A stretch of 64,000 nucleotides of DNA from Pseudomonas chlororaphis subsp. chlororaphis (GTDB taxonomy: Bacteria; Pseudomonadota; Gammaproteobacteria; Pseudomonadales; Pseudomonadaceae). The stretch is taken from NCBI RefSeq assembly GCF_003945765.1, contig NZ_CP027712.1, positions 4,340,001 to 4,404,000 of the forward strand, in the 5' to 3' direction. Positions 1 to 64,000 of this stretch are shown here, piece by piece (within the stretch, counting starts at the first letter, position 1; each line of letters begins with the position of its first letter). The notes beneath the pieces were generated by a model. That model was not told where the DNA came from. It did no database searches and saw only the letters and a list, made by a program, of their open reading frames with translations. The translations under genes and the position numbers were made by a program.

Positions 1-1412
1 TCGGGCAAGGCGACGGCGAAATTGCCTCCCAGGCAAATCAGCGCCTTGGCCGTGCCCGCGATCATGGCCTGCATGGCTTTTACCGAATCGTGGCCGTGGG
101 CCGCTGGCGGCTTGAAGCCGAATACTTTCTCCAGCCTGTCGAGAAATGCCTTCGACGGTTTCTCGGTAATGCCCACGGTCCGGTTGCCCTGGACATTGGA
201 ATGGCCGCGCAACGGGCAAATACCCGCGCCAGGCTTGCCAAAGTTACCGCGCAACATCAGCAGGTCACAGATCAGCCGGACATTGGCCGTGCCTTCGTTG
301 TGCTGGGTGATGCCCATGCCGTAGGTGACGATGGTGGCGTTGGATTTTGCGTAAGCGGCGGCGACCTTTTCCAGCTCGGCCTGCTGCAGGCCGCTGGCCT
401 GTTCTATATCGGGCCAGGCCGTGGCGTGCAGATCGGCGACCAGCTCGTCGAAACCCTGGGTGTGCTGGGCGATGAAGTCATGGTCGAGGACTTCGCCCAC
501 CGTCCGCTCCAGTTCCAGCAGCGCCTTCATGATCCCCTTGATCGCCGCCGCGTCGCCTCCGGCTTTTACCTGGAAGTAGGACGAGGCGATCCGGGTGGAG
601 CCGTAAGTCGCCATTTCAACCATGTTCTGCGGATCGGCAAAGCGCTCGAGCGCGCGTTCGCGCAGGGGGTTGAAGACCATGATCGGCACCTTGCGCCGCG
701 AGGCCTCGTGCAGCGTGCCCATCATGCGTGGGTGGTTGGTGCCGGGGTTGTGGCCGATGGAGATGATCAGTTCGCAGGTATCGAAGTCGTCCAGCGACAC
801 CGTGCCTTTGCCGATACCGATGGATCGCGGCAGCCCGACGCTGGTCGGTTCGTGGCACATGTTGGAACAATCGGGAAAGTTGTTGCTGCCGTATTCCCGG
901 ATGAACAGCTGGTACAGATAGGCCGCTTCATTGGAGGCCCTGCCAGAGGTATAGAACTCGACCTGCTCCGGTTGCAGCCCCCGGAGTATCTCGCCTATTC
1001 GCGCGAACGCCGCCTCCCATTCGACCGGCTGGTAGGTGTCGCTGGCACGGTCATATACCAGGGGATGGGTGATACGTCCCAGGTCCTCCAGCTCGTAATC
1101 GCTGCGGTGCAATAACGAGGCGACCGGATGATTGGCGAAGAAGTCCGGGGTGACCCGCTTGTTGGTCGCCTCCCAGGTCACCGCCTTGGCGCCGTTTTCA
1201 CAGAACTGGAAGGTGGATTTGTGCTCCTTGTCAGGCCAGGCGCAGCCTGGGCAGTCGAAGCCATCAGGCTGGTTGGTGCGCATCAGGGTGATGGGCGCCT
1301 TCAGCGTATCCATCTGCTCTCGAACCGCTGTCGCGGTGGCCTTGAGCGCCCCCCAGCCGCCAGCGGGGCCGTCGTAGTTACGAACACCGGGTACCTTGCG
1401 TCGAGTCGTCAT
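1..1412 (-). CDS. FdhF/YdeP-family molybdopterin oxidoreductase, N-terminal part (cut by window edge)
   Basis: The frame is open from an ATG at 1412 to the left edge, giving about 470 residues of a protein that is normally about 760-780. The N-terminus carries a Cys-x-x-Cys pair (FDCPGCAWPD) typical of the YdeP branch. It is followed by blocks usual for molybdopterin-bis-MGD oxidoreductases: YTSGRASNEAAYLYQLF, NFPDCSNMCHEP, IGHNPGTNHPRMM and LRGNFGKPGAGICPLRGHSN. Family members resemble the formate dehydrogenase H alpha subunit, but their substrate is usually unknown; E. coli YdeP is linked to acid resistance. No partner subunit lies on the visible side. The family assignment is secure; the substrate is not. 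Confidence 0.9.
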   Translation of the reverse strand, partial: MTTRRKVPGVRNYDGPAGGWGALKATATAVREQMDTLKAPITLMRTNQPDGFDCPGCAWPDKEHKSTFQFCENGAKAVTWEATNKRVTPDFFANHPVASLLHRSDYELEDLGRITHPLVYDRASDTYQPVEWEAAFARIGEILRGLQPEQVEFYTSGRASNEAAYLYQLFIREYGSNNFPDCSNMCHEPTSVGLPRSIGIGKGTVSLDDFDTCELIISIGHNPGTNHPRMMGTLHEASRRKVPIMVFNPLRERALERFADPQNMVEMATYGSTRIASSYFQVKAGGDAAAIKGIMKALLELERTVGEVLDHDFIAQHTQGFDELVADLHATAWPDIEQASGLQQAELEKVAAAYAKSNATIVTYGMGITQHNEGTANVRLICDLLMLRGNFGKPGAGICPLRGHSNVQGNRTVGITEKPSKAFLDRLEKVFGFKPPAAHGHDSVKAMQAMIAGTAKALICLGGNFAVALP

Positions 1413-1745
1413 GATCGCTCCCCATACGCCCCCTGCCCTGTAGACAAGAAGCATTGGTTGCCTGGGATCCGCCGCCATGGCGGCATTCGGTAACGACCTA
1501 CCGACCCGAATCGGGGGGCGGTAGATGTCACACCTGAACAGCAAAAAAGACACGCAACCCAGAACCGGGTTTGAGGACTTGAAACCTTTGAATCAACGAC
1601 GAAGGGTTGCGCTTGAATCTTTCAACCTGAGTTAAAACCTTAGTGGTGCGTCCCCGCCTGTCAAGGCAATAAATAGCTGGTAAATCGGGTAGTTACTTAT
1701 CATTCGTATTAATTCGGCGACCAGTCACTCACCGGAACCCAACGC
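1413..1745. other. Gene-free interval upstream of the FdhF-like gene
   Basis: These 333 nt lie between the start of the FdhF-like gene and the stop of the EamA gene. They should hold the promoter of the FdhF-like gene. The stretch near 1620-1710 is AT-richer than its surroundings. I see no clear hairpin with a T-run, no repeat and no small gene with a good ribosome binding site. Confidence 0.5.
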
Positions 1746-2642
1746 TCACTGCGCCGCCACCCGACGGCGCAAGCCCAGGCTCCAGCCCTGCTGCATGCCA
1801 GCGGCCGCCAGCAGGATGGCGATCACGCCGATCCATTGCAGCAGCTCCAGGCGATGGCCGAAGGCGAACCAGTCGACGAAGATCGCCGCGATCGGGTAGA
1901 TGAACGACAGTGCGCCGGTCAGTGCGGTCGGCAGTTTCTGGATCGCGCCGTACAGCAGCACGTACATCACCCCGGTGTGGACGATGCCCAGGGTCAGCAG
2001 GCTGGCCCAGGCCTCCGGTGCCGTGGGCAGCGCGGAGAAGTTGGCCCAGGGCGCCAGCAGCAACACCCCGGTGCAGACCTGGATCAACGCGATCAGGTGC
2101 GGCGGCGTGCCGGTCAGGTGCTTGATCAAGAGCGCGGCGAAGGCATACAGCAGGGCCGCCCCCAGCGCCAGGGCGATTCCCAGCAGATAGTCATTGCCCG
2201 CCGCGCCCTGCTCGCCATGGGCGCTGACGATCGCCAGCATCCCGGCGAAGGAAATGCTCAGCCAGAACAATTTCTGCGCGGTAATTTTCTCGCCGAGGAA
2301 CAGCGCCGCCAGCCCCACCAGCATGAACGGCTGGACGTTGTAGACCGCGGTGCCGATGGCGATCGAGGCCCGGGAATAGGAGGCGAACAGCAGCACCCAG
2401 TTGCCGACGATGGCGACACCGCTGAGCACGGCAAGGAGAAAGGTGGTGCGCGTCAGGATGCCGGGGCGCAGAAAGCCGAAGCCGGCACAGATCAGCAGCA
2501 GGGTCGCCGCGCCGAACACGCAGCGCCAGAACACCACGTCCAGCACTGGCTGCCCGGACACCAGCACGAACCAGCCGATGGTGCCGGAAATCAACATGGC
2601 GGCGGTCATTTCTAGTGAGCCGCGGCGTAACAATTTGTCCAT
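1746..2642 (-). CDS. EamA/DMT-family inner-membrane transporter
   Basis: The 298-residue, very hydrophobic protein has about ten predicted membrane helices in two similar halves, the EamA (drug/metabolite transporter) layout. The first half contains ISGTIGWFVLVSGQP and the motif AIGTAVYNVQPFMLVGLAALFLGE; the second half contains LPTALTGALSFIYPIAAIFVDW. I place the start at 2642 because a GAGGAGA ribosome site lies about 7 nt upstream; an ATG at 2648 sits too close to that site. The gene is divergent from an Lrp/AsnC regulator, an arrangement typical of amino-acid or metabolite exporters controlled by that regulator. The substrate cannot be read from the sequence. Confidence 0.88.
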   Translation of the reverse strand: MDKLLRRGSLEMTAAMLISGTIGWFVLVSGQPVLDVVFWRCVFGAATLLLICAGFGFLRPGILTRTTFLLAVLSGVAIVGNWVLLFASYSRASIAIGTAVYNVQPFMLVGLAALFLGEKITAQKLFWLSISFAGMLAIVSAHGEQGAAGNDYLLGIALALGAALLYAFAALLIKHLTGTPPHLIALIQVCTGVLLLAPWANFSALPTAPEAWASLLTLGIVHTGVMYVLLYGAIQKLPTALTGALSFIYPIAAIFVDWFAFGHRLELLQWIGVIAILLAAAGMQQGWSLGLRRRVAAQ

Positions 2643-2774
2643 GATCATTCTCCTCAACAAGAGCCAAAAGTATGACAATCGGCTCCTGCCCCGCTCAAGA
2701 CTCAACGGTAGGCTAAAATCGGCTTACACCTTTTTTATCAAGGTATTTCTTAGGTTTTACCTAATGAGGTTGGC

Positions 2775-3212
2775 ATGATCGACGAAATTGACCAGGCGCT
2801 GATCAGCGCCCTGATGGAAGATTCACGCCGTTCGCTCAAGGCCCTGGCGCAGATCAGCGGACTGTCCTCGCCCAGCGTCGCCGAACGCTTGCGACGCCTG
2901 GAAGAGCGCGGCGTGCTCAAGGCCTATACCGTCGAAGTCGACCCGAAGTTCTTCGGCTATCAATTGCAGGCCATCGTGCGCATCCGGCCGCTGCCGGGGA
3001 AACTCCAGGAAGTCGAACGACAGATCCTGGCCATCCCCGAGTTCACCGAATGCGACAAGGTCACAGGCGAGGACTGCTTTATCGCCCGCCTGCATGTACG
3101 CGACATGGAGCAACTGGACAGTCTGCTCGACCATCTCAACAGCTGCGCGGAAACCAACACCGCGATCGTCAAGAAAAGCCCGGTGAAACGGCGGTTACCG
3201 CCGATGGCGTAA
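2775..3212 (+). CDS. Lrp/AsnC-family transcriptional regulator
   Basis: The 145-residue protein has the standard two parts: an N-terminal winged helix (residues about 3-60, with DEIDQALISALMEDSRRSLK and SGLSSPSVAERLRRLEERGV) and a C-terminal RAM ligand domain (about 65-140, with VTGEDCFIARLHVRDMEQLD). The start ATG follows an ATGAGG ribosome site. It is divergent from the EamA transporter with a 132-nt spacer, so it probably controls that exporter in response to an amino acid. This is inference from gene order. Length and domains are normal for the family. Confidence 0.92.
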   Translation: MIDEIDQALISALMEDSRRSLKALAQISGLSSPSVAERLRRLEERGVLKAYTVEVDPKFFGYQLQAIVRIRPLPGKLQEVERQILAIPEFTECDKVTGEDCFIARLHVRDMEQLDSLLDHLNSCAETNTAIVKKSPVKRRLPPMA

Positions 3213-3294
3213 TGCCTGGGCTCACACACGGCGTTTGCCCCCGGCACCCAAAAACTGGCTAGACTCAGGACCTCATCGACGAAGGATTCGCACT

Positions 3295-3624
3295 GTGAAA
3301 ACCTCTTTTCTGTTGCTGGCGGCATTGATGCTCCCAGGTTGTGGAACCATCGATACCGTCTTCAGGGAGGATGCGGTGGCCAGCGAGAAACTCAAGGAGC
3401 GAAAATCGTACTGCGGTGGCGTCCCGCGTATCTACAGTGGCGTGACTTACGATTTCTGCAGCCTGCACGCCCCTGAGCCAGAGAACGGCACAACTCATAC
3501 CGGCCCGGCCTCGAACCAGGCCATGCTGCTCGACATGGCCGTTTCAGGTGTGCTCGACACCTTGCTGCTGCCCTACACCATCTATCAGCAACAAACCGAT
3601 GGCAGCCTGATCATTGCCGAATAG
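3295..3624 (+). CDS. YceK/YidQ-type small lipoprotein
   Basis: I choose the GTG at 3295 because a GAAGGA ribosome site precedes it and it gives a clean lipoprotein signal: MKTSFLLLAALMLPGCG, with the lipobox LPGC ending at Cys16. The 109-residue product has the YceK/YidQ-like blocks YCGGVPRIYSGVTYDFC and LDMAVSGVLDTLLLPYTIYQQ. This family is made of short outer-membrane or periplasmic lipoproteins of unknown role. The gene converges on the BI-1 gene and shares the terminator at 3653-3677. An upstream in-frame start (3235) would bury the signal peptide and is unlikely. Confidence 0.8.
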   Translation: MKTSFLLLAALMLPGCGTIDTVFREDAVASEKLKERKSYCGGVPRIYSGVTYDFCSLHAPEPENGTTHTGPASNQAMLLDMAVSGVLDTLLLPYTIYQQQTDGSLIIAE

Positions 3625-3652
3625 TGCCCCGGACGTTCAGATCGCAGACAAC

Positions 3653-3677
3653 AAAAAGCCCGCCGAAGCGGGCTTTT
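3653..3677. terminator. Bidirectional Rho-independent terminator
   Basis: The stem agcccgc / gcgggct has a 4-nt loop, with A-run on the left and T-run on the right. It sits between the convergent lipoprotein and BI-1 genes and can serve both strands. Confidence 0.85.
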
Positions 3678-3695
3678 CTGTTTCAAGGCTGACGA

Positions 3696-4367
3696 TCAGT
3701 CGTCGCGGCCCATGATGCCGAACAGCTGCAACAGGCTGACGAACAGGTTGTAGATCGATACATACAGGCTGATGGTCGCCATGATGTAGTTACGCTCGCC
3801 GCCATGAATGATGGCGCTGGTCTGGTACAGGATGCACACCGAGGAGAACAGCACGAAGCCCGCGCTGATCGCCAGTTGCAGACCGCTGATCTGGAAGAAC
3901 AGGCTGGCCAGCGTCGCGCCCAGCAGGACGAAGAAACCGGCGGTGATGAAACCACCGAGGAAGCTCATGTCCTTGCGGGAGATCAGCACGTAGGCCGACA
4001 GGCCACCGAATACCAGCGCGGTCATCGCAAAGGCCGAGCTGACCACTTCAGCGCCGCCCTGCATGCCCAGGTAACGGTTGAGGATCGGGCCGAGCAGGAA
4101 GCCCATGAAACCGGTCAGGGCAAACGCCGACACCAGGCCCCAGGCCGAATCACGGAGTTTGTTGGTGAGGAAGAACAGACCGTAGAAACCGATCAGCACC
4201 ACGAAAATGTTCGGGTAACCGACCCGCATCTGCTGGGCCACGTAAGCCATCACGCCGCTGAAGGCGAGAGTGAGAGCGAGTAGGCCGTAGGTGTTGCGCA
4301 GGACGCGGCTAACTTCTAGCTGCTCGGCCTGCACGCTGTTATTAACTGCGTAATCCTGTTCGCGCAT
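3696..4367 (-). CDS. Bax inhibitor-1/YccA-family inner-membrane protein
   Basis: The 223-residue protein has seven hydrophobic segments, with the BI-1 signatures LRNTYGLLALTLAFSGVMAY and ALVFGGLSAYVLISRKDMSF. It resembles E. coli YccA, which modulates FtsH proteolysis, and the BI-1 family of calcium/proton leak channels; the bacterial role is only partly known. An AGGAGTG ribosome site precedes the ATG. It lies divergent from tRNA-Ser. The product is full length. Confidence 0.92.
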   Translation of the reverse strand: MREQDYAVNNSVQAEQLEVSRVLRNTYGLLALTLAFSGVMAYVAQQMRVGYPNIFVVLIGFYGLFFLTNKLRDSAWGLVSAFALTGFMGFLLGPILNRYLGMQGGAEVVSSAFAMTALVFGGLSAYVLISRKDMSFLGGFITAGFFVLLGATLASLFFQISGLQLAISAGFVLFSSVCILYQTSAIIHGGERNYIMATISLYVSIYNLFVSLLQLFGIMGRDD

Positions 4368-4444
4368 GGCGACACTCCTGTTGGTTTGAAACGTTCAGTG
4401 GCAAAGATCATAACAGACGCTCTGCAACAAGCTATGTACAGAGT

Positions 4445-4472
4445 TTGACAGTGTGTTTCATTCAGGTATTAT
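4445..4472 (+). promoter_or_regulatory. Sigma-70 promoter of tRNA-Ser
   Basis: TTGACA at 4445-4450 and TATTAT at 4467-4472 are separated by 16 nt and end 18 nt before the mature tRNA. A GC-rich stretch follows the -10, as is common for stable RNA promoters. Confidence 0.8.
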
Positions 4473-4490
4473 GGCGCCCGCAACAAAAAC

Positions 4491-4578
4491 GGAGGTGTGG
4501 CCGAGTGGTTTAAGGCAACGGTCTTGAAAACCGTCGACTGTAACAGGTCCATGAGTTCGAATCCCATCGCCTCCGCCA
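4491..4578 (+). tRNA. tRNA-Ser (anticodon UGA)
   Basis: The 88-nt gene begins GGAGGTG and ends CGCCTCCGCCA, so the acceptor stem pairs perfectly and the CCA is encoded. It has the class II long variable arm. The anticodon loop is CTTGAAAAC, giving UGA (serine, UCN codons), and the T-arm contains GTTCGAATCC. A strong promoter lies upstream and a terminator downstream. Accessory genes start right after it, so it is a plausible integration hot spot. Confidence 0.97.
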
Positions 4579-4591
4579 TATTCGTCACGCT

Positions 4592-4618
4592 AAAGCCCCG
4601 ATTATTCGGGGCTTTTTC
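4592..4618 (+). terminator. Rho-independent terminator of tRNA-Ser
   Basis: The stem aagcccc(g) / (c)ggggctt is followed by TTTTT, starting 13 nt after the tRNA 3' end. Confidence 0.88.
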
Positions 4619-4875
4619 GTTTCTGGGGTCTGCGATTTTTGCCCCGCCCTTTCTGGATCGTTTCCACATCTTTTCAGCCATTTCCGCAACCCTTCCCTTC
4701 TGACAAGCGCGTTCTACTCAAATCAAATTACTCGCGACCAACATGTCTTCAGGTGTTTCGTCGACCGGTTGAATCCACAGCCATTAGTTGCCATTCGTGA
4801 CGTGCAGCAATCGAACAGAGCGGTTGTTCATGAACGACTGCCTCCGAACCAAAGCATGCCTTCCTCCCCGACTGC

Positions 4876-5610
4876 TCAGTGTGGACTAGCAGTCGGACGA
4901 ACCACAATCTCACTCACATCCACATCGTCGGGCTGTTCGATGGCATAGGCGAGCGCCCGCGCAATGGCGTCTGCGTTGAGCGCGACACGCCGGAAGGCTT
5001 TCATTTCCTCGCGTGCCACCTCATCGGAAATCGTATCGGCCAGTTCGGACTCGACGACGCCCGGGCACACTACCGTGACCCGGATCTTGTCCGTTTCCTG
5101 CCGCAGACCATCGGAGATAGCCCTGACCGCAAATTTGGTCGCACAGTACACCGCGGCTGTCGGAGAAACCGCGAGGCCGCCGATTGAGGAAATATTGATG
5201 ATCTGGCCGAACCCTTGTGCCTCCATGTCCGGCAAGACGGCGGCAATACCGTGCAGCACGCCGCGTACATTGACATCGAGCATCTGGTTCCACTCATTGA
5301 CCTTCAACGAGGTCAAGGGTGACAGGGGCATCACGCCTGCGTTGTTGATGATCACATCGACCTTGCCGTGTTGCACCTTGGCGAACGCGACGAACGCCTG
5401 CATGGACTCCAGATCCGTAACGTCCAGAGCGCAGGCACTTGCCGAGCCTCCTTCGGCCTGGATCTCGCTGACAAGTTTGTCCAGACGCTCGGTACGGCGG
5501 GCACCGAGTACCACATGGGCACCTTTGGCGGCGATCAGCCTGGCCGCCGCTTCGCCAATACCACTGCTTGCACCGGTAATCAGGACGACTTTGTTTTGAA
5601 TGTTCGACAT
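4876..5610 (-). CDS. Short-chain dehydrogenase/reductase (SDR)
   Basis: The 244-residue classical SDR has the nucleotide-binding motif TGASSGIG (residues about 12-19), NNAG (about 88-91) and the active-site set with Ser and Y-x-x-x-K (ISSIGG ... AVYCATKFAV). I place the start at 5610 (MSNIQNKVVLITG), with CAGGAG 8-9 nt upstream. It resembles YdfG-like NADP alcohol dehydrogenases. The next gene upstream on the same strand is an AraC regulator, 181 nt away, with a second SDR divergent from that. The substrate is unknown. Confidence 0.9.
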   Translation of the reverse strand: MSNIQNKVVLITGASSGIGEAAARLIAAKGAHVVLGARRTERLDKLVSEIQAEGGSASACALDVTDLESMQAFVAFAKVQHGKVDVIINNAGVMPLSPLTSLKVNEWNQMLDVNVRGVLHGIAAVLPDMEAQGFGQIINISSIGGLAVSPTAAVYCATKFAVRAISDGLRQETDKIRVTVVCPGVVESELADTISDEVAREEMKAFRRVALNADAIARALAYAIEQPDDVDVSEIVVRPTASPH

Positions 5611-5791
5611 ATCCGTAGCTCCTGCTGTAAGCATTGAAGTTCAGCACCGACCGCTGAAGACGCGGGCGTTGCTGCGGGGTACGTCGAAAAGATTAAGGGC
5701 ACAGGCCTGCTCGACGTGTGCCAAAACCTGCGCAGCTTTTGCCTATTCGTGTCTGTGTGCATCGCCCGCAAAACGTGTGACACAACGGCAC

Positions 5792-6736
5792 TCAACCGCC
5801 ACGGAACTCGCTGGGCGTTACACCCACCTCACGACGAAACACCTGGGAGAAGTGACTGGGACTTGAATAGCCGACCTCCAGCCCGACGTCGATGACGCTA
5901 AGCCGGGTTTCCAGCAACAAGTGCCGCGCACGAACCATGCGCAAGCGAATGAAGTACTGCGAAGGCGACAGTCCCGTCGCACGCTTGAACAGGCGGCTGA
6001 AGTGGTACTCGCTCAGTTCGGCCAGCCTGGCCAGTTTTGCCAGGCTGAATTCAGCGCCCAGATCCGCACTCATGGCGTCAGTGACTTTGCGCAGCTTGTA
6101 GGCTTGCAAGGCGTTGACCCGACGTCCGGGCCAGGCCTCGGCGCGATAGCTGCGCACCAGATGTACGGCCAGCGCCTGTGCCAGAGAACGGGCGAAAAGA
6201 GCGCTGGGCGAGCGTTCCAGAACCAGTTCAGTGCGCAACTGCTCCATGACAAACGCGACGCACCCGTCACGTGCCCCTGAAATATCGCGCAAACGCACAG
6301 GCCCGGCGTGCTCACCCCACAGCTCTCGCGACGCTAGCTCAATCAGCGGCAGCCCCAGATAAAGGTGCATGACTTCGAAGGTATCGCCCCCATGAGTCTG
6401 CCAGCGCATTTCATACGGCTCATCGGAACTTGTGAGGAAAAAATCGCCGGCGCTGACCTCTGCCGCAGTCCACTCCCCGCCCAGTATGCGCTCCTCCACC
6501 CTCGCCGCCCCCGCCAGAACCAACACGAGCAGCGGCTCCACCACCGCAGGTACGAGAATGGGTTCAATGACGCTGCGATGGGTAAACAGCTGAATCACAA
6601 TGTCCTTGATTTCCTGGCGCGGCGGTAAATCCTGCGGCTCGCCTGGCAGGTATTCACGCATGGACTGCCCTGTGATGCGCAAGTCCTGGCTGGATGTCGA
6701 CCGTTGTTCCAGGGACGTTCGCCCGGTGTTTGCCAT
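5792..6736 (-). CDS. AraC-family transcriptional regulator
   Basis: The 314-residue protein has an N-terminal cupin-like region (residues about 50-150) and a C-terminal double helix-turn-helix (about 215-312). The latter contains FSLAKLARLAELSEYHFSRL and DVGLEVGYSSPSHFSQVFRR, the second helix and AraC signature. The start at 6736 is preceded by AAGGACG; an upstream in-frame start lacks such a site. It lies between two SDR genes and is divergent from the one at 7024, which is its most likely target together with the one at 4876. Confidence 0.88.
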   Translation of the reverse strand: MANTGRTSLEQRSTSSQDLRITGQSMREYLPGEPQDLPPRQEIKDIVIQLFTHRSVIEPILVPAVVEPLLVLVLAGAARVEERILGGEWTAAEVSAGDFFLTSSDEPYEMRWQTHGGDTFEVMHLYLGLPLIELASRELWGEHAGPVRLRDISGARDGCVAFVMEQLRTELVLERSPSALFARSLAQALAVHLVRSYRAEAWPGRRVNALQAYKLRKVTDAMSADLGAEFSLAKLARLAELSEYHFSRLFKRATGLSPSQYFIRLRMVRARHLLLETRLSVIDVGLEVGYSSPSHFSQVFRREVGVTPSEFRGG

Positions 6737-6763
6737 GAACACGTCCTTTTCATATTCGGCTGT

Positions 6764-6838
6764 GCAAAGCCAGACAGGTCTCCAGACGCTGCCCGAACTC
6801 CGCACGCTGGAGACCGGATCGATGATATCGGGCTTTGC
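6764..6838. promoter_or_regulatory. Nested inverted repeats in the AraC/SDR divergent region
   Basis: The inner arms GGTCTCCAG (6777-6785) and CTGGAGACC (6807-6815) are perfect 9-bp inverted repeats. The outer arms GCAAAGCC (6764-6771) and GGCTTTGC (6831-6838) are perfect 8-bp inverted repeats. They lie just upstream of the AraC start, in the region shared with the divergent SDR. An operator for the AraC protein is a reasonable inference, but AraC sites are usually direct repeats, so this is open. Confidence 0.4.
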
Positions 6839-7023
6839 CCGCTGGCTGAACCGAGCACCGAACCGTCCTCACTGATATTCGGCGCAAAACCCCGACATCG
6901 TGGGCAATCTCACGAAAGCTGACTTCGCCTCGCTGCGAGACAGTAGGCCCGTCGCCGATGACAAGCGCCTTGCGGGCGCCGACACGGCTTATCCCCTACT
7001 CGATCACAACGCTGGAGAACATC

Positions 7024-7788
7024 ATGACCGATATCAAGAACAGCACGCCAAACGAAGTGGCAGGTAAAGTCGCTCTGGTCACTGGCGCAGCCAGTGGCAT
7101 CGGCAAGGCCATCGCACTGCTGCTGCATGCCCGCGGCGCCAAGGTGATCGCCGAAGATATAAACCCTGAGGTGGAAGCGCTGGCCCGCCCTGGCCTGGTA
7201 CCACTGGTGGCTGACATCACTCAGGACGGCGTCGCCGAGCGCGCGGTCGCTTTGGCCGTCGAGCAATTCGGCCGGCTGGACATTCTGGTCAATAACGCCG
7301 GCATCATCATCAACAAGCTGGTCATCGACATGACCCGCGAAGACTGGGAACGCATTCAGGCGGTCAATGCTACGGCGGCATTCCTGCATAGTCGCGAAGC
7401 GGTCAAAGCGATGATGCCCAACAAATCCGGCTCGATCGTCAACATCGCGTCCTACGCCTCCTACTTCGCCTTCCCCACCATTGCCGCCTATACCGCCTCT
7501 AAAGGCGCGCTTGCCCAACTGACGCGCACCCTGGCGCTTGAGGTCATTGGCCACGGCATCCGCGTCAATGCCGTGGGCGTGGGGGATGTGGTGACCAACA
7601 TCCTCAACAATGTGGTCAACGATGGCCCAGCATTTCTCGCCCAACATGGCGAAGCCGCACCGATCGGCCGCGCCGCACAACCGGAAGAAATCGCCGAACT
7701 GGTCGCGTTCATCTCCTCGGATCGTGCCAGCTTCATGGTCGGTTCGGTGGTTATGGCAGACGGCGGCATGACCGTCACGGCCGGGTGA
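7024..7788 (+). CDS. Short-chain dehydrogenase/reductase (SDR)
   Basis: The 254-residue classical SDR has TGAASGIG (residues about 22-29), NNAG (about 91-94) and the catalytic IAS...Y-x-x-x-K set (AAYTASKGALAQLTR). The C-terminus GSVVMADGGMTVTAG is the usual cofactor-closing end of SDRs. The start at 7024 follows a GGAGAA ribosome site. It is divergent from the AraC regulator at 5792-6736. FabG-like enzymes and sugar/alcohol dehydrogenases share these features; no substrate can be assigned. Confidence 0.9.
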   Translation: MTDIKNSTPNEVAGKVALVTGAASGIGKAIALLLHARGAKVIAEDINPEVEALARPGLVPLVADITQDGVAERAVALAVEQFGRLDILVNNAGIIINKLVIDMTREDWERIQAVNATAAFLHSREAVKAMMPNKSGSIVNIASYASYFAFPTIAAYTASKGALAQLTRTLALEVIGHGIRVNAVGVGDVVTNILNNVVNDGPAFLAQHGEAAPIGRAAQPEEIAELVAFISSDRASFMVGSVVMADGGMTVTAG

Positions 7789-7964
7789 GCCACTGCTGGA
7801 AGGAGCCGCCGGACATGCTCGGCAAGCCCAAGAGGATCAGGCAAATCTGCGGCAGTTTCGTCCTAACACCGCTCCGCTCGGCTACGTAATCTGAAAGTAC
7901 GCAACGGATGCAGACACAGGCCACGGCAGGCCACTCAGATGACAACGTCAATGAGGACTGAACA

Positions 7965-8222
7965 ATGAAAAATGCCAAACAAGCCACTCCTGATCTTCGT
8001 TATGCAGGCATGTGGGTCACCGCCGATGGATTCATCCGTCACGAGCTTCTCGCGACTGGGCGTTACGACGAGGCCCGTGGTAAAAACAAGAGCGCCTATC
8101 AAGGCCGCTACAAAATGGTGGGGGACTACATCCAGTACTGGGACGATAGCGGCTTCACCGCCGATGGGCACTTTCATGACGATGTGCTGTATCACGCCGG
8201 CATGATTCTTTATCGGCAATGA
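7965..8222 (+). CDS. Atu4866-family small protein
   Basis: The 85-residue product matches, from memory, the Atu4866 family: GMWVTADGFIRHELLATGRY, RYKMVGDYIQYWDDSGF and a C-terminal DDVLYHAGMILYR. The family forms a small beta-barrel of unknown role and is often found beside AraC regulators and SDR or quinone-related enzymes, as here. A ribosome site (GAGGA) precedes the ATG. It is co-oriented with, and 176 nt after, the SDR at 7024-7788. Confidence 0.75.
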   Translation: MKNAKQATPDLRYAGMWVTADGFIRHELLATGRYDEARGKNKSAYQGRYKMVGDYIQYWDDSGFTADGHFHDDVLYHAGMILYRQ

Positions 8223-8303
8223 GCAGTTTAAAGATATCGGGTGAATATCGTCTGCCTGGAAAGCCCCAGGCAGACGCTCATGAACACTTGTGAGAGCCTT
8301 GAA

Positions 8304-9221
8304 ATGGAACAGAGCAATGCTTTCATCCTTCAGAACACAGCCATCTACCGTGACGAACTGGTTCGCTTGCTGACGCAACGGTTTACCACACCCGGGATAT
8401 ATGAGACCGCGATAGCGCCCCTACATGTCATTCGTTTTGACGCGCCTTCGCAGCTTATCCATACCGTCCACAAACCGGCACTTTGCCTGATCGTGCAAGG
8501 ACAAAAAGAGATCGGTCTGGGTGACGACCGTTATCTGTACGACCCGCTCAGTTACCTGGTGGTATCGGTGACACTTCCCGTTTCCGGGCGCGTCCTGATG
8601 GCCAGCCCGGATGCGCCCTACCTGTGTATCCGTTTTGATTTCGAGGCCACGGAAATCGCTCAGGTCATCGCCGATGCCCCCCCAACGGGCGTCCCGGGCG
8701 AGCCGGAGCTTGGCCTTTTCCTTGAGAAAGTCGATGTACCCCTGCTGGAAACAATGCTTCGGCTGGTACGGCTGCTGGAAACACCGAAAGATATCGGCAT
8801 GCTGGCCCCGCTCGCCCTGCGGGAGCTGTATTACCGCCTCCTGAGAGGCGTACATGGACGTCGTCTGTATGAGCTTGCTCTCGGGGATTCGCAAACGCGA
8901 CGGGTAACGCGGGCAATCGATTGGTTGAACAACCACTACGCCCAACCCTTACGCATCGAAGAACTTGCACGAGTAGCCAATTTGGGCAGTTCTACGTTGC
9001 ATCATCGTTTCAAGGCAGTGACGGCCATGAGTCCGCTGCAGTATCAGAAACAACTCCGTCTACAGGAAGCACGCCGTCTGTTACTCGGCGAAGGACTGGA
9101 TGTGGCGAGTGCCTGCTATCGAGTGGGCTACGAAAGCCCATCGCAATTCAGCCGAGAGTACAGTCGCCAGTTCGGGTGTCCGCCATCTAGAGATACCAAC
9201 CGAGTTCGCCGCCCTGCGTGA
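8304..9221 (+). CDS. AraC-family transcriptional regulator (AraC_N type)
   Basis: The N-terminal half carries the AraC_N ligand-region signature (HTVHKPALCLIVQGQKEIGL, then YDPLSYLVVSVTLPVSGRV). The C-terminal 100 residues form the AraC DNA-binding domain (PLRIEELARVANLGSSTLHH; ASACYRVGYESPSQFSREY). I prefer ATG 8304 (GAGAG about 7 nt upstream, 305 aa); in-frame starts at 8241 (GTG) and 8280 are possible. Regulators of this type usually control a nearby oxidoreductase, so the Atu4866-family gene and SDR just upstream are the likely targets. Confidence 0.88.
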   Translation: MEQSNAFILQNTAIYRDELVRLLTQRFTTPGIYETAIAPLHVIRFDAPSQLIHTVHKPALCLIVQGQKEIGLGDDRYLYDPLSYLVVSVTLPVSGRVLMASPDAPYLCIRFDFEATEIAQVIADAPPTGVPGEPELGLFLEKVDVPLLETMLRLVRLLETPKDIGMLAPLALRELYYRLLRGVHGRRLYELALGDSQTRRVTRAIDWLNNHYAQPLRIEELARVANLGSSTLHHRFKAVTAMSPLQYQKQLRLQEARRLLLGEGLDVASACYRVGYESPSQFSREYSRQFGCPPSRDTNRVRRPA

Positions 9222-9339
9222 AAGTTTAATGGGCTGCATACGGCTGATGCGGTTCTATTCGTTTCCTCAGGGCGGAGTATCTGTTGCCTTGGAACCCAAA
9301 TCCCCAAATAGCCCACTTTCATTACTGGCAGTTTTTGTC

Positions 9340-9365
9340 TGTGGATTCAACCGGTTGAATCCACA
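9340..9365. repeat. 26-bp perfect palindrome
   Basis: The arms are TGTGGATTCAACC and GGTTGAATCCACA, with no spacer and no T-run. It lies between two convergent AraC genes. The right half plus a few bases (9350-9369) recurs in the same orientation at 4764-4783 with one mismatch in 20. Confidence 0.7.
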
Positions 9366-9419
9366 ACCAAAAGCGGACAGCGCAGTCTTACAGAGTCGAA
9401 TTAGCTAATTGCTCATGGA

Positions 9420-10409
9420 TCAATTCTTGTTCTCATGGCGCAAGCGTTCTGGTGTTGTCCCGGTCCAGCCGTGAAAGGCACGAAAGAAGGAGTTGGGGTC
9501 GTCGTAACCCAGCAGGAATGAAATCTGCGTGTAAGGCAGATCTGAGTTGCGGATGTAATGGCGGGCCAACTCTTCACGTAGTCCGTGCAGGACTTCCGAA
9601 AAGCTTGTTTTCTCCTGGGCTAGTCGTCGTTGCAAGGTGCGCCGGCTGACTGCAAGTTTGCGTGCGACCTCATCAGCACCTGTAATCCCACTTGGCACCA
9701 GTTCAAGCAGAACACTACGCACTTGGCTGGCTATGGATGAGTCTCTGGTTAGCTCCGCCAGCCGCTCCTGCACCTTCGGTTCGAATAGCGCCCACATGGC
9801 TTGGTTTTCTGTGATAAACGGACGCTCGGAGTCGGCGCGGGAAAACTCCAGACCTATGCTGTCACCTAACTCCAGGGTACGACCAAAGAACTCTTCGTAT
9901 GCCAGTTTCGGCTCCAGCGCCATGGGGGAAATGACACGCAGCGGCACGATAATTTGTCGCGTCGCCATGCGTGCAATCTGGACGAAATAACCCAGTTCCG
10001 CAGCGATCAACGCGGTGGGGGGCTGCTCACTGGTCGCGCCGAAGTGGATGCCCAGGCGCAGCCCCTCCGTGTGTACCTCGATGTCCAGATGCATTGGACC
10101 GATCAGTGGTTTGAATTGCTGAATACGCTGGGCTGCGACAATCAGGTTGGGGCTGCAAAATGCCGCGAATGTCGCTGGGTCGAACATTTCTGCTGAAAGA
10201 TTACGCAGTATGCGCAGCGGCAACTGCGCATCACCGACCAGTGTTGTCAGCGTTTCCCAGAGCCGAAAGTAATCCGAGCTCGCCAGGCTGGCGTCGCGTC
10301 GCTCAAGCAGGTCTTTAGGCAGTTGCGCCATAGCCAAAAACTCGCCGACCGGGACGCCCAGGTCCGCGAGCAGTACCTTCCAGCCTGACGAGACGGAGAA
10401 TCGCTCCAT
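9420..10409 (-). CDS. AraC-family regulator with AraC-type arabinose-binding-like N-domain (OruR-like)
   Basis: The 329-residue protein has a long N-terminal effector region (residues about 20-200, with DYFRLWETLTTLVGDAQLPL, as in OruR/ArgR-like AraC members). The C-terminal HTH pair follows (KLAVSRRTLQRRLAQEKTSF; ISFLLGYDDPNSFFRAFHGW). The ATG lies 7 nt after the stop of the reductase gene at 10417-11478 on the same strand, so the two form one transcript. It probably controls that operon. The inducer is unknown. Confidence 0.88.
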   Translation of the reverse strand: MERFSVSSGWKVLLADLGVPVGEFLAMAQLPKDLLERRDASLASSDYFRLWETLTTLVGDAQLPLRILRNLSAEMFDPATFAAFCSPNLIVAAQRIQQFKPLIGPMHLDIEVHTEGLRLGIHFGATSEQPPTALIAAELGYFVQIARMATRQIIVPLRVISPMALEPKLAYEEFFGRTLELGDSIGLEFSRADSERPFITENQAMWALFEPKVQERLAELTRDSSIASQVRSVLLELVPSGITGADEVARKLAVSRRTLQRRLAQEKTSFSEVLHGLREELARHYIRNSDLPYTQISFLLGYDDPNSFFRAFHGWTGTTPERLRHENKN

Positions 10410-10416
10410 AAGGTGA

Positions 10417-11478
10417 TCAACGTACCTTTATGCGGCCGCTTTCTATCAGCTGCGCGAAGAAATCATTCATGGAGTCCTGCATCGGACGATAGCTCACACC
10501 CAATATCTCACGGCTGCGGCGATTGTCCGCTCGCCATGGCAGGTCAACATTCAGGCTGATCATTTTGCGCGTGACTCCCTTATTCAGAAGTGGCCCGACC
10601 GTCCAGACCAGCCACTTGGGCAGCTTGCGACGAGGGATTGGGTAGCGCGCACCATAGCGTTCCAGCAGCGTCTCAGCCATTTTCAGGAAGCTGGTGTTGT
10701 GACCTGATACGATGAAGCGCCCTTTGGCCTCTGCGACAAAACCGCCACGGAAGTGAGCCTCCGCAAGATCCCTGACATCGACGACACCGAAGCCAATGTC
10801 AGGCACGCCCATCTTCAGGGTGCCGTCGCCCATCTGACGAATGATGTTGAAGCTTTCGGAGGTACCGTTGGGGTTGACTCCTGGGCCGATAACCAGCGAA
10901 GGGTTGATAGTTACCAGGCGCCAGTGATCCTGTTTCTCTGCAATGGACCAGGCCTCCTTTTCCGCCAGTAGCTTCGAATAGGAATAGGCCTGATGCTCGA
11001 CCGAAGAGCTGGTGTTCCAGACTTCTTCGGTGAACTGCCCTTCTGGGATCTTGGCCAGGTCGGCATTGTCGCCATAGATGGCGGCGCAGCTGCTAGTCAC
11101 CACAACACGCTTTACCGAAGGCGTCGCATTGGCAGACTCCAGAACATTGCGCGTGCCAAGTTGAGCCGGCTCTATCAGCTCTTTGACCGGGTCCTGTATA
11201 TCCAGGGTGAAGGGCGAGGCGGTATGGAACACGACTTCGCAGCCTTGCATCGCCTCCAGGTAAGAGCCCGGTGTCAGCAGGTCTGCCGCGAAGAAATGGA
11301 TAGTGCCCGACATGCTTTCAGCCAGCGCAGTCAGGTGGTGCAGTTTCGATGCATCATCCGGGTCACGGACGGCAGCATGCACCGTCAAACCTTCTTGCAG
11401 CAGGCGGCTGACCAGCCAACCGGCCACATAGCCTGTGGCGCCAGTGACCATTACAGGTTGGGTTTTGTCGATGTGCAT
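10417..11478 (-). CDS. NAD(P)-dependent epimerase/dihydroflavonol-4-reductase-like (extended SDR)
   Basis: The 353-residue protein begins MHIDKTQPVMVTGATGYVAG, with the extended-SDR G-x-x-G-x-x-G motif, and has the catalytic Y-x-x-x-K within HQAYSYSKLLAE. The long C-terminal part fits aldehyde or ketone reductases of the dihydroflavonol reductase group. A CAGGAG site precedes the ATG at 11478; a longer in-frame extension upstream has no such site. It is followed after 7 nt by an OruR-like AraC regulator. The substrate is unknown. Confidence 0.87.
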   Translation of the reverse strand: MHIDKTQPVMVTGATGYVAGWLVSRLLQEGLTVHAAVRDPDDASKLHHLTALAESMSGTIHFFAADLLTPGSYLEAMQGCEVVFHTASPFTLDIQDPVKELIEPAQLGTRNVLESANATPSVKRVVVTSSCAAIYGDNADLAKIPEGQFTEEVWNTSSSVEHQAYSYSKLLAEKEAWSIAEKQDHWRLVTINPSLVIGPGVNPNGTSESFNIIRQMGDGTLKMGVPDIGFGVVDVRDLAEAHFRGGFVAEAKGRFIVSGHNTSFLKMAETLLERYGARYPIPRRKLPKWLVWTVGPLLNKGVTRKMISLNVDLPWRADNRRSREILGVSYRPMQDSMNDFFAQLIESGRIKVR

Positions 11479-11750
11479 ATCAGGCTCCTGGCTCAGATTT
11501 ACCAGTAGATTGCCTGCCCTGCCGGCCTGCATCACTAGCGGATGGTGCCAAGCGACTCGCATAATGCGCCATATGCACGCGAGAAGGGTTTTGGGCACTA
11601 CAAGTAGACGAACCTCTGAGTCCGCTTTTGGCCGATTTGGGCCATTAGCGAGTGCTCGCTTTTGCCAGGGACGGATCACCAAGCCAAAAGGGACATCAAT
11701 CTGATTAGCCAAAGTTGCCCCACTCCACCAAGCGAGGGGCGTCATCCCTG

Positions 11751-12623
11751 TTAACAGCTGCTAGCTGCCGGATTGCGTGCCATGACGATCCACGCCGCGC
11801 CGTCGATCATCACCGACCGCTCGCCGGGGAGGCCCGCGAAGGCGGCGCGAACCGCGGCCGAGGCGTGGGCGCGGATGTCGTCGGACTGATTAGCGAGCAT
11901 AAGTGACAGCGGGCCGCCCTCGAACGCCATTTTCACCGCGTCGTCGATCGCAGCCTCCCGTGTCCTGCCCTCGCCGAACGGGATGGATGCATCGAAGGGC
12001 GCGATAGCGATATCAGTGAAGCCGGCCGCTGTCAGGATACGTGTCACGCGTCCCCGGTCGCCGAACGAGAATGGGCCGGGCGCTTCGGGATCGGGCGGTG
12101 CGATCAGTGGGACGATGCCCTTGATCGCGCCCATCGGCAGGCGCACCCAATCGTTCTCGGCCACGCCGCGCCAGCAGACGAAAGCGACCCGCCCGCCCGG
12201 CCGGAGCGCGCGTCGCATATGGCTGAACGCCCCTGTCGGATCGTCGAAGAACATCACTCCGAAACGCGAGAACAGGATGTCGAACGCGCCCTCGGGCAGC
12301 TCAGCGCTGCTGGCGTCGGCTACCCGGAACTGGGCCGGCGTATCCTGTGGCGCCAGCGCGCACGCTCGGCCGATCAGCGGTTCAGATATGTCCACACCCA
12401 GCACTTGGCCGCCCGAGCCGACACGGGCGGCCAGAGCCAGACTCGACGCGCCCGCGCCGCAGCCGATGTCCAGCACGCGCTCACCCGTCTCGGGCGCGGC
12501 GGCTTCTATCGCGGCCTGACCGAACACCGCAAACATGGCGTCGAGCCGGGCTTGATTGGCGGCCCAGTACTCTCCGCTTTGGCCATTCCAGTCGGCGACC
12601 TGATAGGTATTTTGCTCTGTCAT
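11751..12623 (-). CDS. Class I SAM-dependent methyltransferase
   Basis: The 290-residue protein has the SAM-binding motif I VLDIGCGAGASSLALAARVG (residues about 46-65), the acidic motif II (VLGVDIS) and motif post-II FDILFSRFGVMFF. GAGGAG lies 5 nt upstream of the ATG. It is the last gene of a minus-strand block with an epoxide-hydrolase-like enzyme, a small monooxygenase and an FAD enzyme. Its run of GC-rich codons suggests an alphaproteobacterial origin, which I infer but cannot measure here. Small-molecule methylation is likely; the acceptor is unknown. Confidence 0.85.
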   Translation of the reverse strand: MTEQNTYQVADWNGQSGEYWAANQARLDAMFAVFGQAAIEAAAPETGERVLDIGCGAGASSLALAARVGSGGQVLGVDISEPLIGRACALAPQDTPAQFRVADASSAELPEGAFDILFSRFGVMFFDDPTGAFSHMRRALRPGGRVAFVCWRGVAENDWVRLPMGAIKGIVPLIAPPDPEAPGPFSFGDRGRVTRILTAAGFTDIAIAPFDASIPFGEGRTREAAIDDAVKMAFEGGPLSLMLANQSDDIRAHASAAVRAAFAGLPGERSVMIDGAAWIVMARNPAASSC

Positions 12624-12689
12624 GACATCTCCTCGTTTTGATTCGTTCTTAACCAGCTACCCTTTGATCGAGGCAAGGGGGAAAGGACG

Positions 12690-13535
12690 CTACCTGGCCC
12701 ATGCCACGATCCGTTCCGCGATCGCCTCAGGGGCCTCGATGTGCAGGAAGTGACCGACGCCGGGGACGACCTCCATCGCATGCGGGGCGGCGAACCGATG
12801 TCGGTCGTCGACCTGCGCGGGGAGGATGCAGCCGTCGTTGGCACCGTGAAGCTGCAACAGGGGCACCGTGATCGGCTGAGACATGCGGCGCGTCGCACCA
12901 ATCATGCCGGGGCGCAGCATCGCCCGGTAATACTTTAGGGGCGCGGGCATACTCTTGCGCAGATGCTCGTGTAGCTCCGCCTTGAGAGCGGGATCGAGCG
13001 AGAAGCCGGGCGACCACTGACGCCAGAGGCGGTCGATGAAGGCGAGATCGCGGGCGGTGGCGATCCAGCCGCTTCCAGGCAGTTGAAAGAGCCCCATGTA
13101 CGAGCTCCGGCGCAGTTGAGCGGGGTGCGTCAGCCGGCTCATGAACGTGAGTGGGTGAGGGATTGCGAGCGCGACCGCGCGTTCGATCCGCTCCGGCGCG
13201 GTGACGCAGGCATCATAGGTGATCAGGGCGCCCCAGTCGTGGCCAATCAACTCCACGGGACGCCCCGGAGACCAGCGATCGATCAGCGTGAGCACGTCGC
13301 TGGTGAGGGCTGCGAAGTCAAACGGCCCCGCGGTCGGGGACGGCGCGTAACCGCGAAGCCAGGGTGCGACGACGTGGCGGCCACGGCGGCCGAGCTCGGC
13401 AAGGAAGGGCTTCGCGGTCGGCGGATGATCCGGGAAGCCGTGCAAGACGACCGTCGGTTGACCATCAGGATCCCCCCCCTTCAGCGCATGAAAGGTGCCG
13501 TGTGGCAGGTCGAAAGTGACATGTTCGAACTCCAT
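12690..13535 (-). CDS. Alpha/beta hydrolase, epoxide-hydrolase/haloalkane-dehalogenase-like
   Basis: The 281-residue protein has the oxyanion motif HGFPDHP (residues about 32-38), the nucleophile elbow GHDWGA with Asp as nucleophile, and the catalytic His in GVGHFLHIEAPE near the C-terminus. An Asp nucleophile in GHDWG is typical of epoxide hydrolases and haloalkane dehalogenases rather than esterases. It lies 66 nt upstream of the methyltransferase on the same strand. A short orphan frame with a strong ribosome site ends just before its start, which suggests disruption upstream. Confidence 0.85.
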   Translation of the reverse strand: MEFEHVTFDLPHGTFHALKGGDPDGQPTVVLHGFPDHPPTAKPFLAELGRRGRHVVAPWLRGYAPSPTAGPFDFAALTSDVLTLIDRWSPGRPVELIGHDWGALITYDACVTAPERIERAVALAIPHPLTFMSRLTHPAQLRRSSYMGLFQLPGSGWIATARDLAFIDRLWRQWSPGFSLDPALKAELHEHLRKSMPAPLKYYRAMLRPGMIGATRRMSQPITVPLLQLHGANDGCILPAQVDDRHRFAAPHAMEVVPGVGHFLHIEAPEAIAERIVAWAR

Positions 13536-13540
13536 GTGTG

Positions 13541-13609
13541 TCAGCCTTTTTCAAAAGTGGTCGGGCGAGAAATGCTGATGCTGGCTTCGGTGTTTCTGGT
13601 CTTGGACAT
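13541..13609 (-). pseudogene. 22-codon orphan reading frame with strong ribosome site (probable gene-start remnant)
   Basis: GGAGG lies 5 nt before an ATG at 13609. The frame reads MSKTRNTEASISISRPTTF and ends after 22 codons, 5 nt before the hydrolase start codon. Such a good ribosome site before so short a frame suggests either the 5' end of a deleted gene or a leader that couples translation to the hydrolase. I cannot tell which. Confidence 0.35.
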
Positions 13610-13642
13610 GTGCGCCTCCATGCTCATCTCCAATCTGTGCTC

Positions 13643-13702
13643 TCAAGCCGGCATCGACTGCGGGGCGAAGATACCCGCCATCTTGTCTTGCCATATTTCC
13701 GG
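13643..13702 (-). pseudogene. Duplicated 3' end of the FAD oxidoreductase gene
   Basis: The minus strand reads ...WQDKMAGIFAPQSMPA-stop, matching the C-terminus WQGAMAGIFAQQSMLV-stop of the intact gene at 14140-15033. At DNA level 13641-13694 and 14138-14191 differ at 6 of 54 positions by my hand alignment. The rest of the copy is missing; the monooxygenase gene begins where the similarity stops. This points to a duplication-deletion event in this block. Confidence 0.7.
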
Positions 13703-13704
13703 AG

Positions 13705-14082
13705 TCAGGCCGTGCAAAAGCCAGAGACGGCGACCTTCTGGAAAAGGTGCGGGGTGGCTACGACGGATGACGGATAGGCCGAAACCTTCGCGACAAATTC
13801 GGGACGGGCGAAGGCATCGCGCAGCGTCTCGGTGGACTCCCACACCACATAGTTCAGGAAGATCGGGCTATCACCGATCGCTCGGTGCAGTTGGGTGGAG
13901 ATGAAGCCCGGCTGCTTCTTCAGGGTTTCGCCAGCCGCCTTGAAGGCGTCCAGGAAGCCCGCTTCGTCGGCGGAACCGACCGTGAACATGTTGATAAGTA
14001 CGATTGGCGCGGCCGAGATGCCGAGTTGGCGCTCAAGCGGGAATTTTTCGTCTAGCGGCTTGAACTTCTTTAGGACTTCCAT
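13705..14082 (-). CDS. Antibiotic biosynthesis monooxygenase (ABM) fold protein
   Basis: The 125-residue protein has the ABM dimeric ferredoxin-like fold signs: PIVLINMFTVG, then KKQPGFISTQLHRAI, FLNYVVWESTETLRDAFARP and a C-terminal HLFQKV strand. Members include small cofactor-free monooxygenases acting on quinols and aromatic polyketides, and many of unknown role. It sits between the FAD oxidoreductase (58 nt upstream) and the hydrolase. A remnant of the FAD gene's 3' end abuts its stop codon. Confidence 0.82.
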   Translation of the reverse strand: MEVLKKFKPLDEKFPLERQLGISAAPIVLINMFTVGSADEAGFLDAFKAAGETLKKQPGFISTQLHRAIGDSPIFLNYVVWESTETLRDAFARPEFVAKVSAYPSSVVATPHLFQKVAVSGFCTA

Positions 14083-14139
14083 GGTGGCACTCCCGTCTAT
14101 TGTGAAATTTGAAACTGGCGTGATCGATGCTGCTTGATC

Positions 14140-15033
14140 TCAAACCAGCATCGACTGCTGGGCGAAGATACCCGCCATCGCGCCTTGCCATGATGCCGTG
14201 GTGACCGATGCCATGAGGGGGTTTGCCAGGTCGCCGGCGGCGTAGATGCCAGGTATGCTGGTTTCGCGGCGCTCGTCGACCTTGAGGGCGATGCCCAGGG
14301 GCGTATCGACCGTGGCGAGACCCAGCGATTCATGCAGGCGTGCAGACGGCTTGTTGCGCGGATGCGCAAACAGGATGTCGACCGCGACAGAGGGGCCGGC
14401 GTCGAGCCTGACGGTGGCGTTATGGCTCTCGTCATGGTCGATTTCGGTGATCCGGCCATCGACGATAGGGATGCCGCGGCGCGCCAGATCGGCCCGGATG
14501 TCGGGTGGAATGTCGTGACCATTGGCGAAGACCGTCAATGTGTCGGTCCAGTCGTGGTACAGCCTGACGTAGTTGTGCGACGGCGGGCCAGACCAGACGA
14601 GGCCCCAATGCCGGCCGGCAACTTCAAAGCCGTCGCAATAGGGGCAAGGCACGATGGAGGAGCCCCAGCCTTCGGCAAAGCCGGGAACTTCAGGCATCTG
14701 GTCGGCGACGCCATAGCTCAGGATCAGGCGGCGCGCCTTGAGGCTTTCGCCATCGCCAGTGAGGACGGAGAAATCGTCGATGACGCCGGAGATGCTCTCG
14801 GCCCGGGCAGTGACCAGCCTGACCGTGGGATAGCGAGCCAGCTGCTGCCGCGCCTCGGCCAGGATCTCCAGCGGTGGCTTGTGGTCGTGGCCGAGCAGGC
14901 CATGCGAGTGGTCGGCGAAGCGATTGCGCGGCAGGCCGGTATCGAGAACGGTGACCTTGCGGCGGGCACGGCCGAGCTGCAAGGCTGCGGCAAGACCGGC
15001 AAAACTGCCGCCGATGATGATGACGTCATTCAT
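14140..15033 (-). CDS. Thioredoxin-reductase-like NAD(P)/FAD-dependent oxidoreductase
   Basis: The 297-residue protein begins MNDVIIIGGSFAGLAAALQL, an FAD-binding GxGxxG-type motif, and has a C-P-Y-C pair (VPCPYCDGFEVAG) at the position of the thioredoxin reductase redox disulfide. It ends with the second FAD motif (GIYAAGDLANPLMASVTTA). The NADPH motif region (WGLVWSGPPSHNYVRLY) is altered from the usual GGGxxA, so pyridine nucleotide use is uncertain. The start at 15033 has an upstream CGGAGC site. It is divergent from a TetR regulator over 106 nt with a candidate operator. Confidence 0.85.
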   Translation of the reverse strand: MNDVIIIGGSFAGLAAALQLGRARRKVTVLDTGLPRNRFADHSHGLLGHDHKPPLEILAEARQQLARYPTVRLVTARAESISGVIDDFSVLTGDGESLKARRLILSYGVADQMPEVPGFAEGWGSSIVPCPYCDGFEVAGRHWGLVWSGPPSHNYVRLYHDWTDTLTVFANGHDIPPDIRADLARRGIPIVDGRITEIDHDESHNATVRLDAGPSVAVDILFAHPRNKPSARLHESLGLATVDTPLGIALKVDERRETSIPGIYAAGDLANPLMASVTTASWQGAMAGIFAQQSMLV

Positions 15034-15092
15034 GGTGATGGGCTCCGGGCTGTGGATGAAGGGAATCGGCTTGCACACTTAAGATACTTCAG

Positions 15093-15120
15093 AGTACCCT
15101 AATTCAAGAATTAGAATACT
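15093..15120. promoter_or_regulatory. Candidate TetR operator
   Basis: The core CTAATTC-AA-GAATTAG (15099-15114) is a perfect 7-bp inverted repeat. It extends imperfectly to AGTAC...ATACT, about 28 bp in total with 11 of 14 arm positions matching. It lies 20 nt before the TetR start and 60 nt before the divergent oxidoreductase start, so the TetR protein could control both. Confidence 0.6.
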
Positions 15121-15139
15121 GTCAAGTACTGGAATTTTT

Positions 15140-15769
15140 ATGACCGAAAACAACCAGGGCCGGCGCGGCCGGCCCGCCAACGAGGCGCTTGGCCAAACGA
15201 TAGTCGACGCCGCGGGCGAACTTTTTGTGGAATTGGGTTTTCAAGCGACGACCATGGACAAGGTCGCCCAGCGGGCGAAGATATCCAAGCTAAGCATCTA
15301 TCGGCACTTCGAGAACAAGGAGGCGCTGTTCAGCGCGGCCATCGCGGCCCACTGCCAGCAGTTTGCACCTCAGGCCCTTTTTGAAGGCGTCGACGGTTCG
15401 GCCGAAGACCAGCTCATGGCGGTGGGATCAACCCTGCTTCGCACGCTGTTGAGCCCGGACGTGCGCAGTGTCGAAGCCATGATCATGGCCGACAAGACCA
15501 ATCAAAAGTCGTTAAGCAAGCGCCAATACGAAGCCGGCCCCGCCTATGTCATCGCCCAAATCGAGGCCCTGTTGCGTCAGTTGCACGCGAAGGCGGTTCT
15601 GAACGTGCCTGATCCTCTACGGTCCGCCCGCTTATTTGCCGCGCTTTTCAAAGGGTCCGATCTTCTGATTATCGCGCGCTTCGATGAGGCGAGAGCCGAG
15701 GACGATAACGAAATCGAATCCTATTGCCGGTCGGCCGTCGCCATGTTCATCGCCGCGCACGGTCTTTAG
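15140..15769 (+). CDS. TetR-family transcriptional regulator
   Basis: The 209-residue protein has an N-terminal TetR helix-turn-helix (residues about 15-60: FVELGFQATTMDKVAQRAKI, then SKLSIYRHFENKEALF) and a C-terminal ligand domain of the AefR-like type. The N-terminal basic patch RRGRPAN is common in this family. It is divergent from the thioredoxin-reductase-like enzyme and probably represses that gene and those downstream down to the methyltransferase. Confidence 0.88.
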   Translation: MTENNQGRRGRPANEALGQTIVDAAGELFVELGFQATTMDKVAQRAKISKLSIYRHFENKEALFSAAIAAHCQQFAPQALFEGVDGSAEDQLMAVGSTLLRTLLSPDVRSVEAMIMADKTNQKSLSKRQYEAGPAYVIAQIEALLRQLHAKAVLNVPDPLRSARLFAALFKGSDLLIIARFDEARAEDDNEIESYCRSAVAMFIAAHGL

Positions 15770-15917
15770 TGGATGATTTGAACGCCTAATGTTGCTGGAT
15801 AGCTAGCCATTACAAATTGCAGCTTTTGGCCGATAGCTGCCCGTCATCGGTGACAGCTAACCAGCGTCTACAGCGCAACATGGATGGTGAAGACCTTGCC
15901 GCCGTTGTTGTGCGGAG

Positions 15918-16352
15918 TTAATTCAAAAACTTCACAAAAATCAGCTCTGGATCACCAGGGTCAAGATTCTCCACAGTCCCGCTGTATTGATATCCAAGCT
16001 GTACCAACAATTGCCGCATAGGTGCATTGGACATGTTGGTCGAAGTGAAGATCTTTCTGGCAGTGGAACAATGCTCTAAGTGAGCAACGATTTGCCGACC
16101 TACACCAGAACGTCTATGGGTGTTTGAGACGACTACAAGCGGGATGAACCACTCCCCGAAAAAACTTTTGTCCAAACAGCCGTAACCGATCGGGACACTG
16201 GGGTCGCTCGTCTCACAAGCAACCCAGCATTCACCCGTGCCTACTACCCTTTCTATTTGTGCTCGGCGGCCGTGGTCTTTTGCCGCGATAGGATCCACAC
16301 GCACCAACCATTCGATATCGCTCAAGACGGCCTGTCTGATTTGCCAATTCAT
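15918..16352 (-). CDS. GNAT-family N-acetyltransferase
   Basis: The 144-residue protein has the GNAT acetyl-CoA binding block (PLVVVSNTHRRSGVGRQIVA, containing R-x-x-G-x-G/A) and a C-terminal LLVQLGYQYSGTVENLDPGD. The start at 16352 is chosen for its GGAGGGA site; the in-frame ATG at 16457 has none. It resembles RimI-like or small-molecule acetyltransferases. The 147 nt between it and the TetR gene hold no recognisable feature. Confidence 0.85.
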   Translation of the reverse strand: MNWQIRQAVLSDIEWLVRVDPIAAKDHGRRAQIERVVGTGECWVACETSDPSVPIGYGCLDKSFFGEWFIPLVVVSNTHRRSGVGRQIVAHLEHCSTARKIFTSTNMSNAPMRQLLVQLGYQYSGTVENLDPGDPELIFVKFLN

Positions 16353-16509
16353 GATCGCGTCCCTCCGGTCAAATTCGCCGGAGTTTACTTCAGCTTCAAT
16401 GCCCCAGATGCCATTACGCTCAGCGATAGTTCTGATGGAAAGCACAAATGCAACCATGAACTGGCTAATTGACGCTGGTTACATTGGGTACGCCGAAGAC
16501 CCAGAGCAT

Positions 16510-16653
16510 CTACAGCACGCTATATGGCACTCGCAGCACAATGCTCCACTTGCTGCCAGTGCGTGACCACTGATCATCCATAGCGCCCGCTGTATTGGCG
16601 ACTATCAGCGCCACGACACAGGCAAACAACGTGAACACGGCAAAGACCCCCAT
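16510..16653 (-). CDS. Possible 47-residue single-span membrane protein
   Basis: The frame begins MGVFAVFTLFACVVALIVAN, a clear membrane helix, and continues with a polar tail (MDDQWSRTGSKWS). No good ribosome site precedes the ATG, and the frame is closed by a stop shortly upstream. It may be a small membrane protein or a fragment of a lost transporter. I record it because the gap between the GNAT gene and the 63-residue gene is otherwise empty. Confidence 0.3.
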   Translation of the reverse strand: MGVFAVFTLFACVVALIVANTAGAMDDQWSRTGSKWSIVLRVPYSVL

Positions 16654-16747
16654 CACATGCAAGTAAGGCAGTGCGTACTACATAGCACCGTCATCGTTAC
16701 GGGTATAACGGTCTGCAAACCTTGGTCATGTGCAAGGAGGAGGATGC

Positions 16748-16774
16748 AAAAAGCCCAGCACTCTGGCTGGGCTT
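16748..16774 (-). terminator. Rho-independent terminator of the 63-residue gene
   Basis: The stem gcccagc / gctgggc is followed on the minus strand by TTTTT, just after the stop of the gene at 16778-16969. Confidence 0.8.
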
Positions 16775-16777
16775 CGA

Positions 16778-16969
16778 TTATTTTCTACATGCCATCATCT
16801 TGTCGGCGAGAGTTTTGGCTCTTTCGATCAACAGGTTCTGCCTGTCTTCATGAGTGGCCTCTCCTACGACCGGTGCCGTCAGATTGCTTTCGGCAATCAA
16901 CGCAGCGCAGAAGTATTGATCCCAGACTCTTTGCTCCGACGCCTGTTTGCTTACTTGGTCGGCGATCAT
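16778..16969 (-). CDS. Small hypothetical protein (63 aa)
   Basis: A GGAGCC ribosome site lies 5 nt before the ATG and a strong terminator follows the stop, so this is probably a real gene. The product is polar and mostly helical (DQVSKQASEQRVWDQYF; RQNLLIERAKTLADKMM) with no signal or membrane segment. I do not recognise the family. Confidence 0.65.
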   Translation of the reverse strand: MIADQVSKQASEQRVWDQYFCAALIAESNLTAPVVGEATHEDRQNLLIERAKTLADKMMACRK

Positions 16970-17100
16970 ATAGGGGCTCCTTTTGACGAGGTAGCACCGT
17001 CATTTTACGCCTCAATCGCCAACAGCCCCCGCGCTAGCGGATAGCCGGCAAACGGTGTGGAGCCAATTGGACTGCACAGGTTTCCGGCGCCGCCTGGCAG

Positions 17101-17517
17101 CTATTTCACGCCAATATCCTGCGCAAAACGAAGCAGATAGCCATCGGGATCCAGGACCAGGAAATTCCTCTGCCCGAACTGTCGATCATGGCTGCGGTAC
17201 CAATGCTCTTCGACAGGTCTCCTGATCGGGCAACCGGCGGCCTCAAGCGCGGAAACCAGGGCCGACGCATCCGGACACTCGATGGAAAGGTTCATGCCTC
17301 GGCCATAGGGAGGCTCCAGGGGCCCCACACGCCAGGGCGAATCGTCATGCCAGTCCTGCTCCAGCATGATCTGGCTGTTGCCAAAGGAGAGAAAGGCAAA
17401 CTGGTCCTCGGGCCGGTCGTACTCAACCCTGAAACCCAACACATCACAGTAGAAATACAGACTCTGCTGCAAGTCCGAAACGATCAGTTCCGGCACCAGG
17501 GCGTTCAACTTGAACAT
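17101..17517 (-). CDS. VOC-family (glyoxalase/bleomycin-resistance-like) protein
   Basis: The 138-residue protein has the paired beta-alpha-beta-beta-beta modules of the vicinal oxygen chelate fold: LVPELIVSDLQQSLYFYCDV at the start and NFLVLDPDGYLLRFAQD at the end. The layout, with QIMLEQ in the middle, is closest to bleomycin-binding resistance proteins, which sequester the drug; other VOC members are dioxygenases. A full set of metal-binding residues is not obvious, which favours a binding protein. It appears monocistronic. Confidence 0.82.
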   Translation of the reverse strand: MFKLNALVPELIVSDLQQSLYFYCDVLGFRVEYDRPEDQFAFLSFGNSQIMLEQDWHDDSPWRVGPLEPPYGRGMNLSIECPDASALVSALEAAGCPIRRPVEEHWYRSHDRQFGQRNFLVLDPDGYLLRFAQDIGVK

Positions 17518-17603
17518 GTTCTTGTATCCATTCAGTTCCTTGGCCGGCCAATCTACCCTGGATCTCTGTCATTGCCGGCTTATTTAGCACTCGGCATTAC
17601 TGG

Positions 17604-17840
17604 TCATTGAACCTTCTGCCCGCTGCCAATCTTCTTGGCCCGGTCGATCCCCCACTCAAACGCATCTTCCATGTCCAGGCCATCCGGGGCCAGGTCATTG
17701 TCTTCGACGATAACGCTACCATCCGGCTTGTAGATGCCGATGAACATCTTGAGCGAGCCATCTCTGAGGATCTCTGATCGCACCTTGATCTTGCATCCAT
17801 TCGAAAGCGTTTCACTGTGATTCAAATGACGCTCAGTCAT
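17604..17840 (-). CDS. Small hypothetical protein (78 aa)
   Basis: I place the start at 17840 (MTERHLNHSETLSNGCKI), with GAGGGA upstream. The protein looks like a compact beta-rich domain (KMFIGIYKPDGSVIVEDN) with a helical end (DMEDAFEWGIDRAKKIGSGQ). No cysteine motif, signal or membrane segment is present. The family is not recognised. Confidence 0.6.
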   Translation of the reverse strand: MTERHLNHSETLSNGCKIKVRSEILRDGSLKMFIGIYKPDGSVIVEDNDLAPDGLDMEDAFEWGIDRAKKIGSGQKVQ

Positions 17841-18000
17841 GGCCGCATCCCTCAGTAAATGAAGTTCGAGTAAGGCACAGCCCATTGATTCACGCCAGTC
17901 TATGGCCCCCCATCAAGGGTTAGAGACGACAGGTCCGATTTTGCGAAGGCAATAAAAAGCCCCGCACAGTGGCGAGGCCAATCCTCTATCTGTCAGCGCT

Positions 18001-18354
18001 TCAGCCGGCAGGTTTCAGTGGTGCCGGGGCGGCCATGACATAACGAGACATCAGGTAAGCCACCAGCCCGCCCAACCCCGCGCCCGCCGCATCCGCCAGA
18101 AACAGCGCCAGTTGCGAAGCCGAATGCTGGTAGACCCTGCACATCGCCACCCAGGCGTTCTCCATGAAGCCGGAAGCCCAGTCCCAACCGCAGGGGTAGA
18201 CCATCAAGAAGGCCAGCCCGGCGAGGGTGATCCATCCGGACAACCTGGACGGAGTCTGCGAGAAGACGAACCGGGCCAACTGGCAGATACCGACAAAGAG
18301 CCAGGCCGCCAGCATGCTTCTCATGAATTGGTCGAATAACTCGAAAAAGGCCAT
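18001..18354 (-). CDS. Small membrane protein (117 aa)
   Basis: Three hydrophobic segments are visible at residues about 12-32, 41-60 and 82-108 (the last around LALFLADAAGAGLGGLVAYL). The family is not recognised. An A-rich, weak GC hairpin at about 17953-17978 could end its transcript. Confidence 0.62.
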   Translation of the reverse strand: MAFFELFDQFMRSMLAAWLFVGICQLARFVFSQTPSRLSGWITLAGLAFLMVYPCGWDWASGFMENAWVAMCRVYQHSASQLALFLADAAGAGLGGLVAYLMSRYVMAAPAPLKPAG

Positions 18355-18406
18355 GGCGCCCTACGCTGAAAAATTACCGAGCGATGATAGCCATTCGTGT
18401 CGCCAT

Positions 18407-18434
18407 AAAAAACCCGGCGCAGCGGCCGGGTTTT
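18407..18434 (-). terminator. Rho-independent terminator
   Basis: The stem aacccggc / gccgggtt has a 6-nt loop. On the minus strand a T-run follows, 50 nt after the stop of the gene at 18484-18756. Confidence 0.8.
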
Positions 18435-18483
18435 CATCAATCGTTTAACGGTGCCCGTAGGCGGCCCCAGCGCCGGGCCTTCC

Positions 18484-18756
18484 TTAACGTCCAGCGGCCT
18501 GGCTAGCTCCTGCACCCTCTTCCCCGGCTCCACCTGCGACCTGGACCAGGGCTTCCAGCAAGGCCTCGGTGTGATTGATCGATTCCCGGATCTCATCGAA
18601 GGCATCCTCCAGATCGCGCACCTTCGCTGTCGCCGAAGCGCCGCACAGGGCTTGCTGGATCTGGAACTCATCCTGCTTGAATTGCAGGACATTGGCCCGC
18701 AGGCCTTCGATACGAAGGGACAACTGCGAAATGTGATGACGGCGACGCTGAACCAT
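18484..18756 (-). CDS. Small coiled-coil hypothetical protein (90 aa)
   Basis: The product is polar and almost entirely helical, with heptad-like spacing (LSLRIEGLRANVLQFKQDEF; RDLEDAFDEIRESINHTEAL). It ends in a small Gly/Ala-rich tail. It has no signal peptide. A terminator follows it. The family is not recognised; a structural or chaperone-like role is only a guess. Confidence 0.55.
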   Translation of the reverse strand: MVQRRRHHISQLSLRIEGLRANVLQFKQDEFQIQQALCGASATAKVRDLEDAFDEIRESINHTEALLEALVQVAGGAGEEGAGASQAAGR

Positions 18757-18864
18757 TTCCGATTCTCCTTCATGGCCCTCTTACTTATTCAGATCGTCAC
18801 GCGCCGACAGATGTTCAGCGGTTCCTGACCAAAGGCACAGCGTGCCATGCCAGTGGCCAAGCCC

Positions 18865-20463
18865 TCAAAGCTTGCTGTCCAGCGCCACCAGCAAGGCCGC
18901 GTCCCGTCCGTAGATGTCCGGGGCATAGGACAGCTGGCCATGGCTGTCGGCTTGCGCCGTCCAGTACGTGAGCAGGATCGGTACCGGCGTCGATAGCCTG
19001 AACTCATGAGTGAGCCCGGTGCTCAGCAATTCGTCTGTGCGCACCCGTTCCGCCGGGCTCACCAGCAGATCGCGCAGCTGCAACGCATGCTCGACCCGCA
19101 CGCAGCCCGAACTGAAGGCCCTTGGCCCCTTGTTGAACAGCGCCTGGCTGGGCGTGTCGTGCAGGTACACCGAGAACGGGTTGGGGAAGCGGATCGCCAT
19201 CTGCCCCAGCGGGTTTCTCGGTCCGGCTTCCTGGCGCAGGAGAATATTGCCGGGGTTGTCCCAGTCGATATCCTCCACCGCCAGGGGATGCCCTTCGCTG
19301 TCGAGCACCTGCAGGTTCTGCCGATTGAGGAAGGACTGGTCGCGGCGAATTTCCGGCAGCTTGTCTTCGCGGAAAATGGTCGGCGGCACCGTCCAGGTCG
19401 GGTTCAGGGTCAGGCGCGTGACCTGGGATTTCAACAGTGGCGTCTGGCGCTCGGCACGCCCCACCTGGGTCCGGGTCTGCCAGACCGGCACGCCGCCCTG
19501 ATAGACGATCAACTGCGCCGCGGCCAGGTTGACCAGCAGGCTGTCGGGCTCCATGTCCTGCGCCAGCCAGCGAAAGCGTTCGAGGTTGATGCGCAGCTGT
19601 TCGCGGCGCATCTGCGGGCTGATGTTCAGTTCATTCAAGGTCCCCGCGCCGATCACCCCATCGGCTTGCAGCGAATGGCTGAGCTGGAAGCTTTTCACCG
19701 CACTCACCAGGTCGCTGCTGTAAAGGGTGTCGCCTTCGTTGGCGAGGGTGCCCAGGTACCCCTCCTTGAACAGCCGTTGCGCCAGTTCCGGCACTCGCGC
19801 GTCCTGCATCTGCGGACGCAATAGCGGCCCGTTGGGAAGGGGCTGCCAATGGGGCAACGCCAGCTGGCGCTGCTGGGCATACAGCTGGCGCAGGTTCTGA
19901 TATTGCTCGAGGCTCGGCCGCGCCAGCGCGAAGGCCGCCGGGATGTCCTGCAGGCCGGGCCCGGCGATGGCAAGCACCTGCGCCTGGCGATCCAGCTGTG
20001 AGGGATGGGCGTGCCACATCGGCTCGAAACGGGCCTGCGACAGACGGCCGTAATGCAGGTCATGCAGGGCTTGCAGGTAATGCTGGCTGAAGCTCAGGTC
20101 AGCGCACAGCGCGTCGCCCGCGAGCGCACTGGCCGGTGACCGGTAGTCGGCCGGGTCCAGGCCATCGTCGGCCAGTTGCTGCAACTGTGCCTGCAACGCC
20201 TCCAAACGTGCGCTGGACGACCAGACCGGCTGGTCACCCTGCTGTTGGTAAAAAGCCTGTAACAGGCTCTGGGCGGGAATGTCCAGGTGCACCGCCAACC
20301 CCGGACAGGCGGCGGACAATCGAGTGAATACCTGTTGCACAGGGTTCTCATGATCGACCGGTACATCCTGAGCAGTCGCGACCAACGGCGCAGCGAGCAG
20401 GAAAAGGCTCAAGTAACATGCGTGTTTTTTGAACAACTGCTTTACTCCAATCATGGCCATCAT
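18865..20463 (-). CDS. L,D-transpeptidase, YcbB/LdtD-like
   Basis: The roughly 532-residue exported protein has an N-terminal signal segment (YLSLFLLAAPLVATAQ), a scaffold domain, a peptidoglycan-binding repeat (LSHSLQADGVIGAGTLNELN) and a C-terminal YkuD domain. The catalytic block is HDTPSQALFNKGPRAFSSGC-VR, giving His and the S/T-x-G-C nucleophile. Such enzymes form 3-3 cross-links in murein using tetrapeptide donors. The start is uncertain: ATGs at 20463, 20460 and 20454 are in frame. It is head-to-head with a second, unrelated-family L,D-transpeptidase at 20578. Confidence 0.88.
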   Translation of the reverse strand: MMAMIGVKQLFKKHACYLSLFLLAAPLVATAQDVPVDHENPVQQVFTRLSAACPGLAVHLDIPAQSLLQAFYQQQGDQPVWSSSARLEALQAQLQQLADDGLDPADYRSPASALAGDALCADLSFSQHYLQALHDLHYGRLSQARFEPMWHAHPSQLDRQAQVLAIAGPGLQDIPAAFALARPSLEQYQNLRQLYAQQRQLALPHWQPLPNGPLLRPQMQDARVPELAQRLFKEGYLGTLANEGDTLYSSDLVSAVKSFQLSHSLQADGVIGAGTLNELNISPQMRREQLRINLERFRWLAQDMEPDSLLVNLAAAQLIVYQGGVPVWQTRTQVGRAERQTPLLKSQVTRLTLNPTWTVPPTIFREDKLPEIRRDQSFLNRQNLQVLDSEGHPLAVEDIDWDNPGNILLRQEAGPRNPLGQMAIRFPNPFSVYLHDTPSQALFNKGPRAFSSGCVRVEHALQLRDLLVSPAERVRTDELLSTGLTHEFRLSTPVPILLTYWTAQADSHGQLSYAPDIYGRDAALLVALDSKL

Positions 20464-20577
20464 TGTGATGGTCAACCTCGGCAGTGGCTGCGAAAAATCA
20501 TCCAACCACCTGTAACCAGAACTGCCAGGAGAGCGACAGGACGTCAGGAGCCAAAGTGACTGTGGGGACACTCTAGA

Positions 20578-21291
20578 ATGCTGACCTTCTTGCGCCGGCT
20601 CTGTCTGGCAATGACCACCCTAGGCGCGATCTGCAGCCCCGCGCTCGCCGCCAACAACACGACTCCGCTGCTTTACAACAGCCTCGCCCACGCCGCTCCA
20701 GAACTCAATCCCCAAGTGTTGAAAAGTGCCTTGAGCGCCATGCAATGCGCAGTCAACAGCGGCGCCAGGCAAGCCCGGCACCTGGCGGTCATCGACTATT
20801 CGCAACCTTCCACCGCCCGCCGCCTGTGGATCTTCGACTTGAATAAAAGAACCCTGGTGCTGCGCGACCTGGTCGCCCACGGGCAGAAATCCGGGGAGAA
20901 CTTCGCCACCCAGTTTTCCAATCGCATGGGCAGTTTCCAGTCCAGCCTCGGCCTGTTCCGCACCCAGGAAAGTTATGAAGGCAGCCACGGTTATTCGCTG
21001 CGCATGGACGGCCTGGAGCCAGGTTTCAATGACCTCGCCCGCGATCGGGATATCGTGATTCACGCGGCCGACTATGTGAGCCCTCTGTGGAGCCGACGCC
21101 AAGGGCGCATCGGCCGCAGCCTGGGTTGCCCGGCCGTGCGTCCGCAAGTGGCGCGCCAGGTGATCGACCGCCTCAAGGACGGTCAGTTCATGTTTTCCTG
21201 GTACCCCGACCAGCGTTGGCTGAAATCCTCGCCCTACCTCAACTGCCAGCCACGCCAGGTGGCCAGCATTGTCGCCGCCAGCGGCGGTTAA
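20578..21291 (+). CDS. Murein L,D-transpeptidase catalytic-domain protein (YkuD_2 family)
   Basis: The 237-residue protein has a signal peptide (MLTFLRRLCLAMTTLGAICS, cleavage after ALA) and the YkuD_2 domain. Visible blocks are HLAVIDYSQPSTARRLWIFD, the GSFQSSLGLFRTQESYEGSH region, IVIHAADYVS and the catalytic R-S-L-G-C-P-A. It should act in the periplasm on murein. It is divergent from the YcbB-like gene, with starts about 115 nt apart, suggesting shared control. The next gene (21304) converges on it with 12 nt between stops. Confidence 0.87.
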   Translation: MLTFLRRLCLAMTTLGAICSPALAANNTTPLLYNSLAHAAPELNPQVLKSALSAMQCAVNSGARQARHLAVIDYSQPSTARRLWIFDLNKRTLVLRDLVAHGQKSGENFATQFSNRMGSFQSSLGLFRTQESYEGSHGYSLRMDGLEPGFNDLARDRDIVIHAADYVSPLWSRRQGRIGRSLGCPAVRPQVARQVIDRLKDGQFMFSWYPDQRWLKSSPYLNCQPRQVASIVAASGG

Positions 21292-21303
21292 CCCGTTCGC
21301 TCC

Positions 21304-22662
21304 TTAACCGGCGGCCGAGGCCGCCGTTTCCGGCTCTTCGGGTATTTTGACGAAGATGCTGTACTTCGCCCCTTCCATCGCTTCGAAGGCGATGAGCTTG
21401 TCCACCAGCGGGCCGCTCAGCACCTTGCCGGCATTGAGCAACAGCATGCCATTGTCGGCATTCAGGTTGCGCGCCAGGGTCATGCCCGGGGCCAGGTCGC
21501 GCGTCGTCAGGACCCTGACCGTCGGATCGGCCAGGGTGACATCGCTCTGATAAGCCGCGCAGACGCCGACGAAATCCTCCACCAGGTCGGGGTCGTAGAG
21601 TTTGCCGGCGTATTTGCGAATGAACAGCAGCGCCTCATCGCTGTTCATCTGCCGTTCGAGTATCAGCCCGCGTTGCAGCTCGATGAAGTCCACGGCCAGC
21701 TTGAGCCAGCGCGAGCCCAGCGGAATGGCCTCGCCCTTGAGATGATCGGGAAAACCACTGCCATCCCAGCGTTCCTGGTGATGCAGGATGATGCGCGCCG
21801 CGTCCTTCATCGGCTCCAGGGTCATCAGCAGCGACTCGCTCTGCTTCGGGTAGGCCCGGTACAGGTCGCGCTCGTTGTGGTGCAGCAGGTCCGCGGGCGC
21901 GGTCATCATGCTGTCGGTCCAGCTCAGCTTGCCGATGTTGTACAGCGCGGCGGCCATAGTCATGTTGCGGCTGTCGGCTTCGTCCAGGCCATGGGTGATG
22001 CAATAGACGCGAATCAGCTCAATGATCTGCCGGTTGGTCTGCTTGGCCTTGGGCAGGCGCAGGTTGGCCAGCAGCGAAAACACCTCGGTACCGGTCACGT
22101 AGCTGCGCTTGAGCTCTTCATACGCCAGATCGAGCATGTCGGCGGTCTGTTGCAGTTCGGCGGTGCGCGCCGCCACATGCTTTTCCAGGGTCGAGTTGAG
22201 GGTTTTCAATTGCTCGTTCTGTTGCCGGGTCAGGGTTTCCAGACGCTGGCGCTCGCTTTCGGAATTGTGATGGGCCAGGGCCTGGCGCAGCGTCACCAGC
22301 ATGTCCTCGTCGTTCCAGGGCTTGCTGATATACCGATGGATCTGCCCTTCGTTGATGGCCTTGGCAATCAAGGTCATGTCGGCATAACCAGTGAGCAGGA
22401 TCCGCAGCGTCGATGGATAACGCTGATGGATATGGGCCAGCAAGGTCGCACCGTCCATGCTCGGCATGCGGGCGTCACTCATGACCACGTCGACCGGCCG
22501 TTGTTCGAGGATCTCCAGGGCCTTGGCACCGCTGTCGGCCAACAGGATGTCGTAAGGCTGGCTGCGTAACAGCCGACGAAGGCTATTGAGAATCGATTCC
22601 TCATCGTCGACCAGCAGTACCGTCGGTCTGTCCTGGGCTGTGCCCGCTGTATGTTCTTCCAT
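21304..22662 (-). CDS. Response regulator with degenerate HD-GYP ('YN-GYP') output domain
   Basis: The 452-residue protein has a receiver (residues about 13-130; acidic pair D19-D20, phosphoacceptor D63, K114), a coiled coil (about 135-185) and an HD-GYP-like domain. The metal-binding HD pair is replaced by Tyr-Asn (YNIGK, 241-242) and the usual 'HP' helix reads AYP; HHQERWDGSGFP is kept. This is the arrangement described for P. aeruginosa PA2572, where the YN-GYP domain lacks measurable phosphodiesterase activity. It probably binds partners rather than degrades c-di-GMP. It is divergent from the five-gene redox/c-di-GMP operon. Confidence 0.88.
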   Translation of the reverse strand: MEEHTAGTAQDRPTVLLVDDEESILNSLRRLLRSQPYDILLADSGAKALEILEQRPVDVVMSDARMPSMDGATLLAHIHQRYPSTLRILLTGYADMTLIAKAINEGQIHRYISKPWNDEDMLVTLRQALAHHNSESERQRLETLTRQQNEQLKTLNSTLEKHVAARTAELQQTADMLDLAYEELKRSYVTGTEVFSLLANLRLPKAKQTNRQIIELIRVYCITHGLDEADSRNMTMAAALYNIGKLSWTDSMMTAPADLLHHNERDLYRAYPKQSESLLMTLEPMKDAARIILHHQERWDGSGFPDHLKGEAIPLGSRWLKLAVDFIELQRGLILERQMNSDEALLFIRKYAGKLYDPDLVEDFVGVCAAYQSDVTLADPTVRVLTTRDLAPGMTLARNLNADNGMLLLNAGKVLSGPLVDKLIAFEAMEGAKYSIFVKIPEEPETAASAAG

Positions 22663-22677
22663 GGTTCCCCCTCCCCT

Positions 22678-22691
22678 TTGACTGCGATCAG
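22678..22691. promoter_or_regulatory. Anr/FNR-like box (weak candidate)
   Basis: TTGAC-TGCG-ATCAG matches 8 of 10 positions of the TTGAT-N4-ATCAA consensus. It lies in the 117-nt region between the YN-GYP gene and the divergent operon, 88 nt upstream of the operon's first start. A cytochrome c peroxidase gene in that operon makes oxygen control plausible. Confidence 0.3.
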
Positions 22692-22779
22692 ACCCGCCTT
22701 CTGGGACAGGCTAGATGACTTGTAGTGTTTCGGCATGAATTCGACGCCGGCCGATTAGCGCATACGGGGGAGCCTGACT

Positions 22780-25152
22780 ATGCTCAAGGCCAAAATGGAC
22801 TGCATGTTCAGGAAGCAGGAAGGGAAGCCCGATGAGCTTATATACAAGGTGTCCGCACCGAGTTGGGGCACGCCGATGATGGCGTCGGCAGACCGGACCA
22901 ACCGGCGAATTCTGATCGTCGACGACACGACGTCGATCCATGAGGATTTTCGCAAGATCCTCGCCTGCACGGATGCCCCCGGGGACAGCCTCAGCGACGC
23001 CGAAGCCGCCCTGTTCGGTACGCCCGTCAGTGCCTCGCTGGAGCATTTTTTCCTCGACTCAGCGTTTCAGGGCCGGGAGGCGCTGGACAAGGTGCAGGCA
23101 GCGCTGGATCACGATGCGCCTTATGCCATGGCGTTCATCGACATGCGCATGCCGCCCGGCTGGGACGGCCTGGAAACCATCGAGCGGCTGTGGCAGGTCG
23201 ACCCCAAGCTGCAAATCGCCCTGTGCACCGCCTACTCCGACTATTCTTGGGAAGACATCGCCGAGCGCCTGCAACTGGGCGACCGCCTGCTGATCCTGAA
23301 AAAGCCCTTCGACGCCATCGAGATCCGCCAGATGGCCAGCGCCTTGACCGTCAAATGGCAGATGACCGAAGACGCCGAACTGAAAATGGACCAGCTGGAG
23401 CAAGCGGTCGAGGAACGCACCCGCGAGTTGGCCGACGCCAACATCATCGTGCAGAACAGCCCCACCATCCTCTATCGCCTGCGGGGCGAGCCATCGTTCA
23501 CGCTGATGTACATCTCCCACAACATCACCAAGTTCGGCCATGTGGCGGCGCAACTGGTGGCCTCGGCCGACTGGGCCCAGACCCTGATCCACCCCGACGA
23601 CCAGGCCAAGGTCAAGAACGCCATGCTGCGGATCCTCGATCGGGATGTGGCGGGAGCCTCCATCGAGTTCCGCATGCGCACCGGCGATGGTGCCTTTCGC
23701 TGGGTGGAAAACCGCTATATTCCGGTACGCAACGACCAGAGCCAATTGGTCGAGGTGGAAGGGATCATCCTCGACATTACCGAACGCAGGCTGGCCGAAG
23801 AAAAAATGGCCCTGATGGCCCGCACCGACAGCCTGACCGGGCTGGCCAACCGCGCCACCCTGATCGAGCGCCTGCATCAGGCATTCGCCGCGGCCCGACG
23901 GGGAGCCGCGCCCTTCGCGATGTTTTACCTGGACCTGGACCACTTCAAGCGCATCAACGACACCCTCGGCCACCCCATTGGTGACTTGCTGCTGCAGGAA
24001 GTGGCCCGGCGCATCAAGGCCTGCACCCGGGAAAACGATGTGGTGGCGCGCCTGGGCGGCGACGAGTTCGCGATCCTGCAACTGGACGTCGACGAGGCCA
24101 CGCATTGTGCCGCGCTGGCGACGAAAATCCGCGACACCCTGCTGCTCCCCTACTCCTTGGAAGGCAACGAGGTGCGCATCTCGGTGAGCATCGGCATCAG
24201 CCTCTACAGCCCGCAGACCCTGAGTGCCGACAGCCTGATGGCGCAGTCGGACATGGCGCTGTATCGCTCCAAGGACAAGGGCCGCAACCAGTTCCATTTC
24301 CACAGCGAGGAAATCAACCAGGAGGTCACGGAGCGGGTGACCCTGGCCAACGACCTGAAGCTGGCCCTGGAACGCGACGAACTGCACCTGCATTACCTGC
24401 CGGAAGTCGATCTCGGTACCGGCAGGATCCTCGGCATGGCGACCCAGGTTCGTTGGCTCCACCCCCTGCGCGGCTGGCTCGAGGCCGAGGACTTCATGCC
24501 CGCGGCCGAGAAGACCGGCATCGTCATCGCCCTCGGTCATTGGCTGCTGGACCAGGCCTGCCGGCAGATGCGCGCCTGGCGCGACCAGAACGTGGCACCG
24601 CCATTGATTGCGATCCATTTGTCCCTGGTCCAGCTCAAGACCGGGCCAGAACTGATCTACGACGTATTGCGCACCACCGCGCGCTGGGACCTGTGCCCGT
24701 GGGACCTGAGATTCGACGTGACCGAGGGCACCCTGGCCCAGACCAAGTGGACCCACAACGACATCCTGCCCAGGCTGTGCGAGCTGGGCGTGAAGATCGC
24801 CATCGACGATTTCGGCACCGAATATTCCTCGTTCGACTACCTCAAGACCTACAGGGTCAACCACCTCAAGCTTGCCCAGCGCTTTCTCGACAGCGCCAGC
24901 AGCGACCCGGACAACGCCATGACGCTCCGGGCCATCCTCAACTTCGCCCGCGAGGTGGGCATCGGGGTCACCGCTGAAGGGGTGGAAACCCAGGAGCAGC
25001 GTACGACCTTGATATCCAGCGGCACGTCACTGGGGCACTCGCTCGGTGCGGCGGTCGACAGCGACCAGGCTGGCGAACTGCTCAAGGCCAGGTCTGCTGC
25101 TGTGGATGGCAGCACCAGGTCGGCGGATCCGACGTCGGAGAATTTCAGGTGA
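22780..25152 (+). CDS. Response regulator with PAS, GGDEF (intact) and EAL (degenerate) domains
   Basis: The 790-residue protein has an enlarged receiver (residues about 42-185; DD 48-49, phosphoacceptor D121, K174), a PAS/PAC unit (about 220-345), GGDEF (about 350-515) and an EAL-like domain (about 525-775). GGDEF is intact (GGDEF at 426-430, YLDLDHFKRIND metal site) and has an RxxD inhibitory site (REND) five residues upstream. In the EAL domain the EAL triplet reads ATQ, the NVSA Asn is His and the ELEITES motif reads RFDVTEG, so it is probably inactive. I expect a phosphorylation-controlled diguanylate cyclase. GGGGGAG precedes ATG 22780; a start at 22876 is possible. Confidence 0.9.
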   Translation: MLKAKMDCMFRKQEGKPDELIYKVSAPSWGTPMMASADRTNRRILIVDDTTSIHEDFRKILACTDAPGDSLSDAEAALFGTPVSASLEHFFLDSAFQGREALDKVQAALDHDAPYAMAFIDMRMPPGWDGLETIERLWQVDPKLQIALCTAYSDYSWEDIAERLQLGDRLLILKKPFDAIEIRQMASALTVKWQMTEDAELKMDQLEQAVEERTRELADANIIVQNSPTILYRLRGEPSFTLMYISHNITKFGHVAAQLVASADWAQTLIHPDDQAKVKNAMLRILDRDVAGASIEFRMRTGDGAFRWVENRYIPVRNDQSQLVEVEGIILDITERRLAEEKMALMARTDSLTGLANRATLIERLHQAFAAARRGAAPFAMFYLDLDHFKRINDTLGHPIGDLLLQEVARRIKACTRENDVVARLGGDEFAILQLDVDEATHCAALATKIRDTLLLPYSLEGNEVRISVSIGISLYSPQTLSADSLMAQSDMALYRSKDKGRNQFHFHSEEINQEVTERVTLANDLKLALERDELHLHYLPEVDLGTGRILGMATQVRWLHPLRGWLEAEDFMPAAEKTGIVIALGHWLLDQACRQMRAWRDQNVAPPLIAIHLSLVQLKTGPELIYDVLRTTARWDLCPWDLRFDVTEGTLAQTKWTHNDILPRLCELGVKIAIDDFGTEYSSFDYLKTYRVNHLKLAQRFLDSASSDPDNAMTLRAILNFAREVGIGVTAEGVETQEQRTTLISSGTSLGHSLGAAVDSDQAGELLKARSAAVDGSTRSADPTSENFR

Positions 25153-27017
25153 GCCCGTTATCCGTGGTGCCCAATCGGCGAATTCTGATCATCGACGACA
25201 CACCGGCGATCCATCAGGACTTTCGCAAGATTCTCAGCCCCGAAGACGAAGGGCCTCTGGGCAACACCGAAGCCTTGCTGCTGGGCGCCAGCCGCAGACC
25301 CCATCAGCACTTCGAGCTTGATTCGGCCTACCAGGGCGAGGAAGCCGTGGAACTGGTCAAGCGCGCCCAGGCCGAAGGCCGGCCGTATGCCCTGGCCTTT
25401 ATCGACATGCGCATGCCACCCGGCTGGGATGGCCTGCAGACCATCGAGCATCTGTGGAAAACCGATCCGCAGTTGCAGATCGCCCTATGTACTGCGTTCT
25501 CCGATTACTCATGGGAAGCCATGGCCGAACGTATCGAGTTCGGCGACCAGCTGCTGATCCTGAAAAAGCCGTTCGACAGCCTCGAAATTCGCCAGATGGC
25601 CAGCGCCCTGACCTGGAAATGGCAGCTGGCGCAGGACGCGGCAAGCAAGATGCGCAACCTGGAACAGACCATCGAGGAACGGGTCCAGGAACTGCTGAGC
25701 GTGTCGCACCTGCTGCACTACGATGTGCTCACCGGACTGCCCAACAGTACCTTGCTCGGTGATCGCCTGACCCAGCATCTGTCCCAGTCCCGCCGCCATG
25801 ACCGCCAGTTGGCGGTGATGTTCATCGGCCTGGACCGTTTCAAGCGCATCAACAACGCACTCGGGCACCCGGCGGGAGACGAGATGCTCAAGCTCGTCGC
25901 CCGCAGCCTGGCGACCACGGTGCGCGAAACCGACTCGGTATTTCGCTACGGTTCGGACGAGTTCGTGGTGATTATCGGCGACATCCTGCACCCACAGCAG
26001 ACCCGAGGGGTGGCCGAAAAACTCCTGGCCGCCATCAATACCCCTCATTCCGTGGCGGGCCACGACCTGACGGTCACCGCCAGTCTGGGCATCAGCATCT
26101 ATCCCTACGATGGCGCCGATGCCGTAACGCTGATCAAGAACGCCGAGACGGCCATGCGCAACGTCAAGGACTGCGGCCCCAACAACTTCAGCTTTTTCAT
26201 CGAAGACATGAACCTGCGCGCGCGCCAGCAGCAGACCCTGGAAACCGGCCTGCGCCTGGCGTTGCAGCGTGAGGAGTTCGTCCTGCACTACCAGCCCAAG
26301 CTGGACCTGGCGCGGGGCACGGTGGTCGGTGCCGAGGCGCTGGTGCGCTGGAACCGGCCCGGGTATGGCTGGGTGTTCCCCTCGGACTTCATCCCGGTGG
26401 CCGAAGACAGCGGGCTGATCGTCCCCCTCAGCCAATGGGTATTGCGCCGTGCCTGCCTGCAATCGCAGGCCTGGCAAGCGCAGGGCCTGCCGCCCATCTG
26501 CATGTCGGTGAATGTGTCGGCCATCGACTTCCGTCAGCACGACTATGTCGAACGCCTCACCCGCACGCTGGCCGAGACCGGGCTCGACCCGACGTTGCTG
26601 GAACTGGAAATCACCGAAAGCGTGCTGATGCAGAACGTCGACGCCACCATCGCCACGCTCCATGCCATCAAGCAGCTGGGGGTGCGCCTGGCCATCGACG
26701 ACTTTGGCACCGGCTACTCGAGCTTGAGCTACCTGCAGAAATTCCCGGTCGACGTGTTGAAGATCGACCAGTCGTTCGTGCGTGACCTGGGCACCGACAG
26801 CAACGACGCGAAACTGGTCAGCAGCATCATCGACCTGGGTAAAAGCCTCAACCTGAGCATCATCGCCGAAGGCGTGGAGACCGCCGAACAACTGGACTTT
26901 CTCAAGCGTCACCACTGCGAGGAAGGCCAGGGTTTCTACTTCAGCAAGGCCGTGGAGCCCGAGGCATTCGCCCGCTTCCTGACCGAATCCCAGCGACCTC
27001 ACCTGCCCCATCCATGA
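25149..27017 (+). CDS. Response regulator with GGDEF (degenerate) and EAL (intact) domains
   Basis: The 622-residue protein starts at a GTG that overlaps the previous stop (GTGA). It has the same enlarged receiver (DD 16-17, D86, KKPF), a GGDEF-like domain (about 190-355) and an EAL domain (about 370-615). GGDEF has lost key residues: GSDEF at 268-272, and the first metal Asp of F-x-D-x-D is Gly227 (FIGLDRFKRIN). EAL is complete: EALVRW at 396, SVNVSA, LELEITES, AIDDFGTGYSS, KIDQSF, IAEGVET. It should be a c-di-GMP phosphodiesterase, the mirror image of its upstream neighbour. Confidence 0.9.
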   Translation: MSPLSVVPNRRILIIDDTPAIHQDFRKILSPEDEGPLGNTEALLLGASRRPHQHFELDSAYQGEEAVELVKRAQAEGRPYALAFIDMRMPPGWDGLQTIEHLWKTDPQLQIALCTAFSDYSWEAMAERIEFGDQLLILKKPFDSLEIRQMASALTWKWQLAQDAASKMRNLEQTIEERVQELLSVSHLLHYDVLTGLPNSTLLGDRLTQHLSQSRRHDRQLAVMFIGLDRFKRINNALGHPAGDEMLKLVARSLATTVRETDSVFRYGSDEFVVIIGDILHPQQTRGVAEKLLAAINTPHSVAGHDLTVTASLGISIYPYDGADAVTLIKNAETAMRNVKDCGPNNFSFFIEDMNLRARQQQTLETGLRLALQREEFVLHYQPKLDLARGTVVGAEALVRWNRPGYGWVFPSDFIPVAEDSGLIVPLSQWVLRRACLQSQAWQAQGLPPICMSVNVSAIDFRQHDYVERLTRTLAETGLDPTLLELEITESVLMQNVDATIATLHAIKQLGVRLAIDDFGTGYSSLSYLQKFPVDVLKIDQSFVRDLGTDSNDAKLVSSIIDLGKSLNLSIIAEGVETAEQLDFLKRHHCEEGQGFYFSKAVEPEAFARFLTESQRPHLPHP

Positions 27018-27997
27018 AGTTGTGCCTGGTAAGGATACCGACCATGTCGTCACTTGCATTACTCCTTTCGGCCAACCTGCTGCTCGCTCCAGGCGCCGAG
27101 GCCGCGCCATTGGAAGGACCGCTCAACCCCCTCCCCGCAGCACCGGCGCTGGACAGCAAGCGGGTCGAACTGGGACGACGCCTGTTCAACGACCCGCGCC
27201 TGTCGGTGAACAACAGCCTGTCGTGCGCCAGTTGTCATCGCCTTGATCGAGGCGGTGCCGATACCGTTCCGCACTCCCTGGGTTTCGATGGCAAGCCCGT
27301 GGCGGTCAATACCCCGAGCGTGTTCAACGCCAGCCTGAATTTCCACCAGTTCTGGGACGGTCGGGCCGAAACCCTGGAAGACCAGGTGCACATCGTGGTG
27401 CAGAGCCCCAGCGAAATGGGCAGCGACTGGAAAGTCGTGGTACAGCGCATCGCCGACGACCCGGCCTATCGCACCACCTTCGCCGATGCCTACCCCGGTG
27501 GTGTGTCCCAGGCCAACATCCAGGGCGCCCTGGCCGATTACGAACGCACCCTGCTCAGCGCCAACTCGCGCTTCGACCGATACCTGGCGGGCAACACCGA
27601 GATCCTCGACATCGAGGAAAAGTACGGCTACCAGCGCTTCCAGGAATACGGCTGCATCGCCTGTCACCAGGGGGTGAATATCGGCGGCAACATGTTCCAG
27701 AAGTTCGGCGTGCTCGGCGACTACTTCGCGGCCCGGGGCAACCCTACCGAGGCCGACCTGGGGCGCTTCAACGTCACGGGCGAAGAAGACGACCGCAATG
27801 TGTTCAAGGTGCCGAGCCTGCGTAACGTCGCGGTCACGGCGCCGTACTTCCACGACGGTTCGCAAGCCACCCTCGAAGGCGCCGTGGCGGTGATGTTCAA
27901 GTACCAGCTGGGACGTACGCCGTCCGAGGAAGACAAACGCCTGATCGTCAAATTCCTCAAGACCCTGACCGGCGAATGGGAAGGCAAACCTTTATGA
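27014..27997 (+). CDS. Di-heme cytochrome c peroxidase (CcpA/MauG superfamily)
   Basis: The 327-residue protein overlaps the previous gene by ATGA. It has a signal peptide (SSLALLLSANLLLAPGAEA) and two CxxCH heme sites, CASCH at 71-75 and CIACH at 214-218. Other family blocks are ELGRRLFNDPRLSVNNSLSC, QFWDGRAETLEDQ and KVPSLRNVAVTAPYFHDGS. The family reduces periplasmic hydrogen peroxide with electrons from small cytochromes. Its place inside a signalling operon is unusual and suggests a sensing role, or a detoxification role tied to the kinase encoded next; that is inference. Confidence 0.92.
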   Translation: MKLCLVRIPTMSSLALLLSANLLLAPGAEAAPLEGPLNPLPAAPALDSKRVELGRRLFNDPRLSVNNSLSCASCHRLDRGGADTVPHSLGFDGKPVAVNTPSVFNASLNFHQFWDGRAETLEDQVHIVVQSPSEMGSDWKVVVQRIADDPAYRTTFADAYPGGVSQANIQGALADYERTLLSANSRFDRYLAGNTEILDIEEKYGYQRFQEYGCIACHQGVNIGGNMFQKFGVLGDYFAARGNPTEADLGRFNVTGEEDDRNVFKVPSLRNVAVTAPYFHDGSQATLEGAVAVMFKYQLGRTPSEEDKRLIVKFLKTLTGEWEGKPL

Positions 27998-29805
27998 AAG
28001 TATCCCGTCGCGTAAGCATCCTGTTGCTCGCCGCCCTGGCGGTATTGATGGCTTCGATCCTGCTCTTTCTCTACCTCAAGTCCAGGTCCGACCAGACCGT
28101 GACCTACACCGAATCGCGCGACCTGATCCGCCAGATCAAGCAGCAGGACTCGCTGTGGGAAAACGAAATACTCAAGGCCAGGGTGGCCATCACCCACAAC
28201 TACGATCCGCTGGTTTCACCCCTGGGGGAAATGACACGCCTGTGGCAGAAATTCGACTCGATGGAGGCGCAGAACCAGCGCAACGATTCGCCGCTGTGGC
28301 GCAATGCCCATGACGGCTACCTGAACGCGATAAAGGAAAAGACCCGGCTGGTGGAACAGTTCAAGTCGCACAACTCCGTGCTGCGCAACTCCCTGGCCTT
28401 CCTGCCGACCGCCGAGGACGATATCCAGCAAGAGCTCGCCCAACTGCACGACGCGGACAAACTGCAACTGCAGAACATCGCCACCGATACCTACGACCTG
28501 TTGCTCAGCAGCCTGGAGTTCGCCCAGGTCACCTCCGACGACAGGGCCGCGGATATCCTGGTGGGCCTGAACAAGCTGACGGTCAACAAGGAGCGCTTGC
28601 CCACGGACTTCCATGGCCTGATCGATACCCTCAGCAACCACGTCGGGCTGATCCTGCGCGAGCAACCCAAGGTCAACCGCCTGCTCGAGGAAATCGAAGT
28701 GGTGCCGGTCGACGAGCGCCTGGACGACATCACCGTCCTGCTCAACCGCGACCAGCAACAGGCCGAGGCCGTCGACCAGCGATACCATTTCTACCTGCTG
28801 CTGTTTTCCGCGCTGCTGGTGCTGCTGTTGATCTGGCTGGGCATTCGCCTGATCCGCAGTTTTGCCGAGATCAACCAGATGAACCGCGCCCTGGTGGCCG
28901 CCAACGACGAACTCGAACAACGGGTCGAAGAGCGCACGCGCCAGCTCAAGGACACCCAGAGCGAACTGCTCGACACCGCCCGCCAGGCGGGCATGGCGGA
29001 AATCGCCACCAATGTCCTGCACAACGTCGGCAACGTGCTCAACAGCGTGAACATCTCCGCCGACCTGGTCAGCCGCAAGCTGCGCAACAGCAAGGCCCAG
29101 GGGCTGGGCAAGGCGATGCAGTTGATCAACCAACACAAGCAGGACCTGGGCAGCTATCTCACCGAGGACGAAAAGGGCAAATTGCTGCCCGGCTACCTGA
29201 ACCAGTTGGTCGAGGCCATCGACCTGGAACAGCAAGGCATGACCGAGGAGCTGAGCCAACTGAGCAAAAGCGTCGATCACATCAAGGACATCGTCGCTAC
29301 CCAGCAATCCTATGCGGGCGCCAGCAGCCTGCTGGAACCGCTGTCGGTCAGCGAACTGCTCGAAGATGCGCTGCGCATGAACTCCGGCGCCCTCACCCGC
29401 CATCATGTGACCGTGCGCAAGGAATACGCCGACGTACCACTGATCATGGGCGACAAGCATCGCCTGCTGCTGATCCTGATCAACCTGATCAGCAACGCCA
29501 AGTACGCCATGTCCGACCTGTCCAACCAGACGCGCAACATGACCCTGGCGGCAGCGGTGGTCGACGGCGAGACCTTGCAGATCAGCGTGCGCGACGAAGG
29601 CGAAGGCATCGCTCCGGAAAACATGACCCGCATCTTTGCCCACGGCTTCACCACCCGCAAGGAAGGCCATGGGTTCGGCCTGCACAGTTGCGCCCTGGCG
29701 GCCATCGAGATGAATGGCCACCTGACCGCCCACAGCGACGGCCCGGGCAAAGGCGCGCTGTTCGTCCTGCAGATCCCCCTGATCACCGCCGAGGTTGAGG
29801 CATGA
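27994..29805 (+). CDS. Membrane sensor histidine kinase with helical periplasmic domain
   Basis: The 603-residue protein starts at an ATGA overlap with the peroxidase stop. It has two membrane helices (residues about 8-28 and 264-287) that flank a roughly 235-residue, all-helical periplasmic domain resembling the DAHL sensor type (VEQFKSHNSVLRNSLAFLPT). The cytoplasmic part has a coiled coil, an H-box with H343 (ATNVLHNVGNVLNSVN) and an ATPase domain (LINLISNAKYAM; DEGEGIAP; GHGFGLH). It lacks a receiver. Its natural partners are the three receiver proteins of the same operon. Confidence 0.9.
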   Translation: MKVSRRVSILLLAALAVLMASILLFLYLKSRSDQTVTYTESRDLIRQIKQQDSLWENEILKARVAITHNYDPLVSPLGEMTRLWQKFDSMEAQNQRNDSPLWRNAHDGYLNAIKEKTRLVEQFKSHNSVLRNSLAFLPTAEDDIQQELAQLHDADKLQLQNIATDTYDLLLSSLEFAQVTSDDRAADILVGLNKLTVNKERLPTDFHGLIDTLSNHVGLILREQPKVNRLLEEIEVVPVDERLDDITVLLNRDQQQAEAVDQRYHFYLLLFSALLVLLLIWLGIRLIRSFAEINQMNRALVAANDELEQRVEERTRQLKDTQSELLDTARQAGMAEIATNVLHNVGNVLNSVNISADLVSRKLRNSKAQGLGKAMQLINQHKQDLGSYLTEDEKGKLLPGYLNQLVEAIDLEQQGMTEELSQLSKSVDHIKDIVATQQSYAGASSLLEPLSVSELLEDALRMNSGALTRHHVTVRKEYADVPLIMGDKHRLLLILINLISNAKYAMSDLSNQTRNMTLAAAVVDGETLQISVRDEGEGIAPENMTRIFAHGFTTRKEGHGFGLHSCALAAIEMNGHLTAHSDGPGKGALFVLQIPLITAEVEA

Positions 29806-31208
29806 ACAACCCGATAAACCGGCGCATCCTGCTGATTGACGACACCCCGGCGATCCACGACGACTTCCGCAAGATCCTCACGCCCAAGACCGGCGACAGC
29901 GCCGACCTCGATGCGATGGAAAGCGCGCTGTTCGGCAGCGCGCCAAAAACCGCCGCCACGGTGTTCGAACTGGATTCGGCCTACGGTGGCCAGGAAGGCC
30001 TGGGCAAACTGCTGGAGGCGGCGGGCAAGGGGCAGCCCTATGCCCTGGCCTTCGTCGACATGCGCATGCCCGATGGCTGGGACGGCGCGCAAACCATCGA
30101 AGAGTTGTGGAAGCACGACCCACTGCTGCAAGTGGTGGTGTGCACCGCCTACTCCGACTATTCCTGGGACGAGTTGCTCGATCGCCTGAACGGCCACGAC
30201 CGGCTGCTGATCCTGAAAAAGCCCTTCGACAATATCGAAGTCCAGCAGATGGCCAATACCCTCACCACCAAATGGGAAATGACCATGCGCGCGCAGCTGC
30301 AGATGAGCGAGCTGGAAGAACGGGTGGAGCAACGTACCCTGGCGTTCAAGCAGGCCAGCGCCGCGCTGCGACGGGAAATCGACGAGCGCAAGTTGCTGGA
30401 AAGCCAACTGGTGCAATCGGAAAAGCTCGCCTCCCTGGGCCAGCTGGCCGCCGGGGTCGCCCATGAAATCAACAACCCGGTCGGCTTCATTTCCTCCAAC
30501 CTCGGCGCCCTGGACAACTACTTCAAGCGCCTGCAGGAGATGCTCGAGGCTTACGGCAATGCCGAAACCGGGATCGGCGCCAGCGAGCTGCGCGATCGGC
30601 TGAAACAGTTGCGCACGGATATCGAGCTGGATTTCCTCCTCGAGGACATTCCGCTGCTGATCAAGGAATCCAAGGACGGCATCGGCCGGGTCAGCCAGAT
30701 CGTCAAGGATCTCAAGGACTTTTCCCGGGTCGATTCGACCCAGGAATGGCAATGGGCGAACCTGCAACAGGGCATCGACTCGACCCTGAACATCGTCGCC
30801 GCCGAGATCAAGTACAAGGCCGACGTGATCAAGGAGTACGCCGAGCTGCCGGAGGTCGAGTGCCTGCCTTCGCAGATCAACCAGGTGGTGATGAACCTGA
30901 TCGTCAACGCCGCCCAGGCCATGGGCAACGAACGGGGCACCATCACCCTGCGCAACGGCGTCGAGGGCGAGAACGTGTGGATCGAAGTGGCCGACAATGG
31001 CTCGGGCATCCCGCCGGACAGCCTGCAGAAAATCTTCGACCCGTTTTTCACCACCAAACCCGTGGGCCAGGGCACGGGGCTGGGGCTGTCGCTGTCCTAC
31101 GGCATCGTCAAGAAACACCGCGGCGACATCTCGGTGCGCAGCGAGGTCGGTGTCGGCACCACCTTCCGCGTCGAGCTTCCCGTGCATCAGAGCAGAAAGG
31201 CCGGCTGA
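29802..31208 (+). CDS. Hybrid protein: N-terminal receiver plus histidine kinase
   Basis: The 468-residue soluble protein starts at an ATGA overlap. Its N-terminal receiver (DD 13-14, D86, LKKPF) is closely related to those of the two c-di-GMP proteins upstream, including the same insertion after the first helix. A coiled coil leads to a kinase core with H221 ([12 protein letters not shown]), N-box ([10 protein letters not shown]), G1 (DNGSGIPPD) and G2 ([10 protein letters not shown]). It could pass the signal onward to an unlinked response regulator, since it ends the operon. A kinase whose own receiver is N-terminal is typical of relay intermediates. Confidence 0.9.
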
Positions 31209-31513
31209 ACGCCCCCGCACTCCAGCCACAGGCTCGACACCACTGCTGCTTCTGTAGGAGCCAGGCTTGCCGGCGATCCAAGCGACGCGGCACGCCGGGG
31301 CATGCCGCAGGCCCGATCTCTTGTATGATGGCGCGCCTCAAGAATGGGTCGCCGATTTCGTCTTGCCAATGACCACCGGAGTACATCCGGCCTGACGCCT
31401 TCAGGGCACACACGCTTCCCCCGTCTTAAACAGCACGACGCTTTCCCGAGCGCGCCTGGCCCTTTGTGCCTGGTATTCGCCGGGGCCGGGATCGCCATCG
31501 TCGAGGAGTTTTC
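31209..31513. other. Gene-free interval with one REP-like unit
   Basis: This is 305 nt between the hybrid kinase and the TonB-dependent receptor. A REP-like unit (tgtaggagccaggcttgcc and following bases, 31253-31290) lies near its left end and may mark the 3' end of the operon. A TATGAT at 31324-31329 could be a -10 element for the receptor. No clear Fur box is visible. Confidence 0.5.
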
Positions 31514-33697
31514 ATGGATATGCTTTACCGGGCCTCCCGCCAGGGGCTGCCCGCCCCGCGGTTCGCGCGCAATCTGCTGAGCCTGCTGCTGGCCGGTGCC
31601 GCGCCCGTGGCCCAGGCCGCCGAGACCGAACTGCCGGCCCTGACCGTGACCGGCGAAGACCGCTCCGGTTATCAGGCCAGCAGCGCCGCGGTTGGCGGTT
31701 TCGAGGCAGCTCCCCTGCTCGATGCCCCCGCCTCGATCGCGGTGATCAATGAAGACTTGATCAAGGACCAGCAGGCCCGCCTGCTCAGCGAGGTGCTGAA
31801 GAACGACGCCTCGGTCGGCGAAAGTTATGCGCCGGTCGGCTACTACGAGAATTTCACGGTGCGCGGCTTCTCCCTGAATGCCGCCAACAGCTATCGGATC
31901 AACGGCCGCAGCATCACCGGCGAGCAGAACGTCGGCCTGGAAAACAAGCAGCAGGTGGAATTGCTCAAGGGGCTGAACGGCCTGCAGAGCGGCGTCAGCG
32001 AGCCCGGCGGGCTGATCAACTACGTGACCAAGCGCCCCACCGACGTGCGCTCGGTCACAGTCTCTACCGACGATCGCGGCAGCGGCTATGTGGCCACCGA
32101 TGTCGGTGGCTGGTTCGGCAGCGAGCAGCAGTTCGGGCTGCGCGCCAACCTGGCCCACGAGGACATCCACTCCTATGTCGAACACACCAATGGCCAGCGC
32201 GACTTCGCCTCCCTGTCCTTCGACTGGAACATCAGCCCCGACGCCCTGCTGCAACTGGACATCGAGTACCAGACCAAGGAACAGCGCTCGGCCCCGGGTT
32301 ATCAATTGCTCGGCGGCTCCAGCCTGCCGCACCACGCCTCGCCGAAAAAGCTCCTGGCGCACCAGAGCGGCTCGAAGCCGGTCGGCACTGACGCGCTGAA
32401 CCTCAACGGCAACTTCGAGTACCGCTTCAACGACCAGTGGAAAGGCAACCTCAGCGCCTCGCGCAGCCAGGTGGTGATCGATGACTACAGCTCGTTCGCC
32501 TGGGGCTGCTACGGTGCCGCCAGTTGCGCCGGCGCGGCGGTGCCCAATCACTTCAGCCCCGAGGGCGACTACGACATCTACGATTTCCGCAGCCCGGACG
32601 ATACCCGGCGCAACGACGAGGTCCAGGCCGTCCTCAGCGGCAACTTCGACACCGGCGGCCTGGGCCACGAACTCAGTATCGGCACCAGCGCATTCCGCCG
32701 CGTGGTGGACAAACGAGACCCGATCAACCAGATGATCGGTAGCGCCAACATCGACGGCGAGCCAGCGGATTTCGCCCGCTACGACGGACCGCTCAACGAC
32801 TCCTACCGCCGCCTGGACAGCCGCCAGTACGGCCTGTTCTTCAACGACCGCATCAGTTTCAACGAACATTGGCAGACCGTGCTCGGCGGGCGCGAGGTAC
32901 GCCTGGACGAGGAAACCTTCGACAGCCAGGGCGATACCACCCGCCACACCCAGCGTTATGTGTTCCTGCCCCAGGCCGCGCTGATCTACAAGCCGGTGCA
33001 GAACCTGGCGCTGTACACCCGCTACAGCAAGGGCCTGTCCCTGGGTGGCGAGGCGCCGTGGTTCGCCAGCAATGCCTTTGAAATCCTCGCGCCTACCGTG
33101 TCGCGGCAGATCGAGGCCGGCATCAAGTATGACTGGCAGCGCATCAGCCTGGCCGCGGCGCTGTTCCAGATCCGCCAGGCCTACCAATACTCCCGGCCGA
33201 ATGGCGACGGCACCTTCACCTTCACCCAGCAGGGCGAACAGAAGAACACCGGCCTGGAACTCTCGGCCAATGGCTGGGCCAGCCAACGCCTGCAGGTCTC
33301 GGGCAGTGTCGCGGCGATCCGCGCGCGGGTCACCGGCAGCGACACCCCGGCGTACGAAGGTCACCAGGCGCTCAACGTGCCGACCCTGCGCGCCAGCCTC
33401 TACGGCGACTACGCCCTGCCCTGGTTCGACGGCCTGGCGCTGCTCGGCGGCGTGCAGTACAGCGGTCGCAAGTACGCCAACCGCGAGGGTGAGGTGCAGA
33501 CTGGCAGCTACGCCGTGTTCAACATCGGCAGCCGCTACAGCACCCGCATCGACGGTTACGACACCGTGTTCCGGCTGACCGTGGACAACCTGTTCGACAA
33601 GCGCTACTGGCGTGACGCCGGTGAATACATGGGCGATGGCTACCTGTTCCAGGGCGCGCCCCTGACCGCGCGGTTGAGCGCCTCGATCAACTTCTGA
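31514..33697 (+). CDS. TonB-dependent siderophore-type outer-membrane receptor
   Basis: The 727-residue protein has a signal peptide ending AAPVAQA, a plug domain (residues about 50-170: DAPASIAVINEDLIKDQQAR, GFSLNAANSYRINGRSI, GVSEPGGLINYVTKRPT) and a beta-barrel ending in Phe (LTARLSASINF). There is no N-terminal signalling extension, so it should be a simple transporter. GAGGAG precedes ATG 31514. No siderophore biosynthesis, FecR or sigma factor gene is adjacent. The substrate is not readable, but plug features fit ferric-siderophore receptors. Confidence 0.9.
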   Translation: MDMLYRASRQGLPAPRFARNLLSLLLAGAAPVAQAAETELPALTVTGEDRSGYQASSAAVGGFEAAPLLDAPASIAVINEDLIKDQQARLLSEVLKNDASVGESYAPVGYYENFTVRGFSLNAANSYRINGRSITGEQNVGLENKQQVELLKGLNGLQSGVSEPGGLINYVTKRPTDVRSVTVSTDDRGSGYVATDVGGWFGSEQQFGLRANLAHEDIHSYVEHTNGQRDFASLSFDWNISPDALLQLDIEYQTKEQRSAPGYQLLGGSSLPHHASPKKLLAHQSGSKPVGTDALNLNGNFEYRFNDQWKGNLSASRSQVVIDDYSSFAWGCYGAASCAGAAVPNHFSPEGDYDIYDFRSPDDTRRNDEVQAVLSGNFDTGGLGHELSIGTSAFRRVVDKRDPINQMIGSANIDGEPADFARYDGPLNDSYRRLDSRQYGLFFNDRISFNEHWQTVLGGREVRLDEETFDSQGDTTRHTQRYVFLPQAALIYKPVQNLALYTRYSKGLSLGGEAPWFASNAFEILAPTVSRQIEAGIKYDWQRISLAAALFQIRQAYQYSRPNGDGTFTFTQQGEQKNTGLELSANGWASQRLQVSGSVAAIRARVTGSDTPAYEGHQALNVPTLRASLYGDYALPWFDGLALLGGVQYSGRKYANREGEVQTGSYAVFNIGSRYSTRIDGYDTVFRLTVDNLFDKRYWRDAGEYMGDGYLFQGAPLTARLSASINF

Positions 33698-33709
33698 TCG
33701 GGGCCAGTC

Positions 33710-34108
33710 CTACTGGAAGGCATCGACCAGGACGTCAAAGATCATCCGGTTCGAGGTCCTGACCAGCAGCAGATCGGAGCCCGCGCGCCACCATTGGTAG
33801 CCGTCGTAACGCGGCAACTGCTGGACCAGCCTGGGGTTCAAGCGTCGCGACTGCTGCCTGGGTAACGTCCTGCCCCGGCGCAGGCTCTGCCTGGCATCGG
33901 CCGGCAGCGCCGCGGCCGGGTTCCAGTCCCGTTTCGAAGCCTGCAACAGCGCTCTCACCTGGTAGTCATTGACCACGGGAAGGCGCTCCCAATTCGCATG
34001 ATCGTTGGAGTACCGGGCATTTGTCTGCGTGCCGGAATCCGCGCCGGCATCCAGCGGGATCGACAGCAGAATCGAGATGATCGAGATTAAAGAGCAAGCT
34101 CTGAACAT
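33710..34108 (-). CDS. Periplasmic CigR/RcnB-like protein
   Basis: The 132-residue protein has a signal peptide (MFRACSLISIISILLSIPLD, then AGA). A Pro/Arg-rich middle (SLRRGRTLPRQQSRRLNPRL) leads to a C-terminal RcnB-like motif (LPRYDGYQWWRAGSDLLLVR, ending IFDVLVDAF). CigR of Salmonella and RcnB of E. coli share this tail, but general function is unclear. A GGAGAAGG site precedes the ATG. It converges on the TonB receptor. Confidence 0.68.
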   Translation of the reverse strand: MFRACSLISIISILLSIPLDAGADSGTQTNARYSNDHANWERLPVVNDYQVRALLQASKRDWNPAAALPADARQSLRRGRTLPRQQSRRLNPRLVQQLPRYDGYQWWRAGSDLLLVRTSNRMIFDVLVDAFQ

Positions 34109-34269
34109 CGCCTTCTCCAGGCATCATTGCGTCGAGCTTATGGAAAGGGATTTCCCGGCAATAGTTCCCGGGCAGGCGTGACTTGGATGTTTCGGTTAAA
34201 AATGCGCCATGGGCGCAAGGCAGGGTTGCAGGACGCGAGGGCAAAGGCTCTTGAATGCGCCGCACAAAC

Positions 34270-34302
34270 AAAAAACGCCGCTCCTGGGAGCGGCGTTTTT
34301 TT
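34270..34302 (-). terminator. Rho-independent terminator of mqo
   Basis: The stem acgccgctcc / ggagcggcgt has a tiny loop and T-runs on both sides, 60 nt after the mqo stop. It may also act on the plus strand. Confidence 0.85.
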
Positions 34303-34363
34303 AGCCTGGAGCGGATATCCGCCCCAGGTTCCGGTTCACCCGACAGGTCGGGCGCGGCCGGTA

Positions 34364-36010
34364 TTACAGGGCCATGTCAGCCGACGGGTTGCTCACTGGC
34401 GCCTTTGGCTTTTCAGCCGCAGGTTGCGCAGGTGCAGCCATCTGGCCGATGGCCGGTGGCGGAGTCAATTGCAGCACTTCGCTGGTGTAGGCCCACTCTT
34501 GAGCGACACGCTCAGGACTGCCGTTGAGCTGGGTACCGTAGCTCGGCACGATCTGGTGCAGCTTCGCCTGCCAGGCCGGAGTCGCGACCTTGTCCTTGAA
34601 GACCTTCTCCAGCACGCTGAGCATGATCGGCGCGGCGGTCGAAGCACCTGGCGAAGCACCCAGCAGGCCGGCAATGCTGCCGTCCTTGGCGCTGACGATC
34701 TCGGTGCCCAGTTTCAGCACGCCACCCAGCTGCTCGTCGCGCTTGATGATCTGCACGCGCTGGCCGGCCTGCCACAGACGCCAGTCTTCAGCCTTGGCGT
34801 TAGGGAAGTACTCTTTCAGGGCATTCAAGCGATCTTCATCCGACAGCATCAGTTGGCCGGCGAGGTACTCGACCAGCGGGTACTCCTTGATGCCGACCTT
34901 GGTCATGGGCCAGATGTTGTGAGTGGTGGTAGTGGTCAGCAGGTCGAGGTACGAACCTTCCTTGAGGAACTTGGTGGAGAAGGTCGCGAACGGGCCAAAC
35001 AGGATCACGCGCTTGCCGTCCAGCACGCGGGTGTCCAGGTGCGGAACCGACATCGGTGGAGCGCCAACCGACGCCTTGCCGTAGGCCTTCGCCAGGTGCT
35101 GCTCGGCGATCGCCGGGTTCTCGGTCACCAGGAACGAGCCGCCCACCGGGAAACCGGCATATTCCTGGGCTTCAGGAATGCCCGACTTCTGCAGCAGGTG
35201 TAGGGCACCGCCGCCGGCGCCGATGAACACGAACTTGGCGTCGGTCTGGGTTTCGGTACCGTCTTTCAGGTTCTTGTACACCACGCGCCAGGAGCCATCT
35301 TCGTTACGCTTGATGTCTTCCACTTCGCTCGACAGCTTGAGCGAGAAGTTCGGCTGGGCTTTCAGGTGGCCGACGAACTGGCGGGTGATCTCGCCGAAGT
35401 TCACGTCGGTGCCGAGCGGCGACCAGGTGGCGGCGATCTTCTGCTTCGGATCGCGCCCTTGCATCATCAGCGGGACCCACTGCTTGATCTGCTCCGGGTC
35501 TTCGGAGTACTGCATGCCAGCGAACAGCGGGCTCGCCTGCAGCGCTTCGTAGCGTTTCTTCAGGAACTTGATGTTGTCATCGCCCCACACGAAGCTCATG
35601 TGCGGAGTGGAGTTGATGAACGAACGCGGGTCCTTCAGGACATTGTTCTTGACTTGCCACGACCAGAACTGGCGGGAAATCTGGAACGCTTCGTTGATCT
35701 CGATGGCCTTGGCGATCTCGACCTTGCCGTCCTTGTTTTCCGGGGTGTAGTTCAGCTCCGCCAGGGCAGAGTGACCGGTACCGGCGTTGTTCCAGCCGTT
35801 CGAGCTTTCTTCGGCAACGCCGTCGAGACGCTCGACCATTTCCATCGACCAGCCCGGCTCCAGCTCATTGAGCCAGACACCCAGGGTCGAACTCATGATG
35901 CCGCCACCGATGAGCAGCACATCCACTTTCTTGGTCTCGGCGGCGTACGCGGAGCTGAGCCCCATCGTCATCGCCAAGCCCAGCAGGGCCGTGTTCACTT
36001 TTTTCAACAT
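34364..36010 (-). CDS. mqo: Malate:quinone oxidoreductase
   Basis: The 548-residue FAD enzyme oxidises malate to oxaloacetate and passes electrons to the quinone pool at the inner membrane, replacing or supporting NAD malate dehydrogenase. It has the FAD-binding start ([20 protein letters not shown]) and conserved blocks such as [20 protein letters not shown] and [19 protein letters not shown]. The N-terminus has a signal-like segment ([15 protein letters not shown]), seen in other Pseudomonas Mqo proteins. The start at 36010 has a TAGGAA site. It is monocistronic, with its own terminator. Confidence 0.95.
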
Positions 36011-36616
36011 ACAGTAGTTCCTACGATAGAACGCCATCCGCCCCCCCATTCTCGATCATCAGTCGCCCCGGCACCGCCATGGGTTCCCGCACTCAGAAGA
36101 ACTGAAGGGTGGGCACACAAGGCCGACATGACACCATCGACCTCAGTTTATATGTCGCTCCTGCGCTGACTTCTTATTCGCTATTGGCTTCAGCTACTTG
36201 AGTGACACTATTTTGTTGGGGCGCCTTCGGACAGCGTCGATCGACGGTCCGAAACGCCCGCTAAAACCACATTCCCATAGAGAGACTAGTCGGGTGTAAC
36301 CAAAGGAGTGAGTCAACAACACCCGGTACTACGATCGGCCTGCTGCCAACGCCCTCGATCACCGCCTGACAGCGGCAAGGCCACGGGTATCGCATACAGG
36401 GATCGCCCCCAACCCTGGCAGCCCTCCTGCTGAAAACGGACATAATGGCCATCATGGGTGGTGGCTAACGCGCCATTGTCTACTGGACGGATAAAGCCGT
36501 CAAAAAAACTGTCAGATTTGTCCTGTTTTTATGCAGAAAAGGACCTTGATGATTCAAGAGTTCTCCTGGATGCGAGCAAGGTGAGGCCCGGACAAGACCC
36601 GGCGAATACCCGGCAC
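36011..36616. other. Long gene-free interval upstream of mqo
   Basis: About 600 nt separate the mqo start from the terminator at 36617. I found no frame with a good ribosome site and acceptable codon use. The stretch must hold the mqo promoter and possibly a long leader. No repeat or strong hairpin stands out. Confidence 0.5.
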
Positions 36617-36650
36617 AAAAAAAGCCCTGATTAGTCAGGGCTTTTTTTGT
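36617..36650. terminator. Bidirectional Rho-independent terminator
   Basis: The stem aagccctga / tcagggctt is flanked by runs of seven A and seven T. It lies about 70 nt after the stop of the lipoprotein gene at 36723-37058. Confidence 0.88.
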
Positions 36651-36722
36651 GGGCAGGAACGCGCGATTCAACAGCAACGGGCTGTCACTTTGACAAGCCC
36701 TTCACAGAAGGCATGAAGCGGC

Positions 36723-37058
36723 CTACAGGCAATCATGCACGGCCTTTTTCAGCACCGCGGACTTGGCCCAGGGTGTTCCCTGGTAGAGCGAGACCAGGCT
36801 GCCGTTCTTCGATTTCACCACTTCCACGACCTCATCCGATGCCAGGCTGCCAGGAGCGGTGATCCGATAGCCGTTGGAGATATCGGACTGGGTGCTCCTG
36901 GGCGTCTCGCGCTGCCAGGCCGGCAGAACACACTGCGCGTAATCTTTCGGCGTTTTGCCAGTCAGCTCACTGACATTCGGCTTGCCCGGTGCCAAAGCCG
37001 TGGGTAACGAACACCCGGCCAACAGTCCCATCAGCGACGCGCCTAGCCAAACTCGCAT
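36723..37058 (-). CDS. Small lipoprotein (111 aa)
   Basis: A lipoprotein signal is clear: MRVWLGASLMGLLAGCS, with the lipobox LAGC ending at Cys16. The rest is a small soluble domain with VVEVVKSKNGSLVSLYQ and two further Cys (AQCVLPAW and the penultimate Cys), which could form a disulfide. The family is not named with confidence. A terminator follows. Confidence 0.7.
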   Translation of the reverse strand: MRVWLGASLMGLLAGCSLPTALAPGKPNVSELTGKTPKDYAQCVLPAWQRETPRSTQSDISNGYRITAPGSLASDEVVEVVKSKNGSLVSLYQGTPWAKSAVLKKAVHDCL

Positions 37059-37453
37059 ATGTCTTCCTCATCCCTAAAAAATCGAGAAATGTATCACTTG
37101 CCCGGGCTTATCGTTAGAAACACCTGCTTCTTTCGCCGAACGGTATTCCCGCCCTGCGATCATCACCTGATATCGGTCAAAAAAACGTTAATCCCATCAC
37201 GTCCCCGAAAGGTAAATGACAGTTTGTCCGCGGCAGCCCCGATTGACGGAAAACGCCCGCTGCCTGGCGCAACATGACACCCATTGAGGGCGGTTTCAGC
37301 CAGGGGCGTTTGGGGTACAGGAGAATGCTGCGAGGCATTTGAGGATGCGAACGGCGGCTGTCCATGCAGTTCGGATGAGTGGTGCAAGTCAACACGTCCT
37401 TTTGGGAATAATCTTGAATCGCCACCACCTAACACAGCCCAAAGGACGCGGCG
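37059..37453. other. Gene-free interval with a large imperfect hairpin
   Basis: This 395-nt stretch lies between the divergent lipoprotein and DUF6555-type genes. A hairpin can form from AAACGCC (37251) plus CCTGGC (37263) with GCCAGG (37299) plus GGCGTTT (37305): 13 pairs, a 5-nt bulge and a 30-nt loop. No T-run follows. I see no gene in it. Confidence 0.4.
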
Positions 37454-37687
37454 ATGAACAGCATCAAGACTTTCGAAATTCGCTACTGTTTCGCAGGTTC
37501 GCAAAGGACCTTCACTTACCAGGGCGCGCGATTGAGCGACAGCGACACCTGGTATCTGGCCTTTCTGCATTCCGGGTGCCTGATTACCCACGACACCCCC
37601 TGCGGCGGGACCTACCGCACCATGCAGATATTCGCCGAGCGCAGCGGCGTCACGCTGGCGAACTGGAGAGAGTTGTCTGAAAACTAG
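37454..37687 (+). CDS. DUF6555-type small protein (77 aa)
   Basis: A short cytoplasmic protein of the kind found widely in Pseudomonas: KTFEIRYCFAGSQRTFTYQG, then DTWYLAFLHSGCLITHD. It has three Cys and no signal peptide. AAAGGACG precedes the ATG. The role is unknown, and the family name is given from memory. Confidence 0.65.
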   Translation: MNSIKTFEIRYCFAGSQRTFTYQGARLSDSDTWYLAFLHSGCLITHDTPCGGTYRTMQIFAERSGVTLANWRELSEN

Positions 37688-37765
37688 CCCTCCCCGCACA
37701 ACTCAGACGTCCGACACTGGCGCAAGGAAGCGCTCAACCTGCCCGATGATCCACCTGCACAACGA

Positions 37766-38014
37766 CTAGAAACCGCCGGCAAATGCCCGACGCCCCGCCC
37801 TGATCTCAGTCCGCAACTCACCAACGAAATTGGCCGCCGCGCGAACACTGGTGAGATGCTCGGTCGATACCCCGGTAATGAACAGATCGATCCGTCCGCT
37901 TTGCGGCTCGAAAACCTTGATTGCCAGGGAGCCGTCGGGGTTGACGGTGCAGGTGCAGGAAAGCGGCAGGAAACCGGACTCCAGGATCTGGCGAAGCTCG
38001 TCCATCGAGAGCAT
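37766..38014 (-). CDS. DUF1652-family protein (82 aa)
   Basis: The start at 38014 (MLSMDELRQILESGFLPLSC) is fixed by AAGGAGGA upstream; a longer frame exists but has no such site. The sequence SCTCTVNPDGSLAIKVFEP is typical of the Pseudomonas DUF1652 family. It is convergent with the DUF6555-type gene. The function is unknown. Confidence 0.75.
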   Translation of the reverse strand: MLSMDELRQILESGFLPLSCTCTVNPDGSLAIKVFEPQSGRIDLFITGVSTEHLTSVRAAANFVGELRTEIRAGRRAFAGGF

Positions 38015-38295
38015 GAGAAATTCCTCCTTGGCGGCGCCATTTGGAGAGAGTGCCCGTTGAGAATAGGTCACAAGAACGGGGCTCATACCCAGGCATTCAC
38101 TGGAAGTGTTACCCAGCACGCATTTTTACCTGGCCAATCCGCTCAGTGGCACGGTGCGAGCACGGCCCTGACCTTCCGTCGCGGCAACTCCACCCGGGAG
38201 CATTTTGACGCTGGACCGGCCAGGCGTTATGGTCGCTGGGCTTTCGCACCTCCCAAATCCGAAACGCCTTCCTCCAACCCCATCCAGGATCGCCG

Positions 38296-38628
38296 ATGGC
38301 CGCCCCCGAACACCCGCATGAAGTGGCCCTGCAAAAGTTTCTCGCAGCGCGCCCGGAGCTTCGTGAAGCACTCGATCACCTCAATCCCTTGGCTGCCCAG
38401 GCCAGGGGCGAAACCCAGGAGCAATACCGCGCCGAGCGACTGCACGAAGCCTTCGAGGCCGAGGCGGAACGCCAGGGTCTGTTTGCCTGGGAACTGAGCC
38501 TGCAGTTGACCGTGCAGAGCGCGGAGGAATTTGCCGCGCGGCGGCTCGAAGTGCACCGGGAAGTGGCGGAAATGGCCGGCATGCCCTGGAGCGAGTATTG
38601 CGAGCTACACGGCCTGCCACGCGATTGA
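38296..38628 (+). CDS. DUF6388-type small protein (110 aa)
   Basis: A helical, charged cytoplasmic protein: HEVALQKFLAARPELREALD near the start, ARRLEVHREVAEMAGMPWSE near the end. It matches, from memory, the DUF6388 family of Pseudomonas. There is no signal or membrane segment. The 180 nt before it hold nothing clear. Confidence 0.65.
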   Translation: MAAPEHPHEVALQKFLAARPELREALDHLNPLAAQARGETQEQYRAERLHEAFEAEAERQGLFAWELSLQLTVQSAEEFAARRLEVHREVAEMAGMPWSEYCELHGLPRD

Positions 38629-38679
38629 GCACAGCTCGGGCCTTCGATAAAGGATCATTGTCACCATGAGTCAACGCTG

Positions 38680-39384
38680 ATGCTGCCCTCTTCCACCAGC
38701 CTTCGTAGTAACCCGGGCCTGCTGCGGCGCCAGAAATGGCGCGGCCGCATAGGCCTGTGCCTGGTCGCCAGCCTGTCGGTGCTGGCCGGCATGACCGACG
38801 CCATCGGCTTCATGGCCACCGGGGACTTCGTCTCCTTCATGAGCGGCAACACCACGCGCCTGGCCGTCGCCATCAGCGATGCCGACCTGGCCCTGACCCT
38901 GCATCTGGTGCTGCTGGTCGTCACCTTCATCGCCGGCAACGCCCTGGGCATCGTCGTCAGCCGCTTGGGCGGCCGCCGGGCCTTGCCGCTGCTGTTGTGC
39001 ATTGCCACGCTGCTGTGCGCGGCAGCCGCCTGGCCGTTTGAACAACGGCTACCAGCGGTGCTGGCGGCGATCATCGCCATGGGCATGCTCAATGCTGCCG
39101 TCGAGGAAGTGAACGGGCTGCCCGTGGGCCTGACCTATGTCACCGGCGCCCTGTCGCGCTTTGGCCGCGGCCTGGGTCGCTGGATGCTCGGCGAGCGGCG
39201 CAATGGCTGGCGCATCCAGCTGGTGCCCTGGAGCGGCATGTTCGCCGGCGCCGTGCTGGGCGCCGTTCTGGAGCAGCATCTGGGCCTCACGGCCCTGTTC
39301 GTCAGCGGCCTGCTGTCGGCGCTGCTGGGGCTGTTGTCGCTGAAGATCCCCCATCGCTGGCAGCTGGGCTATATGCCGCGCTAA
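38680..39384 (+). CDS. YoaK/DUF1275-family inner-membrane protein
   Basis: The 234-residue protein has six predicted membrane helices and the family block GMTDAIGFMATGDFVSFMSG-N-T-T-R. A second block is NGLPVGLTYVTGALSRFGRG. The family is of unknown function, sometimes called YoaK-like transporters. The ATG at 38680 shares its A with the stop of a four-codon frame (MSQR, 38666-38680), and an AAGGAT site lies upstream of that, so translation may be coupled. It lies 64 nt before tusD. Confidence 0.85.
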   Translation: MLPSSTSLRSNPGLLRRQKWRGRIGLCLVASLSVLAGMTDAIGFMATGDFVSFMSGNTTRLAVAISDADLALTLHLVLLVVTFIAGNALGIVVSRLGGRRALPLLLCIATLLCAAAAWPFEQRLPAVLAAIIAMGMLNAAVEEVNGLPVGLTYVTGALSRFGRGLGRWMLGERRNGWRIQLVPWSGMFAGAVLGAVLEQHLGLTALFVSGLLSALLGLLSLKIPHRWQLGYMPR

Positions 39385-39448
39385 AGCCACTTCGCCGGGC
39401 CCGGCATAAAGCTTTATCATGGCCCCAGGTTTGCAGACAGAGTTCTAC

Positions 39449-39841
39449 ATGAAGTTCGCCATTGCCCTTTTTTCCGCCGCTCACGCGCCCTCCTCGCGCC
39501 GCGCCCTGGCATTCGCCCAGGCAGCGCTGGCTGGCGGCCACGAGATCGTGCGGCTGTTTTTCTATCAGGATGGCGTGCACAACGCATCGGACAACATCGT
39601 CACCCCGCAGGACGAACCGGACCTGCCCGCGCAATGGCGAACCTTCGTCAGCGAGCACCAGCTCGATGGCGTGGTGTGCATTGCCGCGGCCCTGCGCCGC
39701 GGGGTGTTGAACCAGGAGGAAGCCGCGCGCTACCAGCGCCCGGCCGTCAACCTGAGCGCGCCCTGGGAGCTTTCCGGGCTCGGCCAGTTGCACGACGCCA
39801 TACAGGCGGCCGACCGCCTGATCTGTTTCGGAGGGCCATGA
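39449..39841 (+). CDS. tusD: Sulfurtransferase complex subunit TusD
   Basis: The 130-residue protein starts at 39449 (MKFAIALFSAAHAPSSRRAL). It has the DsrE fold and the catalytic Cys in LDGVVCIAAALRRGV, which accepts persulfide sulfur from TusA and passes it to TusE. It is the first gene of tusDCBE, tightly packed with its partners. An upstream in-frame start is unlikely, since it would add residues outside the family consensus. Confidence 0.93.
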   Translation: MKFAIALFSAAHAPSSRRALAFAQAALAGGHEIVRLFFYQDGVHNASDNIVTPQDEPDLPAQWRTFVSEHQLDGVVCIAAALRRGVLNQEEAARYQRPAVNLSAPWELSGLGQLHDAIQAADRLICFGGP

Positions 39842-39844
39842 AAC

Positions 39845-40207
39845 ATGGCGCAATCCCTGTTGATCATCAGCCGCCAGGCACCCTGGTCCGGCCCCGGCGC
39901 CCGCGAAGCCCTGGATATCGTGCTGGCGGGCGGCGCCTTCGACTTGCCGATCGGCCTGCTGTTTCTTGACGATGGTGTGTTTCAGCTGGCCCCCAGGCAA
40001 AAAGCCGCTGCCGTGCAGCAAAAGGACCTCAGCGCCAATCTGCAGGCCCTGCCGCTGTTTGGTGTGGAGCAGCTGTTCGCCTGCGGCGCCAGCGTGGCGG
40101 AACGCGGCCTGGACCCGGCCGCGCTGAACCTGGACGAGGTGCAGGTCCTGGCCCCGGCCGAACTCGGCGCACTCATTGACCGTTTTGACCAGGTGATCAC
40201 CCTCTGA
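39845..40207 (+). CDS. tusC: Sulfurtransferase complex subunit TusC
   Basis: A 120-residue DsrF-like subunit: SLLIISRQAPWSGPGAREAL, FDLPIGLLFLDDGVFQL and a C-terminal LIDRFDQVITL. It is part of the TusBCD heterohexamer that relays sulfur for tRNA 2-thiouridine. It begins 3 nt after tusD and overlaps tusB by TGATG. Confidence 0.92.
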   Translation: MAQSLLIISRQAPWSGPGAREALDIVLAGGAFDLPIGLLFLDDGVFQLAPRQKAAAVQQKDLSANLQALPLFGVEQLFACGASVAERGLDPAALNLDEVQVLAPAELGALIDRFDQVITL

Positions 40208-40506
40208 TGTCGACCTTGCACGTGCTGTCCCACTCGCCTTTCACCGACTCCCGGCTGACCAGTTGCCTGCGCCTGCTCGGCCCGCAGGATGCCATCCTCC
40301 TGTGCGGCGATGCGGTATACGCCCTGCAGCCCGGCAGCGCGCCGCTGGCGGCCCTGCAGGCACGCGGCGAGACGCTGTCGCTTTACGTTTTGGCGGAAGA
40401 CCACCAGGCCCGAGGCCTGGAGGTTCCGGCCTGGGCCACAAGTGTCGATTACCCGGCGTTCGTCGCGCTGTCGATCCAGTACGACAAGGTCAACAGCTGG
40501 TTATGA
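40207..40506 (+). CDS. tusB: Sulfurtransferase complex subunit TusB
   Basis: A 99-residue DsrH-like subunit: STLHVLSHSPFTDSRLTSCL, AILLCGDAVYAL and the usual end VALSIQYDKVNSWL. It overlaps tusC by one base (TGATG) and tusE by four (ATGA), consistent with stoichiometric translation of the complex. Confidence 0.92.
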   Translation: MSTLHVLSHSPFTDSRLTSCLRLLGPQDAILLCGDAVYALQPGSAPLAALQARGETLSLYVLAEDHQARGLEVPAWATSVDYPAFVALSIQYDKVNSWL

Positions 40507-40838
40507 ACGCACTGACTGTCGGCGAACGCGCCATCGCCCTGGACAAGGACGGCTACCTGGTGGAACTGGGCGACTGGTCCAGCGAAGTGGCCGCGGCCCT
40601 GGCCGCGGCGGAACAGATCGAACTGACCCCCGAGCACTGGGAAGTCCTCGAGCTGCTGCGCGGCTTCTACCAGGAGTTCCAGCTGTCGCCCGCGACCCGC
40701 CCACTGATCAAATACACCGCCTTGAAGCTGGGCCCGGACAAGGGCAACAGCCTGCACCTGAACCGACTGTTCAAAGGCACTCCCGCCAAACTTGCCGCCA
40801 AGCTGGCGGGCCTGCCCAAGCCGACCAATTGCTTATGA
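40503..40838 (+). CDS. tusE: Sulfur carrier TusE (DsrC family)
   Basis: The 111-residue protein has KDGYLVELGDWSSEVAAALA and the DsrC C-terminal arm, with the conserved penultimate Cys (LPKPTNCL), the sulfur carrier residue. It takes sulfur from TusD and hands it to MnmA; mnmA lies at 61635-62759 in this window. It overlaps both neighbours by ATGA. Confidence 0.94.
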   Translation: MNALTVGERAIALDKDGYLVELGDWSSEVAAALAAAEQIELTPEHWEVLELLRGFYQEFQLSPATRPLIKYTALKLGPDKGNSLHLNRLFKGTPAKLAAKLAGLPKPTNCL

Positions 40839-41836
40839 CCGATTACACCCCGCTGACCATCGAGACGCCCGCCGAGCATCCTTTCGCGCAGTTCGTGCGC
40901 ATTCTCGGCAAAGGCAAACGCGGCGCTCGCAGCCTCACCCGTGAAGAAGCCCGGGAAGCCATGGGCATGCTGCTCGACGACAAGGTCGAGGACACCCAGC
41001 TCGGCGCCTTCCTGATGCTATTGCGGCACAAGGAAGAAAGCCCCGAGGAGCTGGCGGGCTTTACCGAAGCCCTGCGCCAGCGCCTGCAGGCGCCGCCGAT
41101 CAAGGTCGATCTGGACTGGCCCAGCTACGCCGGCAAAAAGCGCCACCTGCCCTGGTTCCTGCTGGCCGCCAAGTGCCTGGCGCAAAACGGCGTGCGCATC
41201 CTGCTGCACGGCGGCGGCGCCCATACCGCCGGCCGGCTGTACACCGAGCAATTGCTGGAGCAGCTGCACATCCCGCTGTGCCGCGACTGGCAGGCGGTCG
41301 ATACCGCGCTGGCCCAGGGCAACCTGGCCTTCATCCCCCTGGGCGACTGGGCGCCACAGCTGCAACGCATGATCGACCTGCGCAATACTCTGGGCCTGCG
41401 CTCGCCGATCCACTCCCTGGCGCGCATCCTCAACCCGTTGGGCGCGCGCTGCGGCCTGCAAAGCATCTTCCACCCCGGCTATCAGGGCGTGCATCGCGAT
41501 GCCAGCGGCCTGCTGGGGGACAACGTCATTGTGATCAAGGGCGACGGCGGCGAAATCGAGATCAACCCGGACAGCGCCAGCCACTTGTACGGCACCACTG
41601 GCGGTATCAGTTGGGATGAGGAATGGCCGGCCCAGTCCAAGCAGCGCCATGTCAAACCGGCCAGCCTCGACCCCGAGCACCTGAAAGCCGTCTGGCGCGG
41701 CGATGTGCAGGACAGCTACCCGCAACTGGCGCTGATCGCCACCATGGCCCTGGCCCTGCGCGGGCTCGGCATGCCCCGGGAACAGGCTTTCGAGCAAGCT
41801 CAGCACTACTGGGACGCGCGCGAAAGATCGATTTAA
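40835..41836 (+). CDS. ybiB: YbiB/TrpD2-family nucleic-acid-binding protein
   Basis: The 333-residue protein has the anthranilate phosphoribosyltransferase fold (FAQFVRILGKGKRGARSLTR; VRILLHGGGAHTAGRLYTEQ). It belongs to the TrpD2 branch, of which E. coli YbiB binds nucleic acids and lacks TrpD activity. The start overlaps tusE by ATGA, so it is the fifth gene of the tus operon. Its link to sulfur relay is positional only. Confidence 0.85.
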   Translation: MTDYTPLTIETPAEHPFAQFVRILGKGKRGARSLTREEAREAMGMLLDDKVEDTQLGAFLMLLRHKEESPEELAGFTEALRQRLQAPPIKVDLDWPSYAGKKRHLPWFLLAAKCLAQNGVRILLHGGGAHTAGRLYTEQLLEQLHIPLCRDWQAVDTALAQGNLAFIPLGDWAPQLQRMIDLRNTLGLRSPIHSLARILNPLGARCGLQSIFHPGYQGVHRDASGLLGDNVIVIKGDGGEIEINPDSASHLYGTTGGISWDEEWPAQSKQRHVKPASLDPEHLKAVWRGDVQDSYPQLALIATMALALRGLGMPREQAFEQAQHYWDARERSI

Positions 41837-41924
41837 CCGATCATAACTGCCGGACTTTTGCGTAATTCGTTCGAACCCCTCGGATTAGACTGCACTCCAA
41901 TGCACACTGACCGAGGAGTTTTTT

Positions 41925-42932
41925 ATGGGCCTGCTGATTGAAGGACGCTGGCACGACCAGTGGTACGAAAGCAGCAAAGACGGCGCCTTCCAGCGCGAAC
42001 AGGCGCAACGCCGCAACTGGGTGACCGCTGACGGCAAACCAGGCCCTAGCGGCGAAGGCGGTTTTCGCGCGGAAGCCGGCCGTTATCATCTGTACGTATC
42101 CCTGGCCTGCCCCTGGGCGCACCGCACGCTGATCCTGCGCAAGCTCAAGGGTTTGGAAAGCCTAGTCGACGTGTCGGTGGTCAGCTGGCTGATGCTGGAA
42201 CAGGGCTGGACTTTCGACCGGGCCCTGGGCTCCAGCGGCGACCAGTTGGACCACCTGGATTTCCTCCACCAACGCTACACCGCCGATACCCGCGACTACA
42301 CCGGCCGCGTCACCGTGCCCGTGCTCTGGGACAAGCAGCAGAAACGCATCGTCAGCAACGAGTCGGCGGAAATCATCCGCATGTTCAACAGCGCCTTCGA
42401 TGACCTGAGCGGTAACGGCCTGGACTTCTATCCGGAGCCGCTACGCGGTGAAATCGACGAACTGAACGCGCGTATCTACCCCGCGGTGAACAATGGTGTG
42501 TATCGCGCCGGCTTCGCCACTTCGCAGCAAGCCTACGAAGCAGCCTTCGACGATCTGTTCGCCGAACTCGACTGGCTGGAACGGCGCCTGGGCGGCCAAC
42601 GCTACCTGGCCGGCGAATACCTGACGGAAGCGGACATCCGCCTGTTCACCACGCTGATTCGCTTCGACGCGGTGTATTACGGTCACTTCAAGTGCAACCT
42701 GCGGCGGATCGCCGACTATCCGAACCTGTCGAGCTGGCTGCGCGAGCTGTACCAATGGCCGGGGATCGGCGAAACCGTGGACTTTGCCCATATCAAGGGG
42801 CACTACTACGCCAGTCATCGCACCATCAACCCGACCGGCATCGTGCCGAAAGGGCCGGCGCAGGACTTCGATGCGGCGCATGATCGCGAGCGTTTGAGCG
42901 GGCGTGGGGTTTGGCAAGGCAACAAGAAATAA
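41925..42932 (+). CDS. yqjG: Glutathionyl-hydroquinone reductase (YqjG/ECM4-type GST)
   Basis: The 335-residue xi-class glutathione transferase has the catalytic Cys in SLACPWAHRTLILRKLKGL and the family block GVYRAGFATSQQAYEAAFDD. It reduces glutathionyl-hydroquinones, releasing hydroquinone. A GAGGAG site precedes the ATG. REP-like repeats separate it from the convergent cysG. Confidence 0.92.
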   Translation: MGLLIEGRWHDQWYESSKDGAFQREQAQRRNWVTADGKPGPSGEGGFRAEAGRYHLYVSLACPWAHRTLILRKLKGLESLVDVSVVSWLMLEQGWTFDRALGSSGDQLDHLDFLHQRYTADTRDYTGRVTVPVLWDKQQKRIVSNESAEIIRMFNSAFDDLSGNGLDFYPEPLRGEIDELNARIYPAVNNGVYRAGFATSQQAYEAAFDDLFAELDWLERRLGGQRYLAGEYLTEADIRLFTTLIRFDAVYYGHFKCNLRRIADYPNLSSWLRELYQWPGIGETVDFAHIKGHYYASHRTINPTGIVPKGPAQDFDAAHDRERLSGRGVWQGNKK

Positions 42933-42962
42933 CTCAGGAGAGCGATCGTTCTTGAGATCGCT

Positions 42963-43025
42963 ATCGCGGGCAAGCCTCGCTCCTACAGAAGAGATTTTCT
43001 GTGTAGGAGTGAGATTGCCAGCGAT
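42963..43025. repeat. Inverted pair of REP-like elements
   Basis: Two copies in inverted orientation, atcgcgggcaagcctcgctc (42963) and its imperfect complement at 43001-43025 (gtaggagtgagattgccagc), with the usual Pseudomonas REP core. They lie at the 3' junction of two convergent genes, where they may act on transcript ends. Confidence 0.75.
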
Positions 43026-43031
43026 GCTTTT

Positions 43032-44426
43032 TCAGACCTGCGACTGCGCGCCTTCGAACCAGGCGAGCTTCTCGCGAAGCTGCACCACTTCGCCGACGAT
43101 CACCAGGGTCGGCGCATGCACTTCATGCTCCGCCACCAGCTTCGGCAGATCCGCCAGGGTGCCGGTGAACACTCGCTGGTTGGCGGTCGTGCCCTGCTGG
43201 ATCAAGGCGGCCGGCGTATCCGCCGAACGGCCATGCTGGATCAGTTGCTCGCAGATCACCGGCAAGCCCACCAGGCCCATATAGAACACCAGGGTCTGTG
43301 CAGGCGCGACCAGGTCGGCCCAGGGCAGATCGGTGGTGCCATCCTTCAGATGCCCGGTGACGAAACGCACGGACTGCGCATAGTCACGGTGGGTCAAAGG
43401 AATGCCGGCATAGGCCGCGCAGCCACTGGCCGCGGTAATCCCCGGCACCACCTGGAACGGAATGCCATGGGCCGCCAGCTCTTCGATCTCTTCGCCGCCA
43501 CGGCCGAAGATGAACGGATCGCCACCCTTCAGACGCAGCACGCGCTTGCCCTGTTTGGCCAGGTCCACCAATTGCTGGTTGATCTGTTCCTGGGGCAAGG
43601 CGTGATCAGCGCGGCGCTTGCCGACATACACCCGCTCGGCATCGCGCCGGCACAGCTCGAGAATCGCCGGAGCTACGAGGCGATCGTAGAGCACCACATC
43701 GGCTTGCTGCATCAGGCGCAAGGCGCGGAAGGTCAGCAGATCCGGATCGCCCGGCCCTGCCCCCACCAGATACACCTCGCCCGGCGCATGGGGCGCTTCG
43801 CCGGCGATCTTGGCCTGCAGCAAGCGCTCGGCCTCCTCGCCCTGCCCGGCCAGCTGCCGGTCGGCGATCGGTCCCTGGAACACGTCTTCCCAGAAAGCAC
43901 GACGCTGCTGCACGTCCGGAAACAGGCCTTTGACCTGATTGCGAAAACGCGCGGCCAGGCCGGCCAGCTGACCGTAGGTCGAGGGAATCCAGGTTTCCAG
44001 CTTGGCCCGGATCAGGCGCGCCAGCACCGGTGCATCGCCGCCACTGGAGACGGCGATCACCAGTGGCGAACGGTCGACGATCGCCGGGAAGATCACGCTG
44101 CACAGGGCCGGCGCGTCCACCACATTGACCGGCACGCAGCGCCGATGAGCATCGGCGGAGACCTGGGCATTGAGCGGTTCGTCGTCGGTGGCGGCGATGA
44201 TCAGCCCGCAGCCGTCCAGGTCCGCCTCGACATAACCGCGCGACAGGCATTCGCCGCCGCTGGCCGTGACCAGCTCGCGCAACTGGGGTTCCACTTCAGG
44301 TGCAACTACCCGCAGCAGCGCACCGGCGTCGGCCAGCAGGCGGGATTTGCGCAAGGCAATCTCCCCGCCGCCGACCACCAACACACGACTGCCGCGCAGG
44401 TTATGAAACAGCGGCAGAAATTCCAT
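43032..44426 (-). CDS. cysG: Siroheme synthase (multifunctional CysG)
   Basis: The 464-residue protein fuses an N-terminal dehydrogenase/ferrochelatase (Cys[19 protein letters not shown], residues about 1-200) and a C-terminal uroporphyrinogen-III methyltransferase (Cys[22 protein letters not shown], then [16 protein letters not shown]). It makes siroheme for sulfite and nitrite reductases. Its ATG abuts the serS stop directly. Both parts are complete. Confidence 0.95.
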
Positions 44427-46094
<1,668 letters not shown>

Positions 46095-46098
<4 letters not shown>

Positions 46099-47420
46099 GG
46101 TTTTCTCCGCTGCTTGGGGCTGGCCCGGTCAAGCTCCGCCAGGTGCTTGAGCTTCTCGCCGATCTTCAGCTCCAGGCCACGGGGCACGGGTTGATAGAAG
46201 GGTTGCGGCTCCAGCGCCTCGGGAAAGTAGTCTTCGCCGGCCGCGTAGGCATCCGGCTCATCATGGGCATAACGATATTCGTCGCCGTAGCCCAGTTGCT
46301 TCATCAGCTTGGTCGGCGCATTGCGCAGGTGCAGCGGCACTTCCAGCGACCCATGTTCGGCAGCGCTGCGCATGGCGGCCTTGAAGCCCATGTACACGGC
46401 GTTGCTTTTCGGCGCGCAGGCCAGGTAGGTGATGGCCTGGGCCACCGCCAGCTCGCCTTCGGGGCTGCCAAGGCGCTCCTGCACGTCCCAGGCCGCCAGG
46501 CACAGGCTCAATGCCCGTGGATCGGCGTTGCCGATGTCTTCGCTGGCCATGCGCACCACGCGCCGCGCCAGGTACAGCGGGTCGCAACCACCGTCGAGCA
46601 TCCGCGCGAACCAGTACAGGGCACCGTCCGGGTTGGAACCACGGACCGACTTGTGCAGCGCCGATATCTGGTCATAGAAGGCTTCGCCGCCCTTGTCGAA
46701 ACGCCGGCGGGTATCGCCCAGCAGGCTTTGCAGCAACTCGACACCGATTTGCGTGCCGTCTTCGGCGAGATCGGAGGCGTTCTCCAGCAGGTTGAGCAGG
46801 CGCCGGCCATCGCCGTCCGCCGCCGCCAGGAGCATCTGGAAGCCTTCGTCGCTGAGGCTCAGCTGGCGCTTGCCCAGCCCGCGTTCCTCAGTCAAGGCCC
46901 GCTGTACCAGCTTGTGCAGCGCCGCCTCGTCGAGGCTCTTGAGCACATACACCCGGGCCCGGGACAACAGGGCGTTGTTCAGCTCGAAGGACGGGTTCTC
47001 GGTGGTCGCACCGATGAAAATCAGGGTGCCGTCTTCGACATAGGGCAGGAAGGCATCCTGCTGCGACTTGTTGAAACGGTGCACTTCGTCGACGAACAGG
47101 ATGGTCCGGCGCCCGTACTGGGCCGCCTGCTGCTTGGCGATTTCCACCGCCTGGCGGATCTCCTTGACCCCGGCCAGTACCGCTGAGACCGTTTCGAAGT
47201 GCGCATCCGAGACTTTCGCCAGGAGCCGCGCCAGGGTGGTCTTGCCCACGCCCGGCGGCCCCCAGAAGATCATCGAGTGCAAGGCACCCTGCTCCAGCGC
47301 TTCGCGCAGAGGCTTGCCGCGGGCGAGCACATGTTCCTGACCGACGTACTCGTCCAGGTTGGCCGGGCGCAGGCGCGCGGCCAGGGGTTGGGCGATCGGG
47401 TCACTGCGAAACAGATCCAT
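46095..47420 (-). CDS. rarA: Replication-associated recombination protein A
   Basis: The 441-residue AAA+ ATPase has Walker [18 protein letters not shown] (residues about 54-70), Walker [18 protein letters not shown] and a sensor block [20 protein letters not shown]. RarA (MgsA) acts at stalled forks and binds SSB. It lies 30 nt after lolA and overlaps crcB. Confidence 0.95.
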
Positions 47421-47450
47421 GGCGGACGATTGAAACCTCTTGGCGGCGAC

Positions 47451-48074
47451 TTATTCTTGGATCACGTCGGCACCCTTGGGGATGTCGAACTTGAACTTGG
47501 AAGCAGCGATCGGTTCGTTGGCCTTGACCCCGGTGAACAGGATATTGGTGCGCTGGCCAACGCTGTCGATCAGTTGCATGTCATTCACCAGGCCGTTACG
47601 GAACGACAGGCGCAGGCTGTCGAACAGGGTGTCCTTGGTTTTCGGCTTGAGAATGAAGTCCACCACACCACCGGCCTCCTTGGCGCTGATGTCGAAGCTT
47701 TCGCTGATTTTCGACACATCGCCCGACAACAACAAGGCTGGGGTCTGGGTCAGGCGCTGGTCCAGGGTCTTGATGGTGACCTGCTCCAGGTCCGGGTCCC
47801 ACAGGGAAACCTTCTTGCCGTCGGAGACCATCAGTTGCTCCTGCGGCGCATCGGTGTGCCAGTAGAACAGGCCCGGGCGCTTCAGCGCCATGTCGCCAGC
47901 GGTTTCCTGCAGCTGGGTGCCGCTGCCGTCGAGGGTCAGTTGCGAGAAACGCGCAGTCAGGGTCTGGGACTTTTCGAGCAACTGGGTCAGGCGCGCCACG
48001 TCTTTCTGATCGGCATGGGCCGACAGCGTCGTTAAAGCCAGTACCGGTACCAGCAACATGCGGATAAGACGCAT
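47451..48074 (-). CDS. lolA: Outer-membrane lipoprotein carrier protein LolA
   Basis: The 207-residue periplasmic chaperone shuttles lipoproteins from LolCDE to LolB. It has a signal peptide ([16 protein letters not shown]) and LolA blocks such as [20 protein letters not shown] and [19 protein letters not shown]. The start at 48074 has a GAGGAC site. It lies between ftsK and rarA, 65 nt after the ftsK stop. Confidence 0.94.
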
Positions 48075-48139
48075 GGGAGTCCTCATTAGATTCGTGGAAA
48101 AAACCGGCGGCGCTGGGGCGCGCCGCCCGTGTCGGGTCA

Positions 48140-50548
48140 TTAGTCGCGCATCGGACCCGGCGCTATCACTTCGCGCGAGCCGTTGGTGTTCATGGCGGTC
48201 ACCACACCGGCCATTTCCATGGCTTCGATCATGCGGGCCGCACGGTTGTAGCCGATCTTGAGCTTGCGCTGAACCGCGGAGATCGATGCCCGGCGGCTCT
48301 CGAGGACGAACTGCACCGCTTCGTCGTACAGCGCGTCGGTCTCGGCGTCGTCACCGTCACCACCGCCGCTGCCGCCGTCGAAGCCGCTACCGGCTTCTTC
48401 GACACCGTTGAGGATGTCGTCGTTGTACTCCGGCGCGCCACGCAGTTTCCAGGCCTCCACCACACGGTGCACCTCATCGTCGGAGACGAAGGCGCCATGG
48501 ACACGGATCGGCAGGCTGGTGCCCGGCGGCATATAGAGCATGTCACCGTGACCCAGCAGCTGTTCGGCGCCGCCCTGGTCGATGATGGTCCGCGAGTCGA
48601 TCTTGCTCGATACCTGGAACGCCATGCGGGTCGGGATGTTGGCCTTGATCAGGCCGGTGATCACGTCCACCGACGGACGCTGGGTCGCCAGGATCAGGTG
48701 GATCCCCGCGGCACGGGCTTTCTGGGCGATCCGCGCGATCAGTTCTTCGACCTTCTTGCCGACGATCATCATCATGTCGGCGAATTCATCGACCACCACG
48801 ACGATGGTCGGCAGCTTGGTCAGCAGCGGCGCTTCGTCGTGAATGCTTTCGCGGTTGTACAGTGGGTCGGTCAGCGGCGTACCGGCTTCGATCGCCTCTT
48901 TAACCTTGGCGTTGAAGCCCGACAGGTTACGCACGCCCATCTTCGCCATCAGCTTGTAGCGCCGCTCCATCTCGGCCACGCTCCAGCGCAGGGCGTTGGC
49001 GGCGTCCTTCATGTCGGTCACCACCGGGCACAGCAGGTGCGGGATGCCTTCGTAGATCGACAGCTCGAGCATTTTCGGGTCGATCATGATCAGCTTGGCG
49101 TCTTCCGGGCCGGACTTGAACAGGATCGACAGGATCATCGCGTTCACACCCACCGACTTACCGGAACCGGTGGTACCGGCCACCAGCAGGTGAGGCATCT
49201 TGGCCAGGTCGGTGATGATCGGCTTGCCGCCGATATCGTGGCCCAGGGCCAGAGTGACCGGGGATTTGAAGTTGTCGTATTCCGGGGTCGACAGCACTTC
49301 GGAGAAGCGCACGATCTGCCGGTCTTCGTTGGGAATCTCGATACCCACGGTGGTCTTGCCGGGAATCACTTCCACTACCCGCACGCTGGTCACCGCCAAC
49401 GAACGCGCCAGGTCCTTGGCCAGGTTGGCGATACGGCTGACTTTCACACCGGCGGCCGGCTGGATTTCGTAACGGGTAATCACCGGGCCCGGATGGATGG
49501 AGTCCACCGACACCTCGACCCCGAACTCCTTGAGCTTGATTTCCAGCAGATGGCCGACAGCGGCCAGCGACTCGGGGGAGTAGTTGAGTTGTTTCTTTTC
49601 CGCCGGATCGAGAATAGAGATAGGCGGCAAGGTGCCTTCAACCGCGCTGTCGATGAACAGCGGGACCTGTTTCTCTTTCTGCACGCGTTTGCTTGGCTCG
49701 GGCGCTTTGACCGGGGCCGGGGCAATCACCGGCGGGACCTGTTTCTCACGGTCGGACATGTGCTTGCTCAGGGCCTGCTCGCGCTCGATCAGGCGCTCCT
49801 TGACCTTGGCCTGCTCACGCTTGTCGGTCACGGTCGGAGCGACCACTTCATCGACCCGGGCATCCACTTCCCGCAACTGGGCGACCAGTTGCTTACGCTC
49901 GGTCCGGGCTGCCCACCAGCGGTTGGCGGCGCCCTGGAACAGTTCGAACAGGTCGAGGGTGATCTTGCCGGTCACATCCATGACCTTGAACCAGGAAAGA
50001 TCGGTAAAAACGGTCAGGCCGAACAGGAACAGCGCGATAAACATCAGGGTACTGCCCTGGATATTCAGCGCGTTCTTGGCCAGGTCGCCCAGGCTTTCAC
50101 CCAGCGCCCCGCCCGCGCCAGCCGGCAGGCCAGTCGCCGCGTGGAAATGGATATGCGCCAACGCGGCACCGGACAGCACCAGGAACACCAGGCCGATCAA
50201 ACGCCAGGAAAACAGCCAGCCGCTCCACTGCCACGGCTCATGGCGCTGACGGAAGATCTGATAAGTCTTGATCGCCAATAACAACGGGAAGATATAGGCG
50301 AAGTAACCCAACACCATAAACAGGATATCGGCGCTGTAAGAGCCAGCAGGACCACCGAAGTTCTGTACATCTTCGATCTTGCTGTTATGACTCCAGCCCG
50401 GATCGTCCTTGCCATATGTCAGCAATGCCATCATCAGGAACAGGCACAAGGCCCCAATGGCGATCAACGCACCTTCCTTGAGCCGGTAGTGCAATTGCTG
50501 GCGCCAGAGTGGGACTACTGTTTTAGGTGCTGCGGTGGATTTCTTCAA
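48140..50548 (-). CDS. ftsK: DNA translocase FtsK
   Basis: The 802-residue protein has four N-terminal membrane helices (residues about 25-190), a short linker with charged coiled coil, and the RecA-like motor with Walker [16 protein letters not shown] and Walker [15 protein letters not shown]. The C-terminal gamma winged helix follows ([20 protein letters not shown]) and reads KOPS sites. It pumps DNA at the septum and activates XerCD at dif. The linker is short compared with E. coli FtsK, as usual in Pseudomonas. Confidence 0.97.
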
Positions 50549-51816
<1,268 letters not shown>

Positions 51817-51887
51817 CCTCCCGACCTACGCTTGCGGCGGGCCTTGCAGGCCCGCCACCGCCCTCCCCTTCCGCAAGTCTGAATGCC

Positions 51888-52568
51888 ATGCTGACCTGGT
51901 TACAACGCAACACCTTCGACTTTCCCCCACTGGAAAAGGCCCTGCGCGATCCCAACGGCCTGTTGGCCGCCGGCGGCGACCTGTCGGCCGACCGGCTGAT
52001 CCAGGCCTATCGCCACGGATGCTTTCCCTGGTTTTCCGAAGGCCAGCCCATCCTCTGGTGGTCACCCGACCCACGCACAGTGTTATTTCCAGACGAACTG
52101 CATGTATCCCGCAGCCTGGGCAAGCTGCTGCGCCAGCAACGCTACCAGGTCACCTTCGATCAGGATTTTGCCGCGGTCATCAGCGCCTGCGCGGCGCCAC
52201 GCCCTTATGCCGACGGCACCTGGATCACCGAATCGATGCAGGATGCCTACCTTGAACTGCACAAGCGCGGTTATGCCCATTCGGTCGAAGTCTGGGATCA
52301 GGGTTTGCTGGTGGGCGGGCTGTATGGGCTAGCAATGGGCCAGCTGTTTTTCGGCGAATCGATGTTCAGTCGGGCCGACAATGCGTCGAAATTCGGCTTC
52401 GTCACGCTGGTCCAACATTTACGGGCATGGGGCTTCGCCCTGATCGACTGCCAGATGCCCACCGACCACTTGCACAGCCTGGGCGCCCGCGCCATCCCCC
52501 GCCAGGAGTTCGCCGGCTATCTGCGGCGCCATCTGGACCAGCCCAGCCGCGCCATATGGGTTTCCTAG
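51888..52568 (+). CDS. aat: Leucyl/phenylalanyl-tRNA-protein transferase
   Basis: The 226-residue enzyme adds Leu or Phe to proteins with N-terminal Lys or Arg, making N-degrons. It has family blocks [39 protein letters not shown] and [20 protein letters not shown]. It lies just upstream of bpt, with clpS and clpA close by. Confidence 0.96.
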
Positions 52569-52625
52569 GCGGGTTTTGCCGGTGTGGCTTACACTTAATT
52601 CAAAGCTAATCCCGAGGGTTGATTC

Positions 52626-53333
52626 ATGACCGAGTTGGCGCGTTTGAAGTTTTATGCCACTCAGCCCCACTCTTGCAGCTACCTGCCCGAAGAACAGGCG
52701 ACCACGCTGTTCCTCGATCCTAGTCAGCCCATGGATGTGCATGTCTACGCAGATCTGTCGGAAATGGGCTTTCGCCGCAGTGGCGACCACCTGTACCGGC
52801 CGCATTGCCAAAACTGCAATGCCTGTGTTCCGGCACGCATTCCTGCCGCGCAGTTTGTACCCAATCGTCAGCAAAAACGTATTCTCAAACGCAATGCCGA
52901 CCTGAAAGTCCAGCCTGTCAAACCGGGGTTCAGCGAAGAGTATTTCGACCTTTATCAGCGTTATATCGAGCAACGCCACGCCGATGGCGACATGTACCCA
53001 CCCAGCCGCGATCAGTTCTCGACCTTTCTGGTTCGCGACCTGCCCTTCTCCAGGTTCTACGAGTTCCGCCTCGATGGGCGCCTGCTCGCCGTGGCCGTCA
53101 CCGATCTGCTGCCCAATGGCCTTTCCGCGGTCTACACCTTCTACGAACCCGATGAAGAGCGCCGCAGCCTCGGCCGCTACGCCATTCTGTGGCAGATCGG
53201 CGAAGCCTTGCGCCTGGGCCTGGACGCGGTCTACCTCGGATACTGGATCAAGAACTGCAAAAAGATGAACTACAAGACCCAATATCGGCCCATTGAGCTG
53301 CTGATTAACCAGAGATGGGTCATCCTGAACTAG
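52626..53333 (+). CDS. bpt: Aspartate/glutamate leucyltransferase (Bpt)
   Basis: The 235-residue protein belongs to the ATE/Bpt family, with an N-terminal Cys-rich part ([31 protein letters not shown]) and a GNAT-like C-terminal part ([20 protein letters not shown]). Bacterial members transfer Leu to N-terminal Asp or Glu, feeding ClpS/ClpA degradation. A GAGGG site precedes the ATG. Confidence 0.93.
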
Positions 53334-53433
53334 AAGCCCTTGGCTTGAACCCCACTTTTCGGGCACAATGCACGCCGCTTTTGCCTGGCGCAGTTGCACC
53401 GGGCCATTCATTGGACACCGAGGGCTTTACTGC

Positions 53434-53652
53434 ATGTCGAAAGAAGACAGCTTCGAAATGGAAGGCACTGTCGTCGACACCCTGCCCAACACCATGTTTC
53501 GTGTGGAGTTGGAAAATGGGCACGTCGTAACCGCGCATATCTCCGGCAAGATGCGCAAGAACTACATTCGTATTCTTACCGGTGACAAAGTGCGCGTCGA
53601 ACTGACGCCCTATGACTTGAGCAAAGGGCGCATCACTTACCGCGCTCGCTAA
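53434..53652 (+). CDS. infA: Translation initiation factor IF-1
   Basis: The 72-residue S1-fold protein starts at 53434 ([20 protein letters not shown]) and ends GRITYRAR, the normal length and sequence of IF-1. It occupies the ribosomal A site at initiation. A strong terminator follows. An upstream extension is possible in frame but does not fit the family. Confidence 0.97.
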
Positions 53653-53667
53653 GCAAGTCAATACAAG

Positions 53668-53693
53668 ACGCCCGGCCCATGCCGGGCGTTTTT
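53668..53693 (+). terminator. Rho-independent terminator of infA
   Basis: The stem acgcccggc / gccgggcgt is followed by TTTTT, 16 nt after the stop. Confidence 0.9.
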
Positions 53694-53734
53694 GTTTGCC
53701 TGCGATTTACTCTGCCTGCCTACAGAACAGATAT

Positions 53735-53765
53735 AAAAAAGGCGCCTTGCGGCGCCTTTTTTTAT
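53735..53765. terminator. Rho-independent terminator of clpA
   Basis: The stem aaggcgcc / ggcgcctt is flanked by A- and T-runs. On the minus strand it follows the clpA stop by 10 nt. Confidence 0.88.
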
Positions 53766-53774
53766 TGCGGCCGG

Positions 53775-56045
53775 TCAGGCCATTTCTGCGGTGGTCTCGA
53801 ACTCGAAGGTCAGCTCGCCATCCTTGATGTCGATGTGTACCACACCGCCATGTTCGGCCAGTTCGCCAAAGAGTATCTCCTCCGCCAGCGGACGCTTGAT
53901 CTTGTCCTGGATCAGGCGCGCCATCGGGCGAGCGCCCATGGTCACATCGTAACCACCAGCCGCCAGCCAGCTGCGGGCCGCATCGGTGACTTCCAACTGA
54001 ACGCGCTTGTCCTCCAGCTGCGCCTGCAGTTCGGTAAGGAACTTGTCCACCACGCTCTTGATAACCTCATGACTGAGGCGACCAAATTGGATAATGGTGT
54101 CCAGACGGTTACGGAATTCCGGCGTGAAGCTCTTCTTGATCACTTCCATGGCATCGGAAGAGTGATCCTGATGAGTGAACCCGATGGAAGCCCGCGCCGC
54201 GGTCTCGGCACCTGCGTTGGTGGTCATGATCACGATCACGTTGCGGAAATCCGCCTTACGCCCGTTGTTATCGGTCAAGGTACCGTGGTCCATCACCTGC
54301 AGCAGCAGGTTGAAGACTTCCGGGTGGGCCTTTTCGATTTCATCGAGCAGCAATACGCAGTGAGGCTGCTTGGTAATCGCTTCGGTCAGCAAACCGCCCT
54401 GGTCGAAACCGACATAACCTGGAGGCGCACCGATCAGGCGCGATACGGTGTGACGCTCCATGTACTCGGACATGTCGAAACGCACCAGTTCGATACCCAG
54501 CGCCTTGGCCAACTGCCGCGCAGCTTCGGTCTTACCGACACCGGTAGGCCCGGCGAACAGGAACGAACCGACGGGCTTGTCTGGCGATTTCAGGCCGGCA
54601 CGGGACAGTTTGATCGCGGTCGACAGCGAGTCGATCGCCGCATCCTGGCCGAACACCGTCAACTTCAGGTCGCGCTCGAGGTTACGCAGCAGCTCCTTGT
54701 CGGAACTGGTGACGTGTTTCGGTGGAATCCGCGCGATTTTCGCCACGATATCCTCGACCTGAGCGACCTCTATGCGTTTTACGCGCTTGTCGACAGGCTG
54801 CAGACGCTGATAGGCGCCCGCCTCGTCGATCACGTCGATCGCCTTGTCGGGCATATGCCGGTCATTGATATAACGCGACGCCAGTTCGGCGGCGGCGCGC
54901 AATGCCTCATCGCTGTATTCGATGCTGTGGTGCAGCTCGAAACGCCCCTTGAGGCCGCGCAGGATACCGATGGTGTCCTCTACCGAAGGCTCGGATACAT
55001 CGACCTTCTGGAAACGGCGAGCCAAGGCCCGGTCCTTCTCGAAAATCCCACGGAATTCCTGGAAGGTGGTCGAACCGATGCAACGGATGTCACCCGAAGA
55101 AAGCAGCGGCTTGAGCAGGTTCGAGGCATCCATCACCCCACCGGACGCCGCACCGGCGCCAATGATGGTGTGAATCTCGTCGATGAACAGGATCGCCTGC
55201 GGACGTTTCTTCAACTCGCCCAGCAACGCCTTGAAGCGCTTCTCGAAATCACCGCGGTATTTGGTACCCGCCAGCAACGCGCCGAGATCCAGGGAGTACA
55301 CCACGCTACTGGCCAACAGGTCAGGCACCTGACTGTCGACGATGCGCTTGGCCAGACCTTCGGCGATGGCCGTTTTACCGACTCCGGCCTCGCCCACCAG
55401 CAGCGGATTGTTCTTGCGCCGGCGCGCAAGAATCTGCGCCACACGCTCGACTTCCTGCTCACGCCCGACCAACGGGTCGATACGCCCCTGGCGCGCCAGC
55501 TCATTGAGATTGCTGGCATAAGCATCCAGCGGATTACCTGAAGAGGAAGACTCACCGCCTTCATCGTCCTGCATATCCTGCTCACCTTCGGAATGATCGC
55601 CATGCCCCGGCACTTTGGAGATGCCATGGGCGATGTAGTTGACGACATCGATGCGGGCAACGCTCTGCTGTTTCAGCAGGAACACCGCCTGACTCTCTTG
55701 CTCACTGAAGATCGCAACCAGCACATTGGCGCCGGTCACTTCGCGCTTGCCCGAGCTCTGCACATGAAAGACAGCACGTTGCAGCACACGCTGGAAGCCC
55801 AGGGTTGGCTGGGTTTCGCGATCCTCGTCGTGCACAGGAATCAGCGGCGTGGTGGAGTCGATGAACTCCTGCAGGTCGTGCTTGAGTTTGTCGAGGTTTG
55901 CTCCGCAGGCACGCAAAACGGTGGCGGCGGCCTCATTATCCAAAAGAGCCAACAAGAGGTGCTCGACGGTCATGAACTCATGACGCTTCGAACGAGCCTC
56001 TTTGAAGGCGAGATTGAGGGTGACTTCGAGCTCGCGGTTTAACAT
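53775..56045 (-). CDS. clpA: ATP-dependent Clp protease ATP-binding subunit ClpA
   Basis: The 756-residue AAA+ unfoldase has an N-terminal Clp-N domain (residues about 1-145) that docks ClpS, and two ATPase modules (Walker [19 protein letters not shown] and [20 protein letters not shown]). Between clpS and clpA there are 29 nt. It feeds substrates, including N-degron proteins, to ClpP, which is not in the window. Confidence 0.97.
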
Positions 56046-56074
56046 AGCTTCACCTCATACCCAAGTGGTCGGCG

Positions 56075-56437
56075 TTAACCGTCCTTCTCGATTTCACAGA
56101 GTAGCGGATGCTGGCTTTCCCTGGCGTACTGGTTGACCTGCATGGCCTTGGTCTCGGCGATGTCGCGGGTAAACAATCCACATACTGCCCGTCCTTCTGT
56201 ATGAACGGCCAGCATTACCTTGGTCGCCAGCTCGCGATTCAGGTTAAAAAACACCTCGAGCACTTCGACGACGAAATCCATCGGTGTGTAGTCATCATTG
56301 AACAAAACCACCTTGTACATCGGCGGAGCCTGCAACGTCGGCTTAGCTTCCTGTACAGCCAAGCCAGCGGAATCGTCGTCTTGGAAATCCGGGCGATCCT
56401 GATTGAATGTTAGTCGAATCTGGCTGATTGCATGCAT
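56075..56437 (-). CDS. clpS: ClpS adaptor for ClpA
   Basis: The 120-residue adaptor has the conserved core [20 protein letters not shown], where the ND and M residues form the N-degron pocket, plus [21 protein letters not shown] flexible N-terminal tail precedes the core. Together with Aat and Bpt it completes the N-degron route. Confidence 0.96.
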
Positions 56438-56663
56438 GGAAAGAAAGGTTCGTTAGTTGAGCAAATACAGTGGTGGGGGCACTCCAGGGGGATTTCAACT
56501 CCGACCGCCGGGTCACCTTGACTATCGGCAAAACGGTGTTACAACCAATAGAGCCCACATTGGGTAATAAAGGTCCGTACCGTCAATCCTATATTTTCGG
56601 ATTCCGGTACGGATGAACTGGATGATACTCCAGTGATGGAGTCTGTTGCAGAGGGATATGAGC

Positions 56664-56921
56664 ATGGCAAGCGGCAAGGTCAAGTGGTTCAACAACGCCA
56701 AGGGTTATGGCTTCATTAATGAGGAGGGTAAAAGCGACGACCTTTTCGCCCACTACTCGGCCATCGAGATGGAAGGCTACAAAACCTTGAAAGCCGGCCA
56801 GGCCGTGAGCTTTGAGATCACTCAAGGACCCAAGGGCCTGCACGCCGTGAAAATCCAATCCATCAAGACCCAGAACACCCCCGCCGCAGCCCCCTCCTAC
56901 CAGGAAACGGCCCTGAGCTGA
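56664..56921 (+). CDS. cspD: Cold-shock-like protein CspD
   Basis: The 85-residue protein has the cold-shock domain with RNP1-type [12 protein letters not shown] and RNP2-type DLFAHYSAI, plus a short C-terminal tail typical of CspD, an inhibitor of replication in slow-growing cells of E. coli. The start at 56664 has AGAGGG 8 nt upstream; ATG 56658 is too close to that site. It is divergent from clpS, a conserved order in gammaproteobacteria. Confidence 0.9.
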
Positions 56922-56955
56922 AAATCTTCAGCATCCAGTCATAAAAAACAGTCAT

Positions 56956-56993
56956 AAAAAAACGGCCGACTCAATCGATTGAGCCGGCCGTTT
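56956..56993. terminator. Rho-independent terminator of icd (and cspD)
   Basis: A long near-perfect hairpin: AACGGCCG, then CTCAATCGATTGAG at the tip, then CGGCCGTT, with one mismatch. A T-run follows on the minus strand, 19 nt after the icd stop. It sits between convergent genes. Confidence 0.88.
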
Positions 56994-57011
56994 CATTTGG
57001 AGCGTGTCAAT

Positions 57012-58268
57012 TTACATGTGAGAAATCAGCGCATCGCCGAACGCCGAAGACGACAACAGCGTGGCGCCTTCCATCAGGCGCTCGAAGTCATAGGTCACGG
57101 TCTTGGCACCAATGGCGCCGTTGGTGCCCTTGATGATCAGGTCGGCCGCTTCAGTCCAGCCCATGTGACGCAGCATCATTTCCGCGGACAGGATCAGCGA
57201 ACCCGGGTTCACCTGGTCCTTGCCCGCGTACTTCGGCGCCGTACCGTGGGTCGCCTCGAACATGGCCACGGTGTCGGACAGGTTGGCGCCCGGAGCGATG
57301 CCGATCCCGCCCACTTCAGCCGCCAGAGCGTCGGACAGGTAGTCACCATTCAGGTTGAGGGTCGCGATCACGTCATATTCGGCCGGACGCAGCAGGATCT
57401 GCTGGAGCATCGCATCGGCGATGGCGTCCTTGACGATCACGTTCTTGCCGGTTTTCGGGTTCTTGAACTGCATCCACGGGCCGCCATCGAGCAGCGTCGC
57501 TCCGAACTCTTGCGCCGCCACTTCATAGGCCCACTCTTTGAAGGCACCTTCGGTGAACTTCATGATGTTGCCTTTATGCACGATGGTCAGCGAATCGCGG
57601 TCGTTGTCGACCACATATTGCAGCGCTTTGCGCGCCAGACGCTTGGTGCCCTGCAGGGAAACCGGCTTGACGCCGATACCGCAGTTTTCGTCGAAACGGA
57701 TCTTGGTGACGCCCATTTCTTCTTTGAGGAACTTGATGACCTTGGTGGCTTCGGCGGAGCCGGCCTTCCATTCGATACCGGCGTAAATGTCTTCCGAGTT
57801 CTCACGGAAAATGGTCATGTCGACATCGCCAGGCTTCTTCACCGGGCTCGGCACGCCTTCGAACCAGCGCACTGGGCGCAGGCACACATACAGGTCAAGC
57901 TGTTGACGCAGGGCCACGTTCAGGGAACGGATACCACCACCTACCGGAGTGGTCAGCGGGCCCTTGATGGAAACCACGTAATCCTTGACTGCGTCCAGGG
58001 TTTCCTGAGGGAGCCAGGTGTCCTGGTCGTACACTTGAGTTGCTTTCTCGCCGGCATAGACTTCCATCCAGGAGATTTTGCGCTCGCCGCCGTAGGCCTT
58101 CTTAACAGCAGCATCGACAACCTTGATCATGACCGGGCTGATATCAACGCCAATACCATCGCCTTCGATGAAAGGGATAATCGGGTTGTTAGGAACATTG
58201 AGAGAATGGTCTGCGTTGACGGTGATTTTGTCGCCGACTGCTGGAACCTGAATCTTCTTGTATCCCAT
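57012..58268 (-). CDS. icd: NADP-dependent isocitrate dehydrogenase, homodimeric type
   Basis: The 418-residue enzyme is of the E. coli Icd type, with the active-site block [20 protein letters not shown]. The Ser in GIRSLN is the AceK phosphorylation site. NADP specificity is supported by [20 protein letters not shown]. It is divergent from a second, unrelated isocitrate dehydrogenase gene (idh). Confidence 0.96.
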
Positions 58269-60999
<2,731 letters not shown>

Positions 61000-61016
61000 G
61001 CAACACCGCTGTCATA

Positions 61017-61043
61017 CAAACCCCGGCCAGGTGCCGGGGTTTG
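61017..61043 (+). terminator. Rho-independent terminator of idh
   Basis: The stem aaaccccgg / ccggggttt is followed by an interrupted T-run, 17 nt after the stop. Confidence 0.75.
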
Positions 61044-61116
61044 TGCTTTTTGGACAACACCTGTAGGACTGGCGTTCGCCTTATGATGTCCACCCACTCA
61101 AGACGGAGCTTTATAT

Positions 61117-61563
61117 ATGGAATGGCAACCCCACATCACCGTCGCCACCATCGTTGAGGATCAGGGGCGCTTCCTGTTCGTCGAGGAGTTCCAGGGCGAG
61201 CAGGCGGTGTTCAACCAGCCCGCCGGGCATCTGGACCCGGACGAAAGCCTGCTCCAGGCGGCCATTCGCGAAACCCTGGAAGAAACCGGCTGGGACATCG
61301 AGCTGACCGGCGTGGTCGGCATCTACCTGTACACCGCCCCCAGCAATGGCGTGACCTACCAACGCGTCTGCTTTGCCGGCAAACCGCTCAGGCACCACCC
61401 TGACTATCAATTGGACGACGGCATCATCGGCCCGCGCTGGCTGAGCCGCGATGAACTGCTGGCCTTGCGCCCGCAATGGCGCAGCGAGCTGATTATCCGC
61501 TGTGTCGACGACTATCTGGCCGGGCAACTGCACAGCCTCGAACTGATCCGTCCGTCGCTTTAA
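61117..61563 (+). CDS. nudJ: Nudix hydrolase NudJ
   Basis: The 148-residue protein has a complete Nudix box (G-H-L-D..., ending AAIRETLEETGWD). The order nudJ-mnmA-hflD-purB matches the known arrangement in gammaproteobacteria. NudJ is a phosphatase on thiamine pyrimidine diphosphates and nucleotides. A GGAGC site precedes the ATG. Confidence 0.92.
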   Translation: MEWQPHITVATIVEDQGRFLFVEEFQGEQAVFNQPAGHLDPDESLLQAAIRETLEETGWDIELTGVVGIYLYTAPSNGVTYQRVCFAGKPLRHHPDYQLDDGIIGPRWLSRDELLALRPQWRSELIIRCVDDYLAGQLHSLELIRPSL

Positions 61564-61592
61564 CCGCAGTTTTAGCCTTGCAGGCCTCAGCC

Positions 61593-61601
61593 TGTTAGAA
61601 T
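61593..61601 (+). promoter_or_regulatory. Extended -10 promoter upstream of mnmA
   Basis: TG-T-TAGAAT forms an extended -10 34 nt before the mnmA start. No good -35 is at the standard distance, as is usual for extended -10 promoters. Confidence 0.45.
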
Positions 61602-61634
61602 CGCGTCCTTTTTCAAGACACCCGTTGAATTCCT

Positions 61635-62759
61635 ATGCGTGATCCAGCCCCTTCTGACACCCAAAAGAAGCGCGTCATCGTCGGCATGTCCGGCGGCGTG
61701 GACTCTTCCGTTTCCGCCCTCCTGCTGATGGAGCAGGGTTACCAGGTGGAAGGCCTGTTCATGAAGAACTGGGAGGAAGACGACGGAACCGAGTACTGCA
61801 CCGCCATGGACGACCTCGCGGACGCCCAGGCCGTGTGCGACAAGATCGGCATCAAGCTGCACACCGCCAACTTCGCCGCCGAGTACTGGGACAATGTGTT
61901 CGAGCACTTCCTGGCCGAATACAAGGCCGGCCGCACGCCAAACCCGGACATCCTGTGCAACCGTGAAATCAAGTTCAAGGCGTTCCTCGACTACGCCATG
62001 ATGCTCGGCGCCGACCTGATCGCCACCGGCCACTATGTGCGCCGCCGCGACATCGACGGGCGCACCGAACTGCTCAAGGGCCTGGATCCGAACAAGGATC
62101 AGAGTTACTTCCTGCACGCCGTCGGCGGCGAACAGATCGCCAAGACCCTGTTCCCGGTCGGCGAGCTGGAAAAGCCCGAAGTCCGCGCGATCGCCGAGAA
62201 ACACGACCTGGCCACCGCCAAGAAGAAGGACTCCACCGGTATCTGCTTTATCGGTGAACGACGCTTCAGCGACTTCCTCAAGCAATACCTGCCGGCCCAG
62301 CCCGGCGAGATCAAGACCACCGAAGGTGAAGTGATCGGCCGCCACCACGGCCTGATGTACCACACCATCGGCCAGCGCCAGGGCCTGGGCATCGGTGGCC
62401 TCAAGGACGCCGGCGATGAGCCGTGGTACGTGCTGATCAAGGACCTGGAACACAACGAGCTGATCGTTGGCCAGGGCAACGACCACCCGTGGCTGTTCTC
62501 CCGCGCCCTGCTCGCCTCCGACATCTATTGGGTCAACCCGATCGACCTGAGCCAGCCGCGCCGCCTCACCGCGAAAGTGCGCTACCGCCAGAGCGACCAG
62601 CCTTGCACTCTGGAAAAGACCGCCAGCGGCTACCGTGCCACCTTCGATGACCCGCAACGCGCGGTCACCCCCGGCCAATCCGTAGTCTTCTATGACGGCG
62701 AAATCTGTCTGGGCGGCGGCGTGATCGAAGTCGCAGAGCCCTGGAGCAGCAAGGCATGA
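61635..62759 (+). CDS. mnmA: tRNA-specific 2-thiouridylase MnmA
   Basis: The 374-residue enzyme has the PP-loop [16 protein letters not shown] (ATP binding) and the two catalytic Cys in [12 protein letters not shown] and [11 protein letters not shown]. It takes sulfur from TusE (tusDCBE lies at 39449-40838) to make 2-thiouridine at position 34 of Lys, Glu and Gln tRNAs. It overlaps hflD by ATGA. Confidence 0.97.
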
Positions 62760-63379
62760 GCCCGACCCAGGAGCAACTGACGGCATTGGGCGGCGTGTTT
62801 CTCGCCGCCGTGCTGGTGGACAAGATCGCCAAGACCGGCCAGGTCACCGAAGCAGCCTTGAGTTGCATGCTTGGCAGCCTGCTGATCCGCGACCCGAAAG
62901 ACACCTTGGAAGTCTACGGTGGCGACGACATCAACCTGCGTGAAGGTTATCGCGCCCTGATCGGCGCCCTGGAACGCGACCCCAGCACCCTGCAGCGCGA
63001 ACCATTGCGCTACGCCCTGTCGATGCTCGGCCTGGAACGCCAGCTGGCCAAGCGCGACGACCTGCTGGAAATCATCGGCAAGCGCCTGCCGCAGATTCAG
63101 TCCCAGGTCGAACATTTCGGCCCGGCCCACGAAAACGTGGTTGCCGCTTGCGGTTCGCTGTATCAGGACACCCTGAGCACCTTGCGCCAGCGGATCCAGG
63201 TGCATGGCGACATGCGCAACCTGCAGCAACCGAGCAATGCCTCGAAGATCCGCGCCCTGCTGCTGGCCGGCATTCGTTCGGCGCGGCTGTGGCGCCAACT
63301 GGGCGGCCATCGCTGGCAGCTGGTGATCAGCCGCCGCAAACTGCTCAAAGAGCTTTATCCGCTGATGCGCAGCAGCTGA
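62756..63379 (+). CDS. hflD: High-frequency lysogenization protein HflD homolog
   Basis: The 207-residue, helical protein has the family blocks [20 protein letters not shown] and [20 protein letters not shown]. HflD is a peripheral membrane protein that sequesters lambda CII in E. coli; its cellular role is otherwise unclear. It is coupled to mnmA and precedes purB, the standard order. Confidence 0.93.
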
Positions 63380-63418
63380 ACTGCGCCCGCAAGACCTTTT
63401 GTAGTCAGTAACGCGTAA

Positions 63419-64000
<582 letters not shown>

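Follow-up and report, generated by a model that had tools for sequence, protein, structure and literature searches.

A Pseudomonas operon that joins a di-heme peroxidase gene and a DAHL receptor kinase: a candidate branched phosphorelay to c-di-GMP enzymes

A six-gene locus with two separable arms

The window, a stretch of 64,000 nucleotides, contains five consecutive genes on the forward strand, and all five open reading frames proposed in the initial annotation are present. Gene A (22780..25152) encodes an inserted receiver followed by PAS, GGDEF and degenerate EAL domains (Pfam; motif survey of 79 orthologs), and gene B (25149..27017) the same type of receiver followed by a GGDEF domain reading GSDEF and an intact EAL domain (Pfam; motif survey). 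Gene C (27014..27997) encodes a di-heme cytochrome c peroxidase (CCP; Pfam CCP_MauG). Gene D (27994..29805) encodes a membrane kinase with a DAHL domain and an HNVGN-type kinase domain (Pfam DAHL, HATPase_c), and gene E (29802..31208) an inserted receiver joined to a NosK-like HisKA/HATPase kinase with the motif HEINNP (Pfam). The four reported 4-nt overlaps are also there; the junctions read GTGA, ATGA, ATGA and ATGA, and each start overlaps the preceding stop. The true start of A probably lies near 22876, not 22780, because many orthologs align only from residue 32–41. Scans for promoters and terminators gave 0 promoter-like sites and 7 terminator-like sites against 7.3 expected, and both were dropped as evidence.

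A sixth member, gene R (21304..22662, reverse strand), had been overlooked. It is divergent from A–E, adjoins the operon in most Pseudomonas loci compared and encodes a canonical receiver with a degenerate HD-GYP domain of the NosR family (NCBIfam NF053512). The gene set is kept as a unit in Pseudomonas, as had been expected: all six genes occur in order in 25 of 37 other genomes. A is missing from 8 of these 37, and A and B from 2. E and R are missing together from 5 of 68 named Pseudomonas loci, a remnant of R surviving in one of the five. C and D are the only genes always present across the Pseudomonas loci compared. The operon is therefore modular in its arms, one formed by A and B and the other by E and R, which can be lost separately.

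Inserted receivers and c-di-GMP enzymes

The inserted receivers lie at 22900..23394 in A and 25173..25652 in B (alignment and tree) and at 29817..30293 in E (alignment and structure model), all on the forward strand. A search of the 6.8 Mb genome returns three matches, those in A, B and E, in agreement with a receiver type common to three proteins. The receivers had been called near-identical; they are of one type, but their pairwise identity is 57–67%, with 80 of 154 alignment columns agreeing in all three. Helix 1, with 8 of 10 positions agreeing among A, B and E, and the LLILKKPFD loop, with 9 of 9, stand above this average. The model of the E receiver has a normal receiver fold plus an extra helix (residues 29–39) between helix 1 and strand 2, modelled there with low confidence. 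Among the matches listed, searches of solved structures gave ordinary receivers plus one complex I entry.

The proposal that the two c-di-GMP enzymes are split in function is supported. In A, the GGDEF signature (24055..24069, forward strand) is intact, reading RENDVVARLGGDEF, and is preceded by an RxxD site; the five commonest patterns, which cover 72 of 79 orthologs, all have GGDEF. The EAL position of A reads ATQ; here the five commonest patterns cover 53 A orthologs, of which 7 are less degenerate and read EAL. In B, the GGDEF domain reads GSDEF, and the EAL motif (26334..26342, forward strand) is present in 100 of 100 orthologs. B also holds the complete EAL, N, E, DD, K, E, Q set, residues that we take to have roles in an EAL phosphodiesterase. 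From these motifs, A is predicted to be a diguanylate cyclase and B a c-di-GMP phosphodiesterase.

A kinase class that accompanies the inserted receiver

The H-box of D, HNVGN (29020..29034, forward strand; located by alignment), is kept in 106 of 106 orthologs. D is the sole kinase of its class in its own genome (639 bits, next match 54), class here meaning score against our own profile, not a curated family. The initial annotation had one kinase serving all three receivers. Co-occurrence supports a link between the two classes: D-class kinases and inserted receivers go together across 398 genomes of the phylum, and D on the one side and the receivers of A, B and E on the other are the only members of their class in the source genome; phosphotransfer between them would be consistent with this pattern. 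Where the match extends over the H-box half of the D kinase domain, 17 of 17 genomes carry inserted receivers, against at least 25 of 398 overall (hypergeometric 3e-24, with a threshold set after the list had been seen and kinship ignored). Conversely, 23 of the 27 non-Pseudomonas stretches with an inserted receiver hold a D-class kinase. The one exception among genomes with a strong D-class match is G124, where the kinase contig also gives a partial receiver match (5e-21). Phylum-wide counts are lower bounds: they come from fixed samples of 398 (or 269) genomes, in many of which only the best first-look candidates were scored.

In a search with the D protein, every one of the 120 matches listed carried a generic name, and its kinase profile had no match to a solved structure covering the H-box half. 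We found no related paper on the HNVGN motif in the open-access literature.

A probable second kinase–receiver pair

R scores well over the NosR-family cut-off (595 bits against 400). N takes the place of D in its HD motif throughout 99 of 99 orthologs, which read YN or HN, and the five patterns listed, which account for 85 of 99, have GSGFP or GTGFP at the GYP position. R departs from an active HD-GYP phosphodiesterase in both the HD and the GYP residues.

The proposed further relay has a visible target that had gone unnoticed, R, whose family pairs with the kinase type of E. Among 20 other NosR loci, 17 have an E-type kinase within 2.2 kb and three have none; E-type here denotes a single-sequence search score against our own query, not a curated family, and E is likened to NosK by this association with NosR. 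Two of the 20 (L199, L200) fall under the family cut-off, above which the count is 16 of 18. The 20 were fetched from at least 28 NosR matches; four others were loci of the operon itself, and G432, G414, G292 and a second G460 match were left out. In two genomes, G096 and G057 (loci L061 and L062), a direct fusion joins DAHL to an E-type kinase next to C and R; neither genome gave an inserted-receiver match.

A peroxidase gene paired with a DAHL receptor

The assignment of C as a redox enzyme is upheld: it is a di-heme cytochrome c peroxidase by its match to Pfam CCP_MauG and its two CxxCH motifs, CASCH (27224..27238) and CIACH (27653..27667), both on the forward strand. Against solved structures, C scores 195–260 bits with bacterial CCPs (9qdt 260, 3o5c 241, 1iqc 240) and at most 95 with MauG. 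Identification as MauG or MbnH was rejected, the cut-offs being missed (MbnH-family TIGR04039, 182 against 362.85 bits; MauG TIGR03791, 143 against 443.85). Motifs and bacterial CCP-type sequence place C among the bacterial di-heme CCPs, with a putative ability to reduce hydrogen peroxide. It is the sole match of its kind in the genome. Judged by eye, C has a signal-like N terminus and the DAHL domain of D (28090..28779, forward strand) lies between two membrane stretches; both are putatively periplasmic. DAHL is clearly identified (PF19443, 172.8 bits against a gathering score of 38), and its model has the TorS sensor fold, the match spanning the whole domain and standing well above unrelated helical bundles.

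What had escaped notice is that C is one half of a phylum-wide pair with DAHL. In 38 of 40 non-Pseudomonas DAHL loci a CCP gene lies directly upstream of the DAHL gene on the same strand, at a spacing of −38 to +53 nt; the overlap is exactly 4 nt in 20, these lengths being approximate as ORF starts were chosen mechanically. The first 20 loci were drawn from 28 non-Pseudomonas matches and the other 20 hand-picked from further matches of a second search, at 42 to 145 bits. The two loci without CCP are L249 and L250. Paralogs of D in Pseudomonas lack a CCP at the locus in 10 of 10 cases, and their DAHL domains are 36–39% identical (nine measured). The aligned DAHL-linked CCPs, 39 of 39, retain Met294 and both CxxCH heme motifs. 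C resembles bacterial CCPs in its two c-hemes and conserved segments, and differs from them in being encoded directly before a DAHL receptor.

TorS, whose structure has been solved with TorT, works with a protein partner; ChvE–VirA is a sensor system set beside it. In the scheme proposed here, a di-heme peroxidase would fill the partner role instead of a binding protein. Given the near-constant upstream position of CCP in the distant loci, the TorS fold of DAHL and the partner protein of TorS, C is probably a co-sensor of D, and the two may together be a redox sensor of a new kind. In the open-access literature we found neither a description of DAHL with CCP nor a sensory role for a bacterial CCP.

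A proposed branched phosphorelay and its alternatives

The best explanation of the locus is a branched phosphorelay coupled to a peroxidase-linked receptor, to which we give a probability of roughly 0.6. Depending on peroxide or redox state, periplasmic C would bind the TorS-like DAHL domain of D or act on it, and this would set the activity of the HNVGN kinase domain. D would then phosphorylate the receivers of its class, in A (the cyclase), B (the phosphodiesterase) and E. Once phosphorylated, the E receiver would tune the NosK-type kinase of E, which would in turn phosphorylate R. R is probably a non-enzymatic HD-GYP protein that would work by binding a c-di-GMP enzyme. E would thereby bridge two kinase–receiver pairs that are otherwise separate, in keeping with the DAHL fusions to an E-type kinase in G096 and G057. 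As with the signal itself, we infer the direction in which c-di-GMP would change. Against a strictly shared docking surface for D, helix 1 of the A receiver departs from the shared motif in many orthologs (DFAKIL, for example). Other observations that count against the scheme are the absence of CCP beside the ten D paralogs and in L249 and L250, the three NosR loci with no E-type kinase, the retention of D where E and R are gone, the less degenerate EAL of some A orthologs and the replacement of the Glu of position 134 in 7 of 39 DAHL-linked CCPs.

This scheme may extend to a hub in which several orphan D-class kinases set the receivers and the peroxidase is one input of many, an extension that we hold tentatively, at somewhat under even odds. 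At least 27 further D-class kinases (at least 330 bits) are spread over 13 of the 99 Pseudomonas genomes; each of these 13 has the operon, which also holds all 35 of their inserted receivers. Their N termini and neighbours vary, including DAHL, an ETR1_N type, a hybrid kinase and a FIST neighbour, as separate inputs would have it. Two of the 27 belong to the operon locus itself, however (L059, L060), and in the source genome D has no rival of its class.

Alternatively, C could be only an enzyme made alongside: a plain peroxide-detoxifying enzyme, merely co-expressed, with DAHL itself binding a small molecule, as McpS-type relatives of the fold bind ligand directly. We consider this unlikely. 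The CCP–DAHL order persists in distant loci whose DAHL outputs differ (kinase, hybrid kinase, GGDEF and GGDEF-EAL, some loci being without any kinase), and co-expression leaves the fixed position beside the sensor gene unexplained. Nor does detoxification fit well with the replacement of the Glu at position 134 of C in 7 of 39 DAHL-linked CCPs, where the pairing stays; judging from this residue, not all DAHL-linked CCPs may be active peroxidases.

Rated lower again are two parallel pathways without a relay, in which D serves A and B only and E is an independent kinase with an autoregulatory receiver. Kinase-fused receivers can act in cis, the kinase type of E pairs with R elsewhere independently of D, and E and R are lost jointly while C, D and B stay. 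Indeed, D is retained in all five loci without E and R, and also in L059; the E–R leg is therefore not needed for retention of D. The E receiver argues for the relay: it keeps its phosphorylation residues and falls, by alignment and tree, in the class that accompanies D-type kinases. Moreover, A and B are gone from G022 (L058), where the single inserted receiver is that of E and hence the only candidate partner of D of this class. Least probable is that C makes or destroys the ligand of DAHL without touching D, for example by oxidizing a periplasmic small molecule. The same gene linkage speaks for this reading, as do the relatives of the fold that bind ligands, but it accords less well than direct contact with the 4-nt overlap in half of the distant loci and with the protein partner of TorS.

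Returning to the peroxidase-coupled relay, its sensory front end may be general. We put at even odds the broader proposal that CCP and DAHL form an undescribed sensory module of the phylum, in which the peroxidase would be the detector, through its heme redox or peroxide-reacted state, and the DAHL protein the transducer into kinases, hybrid kinases, cyclases and cyclase–phosphodiesterases. Where Glu134 is replaced, the peroxidase might be a sensor only. In Pseudomonas, a dedicated class of HNVGN kinase and inserted receiver, placed behind the module, would split the signal; in some species, further orphan kinases would also feed into it as a hub.

If true, the DAHL domain gains a likely input, and the bacterial di-heme peroxidase, a textbook detoxifier, becomes a sensor component across a phylum. 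Periplasmic peroxide or respiratory redox state would be linked to c-di-GMP and hence to the surface life of plant-associated pseudomonads. The operon would be a natural example both of one kinase wired to several outputs through copies of one receiver type and of a second kinase–receiver pair inserted into an existing two-component path.

Relation to known systems

The initial annotation knew of no characterized system of this make-up. We likewise found no description of the exact gene set in the open-access literature, but two systems, HnoK/HnoS–HnoB/HnoC/HnoD and NosP–NosK–NosR, come close in logic. According to the available text on Shewanella, the output of the Hno kinase branches to three response regulators, one of them an EAL phosphodiesterase and another its suppressor, a degenerate HD-GYP protein (PMC6335343). 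The likeness, as far as that text goes, is in the branching to several regulators with these two protein types among them. The differences are that HnoK responds to NO, that CCP and DAHL go unmentioned in the text available and that the regulators named there include no cyclase or second relay kinase (PMC6335343). None of the six proteins studied here is an H-NOX sensor by Pfam. R can also be compared, by description only, with P. aeruginosa PA2572, which the available text describes as a receiver with a YN-GYP domain that has no detectable phosphodiesterase activity and still affects phenotypes; that text describes no operon of this kind around PA2572 (PMC3411652).

In nosRPK nitric-oxide systems, NosR is a degenerate HD-GYP protein that NosK phosphorylates in vitro, as the accessible part of the source reports (PMC12570481). 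The NosR-family score of R and the proximity of E-type kinases to NosR in other loci ally the operon with these systems. A plain NosP system was rejected, since none of the six proteins has a FIST domain by Pfam. The operon further differs from nosRPK in the N-terminal inserted receiver of E, in a CCP–DAHL sensor that would feed an extra kinase and in two more c-di-GMP proteins on its putative relay. One of the 17 NosR loci with an E-type kinase (L194) has a FIST gene between that kinase and NosR, which is the nosRPK arrangement, and a FIST gene is likewise adjacent in the operon variant L060.

The operon has a constant core and two separable arms

The five ORFs and four 4-nt overlaps described in the initial annotation (22780..31208, plus strand) were borne out on the sequence. 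Pfam assigns receiver-PAS-GGDEF-EAL to A, receiver-GGDEF-EAL to B, CCP_MauG to C (a di-heme cytochrome c peroxidase, CCP), DAHL-HATPase to the membrane kinase D and receiver-HisKA-HATPase to E. A sixth gene, R (21304-22662, minus strand), is divergent from A and encodes a receiver-HD protein with a score of 595 bits against a NosR-family model (cut-off 400). Since the alignment of many A orthologs begins only at residue 32-41, the true start of A probably lies downstream of the ATG at 22780; a start near 22876 would lengthen the divergent promoter region.

D is 95% identical to its counterpart in P. sp. NFIX28 and 91% to that of P. chlororaphis PCL1601, the nearest named records. A full-length D ortholog (at least 57% identity) is present in 38 of the 99 Pseudomonas genomes drawn, the window's genome counted, and a check of gene-set conservation, as the initial annotation had proposed, found R, A, B, C, D and E in order in 25 of the 37 others. 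Among these 37 stretches A is absent from eight, A and B from two, E and R from one (L059), and B and R from one (L060). In L027 the stretch ends within R, and in L037 the match to A is divided in two. Named genomes, scanned separately, yielded 69 operon loci, 68 of them from Pseudomonas, with all six genes as single matches in 47 and several of the remainder without A or with split matches. E is missing from five (L093, L123, L139, L143 and L147), all of which retain B, C and D, and R is missing from the same loci except for a remnant of ~40 residues in L139; E and R are lost together. C immediately precedes D in 37/37 stretches. By gene presence and absence, C and D are the constant part; A and B make up one arm and E and R another, and the arms are lost separately.

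Outside the genus, too, a CCP gene accompanies DAHL, the only exceptions among 40 distant DAHL loci examined being L249 and L250, which encode DAHL proteins of ~1,190 residues with no CCP gene in the stretch. DAHL is joined to GGDEF at L224:2922-5378 and L253:3634-4974 and to GGDEF-EAL at L236:2476-5505; in all three a CCP gene lies immediately upstream.

An inserted receiver and its kinase class

The claim that one receiver type is used three times held: the 6.8-Mb genome has three matches, in A, B and E. In the receiver model an extra helix follows helix 1 and precedes strand 2 of an otherwise normal fold (mean pLDDT 84.9; 62-66 within the insert), and the nearest relatives of known structure are ordinary receivers. 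In a quick tree of 92 receivers with several long outgroup branches, those of Pseudomonas A, B and E formed a single group (support 90), E receivers making up their own group (95) and A and B receivers another (95). The A and B receivers of L059 cluster together, which suggests local copying or exchange. Several kinds of output are attached to inserted receivers, including GGDEF-EAL and kinases.

The D-type kinase class and the inserted-receiver class go together. Of 398 genomes drawn from the phylum, 25 match the receiver profile. A profile of the D kinase domain was run on an equally large draw with identical genome handles; 17 genomes gave matches that cover the H-box half (match start before profile position 30, a limit chosen once the list had been seen), and every one of the 17 has the inserted receiver. 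With kinase matches of 91 bits or more the receiver is found in 21/22 genomes, co-occurrence probabilities here ignoring the relatedness of genomes; in the sole exception, G124, the contig that encodes the kinase also carries a partial match to the receiver (5e-21). In G319, G325, G337 and G361, the four genomes that have the receiver but no strong kinase match, a weaker one (54-90 bits) adjoins the receiver. Outside Pseudomonas, a D-class kinase accompanies the receiver in 23 of 27 stretches and was not found in L152, L154, L176 or L180; HN[VIA]GN is present in 17 of these 23 kinases, and six gave no match to this pattern.

D is the sole kinase of its class in the window's genome (639 bits; next match 54); 27 additional D-class kinases (at least 330 bits) occur in 13 of the 99 Pseudomonas genomes. 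Because all 13 carry the operon, and it holds 35/35 of their inserted receivers, the distribution suggests that orphan D-class kinases may feed the operon's receivers, which would make it a hub in some species. DAHL is present in 10 of the 27; of the other 17, five were Pfam-scanned, giving two ETR1_N-type (ethylene-receptor-like) N termini (L204:3541-4806 and L211:3787-5064), one hybrid kinase and two with no input domain above cut-off. One further additional kinase adjoins a FIST gene in L060, an operon variant (L060:2571-11655) in which D and E are separated by the FIST gene and by another D-class kinase that looks soluble. This locus would combine nitric-oxide-type and peroxidase-type inputs.

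A proposed second leg from E to R

NosR-family proteins occur at 1e-60 or better in 27/398 genomes, 22 of them above the family cut-off. An E-type kinase (158-370 bits) lies within 2.2 kb, mostly adjacent, in 17 of 20 fetched non-operon NosR loci; none was found within that distance in L190, L191 or L199. A FIST gene separates NosR from the kinase in L194, which matches the known nosRPK order, and no adjacent FIST was found in the other 16. According to PMC12570481, B. pseudomallei NosR is a degenerate HD-GYP protein phosphorylated by NosK, which has an H-E-I-N-N motif; E's motif resembles the latter, and R is likewise a degenerate HD protein.

In G096 and G057 (L061 and L062), DAHL and an E-type kinase are directly fused, C and R are neighbouring genes, and the inserted receiver has no match anywhere in either genome at 1e-10. 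We read these loci as a putative form of the same pathway without the splitter, that is, the D-class kinase and inserted receivers. At L168 and L172 a receiver-E-type kinase adjoins a NosR-like receiver with GGDEF-EAL, apparently the same bridge with a different output.

Predicted activities and proposed signalling

Catalytic states were read from a motif survey of orthologs, the roles of individual residues following general knowledge of the families. GGDEF is kept in all five commonest patterns of A (72/79). A's EAL position is ATQ in the window; in the five commonest patterns, which cover 53 orthologs, it is EAQ in 46 and EAL in 7. The metal-binding Asn position of A has Lys in at least 55/79 and Asn in at least 6/79 (five commonest patterns). 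B has EAL in 100/100 orthologs, and its five commonest patterns (87/100) all read G[SA]DEF; the HD aspartate of R is replaced by N in 99/99. These motif states predict c-di-GMP synthesis by A, its breakdown by B and a regulatory, non-enzymatic role for R. The kinases retain HNVGN in D (106/106) and HE[IV]NNP in E (five listed patterns, 100/101).

In the proposed mechanism, C and the DAHL domain would detect a redox or peroxide cue in the periplasm, D would phosphorylate A, B and E, and E would in turn phosphorylate R. According to PMC6335343, HnoD has no phosphodiesterase activity and is a suppressor of HnoB, an EAL protein; by this analogy the target of R may be B or some other c-di-GMP enzyme. 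The proposed relay is, in its logic, a variation on the Hno and NosRPK networks. Within the open-access literature we recognised no description of the operon, of CCP with DAHL or of the HNVGN kinase class, and we consider the pairing of the peroxidase with DAHL and the dedicated class of splitter to be new.

Flanking genes

Beyond R lies a head-to-head pair of L,D-transpeptidase genes (18865-20571 and 20578-21291; ORFs 6 bp apart), one with YkuD plus scaffold and peptidoglycan-binding domains and the other with YkuD_2. After E comes a TonB-dependent siderophore receptor gene (31466-33697), matched only in the nearest relative, L083, among stretches around the 69 named loci. A malate:quinone oxidoreductase (Mqo) gene is at 34364-36049 on the minus strand.
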